A stretch of DNA of 32,236 bases from Lachnospiraceae bacterium UBA7012 (GTDB taxonomy: Bacteria; Bacillota; Clostridia; Lachnospirales; Lachnospiraceae): contig DJXE01000144.1 in the NCBI GenBank assembly GCA_002449595.1, positions 16,114-48,349 on the forward strand, given 5' to 3'. Shown here one piece after another: positions 1 through 32,236 of this stretch. Positions within the stretch are counted from its first letter, which is position 1. Each line of letters begins with the position of its first letter. The position numbers and the translations under genes are program-made. Under the pieces are notes generated by a model that saw only the letters and a list, made by a program, of their open reading frames with translations, made no database searches and was not told where the DNA came from.

Positions 1-37
1 AAAAAGCGGGACTGTTTATTGTAACGGAGGATGAAGA

Positions 38-454
38 TCAGGTCCGCTTCTGCGCGGTCGCGCCGCACTTGGGGCAGCGGACTTCGATGGATCCCTTGCC
101 CTTCGGAACGCGGATCATCTGGCCGCACACGCCGCAGATGAAGTAGCGGTGCGTCTTGCGGTCCTTCCACTGGAGTCTTAAGAGCTTCAGGCGTTTCCGC
201 GGCTTTGCGGTCAGTTGAAGGAACTTCTGGTTTTCCTGGTACCGCTTTGGGATGTTCTTCGAAAACGACCGGAACAGCGCGTAGATCGCGAAGACCAGGA
301 ACAGAATATAAAACAGGTAATTCCTCAGCAGCGTGTACAGCAGGAAAGCGACAAGCGCCAGTACATATGAGAGCCATGCCAGGGCGTCCTGCCCGTTTCG
401 GCTGCGCATGGCCACCACGATCATCTGCCGGAGACGGTATAAAAACTGTTTCAT
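38..454 (-). CDS. Small membrane protein with C-terminal C4 zinc ribbon
   Basis: The 138-residue product has a short basic N-terminus, a hydrophobic stretch at about residues 27-62 that can form one hairpin or two membrane helices, a basic linker, and a C-terminal zinc ribbon with Cys107, Cys110, Cys127 and Cys130 (CGVC and CPKC knuckles). This arrangement resembles unnamed zinc-ribbon membrane proteins that I know from Clostridia; no biochemical role is established and I assign none. The start is supported by an AGGAG about 8 bases before the ATG. It is the last of three minus-strand genes, 168 bases after the DUF4097 gene. The gap holds a long inverted repeat and two TATAAT boxes, so it may have its own promoter. 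The zinc ribbon is presumably cytoplasmic and could bind a nucleic acid or a protein, but this is inference. Confidence 0.8.
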   Translation of the reverse strand: MKQFLYRLRQMIVVAMRSRNGQDALAWLSYVLALVAFLLYTLLRNYLFYILFLVFAIYALFRSFSKNIPKRYQENQKFLQLTAKPRKRLKLLRLQWKDRKTHRYFICGVCGQMIRVPKGKGSIEVRCPKCGATAQKRT

Positions 455-475
455 GATTGTGCTCCTGATAATTTA

Positions 476-549
476 AATTGCACAAGCACTTAGTCCTGAT
501 ATACGGGAAATTATACATCCCGGGGAGGAAAAATGGTGCCTGTGCAATT
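476..549 (-). promoter_or_regulatory. Inverted repeat with TATAAT box in the leader of the zinc-ribbon gene
   Basis: Arms 476-489 and 536-549 are complementary at 13 of 14 positions (AATTGCACA at one end, TGTGCAATT at the other). The loop holds a nested CGGGA/TCCCG hairpin and, on the minus strand, TATAAT at 510-515. A second minus-strand TATAAT lies at 561-566, just outside. No good -35 is seen for either. If transcription starts from the outer box, the dyad would fold in the mRNA leader about 10 bases before the Shine-Dalgarno; if from the inner one, it would be a DNA operator. Confidence 0.4.
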
Positions 550-622
550 CTTAATTTTTCATTATATTTTGCGGCCTGTTACGGTTATGACTGTCTGGAT
601 GCCGGGGATATCAGCTTTTCAT

Positions 623-1447
623 TTATAGACTCAGGTCGCCGGAGACGGTGTCCACGTCGATTTTGTTATTCCCATTTCCGAAGATGTACTGGTTCGCGTC
701 TTTTTTATACTCGCGCTGCGTTTTGAGGCTGCCGCTCACGTGTGAGAATTGGATCTGCGCGCTGTCGTCCGGCAGGGACAGGAGCCTGATGTTGCCGCTG
801 ACAGTCCCGATTCCGAGCTTGTTAAATTTCACGGGTTCGATCGTGACGTTTCCCGAAGTCGTCTTCAGATCTGCCTTGTCGGAAGAGAGCTTTCCGCCGT
901 TGATGTCTCCCGATACGGTATCGACGTCGACTTTGTCGGCGGCGATCTCGTCAAATGCGACGTTTCCGGAGACGGAATTCACAGTCACCTTGTCATAAGC
1001 CTGGCTGCCGGCCAGCTTGACGTCCGAACTGACGCAGTCGATATCAAGCTGGATCCCCTCGGGGACTTCGATCGTCAGATCCTTGGCGCCGGAAGGAAAT
1101 CTGCCATGATAGCCGCTCTGGCAGTACTGGATGACCAGCTTGCCGTCCTCAAGGCGCCAGTGAAGCTTTTGCTTCTCGTTCAGCCCGCGGTCCTTCTCCG
1201 ATACGGAGAGCGTGCCGGCGCTGCTCTGCTTCACGGTGATGTCGGCGCTGACCCAGTTGATCTCCACCTGCGACACGTCCTTCGCGCGGTACTCAAAATT
1301 GCCCGCCGTGTAGGAGTTCGCGTTCGCGTATCTGTGGAGCATACTCCCGAAATTAAATCTTGTTCTCGCGAGCACTACGGTCACGAGAACGCCGGCCAGT
1401 ATCAGCCATGCGTGTTTAACCGTTCTTCCTAAGATTCTGAATTCCAT
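623..1447 (-). CDS. DUF4097 family membrane-anchored beta-repeat protein
   Basis: The protein has 274 residues when started at the ATG at 1447, which follows a GGGGGAG ribosome binding site; a longer in-frame reading to 1510 adds 21 residues without such a site. It has one N-terminal membrane helix (about residues 12-28). An extracytoplasmic domain follows in which short strands recur with the signature V(D/N)xVSG(D/N)(V/I), seen at least five times in the C-terminal half. This is the hallmark of DUF4097, a beta-helix-like fold found in many Firmicutes envelope proteins and often tied to envelope-stress or PadR-type control. Its biochemical function is unknown. It lies between the VWA lipoprotein and the zinc-ribbon gene on the same strand, consistent with a small envelope gene group. 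The C-terminus ends in a complete repeat, so it does not look truncated. Confidence 0.85.
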   Translation of the reverse strand: MEFRILGRTVKHAWLILAGVLVTVVLARTRFNFGSMLHRYANANSYTAGNFEYRAKDVSQVEINWVSADITVKQSSAGTLSVSEKDRGLNEKQKLHWRLEDGKLVIQYCQSGYHGRFPSGAKDLTIEVPEGIQLDIDCVSSDVKLAGSQAYDKVTVNSVSGNVAFDEIAADKVDVDTVSGDINGGKLSSDKADLKTTSGNVTIEPVKFNKLGIGTVSGNIRLLSLPDDSAQIQFSHVSGSLKTQREYKKDANQYIFGNGNNKIDVDTVSGDLSL

Positions 1448-1558
1448 TTTCTCCCCCTCTTTCGCGCCTGCCCGGCTTGGTACTATTGTAACGCTTGTTG
1501 ATGATGTCATTGTACGGGGTGAAAATGAATATCAAACGCGAAAACGATTAAGGTTTGA

Positions 1559-3316
1559 TTAAAGATGGCGCAGCAGGTAAATGAATTCTTCGCGGAAGTC
1601 GTCATTTGCGTCTGTGCGAAGTCTCGCACGGATGCTCTCGTAATCGGAATCTCCGGCATATTCAGATTCGGTAAGCAACATTCCTGCCTGCGCGACGCCT
1701 GCGGCCCAGTTCATATTGGAACTCATTTCTTCGCTATATGATTCCATTGTGACCGGATAGACGAGAAGCTTGCTGGTGTCTTCTTCGGGCTCTTTGTAGC
1801 GGATGTTTACTGCGAGGAGTTCGTCCTCCAAAGCTTTTTCATCGTCTTCTTCGCTAACTGCGCTGTTGCCGTATCTTGAGTGCACTTCGGGGACTTCGTA
1901 GGAGGAGTCTGCGAGGACCAGCTCGTAGAGAGCTGTCACCTGGTGGCCAGCGCCGATCTGTCCGCCGTCTTTCTTGTCGTTGCTGAAGTCTTCGGCTGCC
2001 ATTGTGCGGTTTTCATATCCGATCAGGCGGTAGCCTTTTACCTTTTCCGGGTTGAATTCGACCTGAAGTTTTACGTCCTTCGCGACTGTGAATAACGTGC
2101 CGCCGGCCTCTTCGACGAGGACCTTTCTCGCTTCATCGATGGAGTCGATGTAGGCGTAATTGCCTTTTCCGTTGTCGGCGAGAGCTTCCAGCTTGTTGTC
2201 CTTGTAGTTGCCCATTCCGTAGCCGAGGACAGAGAGCCAGATCCCGGTCTGCGCCTTTTCCTGCACGAGGCGCGTCAGGTCGCCTTCGCTCGTGATGCCG
2301 ACGTTGAAGTCGCCGTCCGTCGCCATGATGATGCGGTTGTTGCCGCCCTTGATGAAGTTCTTTTTGGCGAGGTCGTATGCGGTGACGAGGGCCTTTTCGC
2401 CGTTCGTTGAGCCGTAGGCCTCGAGGCTCTCGATCGCGGACATGATCGTGTTTTTCTCGTTTGCCGGCGTGCCGTCCAGGACGATCCGTTCGCCGGAGGA
2501 GTAGGTGACGATCGAGATTCTGTCGTGCTCGTCCAGATTCTCAACGAGAGTCATGAAGGAACGCTGCACCAGGGGAAGCTTGTTCGGGTCGTCCATGGAA
2601 CCGGAAACATCGATCAGGAAAACCAGGTTCGACTGGGGAAGTTCTTTTTCATCGAGCTGCTGTGCGCTGAGGCCGATCATCAGGAGCTTCGCCTCGTCGT
2701 TCCAGGGGCAGTCGGACAGCTCTGTCGTCACGGAGAATGGCTCGCCCCGCTCCGGATCCGGGTAGTCGTAATGGAAGTAGTTGATCATCTCCTCGATGCG
2801 GACGGAATCCGGGACGACGCTCCCGCCGGCCAGGACCTGCCTGCGGAAGTTCGCGTAGGAAGCGGTATCGACGTCCGCCGCGAAGGTGGAGAAGGGCGCC
2901 GCCGCCGGCGACAGGAAGCGGTTCTCCTCGGTGTAGCTGTACTCCTCCGTATTGAAGGCCGGCAGTTCGACGTACAGTTCCTCTTCGGGGTAGCAGGCAT
3001 CCGCCATGTACGCCTCTGCTTCGATAGTATCGGTCATGTACATTTCCGCCGCAGAAGCAGCTGCCTTGCACGATGCTGCGCCCGGGACGGCGGCTGCATT
3101 GTAAGTTTCTGCGGTCGTCTCTGCGGATTCATAAATTGCTTCTTCCGGGGCTGTAGATTCTACTGGGGCTGCGATTGTTGCGGTGGCCTCGGCGCCCGTC
3201 TTGGCTTCTGCTGTGGGCGCGGCTGCTGGCGCTGCGGCGCATCCTGTGAATATAGCAGCTGCCATAGATAAGCCGAGGAGCGATGCGAGAAGTCGATTCA
3301 TCTTGTGGTGTTTCAT
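1559..3316 (-). CDS. YfbK-like von Willebrand factor type A lipoprotein
   Basis: The 585-residue protein starts at the ATG at 3316, preceded by AAAGGAGGT. A lipoprotein signal ends in FTGC with the lipidated cysteine at residue 26. An Ala/Glu/Thr/Tyr-rich low-complexity linker follows to about residue 135. Then comes the YfbK N-terminal module (PFSTFAADVDTASY, followed by RIEEMINYF), a VWA domain with the MIDAS motif DVSGS at residues 236-240 (metal ligands Asp, Ser, Ser), and a C-terminal DUF3520-type region. It should sit on the outer face of the cytoplasmic membrane and bind a partner through a divalent metal. The partner is unknown; YfbK relatives have no settled role. It is divergent from the beta-galactosidase gene and 111 bases upstream of the DUF4097 gene. 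A weak ATCAAAC/GTTTGAT inverted repeat (1531-1559) overlaps its stop codon. Confidence 0.9.
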   Translation of the reverse strand: MKHHKMNRLLASLLGLSMAAAIFTGCAAAPAAAPTAEAKTGAEATATIAAPVESTAPEEAIYESAETTAETYNAAAVPGAASCKAAASAAEMYMTDTIEAEAYMADACYPEEELYVELPAFNTEEYSYTEENRFLSPAAAPFSTFAADVDTASYANFRRQVLAGGSVVPDSVRIEEMINYFHYDYPDPERGEPFSVTTELSDCPWNDEAKLLMIGLSAQQLDEKELPQSNLVFLIDVSGSMDDPNKLPLVQRSFMTLVENLDEHDRISIVTYSSGERIVLDGTPANEKNTIMSAIESLEAYGSTNGEKALVTAYDLAKKNFIKGGNNRIIMATDGDFNVGITSEGDLTRLVQEKAQTGIWLSVLGYGMGNYKDNKLEALADNGKGNYAYIDSIDEARKVLVEEAGGTLFTVAKDVKLQVEFNPEKVKGYRLIGYENRTMAAEDFSNDKKDGGQIGAGHQVTALYELVLADSSYEVPEVHSRYGNSAVSEEDDEKALEDELLAVNIRYKEPEEDTSKLLVYPVTMESYSEEMSSNMNWAAGVAQAGMLLTESEYAGDSDYESIRARLRTDANDDFREEFIYLLRHL

Positions 3317-3511
3317 TTGGACCTCCTTTATAGAAATGCTTGTAGGGAATGCTGATCGAGATATCTCCTTTGACCTTATTCCCGCAAGAGATCCGGAAGT
3401 GTTGCAGAAACTTGTCAGACGCAAATACCAAAAATGTGAAATGCGTCCGACAACTGGAAAAATCCAGTCAGCCACAATTATCAAAAACAACAAATGCGGC
3501 TGATTCATCTG

Positions 3512-3540
3512 TTTCAAATAGTGGTTCTGACTATTAGAAT
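3512..3540 (+). promoter_or_regulatory. Possible promoter of the GH42 gene
   Basis: TTTCAA at 3512-3517 and TAGAAT at 3535-3540 are separated by 17 bases, ending about 40 bases before the GH42 start. The -10 fits well but the -35 matches consensus at only three positions. The rest of the 263-base divergent region (3317-3579) shows no operator that I recognise. Confidence 0.25.
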
Positions 3541-3579
3541 AGAAAAGGAGAAAACCCTGCAGCAAGACGAGAGGAGCCC

Positions 3580-5880
3580 ATGAACCACAAAGACCTGAAA
3601 TGGAACCGCATCCCCTACGGGGGCGACTATAACCCGGAGCAGTGGCCGGAAGAAGTCTGGGAAAGAGACATGCAGCTGCTCAGGGAGGCGCACGTAAACA
3701 CGCTGACGCTGAACGTCTTCAGCTGGGCGAAGATCCAGCCGTCCGAGGACACCTACGACTTTACACAGCTCGACAGGATCATGGATCTTGTCGGGAAAAA
3801 CGGAATGAACGTGATCCTCGCCACTTCCACCGGAGCACATCCGGCGTGGATGGCAAGAAGACACCCAGACATTCTGCGGACGGAAGCAAACGGCGTGAAA
3901 AGGACCTTCGGCGGACGCCACAACTCCTGCCCGAACAGCCCGACGTTCAGAATGTACGCGCCGCGTCTCGCCGGAAAACTCGCAGAACGCTACAAAGACA
4001 GAGACAACATCATCCTCTGGCACGTCGGCAACGAGTTCGGCGGATACTGCTACTGCGAGAACTGCCGCGCCGCCTTCCGCCGCTGGCTCGAGAAAAAGTA
4101 CGGCACCATCGAAGAACTGAATCGCCGCTGGGACACCGCCTTCTGGGGGCACACTTTCTACAGCTTCGACGAAGTGGAAGCGCCGGACTTCACCAACGAA
4201 CTCCTCCCGGACGGCCGGACGCAGTTCCAGACGATCTCGCTCGACTACCGCAGATTCCAGTCGGACAGCATGCTGGAATGCTTCTGCCTGGAGCGCGACG
4301 CGATCCGCGAACACACGCCGCAGATCCCCGTCACGACAAACCTGATGGGCTTCTGCGAGGACCTCGACTACCGCAAATGGGCGCAGGAAATGGACATCGT
4401 CACCTGGGACAACTACCCCTCGAACGGCATGGAACCCGCCCGCATCGCGATGGCGCACGACCTCATGCGCGGCGTCAGCGGCGGCGCGCCGTTCCTCCTC
4501 ATGGAACAGACGCCGTCCGTGACGAACTGGCTCCCATACAACGCACTGAAACGCCCGGGCGTGATGCGCCTCTGGAGCTGGCAGGCCGTGGCGCATGGCT
4601 CTGACAGCGTGCTTTTCTTCCAGATGAGACGGAGCATGGGCAACTGTGAAAAGCTTCACGGCGCGGTGATTGACCATGTCGGCACCGGGGAGACAAGGGT
4701 GTTCCGCGAGATCAAGGCGCTCGGCGGGGAGCTGGAGGGCTACTGGAAAACCGGCGGAGAGAGCCTTGAGAAGAGCGCCGGGGAGAACCTCGGGAAGAGC
4801 CTCGATGAAACTGCCGGAAAGATATATGAAGGCAGCTTCGGAAGAACACCTGCAAAAGTCGCTCTGTACTTCGACTGGAACAACTGGTGGGCGATCCACC
4901 AGTCGGCAGGCCCTTCGACGGACCTGGACTACATAAAAGAGTTTTACCGCTTCTACCGCGCCTTCTACCGCGCGAACGTCCCGGTGGACATCGTGGGACC
5001 GGAGGATGACCTGGAGAAGTACAAGATCCTTGCCGCTCCGGTGCTCTACATGATTCCGGGAACGGATGCGATCGAGTCGATCTCTAAGATCTGCGGCGGG
5101 AGCAAGGACGTTGGAGATACAGCCGCTGTCGAGGGAAGCGCGTCATCCCGAGCAAGCATTGAAAATAAAGACGGAGCTTCGAAGTCCCGCGGCTACGACG
5201 AAAAGATCCGCAGCTTCGTGAAAAACGGCGGCTCATTTATCACCACATTCTTCAGTGGAACCGTCGATGACAATGACCTCGTGCACCTCGGCGGATATCC
5301 GGGCCCGCTGCGCGACATCCTTGGCATCTGGGTCGAGGAGACGGATGCACTGCCGCGCGAGGCGGAGAATCACTTTTCTTGGGATGGAAAGCGGTATCCC
5401 GGAAAGCTGGTCTGCGATCTGCTCCACACGGAAGGTGCAGAGGCAATCAGCAATTATGAGGAAGACTTCTACGCGGGAATGCCGGCGCTCACTCGGAATT
5501 CTTTCGGACAGGGGCAGGCGTGGTACGTCGCGACGGCCTCGAGTGATGATTTTTATGATGCACTGGTGAAAAAGCTTTGCATGGAAGGAAACGTATTACC
5601 GCTTTACGACAGCTTCAGGCCTGATACGGAGGACCGGACGACCAGAGCCGAGACCGCAGGAATGGGAGCAGATTCGGCAGACGAAAGTCCCGATCCTTGG
5701 AACGGGATCGAAGTGACTGTCAGGGAGACGGCGGAGGAGAAGATCCTGTTTTTCCTGAATCATACGAATGAGGAGCGTGTCGTCACACTTCCCGCAGACG
5801 TGAAACAAAAAGAGACCCCCGGAGTCGCGAGGGCCTCTCTGCTGCCGTACGGCGTAAAGGTCATTAAGATCAGGAAATGA
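3580..5880 (+). CDS. Beta-galactosidase, glycoside hydrolase family 42
   Basis: The 766-residue protein begins with the GH42 signature GGDYNPEQWPEE (residues 14-25). The acid/base glutamate is expected at Glu152 in HVGNEFGG and the nucleophile at Glu309 in LLMEQTPSVTNW. Cys117, Cys157, Cys159 and Cys162 match the zinc-binding cluster of this family. GH42 enzymes release terminal beta-galactose from oligosaccharides, often galacto-oligosaccharides from pectic galactan. There is no signal peptide, so it is cytoplasmic. GAGGAG precedes the ATG. Two stretches look inserted: a Glu/Lys/Gly-rich segment at about residues 392-418 and a Ser/Gly/Asp-rich segment at about 503-545, just before the C-terminal domains. 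They make it longer than the 650-700 residues usual for the family. The hexuronate genes 124 bases downstream suggest shared use of uronate- and galactose-containing glycans. Family assignment is firm; the natural substrate is inferred. Confidence 0.95.
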   Translation: MNHKDLKWNRIPYGGDYNPEQWPEEVWERDMQLLREAHVNTLTLNVFSWAKIQPSEDTYDFTQLDRIMDLVGKNGMNVILATSTGAHPAWMARRHPDILRTEANGVKRTFGGRHNSCPNSPTFRMYAPRLAGKLAERYKDRDNIILWHVGNEFGGYCYCENCRAAFRRWLEKKYGTIEELNRRWDTAFWGHTFYSFDEVEAPDFTNELLPDGRTQFQTISLDYRRFQSDSMLECFCLERDAIREHTPQIPVTTNLMGFCEDLDYRKWAQEMDIVTWDNYPSNGMEPARIAMAHDLMRGVSGGAPFLLMEQTPSVTNWLPYNALKRPGVMRLWSWQAVAHGSDSVLFFQMRRSMGNCEKLHGAVIDHVGTGETRVFREIKALGGELEGYWKTGGESLEKSAGENLGKSLDETAGKIYEGSFGRTPAKVALYFDWNNWWAIHQSAGPSTDLDYIKEFYRFYRAFYRANVPVDIVGPEDDLEKYKILAAPVLYMIPGTDAIESISKICGGSKDVGDTAAVEGSASSRASIENKDGASKSRGYDEKIRSFVKNGGSFITTFFSGTVDDNDLVHLGGYPGPLRDILGIWVEETDALPREAENHFSWDGKRYPGKLVCDLLHTEGAEAISNYEEDFYAGMPALTRNSFGQGQAWYVATASSDDFYDALVKKLCMEGNVLPLYDSFRPDTEDRTTRAETAGMGADSADESPDPWNGIEVTVRETAEEKILFFLNHTNEERVVTLPADVKQKETPGVARASLLPYGVKVIKIRK

Positions 5881-5916
5881 TGTATGTTCGTGCGAGCAGC
5901 TCATCCACGAGTGCGG

Positions 5917-5926
5917 TGATATATCA
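5917..5926. promoter_or_regulatory. Palindrome TGATATATCA upstream of the hexuronate operon
   Basis: A perfect 10-base palindrome lies 79 bases before the first gene of the operon. It also contains a poor extended -10 (TGA then TATATC), so it could be a promoter with an overlapping operator. No matching second copy was found nearby, and no regulator gene of the LacI or GntR type is in the window. Confidence 0.25.
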
Positions 5927-5953
5927 GAATGATTCTTTTTTTTCTAAAATTCA

Positions 5954-5972
5954 CAGGTGAAACCTGCTTTTT
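5954..5972 (+). terminator. Weak intrinsic terminator after the GH42 gene
   Basis: CAGGT-GAA-ACCTG forms a five-pair hairpin followed by C and five T residues. The stem is short, so termination would be partial. It separates the beta-galactosidase gene from the hexuronate operon and ends about 30 bases before the next start codon. Confidence 0.35.
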
Positions 5973-6004
5973 ATGAAAAAGACAACGATCAGGAGGTGGC
6001 ATTT

Positions 6005-6520
6005 ATGGATGCAAGAGAAATGCTGGAGCTATTGGAGCGGCAGGAGGAGCTGCTGCGATTTGATTCCTTCACAAATCAGGACGCGAGGCGCCTCGGGAAC
6101 ATCCTGGCGGACATCGCCGCGGAAAACCCGACCCCGACGACCGTGCGCGTCTGCATCGGGGACACGGTCGTCTTCCAGTACACGGATTCCCCCGAGGAGG
6201 ACGTGCGGCTCGGCTGGGTCAGCCGCAAGTACAACCTGATCCGGAAGACCGGGCACAGCAGCATGCACGCATGCGTCCGGAACAGGAAGCTCGGCGAGCT
6301 TGCCGAACTGGCTGCCGATACAGACACCTACGGTTTCGGCTGCGGCGGTTTTCCGATCCGCCTGAAGGGAGAGCCCCTCACAGAAGAGAATTCGGTTTCC
6401 TCGATCATCGGCTGCGTCGCGCTCTCCGGACTGCCGGACCCGCAGGACCACGACCTGGTCGTGCGCGCGCTGGAGCAGTTCCTGGGCGCCTCGGCGCCGA
6501 AGACGCCGGAGGTACTGTAA
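6005..6520 (+). CDS. UPF0303 / haem-degrading-domain (GlcG/HbpS-like) protein
   Basis: The 171-residue product starts at the ATG at 6005, eight bases after a perfect AGGAGG; an upstream in-frame ATG at 5957 lacks a site. It resembles the UPF0303 branch of the Pfam Haem_degrading family: a helical start with LLRFDSFTNQDARRLG, a central strand region with RKYNLIRKTGHSS, then GGFPIRLKG (from residue 114) and the C-terminal SGLPDPQDHDLVV (141-153). The molecular function of UPF0303 proteins is not established, and the family name does not prove haem activity. Its stop codon overlaps the start of uxaC by one base (TAATG), so the two are translationally coupled. It is therefore the first gene of a uronate operon, and a role in sugar-acid metabolism or its sensing is plausible, as for the glycolate-operon protein GlcG, but unproven. 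Confidence 0.8.
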   Translation: MDAREMLELLERQEELLRFDSFTNQDARRLGNILADIAAENPTPTTVRVCIGDTVVFQYTDSPEEDVRLGWVSRKYNLIRKTGHSSMHACVRNRKLGELAELAADTDTYGFGCGGFPIRLKGEPLTEENSVSSIIGCVALSGLPDPQDHDLVVRALEQFLGASAPKTPEVL

Positions 6521-7953
6521 TGAAAGAATTCATGGGTCCCGACTTCATGCTCCGCAATGAGATCGGAGCGCGCCTGTTCCACCAGTACGCGGAGAATCTT
6601 CCGCTCGTTGACTACCACTGCCACATCTCGCCGAAAGAGATCTTTGAGGACAGGAGATTTAACAGCATCTCCGAGGTCTGGCTCGGCGGCAGGAATGCGG
6701 ATGGCACTTATTTTGGCGATCATTACAAGTGGCGCCTGATGCGCTCGAACGGCGTGCCGGAGGAGCTGGTGACGGGCGGGGCGGATCCGTTTGACAAGTT
6801 CAGGGCTTTTACGGAGGCGCTGGAGCTGTCGATCGGCAATCCGATGGTGCACTGGTGCAATCTCGAGCTGCGGAAGTACTTCGGCGTCACGGAGCCGCTG
6901 ACGCTTAAGAACTGCAGGGAGATCTATGATCACTGCAATGAGCTTTTGCGCAACGATCCGGAGCTGAGCGTGCGCGGCATCATCCGTAAGTCCGGCGTCG
7001 CGTACATCGGCACGACCGACGACCCGGCGGACACGCTCGAATGGCACGAAAAGATCGCTGCGGACCCGTCGATCGACTTCCTCGTCTGCCCTTCGTTCCG
7101 GCCGGACAAAGCCGTGAACATTGCGAAGAAAGGCTTTTCTGAGTATATGAAGAAGCTGGCCGCCAGCGTCGGCAAGGCCTCCTTGGGCAGCGTGCAGGAC
7201 GTCATGGACGCGCTCTCGGACCGGATCCGGTTCTTCAAGGAGCACGGGTGCCGCGCGAGCGACCACGGCCTCGATTACGTCATGTATCGCCCTTGCGCGC
7301 TTGAGGAGGCGGACGCGGTGTACCGGAAGGCTCTGTCCGGCGCGCAGCTCACGACCGAAGAGGCGGAAAAGTACCAGACCACGATCCTCATGCATCTCGC
7401 GCGCACTTACCACGAGAACGGCATCGTGATGGAGATCCACTACTCCTGCAGGCGCGACAACAACGAGCGGATGTTTGCGCTGGAGGGGCCGGATACAGGC
7501 TTTGATACGATCGCGCAGAACAGCTGCATTGCGGATCTTTCCCGCTTCATGAGCGCCCTCGACATGGAAAAACATTTGCCGCAGATGATCCTGTTTTCTC
7601 TCGACAGTACGGATTTCGACCGCATCGGGGCCCTCATGGGCTGCTTCCAGAACGACGAGATGCCCGGCAAGATCCAGATGGGCGCCGCGTGGTGGTTCCT
7701 GGACACGAAGGACGGCATGGAGGCGCAGATGCGCTCGCTCGCGCGGCTCGGGATCTTCGGCAATTTTGTCGGTATGCTGACCGACTCGCGGTCGTTCCTG
7801 TCTTATACGAGGCATGATTACTTCCGCCGGATCCTGTGCAACATGATCGGCGACTGGGTCGAGAATGGGGAGTATCCGGAGGATGAAGAGGCGCTGAAGA
7901 AGATCATTGAGGGGATCTGCTTTAGGAATGCGGAGAGGTATTTTAGGATTTGA
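6520..7953 (+). CDS. uxaC: Uronate (glucuronate/galacturonate) isomerase
   Basis: The 477-residue protein is a full-length uronate isomerase (the family is usually about 465-475 residues). It converts D-glucuronate to D-fructuronate and D-galacturonate to D-tagaturonate in the cytoplasm. The N-terminus MKEFMGPDFMLRNEIGARLF and the metal-site motif LVDYHCHISPKE (His33 and His35) are typical of this amidohydrolase-superfamily member. Further motifs include GTTDDPADTLEWH, the EIHYSCRRDNNERMF region and the C-terminal GNFVGMLTDSRSFLSYTRHDYFRRIL segment (given here as a region at about 7760-7830). The start overlaps the previous stop by one base and is preceded by GGAGGT. It feeds uxaB and uxaA immediately downstream. 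Because no uxuB or uxuA gene is present here, the tagaturonate branch is the one complete in this window. Confidence 0.97.
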   Translation: MKEFMGPDFMLRNEIGARLFHQYAENLPLVDYHCHISPKEIFEDRRFNSISEVWLGGRNADGTYFGDHYKWRLMRSNGVPEELVTGGADPFDKFRAFTEALELSIGNPMVHWCNLELRKYFGVTEPLTLKNCREIYDHCNELLRNDPELSVRGIIRKSGVAYIGTTDDPADTLEWHEKIAADPSIDFLVCPSFRPDKAVNIAKKGFSEYMKKLAASVGKASLGSVQDVMDALSDRIRFFKEHGCRASDHGLDYVMYRPCALEEADAVYRKALSGAQLTTEEAEKYQTTILMHLARTYHENGIVMEIHYSCRRDNNERMFALEGPDTGFDTIAQNSCIADLSRFMSALDMEKHLPQMILFSLDSTDFDRIGALMGCFQNDEMPGKIQMGAAWWFLDTKDGMEAQMRSLARLGIFGNFVGMLTDSRSFLSYTRHDYFRRILCNMIGDWVENGEYPEDEEALKKIIEGICFRNAERYFRI

Positions 7954-8005
7954 GGGGGCGCACACGAGAAACAGCGGGGATGAAGAGCGACAGGAGAGGA
8001 CCGAA

Positions 8006-9556
8006 ATGGAACTTCTGAGTTATCGGAAATTAGAAGAGGCTGGGTACGATGGATATCTGCTGAAGGAGGCGCCGGTGAAGGTGCTGCAGTTTGGGGAAGG
8101 AAACTTCCTGCGGGCGTTTGCGGATTATTTCATTGATGTTGCGAATGAGCGGGCTGGCTTTGGTGGCAAGGTTGCGATGGTGCAGCCGGCGTCGGCGAGC
8201 ACGGGCGGCGCGGACCGCATGAATGCGCAGGACGGCCTTTACACGCTGTATCTTCGCGGGAGTGAGAACGGCCAGAAGATCGACCGGAAAAGGATCATCT
8301 CCGCAGCCAGCGGCTGCTGCAACACGCACAGGGACTGGGCGCAGATCGAGGAGATCATCTGCAGCCCGGAGCTGAAGTATATCATCAGCAATACGACGGA
8401 AGCGGGCATCGTCTATGATGCATCGTGCAAGTTGGAGGATGCGCCGCCGGCGAGCTTCCCGGCAAAGCTGACGAAGCTTCTGTATGCGCGCTGGAAGGCG
8501 GGGCTTCCGGGACTCGCAATCCTGCCTTGCGAGCTGATCGACGACAACGGCCTGGTCCTCAGGGACTGCGTGCTGCGTCACGCTGCCGACTGGAAGCTGG
8601 AAGACGCGTTCGCTGACTGGGTCGGCGGTGCGTGCATATTCTGCTCCACGCTGGTCGATCGCATTGTGCCTGGCCGCGTGCGCGACGAGGCACAGCTTGC
8701 ACAGATGGAAGAAGAAAACGGCTACCGCGACGAGCTGCTTGTTGTCGGGGAAGTTTTTGGCGTGTGGTATATCGAGGAGCTGCCGGCGGTTCAGAAGGAT
8801 GATGCGAACGCGGCGGAGCAGAGCCTGCGGGTGCTGGAGGAAGCTTTCAGCGCAGCGGGCGCAAATGTGCATTTTGTGCCGGAGGTGGTGCCGTACAAGA
8901 AGCGCAAGGTCCGGATCCTCAACGGCGCGCACACGGGATTTGTGCCCGGCGCGTATCTCGCCGGATTCAATATCGTCCGCGACTGCATGCATGACGAAGC
9001 CGTGCGCGGATACATGAACCGGATGCTCGAAGAAGAAGTTATCCCTGTTCTTCCGCTGCCGGAAGATGACTGCAAGGCGTTTGCCGCCGCGGTGCAGGAC
9101 AGGTTCGACAATCCGTTCGTCGACCACCAGCTGATCTCCATCACGCTGAATTCCACGTCCAAGTGGCGGGCGAGAAACATGCCGACCCTGCTTGAATACG
9201 TAGAAAAATATGAGAAACTGCCTCCGTGCCTGTCGATGAGCCTCGCGATGCTGATTGCGTTCTACAGCACGGATATTGTGGCGAGAGAAGATAATGCGCT
9301 CGTCCTGAGAAGACAGGTGCAGGGCGCAGCGGAGGAATACCGCGCGCAGGACGACGCACAGGTACTGGATTTCTATTATGAGCACAAAGATGCGGACGAT
9401 GCCGCTCTTGTGAACGACGTCCTTGCGAACACAGACATGTGGGGTCAGGATCTCAGACAGGTCGCGGGACTTGAAGAGACAGTGCTCGCGGATCTCGCAC
9501 TGATCCGGCAGCAGGGGACTGCGGCGGCGTTCGCGAAACTCGGCAAAGCGCAGTGA
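8006..9556 (+). CDS. uxaB: Tagaturonate reductase (altronate oxidoreductase)
   Basis: The 516-residue protein belongs to the mannitol dehydrogenase family of long-chain NAD-dependent polyol and sugar-acid dehydrogenases. QFGEGNFLRAF (residues 28-38) is the N-terminal nucleotide-binding segment of UxaB-type enzymes. The middle region with KKRKVRILNGAHTGFVPGA carries the conserved Lys, Asn and His residues of the active site. It reduces D-tagaturonate to D-altronate with NADH. The ATG at 8006 follows AGGAGAGGA; a longer in-frame reading from 7907 overlaps uxaC and is not needed. The gap to uxaC is 52 bases and contains no terminator. Fructuronate reductase (UxuB) is the closest alternative, but the length, the motif HTGFVPGAYLAG and the neighbouring altronate dehydratase favour UxaB. 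Confidence 0.93.
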   Translation: MELLSYRKLEEAGYDGYLLKEAPVKVLQFGEGNFLRAFADYFIDVANERAGFGGKVAMVQPASASTGGADRMNAQDGLYTLYLRGSENGQKIDRKRIISAASGCCNTHRDWAQIEEIICSPELKYIISNTTEAGIVYDASCKLEDAPPASFPAKLTKLLYARWKAGLPGLAILPCELIDDNGLVLRDCVLRHAADWKLEDAFADWVGGACIFCSTLVDRIVPGRVRDEAQLAQMEEENGYRDELLVVGEVFGVWYIEELPAVQKDDANAAEQSLRVLEEAFSAAGANVHFVPEVVPYKKRKVRILNGAHTGFVPGAYLAGFNIVRDCMHDEAVRGYMNRMLEEEVIPVLPLPEDDCKAFAAAVQDRFDNPFVDHQLISITLNSTSKWRARNMPTLLEYVEKYEKLPPCLSMSLAMLIAFYSTDIVAREDNALVLRRQVQGAAEEYRAQDDAQVLDFYYEHKDADDAALVNDVLANTDMWGQDLRQVAGLEETVLADLALIRQQGTAAAFAKLGKAQ

Positions 9557-9573
9557 GTTCGCCTGCGTTCGTG

Positions 9574-9626
9574 CGGTACGGCGAATTGCGGTGACTGCAG
9601 CGGCGTGCGCGGTATGGCGAATTACG
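9574..9626. repeat. Two direct 17-base repeats between uxaB and uxaA
   Basis: CGGTACGGCGAATTGCG (9574-9590) and CGGTATGGCGAATTACG (9610-9626) agree at 15 of 17 positions and start exactly 36 bases apart. They lie in the 119-base gap between uxaB and uxaA. They may be a decayed tandem duplication or paired protein-binding sites. Confidence 0.6.
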
Positions 9627-9675
9627 ATAATTTTGCCGAGAAATGGATAACCGGGAAGCACCCGGGAGGAATTCG

Positions 9676-11199
9676 ATGAATGAAAAATTGATCCGGATCA
9701 CAGAGAAGGATAACGTAGCTGTGGCAATCGCCCCTGTTGCTGAGGGTGAGACTGTCGTCGCAGGAGAGATCCGACTTCAGGCGATACAGGACATCCCGCA
9801 GGGACACAAGATTGCTCTGGCAGACATCCGTGAGGGAGAATCCGTCATCAAGTATGGGACGCCGATCGGACATGCCACTGCTGAGATCCGTGCTGGTGAG
9901 TGGGTCCACACGCACAATACGGCGACGAACCTCAGCGGCGAAGAAGAATACCGCTATGAGCCGGCAATCGATGCTTCGTGGGACGAGTGGCTGCGGAACT
10001 GGAAGAATGGGAACTCCGTGGCAGGCGAGGAGCAAGCTGTATTTTATGGTTATCGCCGCCCCGATGGCCGCGCAGCGATCAGAAATGAGATCTGGATCAT
10101 TCCGACTGTGGGTTGTGTAAATGATATTTGCAGAAAGCTCGCAGCAGAATACGTGCCTGAAAACGGAGTCGACGGCGTCTACGCCTTCGAGCACCCGTAC
10201 GGCTGCAGCCAGACGGGCGCGGACCATGCGCAGACGAGAAAGCTGCTCGCGGCACTCGCGCGGCATCCGAATGCGGGCGGCGTGCTGATCGTGAGCCTCG
10301 GCTGCGAAAACTGCACGCACGAGCAATTCACAGAAGAGCTCGGCGACTACGATCCGAACCGGGTAAAATTCCTCATCTGCCAGCAGGAGGAAGATGAGAT
10401 TGCGGCGGGGATGAAGCTTTTGCGGCAGCTTGAAGAATATGCGGCAGGCTTTCGGCGGGAGGAGATCCCGGTCAGCGAGCTGGTGGTCGGCTTCAAGTGC
10501 GGCGGGTCGGACGGCCTCTCCGGAATAACGGCGAATCCGCTTGTCGGGCGGTTTGGAGATCTTCTGATCCGGCAGGGCGGAAGCGCAGTCCTGACGGAAG
10601 TTCCGGAGATGTTCGGCGCCGAAAATATGCTGCTCCCGCGCTGCGTGAGCGAGGAGGTGTTTGAAAAGGCCGCGGGGATGCTGAACGGCTTTAAGGACTA
10701 TTTTCTTTCGCACGGGGAAGTCGTCTATGAGAATCCGAGTCCCGGCAATAAAGCCGGCGGGATCACGACGCTCGAGGACAAAAGCTGCGGCTGCGTCCAG
10801 AAGGGCGGCACTGCACCGGTCACCGACGTCATCGGCTACGGCGACGCCGTGAAGGAAAAAGGCCTCACACTCCTGTGCGGCCCCGGAAACGACCTAGTGT
10901 CCAGCACGGCGCTCGCGGCCGCAGGCGCGCACATGGTCCTCTTCACGACAGGCCGAGGCACGCCGTTCGGCGCGCCGGTTCCGACGCTGAAGATCGCGAC
11001 CAACACCGCCCTCGCCACGCGCAAAAAGAACTGGATCGACTTCAACGCCGGCGTGATCGCGGACGGCACCATCTCCGAGGAGGAGGCCACGCGGCAGCTC
11101 ATGGCGCTGGTGATCCGTACCGCATCCGGCGACGAGACCAGAAGCGAAGAAAGCGGCTACCGCGGCATCGCCGTCTGGAAGGACGGAGTGACGCTGTAA
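9676..11199 (+). CDS. uxaA: Altronate dehydratase
   Basis: The 507-residue protein joins an N-terminal SAF domain (about residues 14-95, with VHTHN at 77-81) to the C-terminal UxaA/GarD catalytic domain. Cysteine-rich motifs for the iron centre are EHPYGCSQTGAD (Cys177) and SLGCENCTHEQF (Cys210, Cys213). VGFKCGGSDGLSG and DKSCGCVQKGG follow. The enzyme dehydrates D-altronate to 2-keto-3-deoxy-D-gluconate. GGGAGGA precedes the ATG at 9676 by about six bases. It follows uxaB after 119 bases that contain two direct repeats, and precedes nagA by only 11 bases. KDG kinase and aldolase, needed for the final steps, must lie elsewhere in the genome. Galactarate dehydratase is the main alternative within this family, but the uxaC-uxaB-uxaA order settles it. 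Confidence 0.96.
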   Translation: MNEKLIRITEKDNVAVAIAPVAEGETVVAGEIRLQAIQDIPQGHKIALADIREGESVIKYGTPIGHATAEIRAGEWVHTHNTATNLSGEEEYRYEPAIDASWDEWLRNWKNGNSVAGEEQAVFYGYRRPDGRAAIRNEIWIIPTVGCVNDICRKLAAEYVPENGVDGVYAFEHPYGCSQTGADHAQTRKLLAALARHPNAGGVLIVSLGCENCTHEQFTEELGDYDPNRVKFLICQQEEDEIAAGMKLLRQLEEYAAGFRREEIPVSELVVGFKCGGSDGLSGITANPLVGRFGDLLIRQGGSAVLTEVPEMFGAENMLLPRCVSEEVFEKAAGMLNGFKDYFLSHGEVVYENPSPGNKAGGITTLEDKSCGCVQKGGTAPVTDVIGYGDAVKEKGLTLLCGPGNDLVSSTALAAAGAHMVLFTTGRGTPFGAPVPTLKIATNTALATRKKNWIDFNAGVIADGTISEEEATRQLMALVIRTASGDETRSEESGYRGIAVWKDGVTL

Positions 11200-11210
11200 G
11201 GGAAAAAGAT

Positions 11211-12341
11211 ATGCTGTTTACTGGAGCACACATCTTTCTGGGTGAAAAGGGCTTTGTCCCGGGAAACCTGGCTGTTTCCGGCGACAGGATTCGTGAGATC
11301 CTGACGGAAGGGCGGCAGGAGGAAGAGTCCGAAGATCTCGGCGGCGCATATGTGATTCCGGGACTTGTGGACATTCACACGCATGGGAATTCCGGCGCTG
11401 ACTTTTCTGACGGAAGCGCGGAAGGACTGCGCAGGATGGGGCAGTACCTCGCGCAGAACGGCGTCACGTCTTTCGCGCCGACCTCGATGACGCTGCCTTA
11501 TGATCAGTTGGAAAAGGCTTTTCAGACAGCGGAAGAATACATGAAAAACAGGCCGTCGGACGGCGCGAGGGTCGCCGGCGTGCATATGGAAGGGCCGTAC
11601 TTTTCGGAGAAGAGGAAGGGCGCGCAGAACGGCGCGTACCTGAAACTGCCGGATGTCGAAGGATTCCGGAGGCTGCAGAAAGCGTGCGGAAATGCGGTGA
11701 AGATCGTGGACGTCGCGCCGGAGCTTGCGGGTGCGGAGACGTTTATCCGCGAAGTCTCGGAATATTGCAAAGTATCTTTGGCACATACGGATGCGTCGTA
11801 TGAGGAAACGCGCAGGGCTTTTGAAGCGGGCGCGTCTCATGTGACGCATCTTTTCAATGGGATGAGGCCGCTCCATCACAGGGAGCCGGGCGTCATTCCG
11901 GCAGCAGCGGAGCGCGCGGACGTCGCGGTCGAGCTGATCTGCGACGGGATCCACGTCCACCCCGCTGTCATTCGGATGGTGTTCCGGCTGTTTCCCGGGA
12001 GGGTCTGCATCATTTCCGATGCGATGCGCGGGTGCGGCATGCCGGACGGCGAGTACGTGCTCGGCGGGCAGACGGTTATCCTGCAGGACGGGCGCGCGTG
12101 CCTTGCGGATGGGACGATTGCGGGAGGGGCGAAAAACCTTTTCCAGAATATGGTGAGCGCGATCCGATTCGGGATCCGTCCGGAGGAGGCGGTCCTCGCC
12201 GCGACGCTGACGCCTGCTCGGGAGCTTGGAATGGACGCGGAGATCGGAAGCCTTGCGCCGGGCAAAAAGGCGGACTTCCTCGTGTGCGACGAGAACTGGG
12301 ACTTGCAGAGAGTGTACCTGGACGGACGACGGATACGGTGA
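11211..12341 (+). CDS. nagA: N-acetylglucosamine-6-phosphate deacetylase
   Basis: The 376-residue protein is an amidohydrolase-superfamily deacetylase that converts GlcNAc-6-phosphate to glucosamine-6-phosphate and acetate in the cytoplasm. The metal-binding motif is VDIHTHGN (His56, His58), followed by GVHMEGPYF (Glu127), the substrate loop THLFNGMRPLHHREPG, and SDAM with the catalytic aspartate. The C-terminal LAPGKKADFLV is usual for amidohydrolases. Firmicutes NagA enzymes keep the HxH pair that is replaced in the Escherichia coli enzyme. The start at 11211 follows AAGGGAAA and lies 11 bases after uxaA, so it is almost certainly in the hexuronate operon. No nagB or GlcNAc transporter is nearby. 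That placement suggests that substrates containing both uronic acid and N-acetylhexosamine are used, but it could also reflect chance operon growth. Confidence 0.94.
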   Translation: MLFTGAHIFLGEKGFVPGNLAVSGDRIREILTEGRQEEESEDLGGAYVIPGLVDIHTHGNSGADFSDGSAEGLRRMGQYLAQNGVTSFAPTSMTLPYDQLEKAFQTAEEYMKNRPSDGARVAGVHMEGPYFSEKRKGAQNGAYLKLPDVEGFRRLQKACGNAVKIVDVAPELAGAETFIREVSEYCKVSLAHTDASYEETRRAFEAGASHVTHLFNGMRPLHHREPGVIPAAAERADVAVELICDGIHVHPAVIRMVFRLFPGRVCIISDAMRGCGMPDGEYVLGGQTVILQDGRACLADGTIAGGAKNLFQNMVSAIRFGIRPEEAVLAATLTPARELGMDAEIGSLAPGKKADFLVCDENWDLQRVYLDGRRIR

Positions 12342-12470
12342 GTGCAGCGGGCCGAAGCTTTTCTTGCGAAACGTCTGATGCGATTGCTGATGCAGGCCCG
12401 AATGTGAGGCGGGAAGAGTTAACTGCATAAAACGAATCCCCCCCGGGGGCTTCTGACGGGCTCATGTCTG

Positions 12471-12479
12471 TGGTATTTT
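12471..12479 (+). promoter_or_regulatory. Possible extended -10 promoter before the DUF3842 gene
   Basis: TGG followed by TATTTT fits an extended -10 (TGnTATAAT type) 36 bases before the start codon. The -35 position (TTCTGA) is poor. The preceding 130 bases after nagA hold only a GC palindrome (CCCCCGGGGG, about 12430-12440) without a T run, so no terminator for the nagA operon is evident. Confidence 0.25.
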
Positions 12480-12514
12480 TTCATTGTGCTACAGTGAAAG
12501 TAAGGGGAAGGCTT

Positions 12515-12925
12515 ATGCGGATCCTGGTAGTAGATGCACAGGGAGGCGGTGTCGGCAGACAGCTTGTCCTGAAGATCAGGGAGAAGCTCCCGGACGCCGT
12601 GATCATGGCAGTCGGCACGAACACTGTCGCGTCGTCCGCCATGCTCAAAGCCGGGGCGGACTCGGCGGCAACCGGCGAGAATGCGGTCGTGGTAGGCTGC
12701 CGCAAGGCGGACGTCATCGTCGGGCCGGTCGGCATCGTGATCACGGACGCAATGGATGGAGAGATCACTTCTGTCATGGCGGAAGCGGTAGCCCGTTCGG
12801 ATGCGAAAAGGATCCTGATCCCTTTTTATCACTGCGATACATTTATCGCCGGAGTCACCAACAGAGGAATGGGTGCTCTCATCGCGGATGCAGTCCGCGA
12901 ACTGACGGATCCTTCCACGGATTAA
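12515..12925 (+). CDS. DUF3842 family protein
   Basis: The 136-residue product begins MRILVVDAQGGGVGRQLV, a beta strand running into a glycine-rich loop like that of Rossmann-type nucleotide-binding folds. It then alternates strands and helices through AVGTNTVASSAML, ADVIVGPVGIVI and the C-terminal segment ILIPFYHCDTFIAGV. This matches DUF3842, a family of unknown function that is common in Clostridia. The ATG at 12515 follows AAGGGGAAGG; a longer in-frame reading from 12464 lacks a site. The protein is soluble and cytoplasmic. It is followed by a leader with an intrinsic terminator and then the ABC importer operon. Whether it belongs with that operon is open: the shared strand and close spacing favour a link, while the terminator allows separate expression. 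Confidence 0.8.
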   Translation: MRILVVDAQGGGVGRQLVLKIREKLPDAVIMAVGTNTVASSAMLKAGADSAATGENAVVVGCRKADVIVGPVGIVITDAMDGEITSVMAEAVARSDAKRILIPFYHCDTFIAGVTNRGMGALIADAVRELTDPSTD

Positions 12926-12930
12926 AACGT

Positions 12931-12947
12931 TGCAGCAGGAAGCTGCA
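12931..12947 (+). promoter_or_regulatory. Hairpin at the start of the importer leader
   Basis: TGCAGC-AGGAA-GCTGCA is a perfect six-pair hairpin six bases after the DUF3842 stop codon. No T run follows, so it is not a terminator. It may be the first element of a structured leader that ends in the terminator at 13022-13064. Confidence 0.35.
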
Positions 12948-13021
12948 TCGGCGGCACAGAAGTGACCGGATCACCGGGAAGATCAGCGGCGTAAACGAAT
13001 TTTGAATCATAACGGTATGTC

Positions 13022-13064
13022 AGGAAGGCATGCGGTCTCCAGAAGGGGACGGTGCCTTCTTTTT
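13022..13064 (+). terminator. Intrinsic terminator or attenuator before the ABC importer operon
   Basis: GAAGGCA (13024-13030) pairs with TGCCTTC (13053-13059). Inside it, GTCTCC pairs with GGGGAC around an AGAA loop, with a small internal loop between the two helices. A run of five T residues (13060-13064) follows. This is a convincing Rho-independent terminator 44 bases before the binding-protein start codon. I find no good promoter between it and that gene, so read-through from upstream may be required, as in attenuators and riboswitches. It may equally just end the DUF3842 transcript. Confidence 0.75.
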
Positions 13065-13107
13065 GCGCGTAAGTGAAACATATTTAGACGGGAGGAACTT
13101 AAGACAG

Positions 13108-14724
13108 ATGAAAAAGAAACTGATTGCACTGATGACAGCCGCGATGCTGGTAATGGGAATGGCCGGATGCGCGGCTCCCGCGGCAGGAGGCACGGCAGCT
13201 TCCGGGACGCCGTCCGCGGCCGCAGAACAGAAGGAAGAGGCTGCGGCGGAGGAACCCGCAGCGGAAGAGACGGCACAGCAGCAGGAAACAGAAGGAGAAA
13301 AGATCCTGCGCACCGCGGCATCTTTCGCCTATCCGAGCCTGGATGTGCATAAAGAGTATTACGGCTGGTACACCTCCATTTATGGCATTTCGGAAGCGCT
13401 TTTCAAGCTGAATGAGAACTCGGCGGCGGAGCCCTGCCTCGCGGAGGACGCGGTGCCGGACGGCACAACATGGACCGTCACACTGAAGGACGGGGTCGGA
13501 TTCTCTAACGGGACGCCTCTGACGGCGGAGATGGTGGTCCGGAACCTCGAGCGCGCGGCGGAAGTCAACGAGCGGTTCGCATTCCTTGCGGACTTCGGCT
13601 ACGAGACACCGGATGAGAAGACGGTCGTCATTACGACGCCCGAGGTCTACCCGACGCTGAAGAATGATCTGGCGAGCCCGGAACTCGGTATGATCGATCT
13701 CGACAATACTGAGGATTACGACAATGATCCGATCTGCACCGGTCCTTTTGTGCTGAAAAGCTTCATTCCCGAGGGCGACGTGGAAGTCTCCCGCAATGAG
13801 AATTACTGGGGCGGCAGCGTAAAACTTGACGGGGCCATCTTCTATTACATGCAGGAGGACGACCCGAAGCTGATGGCGATGCAGAGCGGGGAGATCGACT
13901 GTTATAACAGCGTCTCTTCGGCGGCGCTTGAGATCTATCAGTCCGATCCCGATACATATAATGTCGTTCAGATCCCCGGCGCGCGGCTGCAGTTCTACAT
14001 CCTGAACGAGAACACGCTCGATGACGCTGTCCGTGAGGCGATCAACCTGACGGTGGACAAGGACAAGATCGCGGAGTATCTCTCCGGCACGGTGTCTCCT
14101 GCGGTCGGCCCGTTCTCGACAGAGGCGGCCTACGGCCAGGTTACGGTTCCCGCGGTCGACACGAAAAAGGCGGTCGAACTCCTGGAAGCGGACGGCTATG
14201 TGAAGGGAAGCGACGGGATCTATGAGAAGGACGGCGAGAAGCTGTCGATCAGCATCTGCTACTACGCGGCGCGGTCTCTCGATACGCTGGCGGTCCTGAT
14301 CCAGGAACAGCTCCGGGATATCGGCATCGACTCTACGCTGCGCGTGGAAGAGGATCCGGATTCGACTTATATCGCGAATGCCGACTTCGACCTTGCGCTC
14401 TACTGCATGATCGCCGACAAGTCGGGTGATCCGCTTTATTTCATCGATTCGACCCTTGCGGACGGCTCCTACTACAACGTGGCCGGCTTTGAGGATGCGC
14501 ACTGCCAGGAACTGATCGAACAGCTCCGCTATGAAGTGGATACGGACAAGCGGGCGCAGCTGGCAAACGAGATCGTGCAGATCGCGATCGACGACAACGC
14601 GTTCGGCTATGTCGGGCTGTTCAACAACACGACAGTGCTCCGGCCGGGCGTCAGCGGCTTCGCCGAGTATGTACCTTTCGACTTCTACGGTGTGGACGCG
14701 GAGACGGATATGCCCGCAAAATAA
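13108..14724 (+). CDS. ABC importer substrate-binding lipoprotein (nickel/oligopeptide family)
   Basis: The 538-residue protein has a lipoprotein signal ending MGMAGC, with the lipidated cysteine at residue 21. An Ala/Glu/Gln-rich linker runs to about residue 65. The mature domain is a family 5 extracellular solute-binding protein: GISEALFKLNE, LAEDAVPDGTTWTVTLKDGV, then ICTGPFVLKSF and RNENYWGG. This family binds peptides, nickel complexes, metallophores, opines or glycans. The linked permeases and ATPases are NikBCDE-like, but nickel is not proven, because I cannot align the metal-site residues reliably. A GGGAGGA lies about 12 bases before the ATG at 13108. It is the first of seven genes separated by at most 16 bases or overlapping. 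It should sit tethered outside the membrane and deliver ligand to the two permeases downstream. Confidence 0.92.
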   Translation: MKKKLIALMTAAMLVMGMAGCAAPAAGGTAASGTPSAAAEQKEEAAAEEPAAEETAQQQETEGEKILRTAASFAYPSLDVHKEYYGWYTSIYGISEALFKLNENSAAEPCLAEDAVPDGTTWTVTLKDGVGFSNGTPLTAEMVVRNLERAAEVNERFAFLADFGYETPDEKTVVITTPEVYPTLKNDLASPELGMIDLDNTEDYDNDPICTGPFVLKSFIPEGDVEVSRNENYWGGSVKLDGAIFYYMQEDDPKLMAMQSGEIDCYNSVSSAALEIYQSDPDTYNVVQIPGARLQFYILNENTLDDAVREAINLTVDKDKIAEYLSGTVSPAVGPFSTEAAYGQVTVPAVDTKKAVELLEADGYVKGSDGIYEKDGEKLSISICYYAARSLDTLAVLIQEQLRDIGIDSTLRVEEDPDSTYIANADFDLALYCMIADKSGDPLYFIDSTLADGSYYNVAGFEDAHCQELIEQLRYEVDTDKRAQLANEIVQIAIDDNAFGYVGLFNNTTVLRPGVSGFAEYVPFDFYGVDAETDMPAK

Positions 14725-14730
14725 ACTGAC

Positions 14731-15687
14731 ATGAAAAGATCTGCTCCCCTGTTGCTCCGTCGCGCGGTCAAACGCGCGGCGGAGCTTATCATCATACTGA
14801 TCATACTGAGTTTCCTGGTGTTTGCCCTGATGTATGCGGCCCCGGGAGATCCCGCCGAGAAGCGGCTGACCTCGCAGGGAATCGTCGTCACGAAGGAGAT
14901 CCTGCAGGCGGAGCGCGAGAGGCTGGGCCTCCTGCGCCCGTTTTTTGTCCGGTACGGAGAATGGCTCGGCAGTATTGCGCGCGGGGACTTCGGCGTGTCG
15001 TTCAAGGACGACATGCCGGTTGCGGGCAAGCTGGCAGCCGGCCTGAAGAATACACTGATCCTGTCCTCCTTAAGTCTCCTGATCTCCCTTGCCGCGGCAC
15101 TGCCGCTCGGAATCGTCTCCGCGGTCCGGCAGGACGGCCCCGCGGACCATCTGATCAGGGTGGTCTCTTTTGTCGGCAACTCGCTGCCGAATTTCCTGAT
15201 CTCGGTGCTGCTGATGTATTTCTTCTGCATCCGGCTGAAACTCCTGCCCGTGATCGCTTCCGGGAATCTGCGCGGACTGCTTCTGCCCGCCCTGTCGCTC
15301 GCGATTCCGCTGGCCAGCCGGTTCGTGCGGCAGATCCGCTCGGAACTGATCGGGGAACTGCAGGAAGAGTATGTCACGGGACTCCGGGCCAGGGGCGTCC
15401 GGGAGCGGTATGTCATCTGGAAAAACGTCCTGTACAACAGCCTCGGGCATATCGTGACCATGGCGGCGCTGGCGGTCGGTACTCTGATGGGAGGAAGCGT
15501 CGTCATCGAGACCGTATTCCGCTGGCCGGGCATCGGCAAACTGGTCATGGATTCCATTAACGCGCGTGACTATCCGGTCATCATGGGCTTCGTGCTCATC
15601 ATGGGGACGATCTACATGGGCGTGAACCTTCTCGCGGATGTGATCGCCGGCATTCTGGATCCGCGCATCCTGAACACACAGAAATGA
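14731..15687 (+). CDS. ABC importer permease, NikB/DppB type
   Basis: The 318-residue integral membrane protein has the N-terminal helix and the segment SFLVFALMYAAPGDPAE that mark the DppB/NikB class, where a conserved GDP follows the first helix. About six membrane helices are visible. The cytoplasmic EAA-type loop reads VTGLRARGVRERYVIWKNVL near residues 214-233 and contacts the ATPase subunits. The start is six bases after the stop of the binding-protein gene, with no strong ribosome binding site, which suggests translational coupling. Its last codons overlap the next permease by four bases (ATGA). It should form a heterodimeric channel with the product of the next gene. Confidence 0.93.
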   Translation: MKRSAPLLLRRAVKRAAELIIILIILSFLVFALMYAAPGDPAEKRLTSQGIVVTKEILQAERERLGLLRPFFVRYGEWLGSIARGDFGVSFKDDMPVAGKLAAGLKNTLILSSLSLLISLAAALPLGIVSAVRQDGPADHLIRVVSFVGNSLPNFLISVLLMYFFCIRLKLLPVIASGNLRGLLLPALSLAIPLASRFVRQIRSELIGELQEEYVTGLRARGVRERYVIWKNVLYNSLGHIVTMAALAVGTLMGGSVVIETVFRWPGIGKLVMDSINARDYPVIMGFVLIMGTIYMGVNLLADVIAGILDPRILNTQK

Positions 15688-16526
15688 AGATAAAAAGATC
15701 CGTTTCCGATCAGAGAAAAAAACAGAGATACAGGATCATTGCCGCTTCGGCAGCGGCAGTGATTCTTATCGCCGTTGCGCTCCTCGCGCCAATGCTCTCG
15801 CCGAATGATCCCTATCGCACAAACAGTGCGATCATCCGCCACGCACCGTGCGCGGCGTACCCGTTCGGGACGGATAATCTCGGCAGGTGCGTCCTGTCCC
15901 GTGTCCTGATGGGAGCGCGGACGACGATTGCCGTGACCTTTTTCCTGGTGGCGGTGTCGTTTGTCATCGGCACGGCGATCGGGCTCCTGTGCGGGTATTA
16001 CGGAGGCAGGATCGATGACCTGCTCATGCGGGTCGCCGACATCATGCTTGCATTCCCGCAGATGGTCATTGCGATCGCTGTGGCCGGAATCCTCGGCGGA
16101 GGGATCGCCGGCGCGATGACCGCACTCGGGATCACCATGTGGACCGGATTTGCAAGGCTTTCAAGGAGCCACGCGAGGACGCTCCGCGGGATGCCATACA
16201 TCCAGGCGGCCCTTCTCTCCGGGAAGAGCGGCCCTTATATTATGCTGCACCACATCCTGCCAAATGTACTGGAGCCGCTGCTGACAAATGCGCTGACCCA
16301 GATCGGAACGACAATGATCGGCATCTCGGGACTTTCCTTCCTGGGACTCGGCATCGTTCCTCCGCAGGCGGAGTGGGGATCCATGATCAGCGAGTCGAGG
16401 GCATATATCCAGATCGCCCCGTGGGCTGTCCTTTTCCCGGCGCTCGCCACGATCCTGACGATCCTCGTTTTCAATTATCTCGGAGACGCCGTCATGGAAT
16501 ACCGGATGGCGGAGCGGCACACATAA
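15684..16526 (+). CDS. ABC importer permease, NikC/DppC type
   Basis: The 280-residue membrane protein carries features of the DppC/NikC class: an N-terminal helix, LLAPMLSPNDPY, then FGTDNLGRCVLSRVLMGART, which is the family's characteristic region before the transmembrane core. About six helices follow. The coupling loop is QAALLSGKSGPYIMLHHILP, and GLSFLGLGIVPPQAEWG near the C-terminus is strongly conserved in this class. Its ATG overlaps the stop of the first permease by four bases. It pairs with that permease to form the membrane pore of the importer. Confidence 0.93.
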   Translation: MKIKRSVSDQRKKQRYRIIAASAAAVILIAVALLAPMLSPNDPYRTNSAIIRHAPCAAYPFGTDNLGRCVLSRVLMGARTTIAVTFFLVAVSFVIGTAIGLLCGYYGGRIDDLLMRVADIMLAFPQMVIAIAVAGILGGGIAGAMTALGITMWTGFARLSRSHARTLRGMPYIQAALLSGKSGPYIMLHHILPNVLEPLLTNALTQIGTTMIGISGLSFLGLGIVPPQAEWGSMISESRAYIQIAPWAVLFPALATILTILVFNYLGDAVMEYRMAERHT

Positions 16527-16542
16527 GGAGCGGGAGACTGCC

Positions 16543-17355
16543 ATGGCGAAAGAACTGCTGAGTATTGAACATCTGTCAGCTTCCTATGGGGAGAAGGACG
16601 TCCTCACGGACATTTCGCTGTCGGTGAAGGCAGGGCAGATCATATGCATCGTCGGAGAGAGCGGAAGCGGGAAATCAACACTGCTGAAGGCGGTCCACGG
16701 TATGGACCGCGTCCGCGTGACCGGCGGCAGCATCCGGGCCTTTGGCAGCCCGGTCTCGGCGATGACCGATGAGCAGAGGAGGAGCCTTCTGGGAGGGGAG
16801 ATCGGACTGATTCCCCAGAATCCCGCGGGTTCATTCAACCCGATCCGTCCTTTTGAGGCGCAGCTGCGCGAGACGATGCAAAGCCACGGGAGGCAGTTTG
16901 ATCCTGCGGAGACCGCCCGCGCCTTCGAAGCGGTCGGACTCGCGGATGCCAGGGGACTTCTGCGGCTGCGGCCTTATGAACTGAGCGGCGGTATGAACCA
17001 GCGCGTCGCCATCGCTGCGGCAATGCTCCTGAAACCCCGGCTTCTCCTGTGCGATGAGGTGACGAGCGCCCTGGACGTGACGACCGCCGGCAAAGTGATC
17101 CGGGAACTGGAACAGATGAACCGGGAACTTGGCACTGCGATCCTCATGGTGACGCATCATCTCGGAATCGCCCGCAGAATGGCGGAGAAGATAGGGATCA
17201 TGAAGGACGGCAGGATGATCGAACTGGAGGATGCGGACTGGATCCTGAATGCACCGGTGCAGGAGTACACCAGACAGCTGCTGCGGGATGTCCCGAAACT
17301 GGCCGGACGGGAACGGAGCGGAGAAGAATCTGCCGGAGGCCTTGATGACAGATAA
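16543..17355 (+). CDS. ABC importer ATPase, NikD/DppD type
   Basis: The 270-residue cytoplasmic ATPase has a Walker A motif GESGSGKST at residues 38-46, the ABC signature LSGGMNQR starting at residue 147, and Walker B LLLCDEVTSALD starting at residue 167, with the catalytic Glu172. A switch histidine is seen in MVTHHLGIAR. A Q-loop is present in LIPQNPAGSFNP. It lacks the long C-terminal zinc-finger-like extension of some oligopeptide ATPases, in line with nickel-type ATPases of about 250-270 residues. It begins 16 bases after the second permease and overlaps the next ATPase gene by 11 bases. The two ATPases should form a heterodimer driving import. Confidence 0.93.
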   Translation: MAKELLSIEHLSASYGEKDVLTDISLSVKAGQIICIVGESGSGKSTLLKAVHGMDRVRVTGGSIRAFGSPVSAMTDEQRRSLLGGEIGLIPQNPAGSFNPIRPFEAQLRETMQSHGRQFDPAETARAFEAVGLADARGLLRLRPYELSGGMNQRVAIAAAMLLKPRLLLCDEVTSALDVTTAGKVIRELEQMNRELGTAILMVTHHLGIARRMAEKIGIMKDGRMIELEDADWILNAPVQEYTRQLLRDVPKLAGRERSGEESAGGLDDR

Positions 17356-18124
17356 AAAGACGGAAGAAGATATGGTCATTCTGGAAGGGACCAATCTGAA
17401 CAAGACATACAGAAGCGCCGGCAGGACCGTTACGCCGCTTCGGGAGATCAGCTTTCAGCTGCACCGGGGAGAAGTGCTCGGGATCGTCGGGGAGAGCGGC
17501 AGCGGCAAGAGTACGCTCCTGCGGGTGGCCTGCGGCCTGGAACGGCCGGAAAGCGGGCGGGTCCTTGCAGGGGAGAGAGATCTCACAGGGGCCGGACCGT
17601 CGGCTGCCGGGAAATACATGCAGATGATCTTCCAGGACGCAGGTGCGTCGTTCAATCCGCGGCACACGATGCGGTGGTCCCTGGAAGAGGCGATCCCTGC
17701 CGGCGCAGACCGCGAACAGGCGAAGCAGCAGATGCGCAGCCTTCTGCGGGAGACCGGCATGTCGGATGACCTTCTGGACCGGCATCCATCGGCCCTGTCC
17801 GGAGGGCAGTGCCAGCGGATGTCCATCGTGCGCGCCCTGCTCTCCGGAGCGCAGATCCTGCTGTGCGACGAGATCACGAGCGCGCTGGATGTGACCTCGC
17901 AGGCCCAGGTGATCCGGCTGCTCCGGGAACTGAGAGAGAACAGGCACCTCTCGATCCTGTTTGTCAGCCATGATCTCGCGCTGGTCAGCATGCTGTGCGA
18001 CCGTGTAATGGTGATGAAGGAAGGCGCCTGCGTGGAAGAAGGAGAGACACAGAAACTGATTCGCGAGCCGGTTCACGCCTACACGAAGGAACTGCTGGGC
18101 GCGGCGGAATCATTTGCGGTGTAA
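17345..18124 (+). CDS. ABC importer ATPase, NikE/DppF type
   Basis: The 259-residue ATPase starts at the ATG at 17345, preceded by GGAGG inside the end of the previous gene; a longer in-frame reading from 17249 is an overlap artefact. Walker A is GESGSGKST (residues 49-57), the signature is LSGGQCQRMSIVRALL, and Walker B is ILLCDEITSALD. A switch histidine lies in FVSHDLALV. The C-terminal HAYTKELLGAA is usual for DppF/NikE proteins. It completes the five-part importer. The methyltransferase gene starts 15 bases later with a good ribosome binding site, so the operon continues. Confidence 0.93.
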   Translation: MTDKKTEEDMVILEGTNLNKTYRSAGRTVTPLREISFQLHRGEVLGIVGESGSGKSTLLRVACGLERPESGRVLAGERDLTGAGPSAAGKYMQMIFQDAGASFNPRHTMRWSLEEAIPAGADREQAKQQMRSLLRETGMSDDLLDRHPSALSGGQCQRMSIVRALLSGAQILLCDEITSALDVTSQAQVIRLLRELRENRHLSILFVSHDLALVSMLCDRVMVMKEGACVEEGETQKLIREPVHAYTKELLGAAESFAV

Positions 18125-18139
18125 AGGACGGAGGAAACG

Positions 18140-18937
18140 ATGAGCGATACGGCAGTGACGACCAGGTGGAAGAGCATCGAGGAGGAGAACCGGGCATACT
18201 GGACAAACCGGGCCCCGTCGTACACGGGGATCATCCGGGCGGAACTTGACGACGGCCATCTCCGGATGTGGGGCGGCGTCGTCCGGAAGGAACTGAAGGA
18301 GCATTTCGGGGGAAACAAAACCCTGGACATACTGGAGGTCGGAACCGGACCGGGGTTCCTGTCGATCCTGCTCGCAGGGATGGGACATCGCGTCACCGGC
18401 GTGGATTACACACCGGACATGCTCGGGGAGGCGAAGGAGAACGCCCGCCGGTACGGCGCGGAGGTGGACCTCAGGCTCATGAATGCGGAGGCGCTGGAGT
18501 TCGGGGACAAAAGCTTTGACCTTGTCATCTCGAGGAACCTGACCTGGAATCTGCCCCACCCCGACCGCGCATATCGCGAGTGGGAGAGAGTGCTGAGGCC
18601 GGGCGGTCTCATTCTTGTGTTTGACGCCAACTATTACCGGTTCCTGTTTGATGAAAAGGCTCTGGCCGCGTACGAAAACGACCGCAGGATGACCGCCCGG
18701 GCGGGAGAGGACGATATCTACCTCTGTACCGACACGGAGGCGATGGAGGCGATCGCGAGGCAGCTGCCATTCTCCCGGATCGACCGGCCGGAATGGGATA
18801 CCCGCTTCCTTACCGGGCTGGGAATGACTGCCAGTACGGATGAGGATGTGTGGAGACAGGTGTGGGACCGCAACGAGCAGATCAACCAGGCCTCCGTGCC
18901 GATGTTCCTGGTCAGGGCGGGGAAACCGCAGTCATGA
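18140..18937 (+). CDS. Class I SAM-dependent methyltransferase
   Basis: The 265-residue protein has a Rossmann-type methyltransferase core. Motif I is LEVGTGPGF (residues 65-73), the ribose-binding acid is expected at Asp89 in TGVDYTPDML, and NAEALEF and FDLVISRNLTWNLPHP follow as motifs II and III, then LRPGGLILVFDANYY. This resembles the Methyltransf_11/25 group acting on small molecules. The N-terminal 50 residues and the C-terminal region after about residue 175 should shape the substrate pocket. The substrate is unknown. GGAGGAAACG precedes the ATG, and the stop overlaps the MATE gene by four bases. Its place between a nickel/peptide-type importer and an exporter suggests that it modifies the transported compound or makes a chelator, which is inference. 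It is not a recognisable DNA, rRNA or protein methyltransferase. Confidence 0.88.
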   Translation: MSDTAVTTRWKSIEEENRAYWTNRAPSYTGIIRAELDDGHLRMWGGVVRKELKEHFGGNKTLDILEVGTGPGFLSILLAGMGHRVTGVDYTPDMLGEAKENARRYGAEVDLRLMNAEALEFGDKSFDLVISRNLTWNLPHPDRAYREWERVLRPGGLILVFDANYYRFLFDEKALAAYENDRRMTARAGEDDIYLCTDTEAMEAIARQLPFSRIDRPEWDTRFLTGLGMTASTDEDVWRQVWDRNEQINQASVPMFLVRAGKPQS

Positions 18938-20349
18938 TCGACCTGACGGAGGGACCGATCCTTAAAAAGACGTTTCTGTTCGCCATTCCTTTTCTGCTGA
19001 GCAGCCTGGTCCAGCAGCTTTACAGCACGGTCGATCTCATCTTCGCGGGGCGGTTCCTCGGAACGGCCGCCGCGGCGGCGATCGGTTCCGGGAGCATTCT
19101 GCTTACGCTCGTTCTTGGCTTTTTTACCGGCACGGGAGTCGGCGCCGGCGTACTGGCGGGACAGGCGTTCGGCCGGGGAGACAAAGCCTCGGTTCACAGG
19201 CTCATCCGGACTTCCGCCCGGATCACGATCCTCGCCGGGACAGTCCTGACAGCAGTGGGCATAGGAGCCATGTCCCGGCTTGTCGTCCTGATCCGCGTGC
19301 CCGCGGAGATACGCCCGGAGTCCGCCTTGTATCTCCGTATCTGTTTCCTGAGCATGATCCCGATCGCCGGGTACAATCTCGGCGCAGGAATTCTGAGGGC
19401 TTCCGGAGACTCCCGCACTCCCGTGCGGTACCAGCTGGCCGGAGGTCTCATCAACGTCGCCTGCAATTATCTGCTGATCTGTGTCCTGCGTCTGGGCATA
19501 GCAGGAGCTGCGGCGGCGACGGTCCTGTCGCAGTCATCCGCCATGCTCCTTGTATGGAGAGCGATCCTCACCCGATTCTCCCTGCCGGATCCAGGACGGG
19601 AGAGCGATGTCCCTGCCGGGCGGATCCGGCCGGCGAAGCGCCGGATGCAGGTGTTTCCTGCAGGATTCGGCCTTCCGGATGCGGAGACTGCCCGGAGCAT
19701 TCTGAAGATCGGGATACCGGCGGGACTGCAGGCTTCTGTGATCACGTTTTCCAATCTTCTGGTCCAGTCACAGATCAACCGTCTCGGTGCGGTTTCGATC
19801 GCGGCGTTCACCGCATATTTCAAGGCTGAGAACTTCATCTATTACCCGATCATGGCGGTAGGGCAGGCGGCCGCGGTCTATTTTGCCCAGAACGAAGGAG
19901 CCGGGAAGAGAGAGCGGATCCGCCGGGGATGCGGCCTCATCCTCAGTGCCGGAGCGGCGTCTGCCGCCGTGATCGCAGCGGTCATGATCCTTTTCAGCAC
20001 GGAGATCAGCGGGGTGTTTCTCGCAGGCAGTCCCGCCGCCATGGTCTGTGCATCCATGATCCACGCCGCATGGCCTTTCTATTTTCTCTATGTCTTCCTT
20101 GAAGTGCTCGGCGCCCTGCTCCGCAGCAAAGGAGACGCGGTCGCCCCGATGGCTATTTCGCTCCTGAACCTCTGCGCGTTCAGGCTGATTCTGCTGAGTG
20201 TCATCATGCAGCGGGCGCCGGCGGCGGAAAAAGTGGTAATGATCTATCCGGTGACCTGGTTCACGGCGACCATGTGCTATATTGTCGTGTGTGCTGCGAA
20301 ATTCGGATCCCGCGGATGTGACAACGGGGCGGCGCGTGGTAGAATCTGA
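18934..20349 (+). CDS. MATE family efflux transporter
   Basis: The 471-residue protein has about twelve predicted membrane helices in two related halves. The N-terminus GPILKKTFLFAIPFLLSSLV followed by QQLYSTVDLIFAGRFLG is the conserved start of MATE (multidrug and toxin extrusion) exporters, which use sodium or proton gradients. The ATG at 18934 overlaps the methyltransferase stop (ATGA), so the two genes are translationally coupled; an upstream in-frame reading from 18850 lies inside the methyltransferase. In this operon it may export the methylated product or a chelator rather than drugs, but MATE substrates cannot be read from sequence. A loose hairpin (about 20359-20374) lies after it, but its T run is eight bases away, so no clear terminator is called. 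Confidence 0.93.
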   Translation: MIDLTEGPILKKTFLFAIPFLLSSLVQQLYSTVDLIFAGRFLGTAAAAAIGSGSILLTLVLGFFTGTGVGAGVLAGQAFGRGDKASVHRLIRTSARITILAGTVLTAVGIGAMSRLVVLIRVPAEIRPESALYLRICFLSMIPIAGYNLGAGILRASGDSRTPVRYQLAGGLINVACNYLLICVLRLGIAGAAAATVLSQSSAMLLVWRAILTRFSLPDPGRESDVPAGRIRPAKRRMQVFPAGFGLPDAETARSILKIGIPAGLQASVITFSNLLVQSQINRLGAVSIAAFTAYFKAENFIYYPIMAVGQAAAVYFAQNEGAGKRERIRRGCGLILSAGAASAAVIAAVMILFSTEISGVFLAGSPAAMVCASMIHAAWPFYFLYVFLEVLGALLRSKGDAVAPMAISLLNLCAFRLILLSVIMQRAPAAEKVVMIYPVTWFTATMCYIVVCAAKFGSRGCDNGAARGRI

Positions 20350-20424
20350 GAAAAGGCATCTGCTCCGAAGGGCAGGGCAGGATTTTTCTGCGTGACAGCA
20401 GAGTACTTTGAAAGGATGGCAGCT

Positions 20425-21450
20425 ATGGGAAGAAGAGCACTTATCGTCGGCGGGACCGGAACGATCAGCATGGCGATCACGAAGAAGCTGGTGAAGGATG
20501 GCTGGGAAGTTTATCTTTTGAACCGGGGGAACAGGAGCAGTGAGCTGCCCGAGGACGTGAAGGTCATTCAGGCGGACGTGAATGACGAGGCGGACGTTCT
20601 TACGAAGCTCGGGGATCTGACGTTTGATACGGTCAGTGATTTTACGATTTTTACGCTGGCGCATGCGGAGCGGGATTACAGGCTCTTTAATGGGAGGACG
20701 AAGCAGTTCCTTTACACGAGTTCGGCGTCGGCGTATCACAAGCCGGCGGCGAGCTACATTCTCACGGAGGGGACGACGCTGGCGAATCCGTACTGGGAGT
20801 ACTCCAGGAACAAGATCATTTGCGAGGAGTTTTACATGCGGAAGTATCGTGAGGAGGGGTTCCCGATCACGATCATCCGGCCAAGCCACACGTATGACGA
20901 GCGGAGCATTCCGGTCGGCGTGCATGGGAAGAACGGCTCCTGGCAGATCATCAAGCGCATGCTGGAGGGCAAGCCGGTCATCATTCAGGGCGATGGCACG
21001 TCTCTTTGGACGCTGACGTTTAATACGGACTTTGCAATCGGCTACACGGGGCTCATGGGCAACCGCCACGCGATCGGCGAGGCGTTCCAGATCACCTGCG
21101 ACGAGACGCTCACATGGAACCAGATCTATCAGACGATTGCGGATGCGCTCGGCGTCGAGCTGCACGCGTACCACGTCGCGTCGGACTTCCTGTCGGAAGT
21201 CGGGAAGCAGTATGACTTCTGGGGATCGCTCGTCGGTGACAAGTCGAGCTCGGCGGTGTTTGACAATTCGAAGCTGAAGAGGCTGGTGCCGGAGTTTACG
21301 ACGCATGTTCCTTTCCATACAGGGGCGAAGATCGTTGTCGAGTACGTGCTTTCGCATCCGGAGCGGCAGAAGGATGATCCGGAGTTTGATGCGTGGTGCG
21401 ACCGCGTGATCGCTGCGCAGGAGAAGGCGAAGGCGGAAGTGTTGGGGTGA
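20425..21450 (+). CDS. Extended SDR family NAD-dependent epimerase/dehydratase
   Basis: The 341-residue protein is a nucleotide-binding short-chain dehydrogenase of the extended type. It has the GGTGTIS dinucleotide motif at residues 9-15, TSS at 98-100, and the catalytic YSRNK at 126-130. A substrate domain holds IIRPSHTYDERSIP and the late WNQIYQTIADALG segment common in CSP41-like and UDP-sugar epimerase-like proteins. Its substrate is not known. Of the in-frame ATG codons, that at 20425 is best placed, about nine bases after AAAGGA; one at 20415 is too close to that site. It is followed after 16 bases by an EamA transporter, so the two probably share a transcript. Use of NAD or NADP cannot be decided here. 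Confidence 0.88.
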   Translation: MGRRALIVGGTGTISMAITKKLVKDGWEVYLLNRGNRSSELPEDVKVIQADVNDEADVLTKLGDLTFDTVSDFTIFTLAHAERDYRLFNGRTKQFLYTSSASAYHKPAASYILTEGTTLANPYWEYSRNKIICEEFYMRKYREEGFPITIIRPSHTYDERSIPVGVHGKNGSWQIIKRMLEGKPVIIQGDGTSLWTLTFNTDFAIGYTGLMGNRHAIGEAFQITCDETLTWNQIYQTIADALGVELHAYHVASDFLSEVGKQYDFWGSLVGDKSSSAVFDNSKLKRLVPEFTTHVPFHTGAKIVVEYVLSHPERQKDDPEFDAWCDRVIAAQEKAKAEVLG

Positions 21451-21466
21451 TGCGGGCAACTGGAAA

Positions 21467-22354
21467 ATGAAAGCAAAGCACCTGATGGGCTACGCGCTGG
21501 TACTGGCCGGCGCGGTGATGTGGGGGACGATCCCGCTTTTCACAAGATATTTGTACGGAACGGGCCTGGCGCCGCTCGACGTGGCGTCGGTCCGCAGCTA
21601 TCTGTCCGCGGTGCTCGCATTCCTGCTGCTGATCGCATTCGGCGACCTGAAAAACGTCCGCCGCCGCGACATCCCGTTTTACATCATCTACAGCATGCTC
21701 GCGATGAGCGGCACCTACATCTCCTACGCGAATTCGGTGAAGCTTCTGCCGACCGCCATGGCCTCAGTGCTTCTGTACACAGCGCCGGTGTTCGTTAACG
21801 TGCTGGACAGAATCATCTATCACATCCCCTTCACCGGCGAAAAAATCATCGCCCTCATCATGACGATCGCAGGCAGCGCGCTCGTGGTGCGCATCTACGA
21901 CCCGGAGAGCCTGAAAGTCAACGCCGCCGGCATCGCAGTCGGCATACTCGCCGGCTTCTGCTACAGCCTCACGACCGTCATCGGAACAAAAGCCAAGGAG
22001 AAAAACAGCGGCCGCTGCAACGGCCTCCTCATCCTCGCGCTGAGCTTCATCCTCTTTCTGCCGATGCGCTCCCCGGTGATCCTGGCGCGCCTGACCGGAA
22101 AGCAGCTGCTCTACGCGGCCGGCCTCGCCCTGATCTCGACGATCATTCCCTACGTGCTCTACCTCTGCGGCCTGTCCTGCGGGATCGACGGCGGCAGCGC
22201 CAGCATCGCGGCAACGGTGGAACTTGTCGCGGCGACATTATTCGGCGTGATCGCGTTCGGCGACAGAGTAGGACTGCTGCAAATTCTGGGTATGGCGATC
22301 GTCTTCCTGGGAGTTGCGTGGCCCGTAGTAGCGAAAAGGTTCAGTGACCAGTGA
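21467..22354 (+). CDS. EamA/DMT-superfamily transporter
   Basis: The 295-residue membrane protein shows about ten membrane helices as two EamA repeats (about residues 8-142 and 152-290). Typical features are the start LVLAGAVMWGTIPLFTRYL, ISYANSVKLLPTAMASVLLY in the first half, and SIAATVELVAATLFGVIAFG in the second. Members export or import amino acids, nucleotide-sugars or drugs; the substrate here is unknown. The ribosome binding site is weak (AACTGGAAA), and the gene lies 16 bases after the SDR gene, consistent with coupling. Its stop codon directly abuts the stop of the converging downstream gene, leaving no intergenic base for a terminator. Confidence 0.93.
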   Translation: MKAKHLMGYALVLAGAVMWGTIPLFTRYLYGTGLAPLDVASVRSYLSAVLAFLLLIAFGDLKNVRRRDIPFYIIYSMLAMSGTYISYANSVKLLPTAMASVLLYTAPVFVNVLDRIIYHIPFTGEKIIALIMTIAGSALVVRIYDPESLKVNAAGIAVGILAGFCYSLTTVIGTKAKEKNSGRCNGLLILALSFILFLPMRSPVILARLTGKQLLYAAGLALISTIIPYVLYLCGLSCGIDGGSASIAATVELVAATLFGVIAFGDRVGLLQILGMAIVFLGVAWPVVAKRFSDQ

Positions 22355-23926
22355 TCATTGTTTTACACGATATAAGTAATATTTTTCGTCGGTGATGGTG
22401 TCTCCATCCGCGGAGAAGACGAGTTCCATCTCATTTTCAGAAGTCAGAAGATCATAAGCGTAGGCAGTCAGGTAGTAGACCGGGCTGCCTGCGTTTTCTT
22501 TTAGGGCAGCTGCGAGGTCGGCCTCGGGATAGCTGAATCCCCAGACGTAATTGACGTACCGCTCACCGGTGCCGAGATCCAAGAAGAGTGGGCCTTTCCT
22601 GGAGGAGAAGCGCGCAGCGACAGGTGTGTAATAATAGTCGCTCTTTACGGTGATGACGGCGTCCTTCGGGACTTCCTCGCGAATGTATTCCGCCATCGCA
22701 CTGCTCTGCGAATAGGCGCCGGTGAGATCCGAGTAAGCGGAGACGCAAAGCCGCGGCACGCCAAGCAGGCACAGCAGCAGGAACAGGTAGCCGGCATATC
22801 TGGCGCGGGGCGCCGTGCAGACAGCGATGAGAAGGATCATCATGAGGCAGAGCGAGAGCTGCATGTGATTGGAGACGCGAACGTAGATCGCGATGTAGAA
22901 GTAGACCGCGATTCCGAGCCAAGTCGTAAACAGCCAGCCGGCAGCGCGAATGCCTTTGTCGGATGAACCACCTCGCCCAGCACGAATCTCCTCGTAGAGT
23001 ATATAGATCCGCGGAATTGAAAGCATGACCGGAATAAGAAAGACTACAAATACGATAAACGGATACACCCGCGCATCCTTAAACTGATACAGCGTCCGGA
23101 ATATGAGCATCCCCTGCTCACGGAAGCTATAAAGCTGCCGATACTGAAAAGACTCCACAATGACATGAAACGCAGGCAGCATCTCAAGAACAAGAAGAAC
23201 AAGTCCGCCGAGCGCAACAACAAACCCTTTCAGATATTCCTTATCAATTGTGAGCGCCATCCCACCGCCAGCGCCCCACACCGTCCCGGGCGCATCAGCC
23301 TGGATCTCCGGCGCCCAAATCCTTTTCCTACGACTGGAAATCCACCCCACCAGCAGCTTTAGCGTCACCCCGAGCGCGACACCAGCCAGCATGAGATGCG
23401 TCTGGAACAGCAGCGCCGCCGTCACGCCAAGCGCCAGCGGCCGCGGCCTGCGCGAGCGCCGAAGTCTGATCAGCTGCACGCACAGAAGCAGCGCGAGGCA
23501 GTAATTCCGGCTGATGACCGGATTGTAATACATGAACAGCGGGCTGAAGAGAATGAGCCACGTGAGCGGCTTGGGCAGCGGACTGACGCGCAGGAAGCGA
23601 ATGACTGCCGCCGCGCACACAAGCAGGCTGATCACTCCGATCAGGCGAAACGGGATGCCAAGCTTTGCGGGCAGGAAGAGAACGAGGAACCAGAGCAGCG
23701 GCTGTCCCTCCGACGAGAGCTGCCGCCAGAGTCCGACGGGACCGTAGCCGCGCGCGATCATGAAGGCTTCCGCCTCGTCGCGCCACGGCTCATGGAAGCA
23801 CAGCAGCACGAGATTCAGCGAGAACCAGAGGGCGAGAAGAATGACGTCTGCCCGGGAGGTGCGCCGCAGGTCGGGGAGTGCTTTTGTGAGGAAGGGCTTT
23901 CGGAACGAGGTTTCGGATCTCATCAT
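22355..23926 (-). CDS. Polytopic membrane protein, probable GT-C-type glycosyltransferase
   Basis: The 523-residue protein has about ten to twelve membrane helices. The first extracytoplasmic loop carries HEPWRDEAEAF with Asp50 and Glu51. An acidic pair in this loop is the hallmark of GT-C transferases (PMT, ArnT and related), which use lipid-linked sugar donors. A soluble C-terminal part (about residues 420-523) would face outside. The donor, the acceptor and even transferase activity are inferred. No Shine-Dalgarno is seen before the tandem ATG codons at 23926 and 23923, so the true start is uncertain. Upstream, the same strand carries two hairpin repeats and a TATAAT box (24018-24023). It is a lone minus-strand gene between two plus-strand groups, converging with the EamA gene with no gap. 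Confidence 0.75.
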   Translation of the reverse strand: MMRSETSFRKPFLTKALPDLRRTSRADVILLALWFSLNLVLLCFHEPWRDEAEAFMIARGYGPVGLWRQLSSEGQPLLWFLVLFLPAKLGIPFRLIGVISLLVCAAAVIRFLRVSPLPKPLTWLILFSPLFMYYNPVISRNYCLALLLCVQLIRLRRSRRPRPLALGVTAALLFQTHLMLAGVALGVTLKLLVGWISSRRKRIWAPEIQADAPGTVWGAGGGMALTIDKEYLKGFVVALGGLVLLVLEMLPAFHVIVESFQYRQLYSFREQGMLIFRTLYQFKDARVYPFIVFVVFLIPVMLSIPRIYILYEEIRAGRGGSSDKGIRAAGWLFTTWLGIAVYFYIAIYVRVSNHMQLSLCLMMILLIAVCTAPRARYAGYLFLLLCLLGVPRLCVSAYSDLTGAYSQSSAMAEYIREEVPKDAVITVKSDYYYTPVAARFSSRKGPLFLDLGTGERYVNYVWGFSYPEADLAAALKENAGSPVYYLTAYAYDLLTSENEMELVFSADGDTITDEKYYLYRVKQ

Positions 23927-23948
23927 CGTACAGGCGTTTTTGAATCGG

Positions 23949-24000
23949 GGAGGAGGGCGACCCTCCAGTCGGTGCGAGGAGGAGGGCGGCCCCTCCGGTC
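23949..24000. repeat. Two direct copies of a hairpin-forming GC-rich element
   Basis: Units at 23949-23970 and 23978-24000 share GGAGGAGGGCG, then CCCTCC, then GTC, with two substitutions and one extra base between them. Each can fold as GGAGGG paired with CCCTCC, around loops of three (CGA) and four (CGGC) bases. They lie just upstream of the GT-C-like gene, inside its probable leader. Confidence 0.7.
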
Positions 24001-24017
24001 AACTGTTTGTACTTTTC

Positions 24018-24023
24018 ATTATA
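24018..24023 (-). promoter_or_regulatory. Possible -10 box for the GT-C-like gene
   Basis: The minus strand reads TATAAT here, a perfect -10 hexamer, about 95 bases before the start codon. The -35 position at 17 bases spacing (CTCCCT) is poor, so strength or an activator requirement cannot be judged. Confidence 0.35.
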
Positions 24024-24049
24024 CTTTCTGCCACACGGAAAGGGAGAGG

Positions 24050-24058
24050 TGTTACAAT
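24050..24058 (+). promoter_or_regulatory. Possible extended -10 promoter for the GGDEF-like gene
   Basis: TGT followed by TACAAT is an extended -10, about 80 bases before the gene at 24141. The -35 region is not recognisable. It would divide the divergent 214-base gap between this gene group and the GT-C-like gene. Confidence 0.4.
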
Positions 24059-24140
24059 GCTTACTACCAGAAAAATTCAATAGATTTCAGTACGGAACGG
24101 CATAAGGCCAATTGAAAATGAAGGCAGGAAGAAAGCGAAG

Positions 24141-24833
24141 ATGAGGAAGTTTGAGCTCTATAAGACGATCCAATTAGTGCTTCTGCTCGTGCTGGCTGCG
24201 GCGGCAGTCGCTTTGCTGCTGCGCGGAGAAAAGCAGATTCGGGAGATACCCGGCGGCGGGGCGCTGGTTTTTGTACTGCTTGCGCTCATTGCATCGTCAC
24301 TCGTCTTCCTGTTCCTGGATCTCGGAACATATCTTGAAATGAGGCGGGAGAACGCGGAGCTGGACCAGGCGCTGTTCACGGATACGCTGACGGGAGTTGC
24401 GAATCATCGCAGCTGCGACGCGTACGTCGCGAAGTTCCGGCATGAGGCGCTGCCTGACAGCATGGGCTGTGCCGTCTTCCGGCTCGACAACCTGCAGCAG
24501 ATCGCGGGCATGGACGGCCATGCGGCGGGAAATGCGGCGCTCTGCGCGTTCTGCGACATTCTTGTCGAGGCGGCGCGCAGGCAGGATCCGGACTGCTTCA
24601 TCGGGAGGCGCAGCGAAGAAAGCTTCCTGGTAGTCTACGGAGTGTGCTCGGACGACATGCTGGATGAAGTACGGAAAGAAATCACCCTGAAGACGCAGGA
24701 GCGCGCGGCGGCCGGCGAGCGGCTGCTCGTCTTCTCCTCCGGCACCGCGATGGCAGCCGGCCGCAAGGACAAGACGCTCGGCGAAATGGTCGCGGACGCG
24801 AACCTCCGTGCGCAGTCCGGCAGCAGAATCTGA
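24141..24833 (+). CDS. Membrane protein with degenerate GGDEF domain
   Basis: The 230-residue protein has two N-terminal membrane helices (about residues 8-27 and 40-60) and a short coiled linker. A GGDEF-type domain follows, beginning at the family motif DTLTGVANHRSCD (residues 81-93). At the active-site hairpin, where diguanylate cyclases have GGDEF, it reads SEESF (158-162), so it should not make cyclic di-GMP. The second strand region (LVVYGVC) and the C-terminal DKTLGEMVADANLRAQ keep the fold. Degenerate GGDEF domains usually act as ligand or protein sensors, which would suit a regulatory role here. The gene is 11 bases from a sigma-like gene on the same strand, and a third membrane-protein gene follows. 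The ribosome binding site is modest (GGAAGAAAG). Confidence 0.85.
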   Translation: MRKFELYKTIQLVLLLVLAAAAVALLLRGEKQIREIPGGGALVFVLLALIASSLVFLFLDLGTYLEMRRENAELDQALFTDTLTGVANHRSCDAYVAKFRHEALPDSMGCAVFRLDNLQQIAGMDGHAAGNAALCAFCDILVEAARRQDPDCFIGRRSEESFLVVYGVCSDDMLDEVRKEITLKTQERAAAGERLLVFSSGTAMAAGRKDKTLGEMVADANLRAQSGSRI

Positions 24834-24844
24834 CGGAGATATAC

Positions 24845-25348
24845 ATGCGATCACCCGACCACGGTTATCTGAATGAGCTGGTTGCTGAGGCGAAGAAGGG
24901 CAGCAGCAATGCATTTGCGGAGATCTATGCGCTGACTTGCAGGCAGCAGTTCGCGTACTCCTGCCGGTGCCTCAGGGACGAGGCGCAGGCGTACGAGGCG
25001 CTGCGCGAGACGTATGTCCGCGCGCTCAGATATATCCGGGAGCTGCGGAGCCCGCTCGTCCTGACCGCCTGGCTCAGCCGGATCAACTTCCGCTTCTGCC
25101 GGGACAGACAGGGCCTCTCTCCTGAGAAAACCATGAAGATCGGGGAGAGCATCTTTTCTCTGGAACAGATCGAAGAACTTCCCGTCACCGAGGCGATGGT
25201 GACCCTCATGCATTTCGGCCAGAATATGTCTACGGATGAAATCGGCGCGATCCTGCAGATCAGCCCCAGCGCGGTGAAGCAGTACCGCAGACTCGCGCAG
25301 AAGCATCTCGAACAACTGACGTTTCGAGCACAGAGTGCAGCGAGATAA
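24845..25348 (+). CDS. Small sigma-70-like (ECF-type) protein
   Basis: The 167-residue product fits the small two-domain layout of extracytoplasmic-function sigma factors. Residues 10-85 resemble region 2 (LVAEAKKGSSNAFAEIYAL, then ALRETYVRALRYI). Residues 112-157 form a region 4 helix-turn-helix with MSTDEIGAILQISPSAVKQY. The region 2 core that melts DNA is diverged: the usual D(A/E)xD pattern is DEAQAYEAL here. It could be a functional sigma factor or only sigma-like. It lies 11 bases after the GGDEF-like gene and 128 bases before a two-helix membrane protein, a common place for an anti-sigma factor. I cannot identify its promoters. A GGAGA lies a few bases before the ATG. Confidence 0.75.
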   Translation: MRSPDHGYLNELVAEAKKGSSNAFAEIYALTCRQQFAYSCRCLRDEAQAYEALRETYVRALRYIRELRSPLVLTAWLSRINFRFCRDRQGLSPEKTMKIGESIFSLEQIEELPVTEAMVTLMHFGQNMSTDEIGAILQISPSAVKQYRRLAQKHLEQLTFRAQSAAR

Positions 25349-25476
25349 AAGGACGCAATGAATTGCGCGTCCGGGTGAAAGAACGAAGCGACTGAGCGAC
25401 CAGACAAGGTCGTAATGAAATAAGCATTTTGGCGAAGAAGGCAGCGAGACTAGAGATTGGGGAAGAGTACATTAGA

Positions 25477-25962
25477 ATGAGCGACCGCACAAAAGAATAC
25501 CCCGAACTGGATATGGAGAAGGCGGCAGAGATCCTGGACAGCGTATTTGTGCGCTGCGGAAGGATCCCGAACAGCGTGCCCGTCACGATCCTCTTCGCTT
25601 ATTCGACGGCGCGCACGGGCCGGTACCACTGGCACAGAAGAGCGATCGCCGTCGGCGGCGCGGTGCTCGCCGCGACACTCTACCTTCTCGCGGTGCTGCG
25701 GATCCCGTCCGACGGGCTGCGCCTGCAGCTGATCGTCCTGCCGGCGATAGCCGTGATCGCGGCGATTATTGCTTTTGCGGTATCGCGCTACCTCAAAAAG
25801 AAAAGGAGCGCATACATCTACCGGCTCAGAGACACCGGCTACAAGAGAGAAGCAGAGTGGCTCGCGCGCATCCGCGACGACGCGGCGCGCAGAAGAACGT
25901 GGCTCCGCAGCAGGCGGGATGCCGCCAAATGGTGGGAAGAGAGAAGAAATCGTCAGAAGTGA
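25477..25962 (+). CDS. Two-helix membrane protein with highly basic C-terminus
   Basis: The 161-residue product has a soluble N-terminal segment of about 55 residues, two membrane helices (about 56-74 and 84-104), and a strongly basic cytoplasmic tail rich in Arg, Lys and Trp. I recognise no family. The start at 25477 is chosen because GGGGAAG lies about 11 bases upstream; an in-frame TTG at 25429 would add 16 residues without a site. It follows the sigma-like gene. An anti-sigma role would fit a membrane protein with a soluble N-terminus at this position, but there is no ZAS or other anti-sigma motif, so this is only a suggestion. The basic tail could instead bind nucleic acid or phospholipid head groups. 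Its stop codon is followed at once by the tRNA-Ser terminator on the opposite strand. Confidence 0.65.
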   Translation: MSDRTKEYPELDMEKAAEILDSVFVRCGRIPNSVPVTILFAYSTARTGRYHWHRRAIAVGGAVLAATLYLLAVLRIPSDGLRLQLIVLPAIAVIAAIIAFAVSRYLKKKRSAYIYRLRDTGYKREAEWLARIRDDAARRRTWLRSRRDAAKWWEERRNRQK

Positions 25963-25994
25963 CAAAAGCGGCTGCCGCATCACGCGACAGCCGC
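25963..25994 (-). terminator. Intrinsic terminator of the tRNA-Ser gene
   Basis: Reading the minus strand, GCGGCTG (25994-25988) pairs with CAGCCGC (25974-25968) and is followed by TTTTG. It lies 14 bases beyond the tRNA 3' end. On the plus strand the hairpin is not followed by T residues, so it should act mainly on the tRNA transcript. Confidence 0.8.
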
Positions 25995-26007
25995 TGCTTA
26001 TTCAGGA

Positions 26008-26096
26008 CGGAGGGCAAGGGATTCGAACCCTCGCACCGGGATAACCGGCCTAGCGCATTTCGAGTGCGCCCCCTTGGACCGCTTGGGTAACCCTCC
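26008..26096 (-). tRNA. tRNA-Ser, anticodon CGA
   Basis: The minus strand folds as a class II tRNA. The acceptor stem GGAGGGT pairs with GCCCTCC (one G-U), the D arm uses CCC/GGG, and the anticodon stem GCGCA/TGCGC encloses loop CTCGAAA, with anticodon CGA at 26062-26060 reading the serine codon UCG. A long variable arm built on CCGG pairs follows, then the T arm with TTCGAAT. The discriminator base is G, as serine tRNAs require. CCA is not encoded. It has its own promoter (26109-26137) and terminator. In Bacillus subtilis a tRNA-Ser also lies upstream of dnaX, so this could be a conserved neighbourhood, here with pfkA in between. Confidence 0.95.
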
Positions 26097-26108
26097 ATGA
26101 ACGGAGTT

Positions 26109-26137
26109 ATTATATGCGATTTGAAGGGATGTTTCAA
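26109..26137 (-). promoter_or_regulatory. Promoter of tRNA-Ser
   Basis: The minus strand reads TTGAAA (26137-26132), a spacer of exactly 17 bases, and TATAAT (26114-26109). The -10 is perfect and the -35 matches four of six. The tRNA begins 13 bases after the -10 box, giving a very short 5' leader. Confidence 0.85.
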
Positions 26138-26146
26138 GCACCGTTA

Positions 26147-26155
26147 TGGTATAAT
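26147..26155 (+). promoter_or_regulatory. Extended -10 promoter of the pfkA-dnaX operon
   Basis: TGG followed by TATAAT is a perfect extended -10. The -35 region (GGATGT at 17 bases) is not consensus, which is common with extended -10 elements. It implies a transcript beginning near 26162 and a leader of about 140 bases before pfkA. It is divergent from, and about ten bases away from, the tRNA-Ser -35 box. Confidence 0.7.
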
Positions 26156-26303
26156 ATTTCTATCTTTCAGCACCTGCAGGACAGCCCCGCGCGGCGCGTG
26201 GGAAGCGAGACCGGCTGCGTGAAGCATGAAAGCGCGGGACGGCACAACACCAAAGGTGCAAGTCACAATATCGGAAGGATAGCAAAAAGGGGGATATATC
26301 ATT

Positions 26304-27380
26304 ATGCTTAGAATCGGATTTCTGACGAGCGGCGGTGACTGCCAGGCGCTGAACGCGGCAATGCGCGGCGTCGTCAAGGTGATCCAGAACAACTGCGAAG
26401 AACCTTACGAGCTGTACGGGTTTGAGAATGGATACAACGGCCTGATCTACGGCAAGTTCAGGATGCTGACGGGACATGATTTCTCCGGTATCCTGACGAT
26501 CGGCGGCACGATCCTCGGCACGAGCCGCGTCCCGTTCAAGACGATCGACGTTCCGGACGAGAACGGCCTGAACAAGGTCGAGGCGATGAAGCAGAACTAC
26601 TACAAGCTGCAGCTCGACTGCCTCGTCATGCTGGGCGGCAACGGGTCGACGAAGACCGCGAACCGCCTGTCGGAGGAGGGCCTGAACGTCATCACGCTGC
26701 CGAAGACCATCGACAATGACCTGTGGGGCACGGACATGACCTTCGGCTTCCAGTCGGCGGTGGACATCGCGACGACCGCGATCGACCAGATCCACACGAC
26801 GGCGAGCTCGCACGGACGCGTCTTCATCGTGGAGATCATGGGCCACAAGGTCGGCTGGCTCCCGCTGAACGCAGGCATTGCGGGCGGCGCGGACATCATC
26901 CTGATCCCGGAGATCCCTTACGACATCGACAAGGTCTGCGAGGCGATCGAAGAGCGCGACAAGCGCGGCAGCCGCTTCACGATCATCGTCGTGGCGGAAG
27001 GCGCGATCTCCAAGAAGGATGCGAAGCTCTCGAAGAAAGAGTACGCGAAGAAGCTTGAAAAGAGTAAATTCCCATCGGTCTCCTACGAGATCGCGGACAA
27101 GATCGCGCAGAAGACCGGCAAGGAAGTCCGCGTCACGGTCCCCGGCCACGTCCAGCGCGGCGGCGCCCCGGATCCGTACGACCGCGTCTTTGCGAGCCGC
27201 CTCGGCGCGGAAGCCGGCAAGATGATCCTGAAGAAGGAATTCGGCTACATGGTCGCCTACAAGAACCGCGAGATGACGAAGGTCCCGCTGAAGGAAGTCG
27301 CGGGCAAGCTCAAGGTGGTCGACCCGAAGTCCACGATCATCAAGGAAGCGAAGCTCCTGGGAATCAAATTCGGAGATTAA
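26304..27380 (+). CDS. pfkA: 6-phosphofructokinase
   Basis: The 358-residue enzyme phosphorylates fructose-6-phosphate in glycolysis. Family motifs are GFLTSGGDCQALNAAMRG at the N-terminus, GGNGSTKT (from residue 111), PKTIDND (133-139, with the catalytic Asp137), EIMGHKVGW, and PGHVQRGGAPDPYDR. At the two positions that separate phosphate donors (104 and 124 in E. coli numbering), it has Gly114, typical of ATP enzymes, and Lys134, typical of pyrophosphate enzymes. The aspartate of GGDGS is replaced by Asn113. This combination occurs in the group III or mixed-substrate branch, so donor use should be tested rather than assumed. AAGGGGG lies about 10 bases before the ATG. dnaX starts ten bases after the stop, so the two are cotranscribed. 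Confidence 0.95.
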   Translation: MLRIGFLTSGGDCQALNAAMRGVVKVIQNNCEEPYELYGFENGYNGLIYGKFRMLTGHDFSGILTIGGTILGTSRVPFKTIDVPDENGLNKVEAMKQNYYKLQLDCLVMLGGNGSTKTANRLSEEGLNVITLPKTIDNDLWGTDMTFGFQSAVDIATTAIDQIHTTASSHGRVFIVEIMGHKVGWLPLNAGIAGGADIILIPEIPYDIDKVCEAIEERDKRGSRFTIIVVAEGAISKKDAKLSKKEYAKKLEKSKFPSVSYEIADKIAQKTGKEVRVTVPGHVQRGGAPDPYDRVFASRLGAEAGKMILKKEFGYMVAYKNREMTKVPLKEVAGKLKVVDPKSTIIKEAKLLGIKFGD

Positions 27381-27390
27381 TACTTAACAC

Positions 27391-29106
27391 ATGGCAGACA
27401 CCCATTACCTGGCGCTGTATCGCAAGTACCGTCCCCTGACGTTTGAAGACGTCCGGGGACGGGATACCATCGTCAGGACCCTGAAGAACCAAATCGTCTC
27501 GGGCCGCATCGGCCACAGCTATCTGTTCTGCGGAACGCGCGGCACCGGCAAGACGACGATCGCGAAGATCTTCGCGAAAGCAGTGAACTGTGAAGACCCG
27601 CAGGACGGAAGTCCCTGCGGGCATTGTTCGTCCTGCCTCGCGATCGCGGAGAACGCGAACCTGAACGTCGTGGAGATGGACGCGGCGTCGAACAACGGCG
27701 TCGACGACATCCGGAACATCATCGATCAGGTCTCGTACTCCCCGACGCAGGGCAGATACCGCGTCTACATCATCGACGAGGTGCACATGCTCTCGACGCC
27801 GGCGTTCAACGCGCTCTTAAAGACGCTCGAAGAACCGCCGGAGTACGCGATCTTTATCCTTGCGACGACAGAGCCGAACCGCCTGCCGGTGACGATCCTG
27901 TCCCGGTGCCAGCGCTACGATTTCGGGCGCCTCGCGCCGGACGTCATCGCGGGGCGGCTGCGCGAAGTCTGCGACATGGAGAAGCTGGATGCCGAGGACA
28001 AGGCGATTCGCTACATCGCCTCGGCCGCCGACGGCTCCATGCGCGACGGACTCAGCATCCTCGACCAGTGCAATGCCTTCAATTACGGGCAGGGCACGCT
28101 GACGTATGAGAAAACGCTTGAGATCCTCGGCGCGGTGGACACCGGCGTGTTCAGCAGGTTTTTCCGGGCGATGCACACGGGGGATGCCGCCACGGCGCTC
28201 GGGATCCTCTCCGAGATCCTGCGCGAGGGGCGGGAGATCATGCAGTTCGTCACGGACTATATCTGGTACCTCCGGAACCTCATGATGCTGAACGCCTCCG
28301 AGAAGACGGCGGACATGCTGGACGTCTCGGCGGACAACCTCGCGCAGATGCTCGAGGACGCGCGCCTGGCGGAGCTTTCCGAACTGATCCGGGCGATCCG
28401 GATCTTCTCCGCGCTGCAGGAGCAGATAAGGTATGCCGCGAACCGCAGGATCCTTGCGGAGATCGCGGTCATCCGGCAGTGCACGCCCGTGATGGACGGC
28501 GCGGGCGCCGCGGAGGATCCGCTGGAACCGCGGGCGGGTGACCCGGTCGCCGACGCCCTGAAGGAACGGATCCGGATGCTGGAGGAGAAACTCCAGTCCG
28601 ACGAACAGAGAGTATCGGAGATGATCCGTGCTGGAGGCGGCGGACAAGGCTTTTCCCAAACAGGACAAGGCTATCCTCAAGCCGGACAAAGACAGGCACA
28701 GCCCGCGGGCGGCGCAGCGCAGCAGGCAGCGCCCCAGGCACCTCAGGAACCGCGCAAAGCGCCTGAGCTTCCCTCGGCGATCCCGGACGACGTGCGGCGC
28801 GTGGTGAACGGCTGGAGCCGGCTTCTCGCAGCCCTGCCCTCGTCCTACCTCAAGAGCCTCCTGCAGAAGGCCAACCTGAGCCTCGGAGGCGGGGGCCAGC
28901 TCCTTCTTGTGTTCCCGAACCGGTTCGGTGCGGACATGTTCAACCTGAACGAGCACAACAGGACGGAATTCGAGAATTACCTCAGCGAGAAGACCGGCAA
29001 GCGCGTGCCGGTAGAGTACAAATTCCTTGACAAGGGTAATAAATTCACAGACAATTATGTCGATTTGCAGGACGTCATCCGGATGGAGATCGAGATCGAG
29101 GACTGA
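27391..29106 (+). CDS. dnaX: DNA polymerase III gamma/tau subunit (clamp loader)
   Basis: The 571-residue AAA+ protein has the start YRKYRPLTFEDVRG, Walker A GTRGTGKTT (residues 48-56), a zinc cluster Cys67, Cys76, Cys79 and Cys82, and Walker B IIDEVHML (127-134). LLKTLEEPP and the arginine-finger ILSRCQR follow. These are diagnostic for the clamp-loader motor. Domain III runs to about residue 365. A Gln/Gly/Pro/Ala-rich linker spans about 410-455, followed by a short C-terminal domain. The linker shows no A-rich or T-rich slippery run, so I see no sign of the frameshift that makes a separate gamma form in E. coli. The ribosome binding site is weak, in line with coupling to pfkA ten bases upstream. 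ybaB and recR follow, the usual bacterial order. Confidence 0.98.
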   Translation: MADTHYLALYRKYRPLTFEDVRGRDTIVRTLKNQIVSGRIGHSYLFCGTRGTGKTTIAKIFAKAVNCEDPQDGSPCGHCSSCLAIAENANLNVVEMDAASNNGVDDIRNIIDQVSYSPTQGRYRVYIIDEVHMLSTPAFNALLKTLEEPPEYAIFILATTEPNRLPVTILSRCQRYDFGRLAPDVIAGRLREVCDMEKLDAEDKAIRYIASAADGSMRDGLSILDQCNAFNYGQGTLTYEKTLEILGAVDTGVFSRFFRAMHTGDAATALGILSEILREGREIMQFVTDYIWYLRNLMMLNASEKTADMLDVSADNLAQMLEDARLAELSELIRAIRIFSALQEQIRYAANRRILAEIAVIRQCTPVMDGAGAAEDPLEPRAGDPVADALKERIRMLEEKLQSDEQRVSEMIRAGGGGQGFSQTGQGYPQAGQRQAQPAGGAAQQAAPQAPQEPRKAPELPSAIPDDVRRVVNGWSRLLAALPSSYLKSLLQKANLSLGGGGQLLLVFPNRFGADMFNLNEHNRTEFENYLSEKTGKRVPVEYKFLDKGNKFTDNYVDLQDVIRMEIEIED

Positions 29107-29164
29107 CGGGGACGGCAAAGGATGCCCGGCCGGAATCACGGCCTGTGGCGGAAAGGACAGTTAG

Positions 29165-29497
29165 ATGGCGAAGAGAGGCGGTTTTCCCGGCGGAATGCCC
29201 GGAAACATGAGCAATCTGATGAAGCAGGCGCAGCGGATGCAGCGCGAGATGGAAGAGAAGCAGAAGAAGCTCGAGGAGTCGGAGTTTACGGCAACGGCGG
29301 GCGGCGGCGCCGTCTCGGTCGTCGTGACCGGTTCCAAGAACCTGAAGAGCCTCACGATCTCCCCCGACGCGGTGGACCCCGACGACGTGGAGATGCTGCA
29401 GGACCTGATCATCGCGGCGGTCGGCGAGGCCATGAAGCAGGTGGACGACGAGAGCGCAAGGCTCATGGGCGGCATGGGCGGAGGATTCGGCTTCTAA
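29165..29497 (+). CDS. ybaB: YbaB/EbfC family nucleoid-associated protein
   Basis: The 110-residue protein has a Gly/Pro/Met-rich start, a long amphipathic helix NLMKQAQRMQREMEEKQKKL, then a strand core (FTATAGGGAVSVVVTG) and a C-terminal helix with VGEAMKQVDDESARLMGG. This is the fold of YbaB, which forms tweezer-like dimers that bind DNA without strong sequence preference. AAAGGA precedes the ATG. The recR start codon follows the stop at once, with no spacer. The dnaX-ybaB-recR order is one of the most conserved bacterial gene strings. The role in recombination or nucleoid organisation is known only in outline. Confidence 0.97.
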   Translation: MAKRGGFPGGMPGNMSNLMKQAQRMQREMEEKQKKLEESEFTATAGGGAVSVVVTGSKNLKSLTISPDAVDPDDVEMLQDLIIAAVGEAMKQVDDESARLMGGMGGGFGF

Positions 29498-30097
29498 GTG
29501 GAACTCTACAGCGGACATATCAATAAGCTTATCGACGAATTAGCGGCGCTGCCTGGCATTGGAAACAAATCTGCGCAGCGCCTCGCTTTTTATATCATCG
29601 GGATGTCGGACGCGCGTGTGAAACAGCTCGCGGGTTCGATCCTGCGCGCGAAAGAGAACGTGCACTGCTGCAAGATCTGCCAGAACCTGACGGACACGGA
29701 GATCTGCCCGATCTGTTCTGACGCGAAAAGGGATAAGACGACGATCATGGTCGTCGAGAACCCCAGGGATCTCGCCGCCTACGAGAAGACGGGGAGATAC
29801 GAGGGGCTCTATCACGTCCTGCACGGCGCGATCTCGCCGATGCTCGGCATCGGCCCGGACGACATCCGGCTGAAGGAACTGATGGCGCGCCTTTCCTCGG
29901 AGGACATCCGGGAGGTCATCCTGGCGACGAATTCGAGCCTGGAAGGCGAGACGACCGCGATGTACATCAGCAAGCTGATCAAGCCGACCGGCATCCGCGT
30001 GACGCGGATCGCGAGCGGCGTCCCGGTCGGAGGAGACCTGGAGTATATCGACGAGGTGACGCTCCTGCGCGCCCTTGAGGGCAGGACGGAGCTGTAA
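29498..30097 (+). CDS. recR: Recombination protein RecR
   Basis: The 199-residue protein matches the usual length. It starts with GTG directly after the ybaB stop codon, using a GGAGG inside the end of ybaB about 12 bases upstream. The helix-hairpin-helix ALPGIGNKSAQRLAFYI is followed by a C4 zinc finger (Cys58, Cys61, Cys70, Cys73) and a Toprim domain starting IMVVENPRDLAAYEKTG, with the acidic Glu87. Later motifs include LGIGPDDI and ASGVPVGGDLEYIDEVTL with the Walker-like C-terminus. RecR works with RecO and RecF to load RecA onto gapped DNA. Neither partner is in the window. Confidence 0.98.
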   Translation: MELYSGHINKLIDELAALPGIGNKSAQRLAFYIIGMSDARVKQLAGSILRAKENVHCCKICQNLTDTEICPICSDAKRDKTTIMVVENPRDLAAYEKTGRYEGLYHVLHGAISPMLGIGPDDIRLKELMARLSSEDIREVILATNSSLEGETTAMYISKLIKPTGIRVTRIASGVPVGGDLEYIDEVTLLRALEGRTEL

Positions 30098-30142
30098 GGC
30101 GGACTGCCGCGGCAGAAGAAGCAAAGCGGGCCTGGGACACAG

Positions 30143-31468
30143 ATGGCAGTTATCAAATTCAGAAGTCCACACGACAACAGAATAAATAACGAGCCGTACG
30201 ACGACGATGACCAGAGCATCTATCCCGATTACGAGCGGGATGATTACGACGGGCAGAGCGCCGGCTATGACGACGCGTACGATGGCGGCGACTACTACGA
30301 AGAGGAACCGGCGGGGAAGAAGGGATCGGGATACGAGAAGAAGATCCGCGCACACCGCTTCCTTATCTTTCTGCGGACATTTCTCCTGATAGCGCTCATC
30401 GTCGGCGGAGCGACGGCGTTTTTCATCTGGCTTGAGACACGCACCTTCACCGAGGCGGAGTACGTCAAGGCGGCGGACCTCGCGCGGAGCGAGTCTGCGG
30501 TCTACGAGAACCTGGACGGGCATCTGCTCGTCTACACGCGCGACGGCGCGAGCCTCATGGATGCCGAGGGAAAAACGCTTTGGAACATTACCTATGAGAT
30601 GCAGCGGCCGCTGCTCGCCATGAGCGGGAACGTGGCCGCGATCGCGGACTACAACGGCAGCACGGTCTATATCGTCAGCACGAAGGAGTACATGGGCGCG
30701 ATCTCCACCAACATGCCGATCCGCGGCATCGCGGTCTCGGAGAGCGGCGAAGTGGCGGCGGTCCTGAGCGACTCCGACATCACGTGGGTCTACCTGTTTG
30801 ATCTGAAGGGCAATCCTCTCGCCTATTTCAAGACGACGATGGAGCAGACGGGATACCCGATCGGGATCTGCGTCTCGCCGAGCGGGGAGCTGGTGTGCAT
30901 CTCGCACCTGCGCCCGGGCAGCGACAGCGTGCGCTCCAGCGTCGCGTTCTACAATTTCGGTGTGGTCGGGCAGAACGTCGTTGACAACTACGTCAGCGGC
31001 TACGATTTCGACGGCGAGGTCATGCCGGTCGTCCGTTTCCTGACGGGGGACACGGTCTTCGGCGTCTCCGACTCGCGCATCGCGTTTTTTACCGGGAAGG
31101 AGATCCCGCAGAACACGGCGAACACGATGTTTGACGAGAATCTGCTGGGCGTCTACTACGGCGACGGGTACGCCGCCCTGCTGTTTCCGGATATGACGGG
31201 CGAAGAGAGATACCGCCTCGACGTCTATACGTCGAAGGGGGAGAAAAAGTCTTCCATCCGTTTTGCCATGGATTTTACCCAGATCCAGATCGCGTCTGAC
31301 CAGATCATCATCAACAACGGCCAGGAGTGCGCGGTCTACAATACGGCTGGAGAAAAGAAGTACGAAGGTAATTTCGGGCGGGAAGTATCGGCGGTCATTC
31401 CCACGTCGAAGCAGGGAAAGTTCCTTGTGATCACCGGCGGGATCGTCGAGAAAATGACGCTGAAGTAA
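30143..31468 (+). CDS. DUF5711 family membrane-anchored protein
   Basis: The 441-residue protein has a very acidic, Asp/Tyr-rich N-terminus (residues 18-56) that should be cytoplasmic and disordered. A basic stop, one membrane helix (about 73-97) and a large extracytoplasmic domain follow. The outer domain has repeated strands such as LLVYTRDGASLMDAEGKTLW and GIAVSESGEVAAVLSDSD, which suggest a beta-propeller of WD40/PQQ-like shape. I recognise it as DUF5711, a family often found just after recR in Lachnospiraceae; its function is unknown. It is 45 bases from recR, with a weak ribosome binding site, and four bases before the CvpA-like gene. The two probably act at the same membrane. Confidence 0.8.
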   Translation: MAVIKFRSPHDNRINNEPYDDDDQSIYPDYERDDYDGQSAGYDDAYDGGDYYEEEPAGKKGSGYEKKIRAHRFLIFLRTFLLIALIVGGATAFFIWLETRTFTEAEYVKAADLARSESAVYENLDGHLLVYTRDGASLMDAEGKTLWNITYEMQRPLLAMSGNVAAIADYNGSTVYIVSTKEYMGAISTNMPIRGIAVSESGEVAAVLSDSDITWVYLFDLKGNPLAYFKTTMEQTGYPIGICVSPSGELVCISHLRPGSDSVRSSVAFYNFGVVGQNVVDNYVSGYDFDGEVMPVVRFLTGDTVFGVSDSRIAFFTGKEIPQNTANTMFDENLLGVYYGDGYAALLFPDMTGEERYRLDVYTSKGEKKSSIRFAMDFTQIQIASDQIIINNGQECAVYNTAGEKKYEGNFGREVSAVIPTSKQGKFLVITGGIVEKMTLK

Positions 31469-31472
31469 CAGG

Positions 31473-31868
31473 ATGAACATATATTTCTTTGTGATCATCA
31501 TCGTATCCGTGGCGATCCTGCTCGGCAGCATGAACCGCGGATTAAAGAAAGGCTTTGCGAACCGGTTCGACGTGCTGGTATCCCTGGTCCTGTCCGCGTG
31601 CATCGCGGGGCTCCTGGGAAACCTGTGGAAGAACCTGCGCGCAGAGAGCACCTCCGGAGGAGGATTGCTCGCCGGAATTGTGATGCTGCTCTTTACGGTG
31701 ACGCTCTTCAAATTGTTCCATCTCGTCTTCAGCGGACTGGATCTCATTGCGCGCCTTCCGATCATAAGATGGCTCGACAGCGCACTGGGACTGGTCCTCG
31801 GTCTCATCGAAGGATTCGTGATCTTATACCTCCTGGAGTACCTTTTAAGGAACTATTTGCTGGTCTGA
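31473..31868 (+). CDS. CvpA family membrane protein
   Basis: The 131-residue protein has about four membrane helices. SMNRGLKKGF after the first helix and the late LPIIRWLDSALGLVLGLIEG are the two conserved regions of the CvpA (colicin V production) family. Its biochemical role in Firmicutes is not settled; relatives have been linked to envelope homeostasis. It is shorter than many family members (150-180 residues) but ends naturally. It lies four bases after the DUF5711 gene and closes the operon. The last codon is followed by a short AT-rich region and the strong rRNA-type promoter, with no hairpin terminator in between. Confidence 0.85.
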   Translation: MNIYFFVIIIVSVAILLGSMNRGLKKGFANRFDVLVSLVLSACIAGLLGNLWKNLRAESTSGGGLLAGIVMLLFTVTLFKLFHLVFSGLDLIARLPIIRWLDSALGLVLGLIEGFVILYLLEYLLRNYLLV

Positions 31869-31910
31869 ACACTACATCTAGGGGCGTCAAAAATTTTTTT
31901 ACAAAAGTGC

Positions 31911-31939
31911 TTGACTTCCTAAAATCCTCATAGTATGAT
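31911..31939 (+). promoter_or_regulatory. Strong promoter of a putative rRNA operon
   Basis: TTGACT (31911-31916) and TATGAT (31934-31939) are separated by exactly 17 bases. An A/T-rich stretch (about 31889-31905) just upstream looks like an UP element. Together with the leader that follows, this is a typical rRNA promoter. Transcription should start near 31946. Confidence 0.85.
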
Positions 31940-31945
31940 GTCAGA

Positions 31946-32236
31946 GTTGCTCCACTGGAGCGGACACCTGCCAGGCAGGGACGACCGAGAGGTCGGAAGA
32001 ACCTTCCAAATCGAATAGTGACAATCAGAAGCGTTGGGTTGTTGCTGGGAGATTTGAAAACTCAGCGACGGCCGAACAGAAATGCAACCCTGAAGATTCT
32101 TTAATAATTATGAGATCTTCAGAACGAAGGAAATTCGGAAGCAGAACAGCACAGCAGTGCATCTGTAAGCTGAAGGTCAAACGATCTGAATGAAATCCTT
32201 GACGGAAACGTTAAGGTCAGGCTGTGAAGAACAGCA
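31946..32236 (+). ncRNA. Structured leader of a putative rRNA (pre-16S) operon, partial
   Basis: No coding potential is seen in this stretch. It begins with three perfect hairpins in a row (31949-31961, 31967-31979, 31982-31995), the last closed by a GAGA loop. TTTGAAAACT at 32053-32062 matches the core of the Firmicutes boxA antitermination element and lies in the loop of a longer hairpin. Further stems are CTGAAGAT/ATCTTCAG (32090-32122) and CCTTGACG-GAAA-CGTTAAGG (32197-32216). The 16S gene itself is not reached, so the identity is inferred from promoter, boxA and structure. Confidence 0.65.

Follow-up and report, generated by a model that had tools for sequence, protein, structure and literature searches.

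The window (the whole stretch of DNA analysed, 32,236 nucleotides) carries seven genes on the forward strand, separated by 6, -4, 16, -11, 15 and -4 bases. This arrangement, described in the initial annotation, was borne out by the reading frames and by Pfam; gene starts were kept as in that first reading, and all seven genes translate and match Pfam families. Upstream lie features that the initial annotation did not contain, namely a DUF3842 gene with a predicted operator ahead of it (gene at 12515-12925) and, directly 5' of the operon, an RNA leader that includes a terminator (13015-13065). The features are as follows.

12436..12452, +, predicted operator ATCCCCCCCGGGGGCTT, of the form C4-N4-G4, 5' of the DUF3842 gene and the importer operon (sequence pattern)
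12451..12479, +, predicted promoter, TTCTGA, 17 nt, TATTTT (from the sequence itself)
12515..12925, +, DUF3842 protein, putative and possible regulon member (Pfam PF12953)
13015..13065, +, predicted RNA leader, hairpin GUAUGUC-AGGAA-GGCAUGC overlapping an intrinsic-terminator stem with U-run (fold z-score -3.6)
13108..14724, +, nickel-type solute-binding lipoprotein, NikA/Opp5A-like (Pfam SBP_bac_5; sequence and fold comparison)
14731..15687, +, ABC permease, NikB/Opp2B-like (BPD_transp_1; Opp2B 342.5 bits, cut-off 350)
15684..16526, +, ABC permease, NikC/Opp2C-like (BPD_transp_1; Opp2C 268.7 bits, cut-off 300)
16543..17355, +, ABC ATPase, NikD-like (Pfam ABC_tran)
17345..18124, +, ABC ATPase, NikE/DppF-like (Pfam ABC_tran)
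18140..18937, +, class I SAM-dependent methyltransferase of type MT-I, the importer's conserved partner (Methyltransf_11)
18934..20349, +, MATE-family transporter, sporadic, possible ligand exporter (MatE; TIGR00797)

The same gene order was found at 99-100% identity in genome G042 (locus L034) and, minus the MATE gene, at 56-79% identity in G005 (L031). The DUF3842 gene has an equivalent position in G005 and is also present in L046, near methyltransferase and LarC genes. No description of this gene set was apparent among the papers that open-access searches brought up.

Type of the importer

The importer had been annotated as a nickel/peptide-type ABC system. The best matches of its binding protein are nickel binders and not dipeptide binders. 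By sequence these were the solved nickel binders 3t66 and SaNikA, with nickel and peptide binders mixed below the top rows (9pl3, named as peptide-binding, 86 bits; CntA 79; DppE 66). When the predicted structure was compared with NikA and CntA, solved S. aureus nickel binders (3rqt and 4xkr) again came top, and the lower ranks were mixed, DppA (35.8) tying with E. coli NikA (35.5) and exceeding CntA (34.1). The protein scored below both cut-offs for a NikA equivalog (Opp5A_nikA, 283.9 of 600 bits; TIGR02294, 141.5 of 393 bits), and assignment to the CntA type failed (101.4 of 800 bits). From these converging comparisons of sequence and modelled fold we infer a nickel-type importer.

Methyltransferases, acylase and exporter in relatives

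Pfam and fold comparison gave MT-I a Methyltransf_11-type domain and the fold of a class I SAM methyltransferase. The enzyme is a putative SAM-dependent methyltransferase; its fold alone would suit methyl or aminocarboxypropyl transfer from SAM. A nicotianamine synthase (NAS) or CntL-like identity was rejected, as no NAS family occurred among the seven Pfam matches of MT-I at E<=0.001; no such protein stood among the 50 matches listed in the fold comparisons, a distant fold relation being still possible. The initial annotation had found neither NAS nor opine dehydrogenase in the window, and Pfam agreed for the 30 window ORFs scanned. The opine dehydrogenase family PF10100 was matched in 0/21 genomes, and likewise in none of the control genomes.

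The proposal that the methyltransferase is integral to the importer system was supported by a search of neighbours in related genomes, where MT-I stays with orthologous importers. A close MT-I ortholog was present in 10 other genomes of the genus (99 searched), with a Nik/Opp importer within the cluster in all ten, and the linkage spans many genera. Among 80 named-genome loci, which are the best 80 of 397, include near-duplicates, in part share genomes with another genome sample of this analysis and are counted as loci and not as independent origins, a Nik/Opp importer was clustered with MT-I in 56, a second methyltransferase (MT-II) joined in 53 and an AstE/AspA-type acylase in 20. Where the two halves are split within a genome, both MT-I and importer were retained, in a survey that covered 18 of the 24 loci lacking a nearby importer. 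The methyltransferases accompany importers of differing classes (Nik/Opp-type, and FecB/FecCD-like in L046), and two genomes encode a single protein of 813 aa in which MT-I, acylase and MT-II are fused. Many members lack MT-II, and many likewise lack the acylase or MATE, MT-I alone being seen in G000 (63% complete) and G005. Named carriers are Flavonifractor plautii ATCC 29863 and Sutterella wadsworthensis DSM 14016.

The acylase has the catalytic domain PF24827 and shows a conserved HxxE, followed further on by a DLH motif; by similarity G020 also carries a gene of this type. PF04952, a model covering another part of the protein, was matched in 0/11 genus genomes. The MATE protein scored above the TIGR00797 cut-off (176.9 against 147.4 bits). 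Its gene is adjacent in the window and in the near-identical G042, and a 43% relative that has an operator to itself lies beside the L093 system; any MATE-family match was found at 6/80 loci (best 80 of 397). MATE as a general part of the system was not supported, being mostly not conserved.

Predicted control of the operon

The window's operator abuts a weak -35, and TATTTT is a weak -10; WHCCCCNNNNGGGGYTT has a single exact match in the 1.91-Mb assembly containing the window. Of 106 distinct motif contexts, 75 have a 17-nt spacing to TANNNT, where 200 shuffles gave 1.9 on average. In relatives the C4-N4-G4 pattern, which replaced an earlier wording of the motif as CCNCCNGGNGG, stands ahead of genes for MT-I, MT-II, acylase, importer and CbiM. 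Since it was first spotted upstream of MT-I, the 23 places where it stands before that gene carry some circularity, which does not touch the places before MT-II, acylase, permease and CbiM genes; the count of places includes two FecB-like genes, one of them a weak 27% match. Taken alone in whole genomes of the genus, C4-N4-G4 occurred at 56 places, little above the 42 of a backward control (summed), and only 4 of 12 further order-level loci had the operator. In L223 and L225 a CsoR gene heads the operon, yet the operator is missing. Because a terminator-like hairpin lies between operator and importer genes in the window, control of the importer by this operator is putative. The idea of a detoxification cycle, raised in the initial annotation, was rejected on the position of the shared operator before importers of three kinds in relatives.

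Covariance models of the leader (R1 and R2) also placed it ahead of MT-II, FecB-like, LarC and CbiM genes elsewhere; matches in L221, L240 and L105 were judged to be chance. Known Rfam elements, the NiCo riboswitch among them, gave no match to E=1 in positions 12400-13130 of the window or in the L118 leader, and L088 gave only two, sub-threshold and unrelated.

The likely reader of the C4-N4-G4 operator is an InrS-like CsoR-family protein. A His-Cys-His-Cys ligand set with spacing 32, 25 and 4 was present in 22/22 distinct CsoR-family proteins, retrieved with a core pattern that left His at -32, His at +25 and Cys at +29 optional; two of them (L209 and L212) are not beside nickel genes in the stretch examined. 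A companion pattern count over 33 loci gave 24/24, leaving out seven loci without a match; the other two matches come from G000 and G005, whose proteins are nickel-type. The numbering of the InrS ligand residues follows PMC7055735. Against solved structures the G000 protein scored 77.1 bits with InrS (5fmn), level with 76.8 bits for 6ahx, named a putative cytosolic protein, and copper CsoRs reached at most 45. NikR was rejected as the regulator, PF08753 being matched in 0/61 relatives and in 5/14 controls. The best-known role of InrS-type proteins is derepression of efflux genes; for an activation of import there is one published case (PMC7055735).

A predicted nickel acquisition system

Our preferred reading, held with moderate confidence, is that the operon serves nickel acquisition and that the methyltransferase makes or modifies a nickel ligand. 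When nickel is low, the InrS-like protein at the C4-N4-G4 operator would turn the promoter on, and the RNA leader would allow readthrough into the operon. The lipoprotein and four ABC subunits would import nickel complexed with a small organic ligand, as homology and the solved SaNikA complexes suggest, and MT-I would make or modify this ligand to give a nickel complex recognised by its own importer. MATE may conceivably export the ligand in this lineage. The nickel probably feeds Lar-type nickel-pincer nucleotide enzymes: the genome of the window encodes LarB, LarC and LarE, and LarC was present in 10/11 genomes, all of them methyltransferase-carrying. Metal acquisition with a methylated ligand had been proposed from the start; the acquisition part is supported, specified as nickel and with the methyltransferase integral to it, and methylation of the ligand is a putative step. 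The pairing of MT-I with an importer under a common predicted nickel switch, which this gut-type bacterium shares with many related anaerobes, suggests an undescribed way to make or modify a nickel-carrying molecule. A fuller version is offered tentatively, at rather less than an even chance: MT-I, MT-II and acylase would build a non-opine nickelophore, taken up by interchangeable NikABCDE-like or FecB/FecCD-like importers under an InrS-type uptake activator and, in part of the members, a new RNA leader with mutually exclusive hairpins, which also stands ahead of CbiM and LarC genes and may respond to nickel.

The methyltransferases might instead act inside the cell, after uptake, on the ligand or on a nickel cofactor precursor, with no exported nickelophore. 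We regard this as somewhat unlikely, although methyltransferases adjoin LarC, LarB and LarE in several loci and in L046 surround LarC and a FecB/FecCD-like importer; the AstE/AspA enzymes, being acylases, could open an imported ligand, and a conserved exporter was not found. Against it, Lar genes are near only 6/80 loci and importers near 56/80 (best 80 of 397), and the association with differing importer classes better fits a common extracellular ligand. Cobalt uptake for B12 with the same architecture is improbable: the operator does stand ahead of genes of the cobalt-named CbiM family, but the binding protein is NikA-like, the neighbours are Lar and HypB-like, the ligand set is that of InrS, and a cobalamin riboswitch, looked for as a control of the CbiM genes, was rejected (0/15 CbiM or motif loci at the gathering threshold). 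That SBP_bac_5 transporters often carry peptides, together with the score under the NikA equivalog cut-off and the peptide binders close behind in fold, would suit an ordinary peptide or opine importer beside a housekeeping methyltransferase. This we consider very improbable in view of the MT-I linkage over many genera, the retention of both halves in split genomes, the common operator and the nickel binders as best matches.

Many gut anaerobes need nickel, and to our knowledge little has been learnt about bacterial nickel chelators that are not of the opine family. Should the nickel acquisition reading be true, a nickel chelator could be looked for directly with a named set of enzymes, named carriers and the signature of the regulon. 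The InrS exception, in which a CsoR-family protein favours import of nickel, would then extend to a broad range of Clostridia, and nickel genes would gain a candidate RNA element.

Opine-type metallophore systems, such as the staphylopine cnt locus, combine a Nik/Opp-type importer with biosynthetic enzymes and an exporter. The system described here likewise couples a Nik/Opp-type importer to SAM-using enzymes and, in the window, to an exporter. In contrast to cnt, MT-I has no NAS family match, no opine dehydrogenase occurs among the scanned window ORFs, the enzymes are methyltransferases with an AstE/AspA acylase, and MATE takes the place of an MFS exporter, the family to which CntE belongs. 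With NikABCDE and S. aureus NikA (Opp5A) it shares a five-subunit SBP_bac_5 ABC importer, SaNikA being the nearest fold; here, however, the operon includes a SAM-dependent methyltransferase, often a second one and an acylase, scores lie under the NikA equivalog cut-offs, and NikR was not found in 61 genomes. The predicted regulator resembles InrS, the CsoR/RcnR-family nickel sensor of Synechocystis, in its four predicted ligand residues and their spacing, in a G/C-tract operator, in the lack of any NikR match and in a link to nik genes, published for InrS and the nik operon, but many members here have a long His-rich N-terminal tail, and the site immediately precedes the -35 of genes for importer and enzymes. 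The acylase, finally, shares the PF24827 catalytic domain, HxxE and the DLH motif with AstE/AspA acylases such as N-acetyl-diaminobutyrate deacetylase, whereas here its gene neighbours two methyltransferase genes, or is fused in between them, within a predicted nickel regulon.

Linkage of the methyltransferase and the exporter to the importer

The initial annotation placed a seven-gene operon at 13108-20349, with gaps of 6, -4, 16, -11, 15 and -4 bases; the reading frames bore out both positions and gaps, and each of the seven genes matched its expected Pfam family. The window spans contig bases 16114-48349 of a 1.91 Mb assembly with a completeness of 63%.

Genes adjoining the operon in the window
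12515-12925: DUF3842 gene, upstream of the operon (12515 being the likely start)
20392-22354: SDR-family and EamA-family genes, downstream of the MATE gene (gaps of 42 and 16 bases)

No paper naming DUF3842 was found in open-access full texts, and no tie of the SDR and EamA genes to the nickel system was found. Further upstream (6271-12341), genes for UxaC glucuronate isomerase and for mannitol-dehydrogenase-like, altronate/galactarate dehydratase-like and amidohydrolase proteins look, by Pfam, like a hexuronate pathway.

Among 99 genomes searched, the window's own included, orthologues of the class I methyltransferase (MT-I) with at least 48% identity were present in 10 besides the window's, and in all 10 the MT-I cluster held a Nik/Opp-type importer, in several arrangements, some of them divergent. 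The survey of named GTDB genomes covered the best 80 of 397 loci, mainly from Lachnospiraceae and Oscillospiraceae and also from Sutterella wadsworthensis. The importer lay inside the available flank in 56 of these best 80 and in 25 of the 32 having at least 5 kb on both flanks, and a second methyltransferase (MT-II) was near MT-I in 53. Eighteen of the 24 loci without a nearby importer, spread over 17 genomes of 2.0-3.9 Mb, were traced further. A binding-protein match elsewhere in the genome (E<=1e-120) was found in 15 of the 17, the best matches in the remaining two being just 4e-81 and 1e-68, where each genome yields 1-3 such matches at E<=1e-60; MT-II adjoined the remote match in 10. These remote matches indicate that the parts of the system tend to co-occur per genome even if split. 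The methyltransferase keeps company with the importer within both the genus and the best 80 loci, and MT-I is very probably an integral part of the system. Across the order, MT-I (E<=1e-60) was found in 16 of 295 genomes.

The MATE protein did not prove to be a standing partner. It adjoins the system in the window and in genome G042, and the system of locus L093 has a MATE relative (43%) with its own predicted operator, followed by a DUF4198 gene. Any MATE-family match was found in 6 of the best 80 loci, some distant or just 21-32% alike. Of 295 order genomes, 3, counting the window's own, carry the window type at E<=1e-70. The exporter is a weak part of the system.

Associated enzymes, the metal and a proposed mechanism

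LarB, LarC or LarE genes occurred in 6 of the best 80 loci, and the Lar representatives scanned from L070, L086, L094 and L123 scored above NCBIfam cut-offs. MT-II, MT-I and LarC are consecutive in L229, and in L224, L226, L227 and L230 a GTPase of the CobW/HypB/UreG type is encoded downstream of the system (Pfam run on L224 alone). The window's genome carries larC, larB and larE together, each above cut-off, and LarC is present in 10 of 11 methyltransferase genomes, a figure that covers methyltransferase-bearing genomes alone. Together with the nickel-type binding protein, these genes point to nickel as very likely the metal of the system, cobalt being a less probable candidate.

In 20 of the best 80 loci MT-I or MT-II is joined by a gene for an AstE/AspA-type acylase, and genomes G329 and G233 (loci L219 and L220) each encode a single 813-aa protein that comprises MT-I, an AstE/AspA-type domain and MT-II (Pfam run on L219). 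N-acetyl-L-2,4-diaminobutyrate deacetylase is among the nearest solved acylases, and the HxxE and DLH motifs are invariant across the aligned set. PF04952 matched in none of 11 genus genomes, despite which genome G020 carries an acylase gene of this type.

Other importers were seen beside related enzymes. The methyltransferases of L046 (8143-15078) are grouped around a piece of LarC and a FecB/FecCD/ATPase-like importer, the same enzymes with a different importer class. L198 (G025) has a back-to-back operator pair (1498 and 1534), with a FecB-like/FecCD importer on one side and another class I methyltransferase and then an FmdE-like gene on the other; FecCD was named from Pfam and the rest by eye. 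A second ABC importer, ThiY-like by eye, adjoins MT-I and Lar genes in L086 (7991-10848) and L094 (8574-11276).

Linkage, the fusion, common upstream sequence signatures and protein families were observed directly, and a mechanism may be proposed around them. Nickel would be imported as a complex whose ligand MT-I would make or modify, a role in ligand synthesis or modification being slightly favoured. The acylase may unmask a precursor or open the ligand; that the MATE protein would export the ligand is doubtful. Open-access full texts, judged by titles and abstract openings, yielded no paper on this gene set, and none combining methyltransferase, nickel ABC transporter, Lachnospiraceae and operon.

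Predicted operator and RNA leader

The operator pattern [AT][ACT]CCCCN4GGGG[CT]T[TG] occurred at 97 distinct places in the best 80 of 397 loci, and the backward control pattern at 0. Within 450 bp, the first gene on the same strand that belonged to the searched set was MT-II at 27 places, MT-I at 23, the acylase at 14 and the NikB-like permease (PermB) at 13, the rest being FecB-like (2, one weak), binding protein (2), MATE (1), another methyltransferase (1) and none (14). At least one place was present in 57 of the best 80 loci; the figures are 44 of 56 for loci that have importer genes and 14 of 15 for those with a CsoR-family match. The operator abuts a weak -35. Of 106 contexts, 75 have TANNNT 17 nt further on and 94 have it at 16-18 nt; 200 shuffles of the downstream sequence averaged 1.9 at the 17-nt spacing (maximum 6).

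The window's genome has a single occurrence of the pattern (12436-12452); a DUF3842 gene lies 3' of the operator there and in G005, and also near the L046 system. Over 61 genus genomes, own included, we summed 56 places versus 42 for the backward control, and the pattern by itself is therefore weak. By our count 32 of the 56 directly precede a system gene: CbiM 19 (some named from sequence start alone), PermB, MT-I or acylase 9, the G025 FecB-like gene and further methyltransferase 2, and DUF3842 2. Just 4 of 12 order-level loci carry the pattern, and L223 and L225, where a CsoR gene heads the operon, have none. In the window the leader's terminator is interposed between operator and importer, and the operator is at most a candidate for driving the importer.

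This leader is a 51-nt element between the DUF3842 and binding-protein genes, in a stretch whose predicted fold outscores all of 200 shuffles (z -3.6). A covariance model built from four copies found further copies at E<=0.0022, and a nine-copy retrained model found one outside its training set.

Copies of the RNA leader
Window, 13015-13065: used to build the four-copy model
L031, 16790-16840: used to build the four-copy model
L088, 1779-1830: used to build the four-copy model
L118, 4808-4862: used to build the four-copy model
L046, 8143-8193 and 11074-11124: one before MT-II, one before a FecB-like gene
L229, 6471-6526: before MT-II
L060, 592-649: before MT-II
L070, 14127-14179: before LarC
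L154 (G017), 2146-2197: before CbiM (nine-copy model, E 4e-5)

Weaker matches of the four-copy model lay before LarB (L123, E 0.022) and at an unrelated place (L221, E 0.011), and the nine-copy model gave two chance-like matches at E 0.038. In the first hairpin, 4 of 7 pairs changed on both sides among nine sequences, a count reached by 3 of 500 shuffles, with an alignment fitted to the model and leaning towards it; by our reading, A-U replaces an otherwise invariant G-C pair in L154. The hairpin and the terminator stem share bases and are thus mutually exclusive. No Rfam family matched the leader in the window or L118. The element may be an RNA attenuator; it precedes genes for the nickel-type importer, methyltransferases, LarC and CbiM.

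A putative InrS-like regulator

NikR_C matched in 0 of 61 relatives; NikR is present in fewer than half of NikABCDE-bearing organisms, according to PMC2667541. CsoR-family matches were found in 15 of the best 80 loci, and several genus genomes have one next to CbiM genes or operator places. In all 22 distinct InrS-like-type proteins of the retrieved loci, offsets -32, 0, +25 and +29 are occupied by His, Cys, His and Cys, the spacing of InrS His21, Cys53, His78 and Cys82. In the other CsoR type of the same genomes, position -32 is Arg in each of the 24 proteins matched; 7 of the 33 loci compared yielded no match. Loci L196, L201, L206, L209, L212 and L214 encode CsoR-family members whose N-terminal tails are rich in His, near CbiM genes or alone in the retrieved sequence.

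The window's genome encodes one His-type protein (L209) and one Arg-type (L179). Among solved structures, InrS, level with 6ahx, is the top match of the His-type protein. G/C-tract operators are described for the CsoR/InrS family in PMC3902906, and the position of the predicted operator directly upstream of the -35 would fit a predicted activator of the InrS type.
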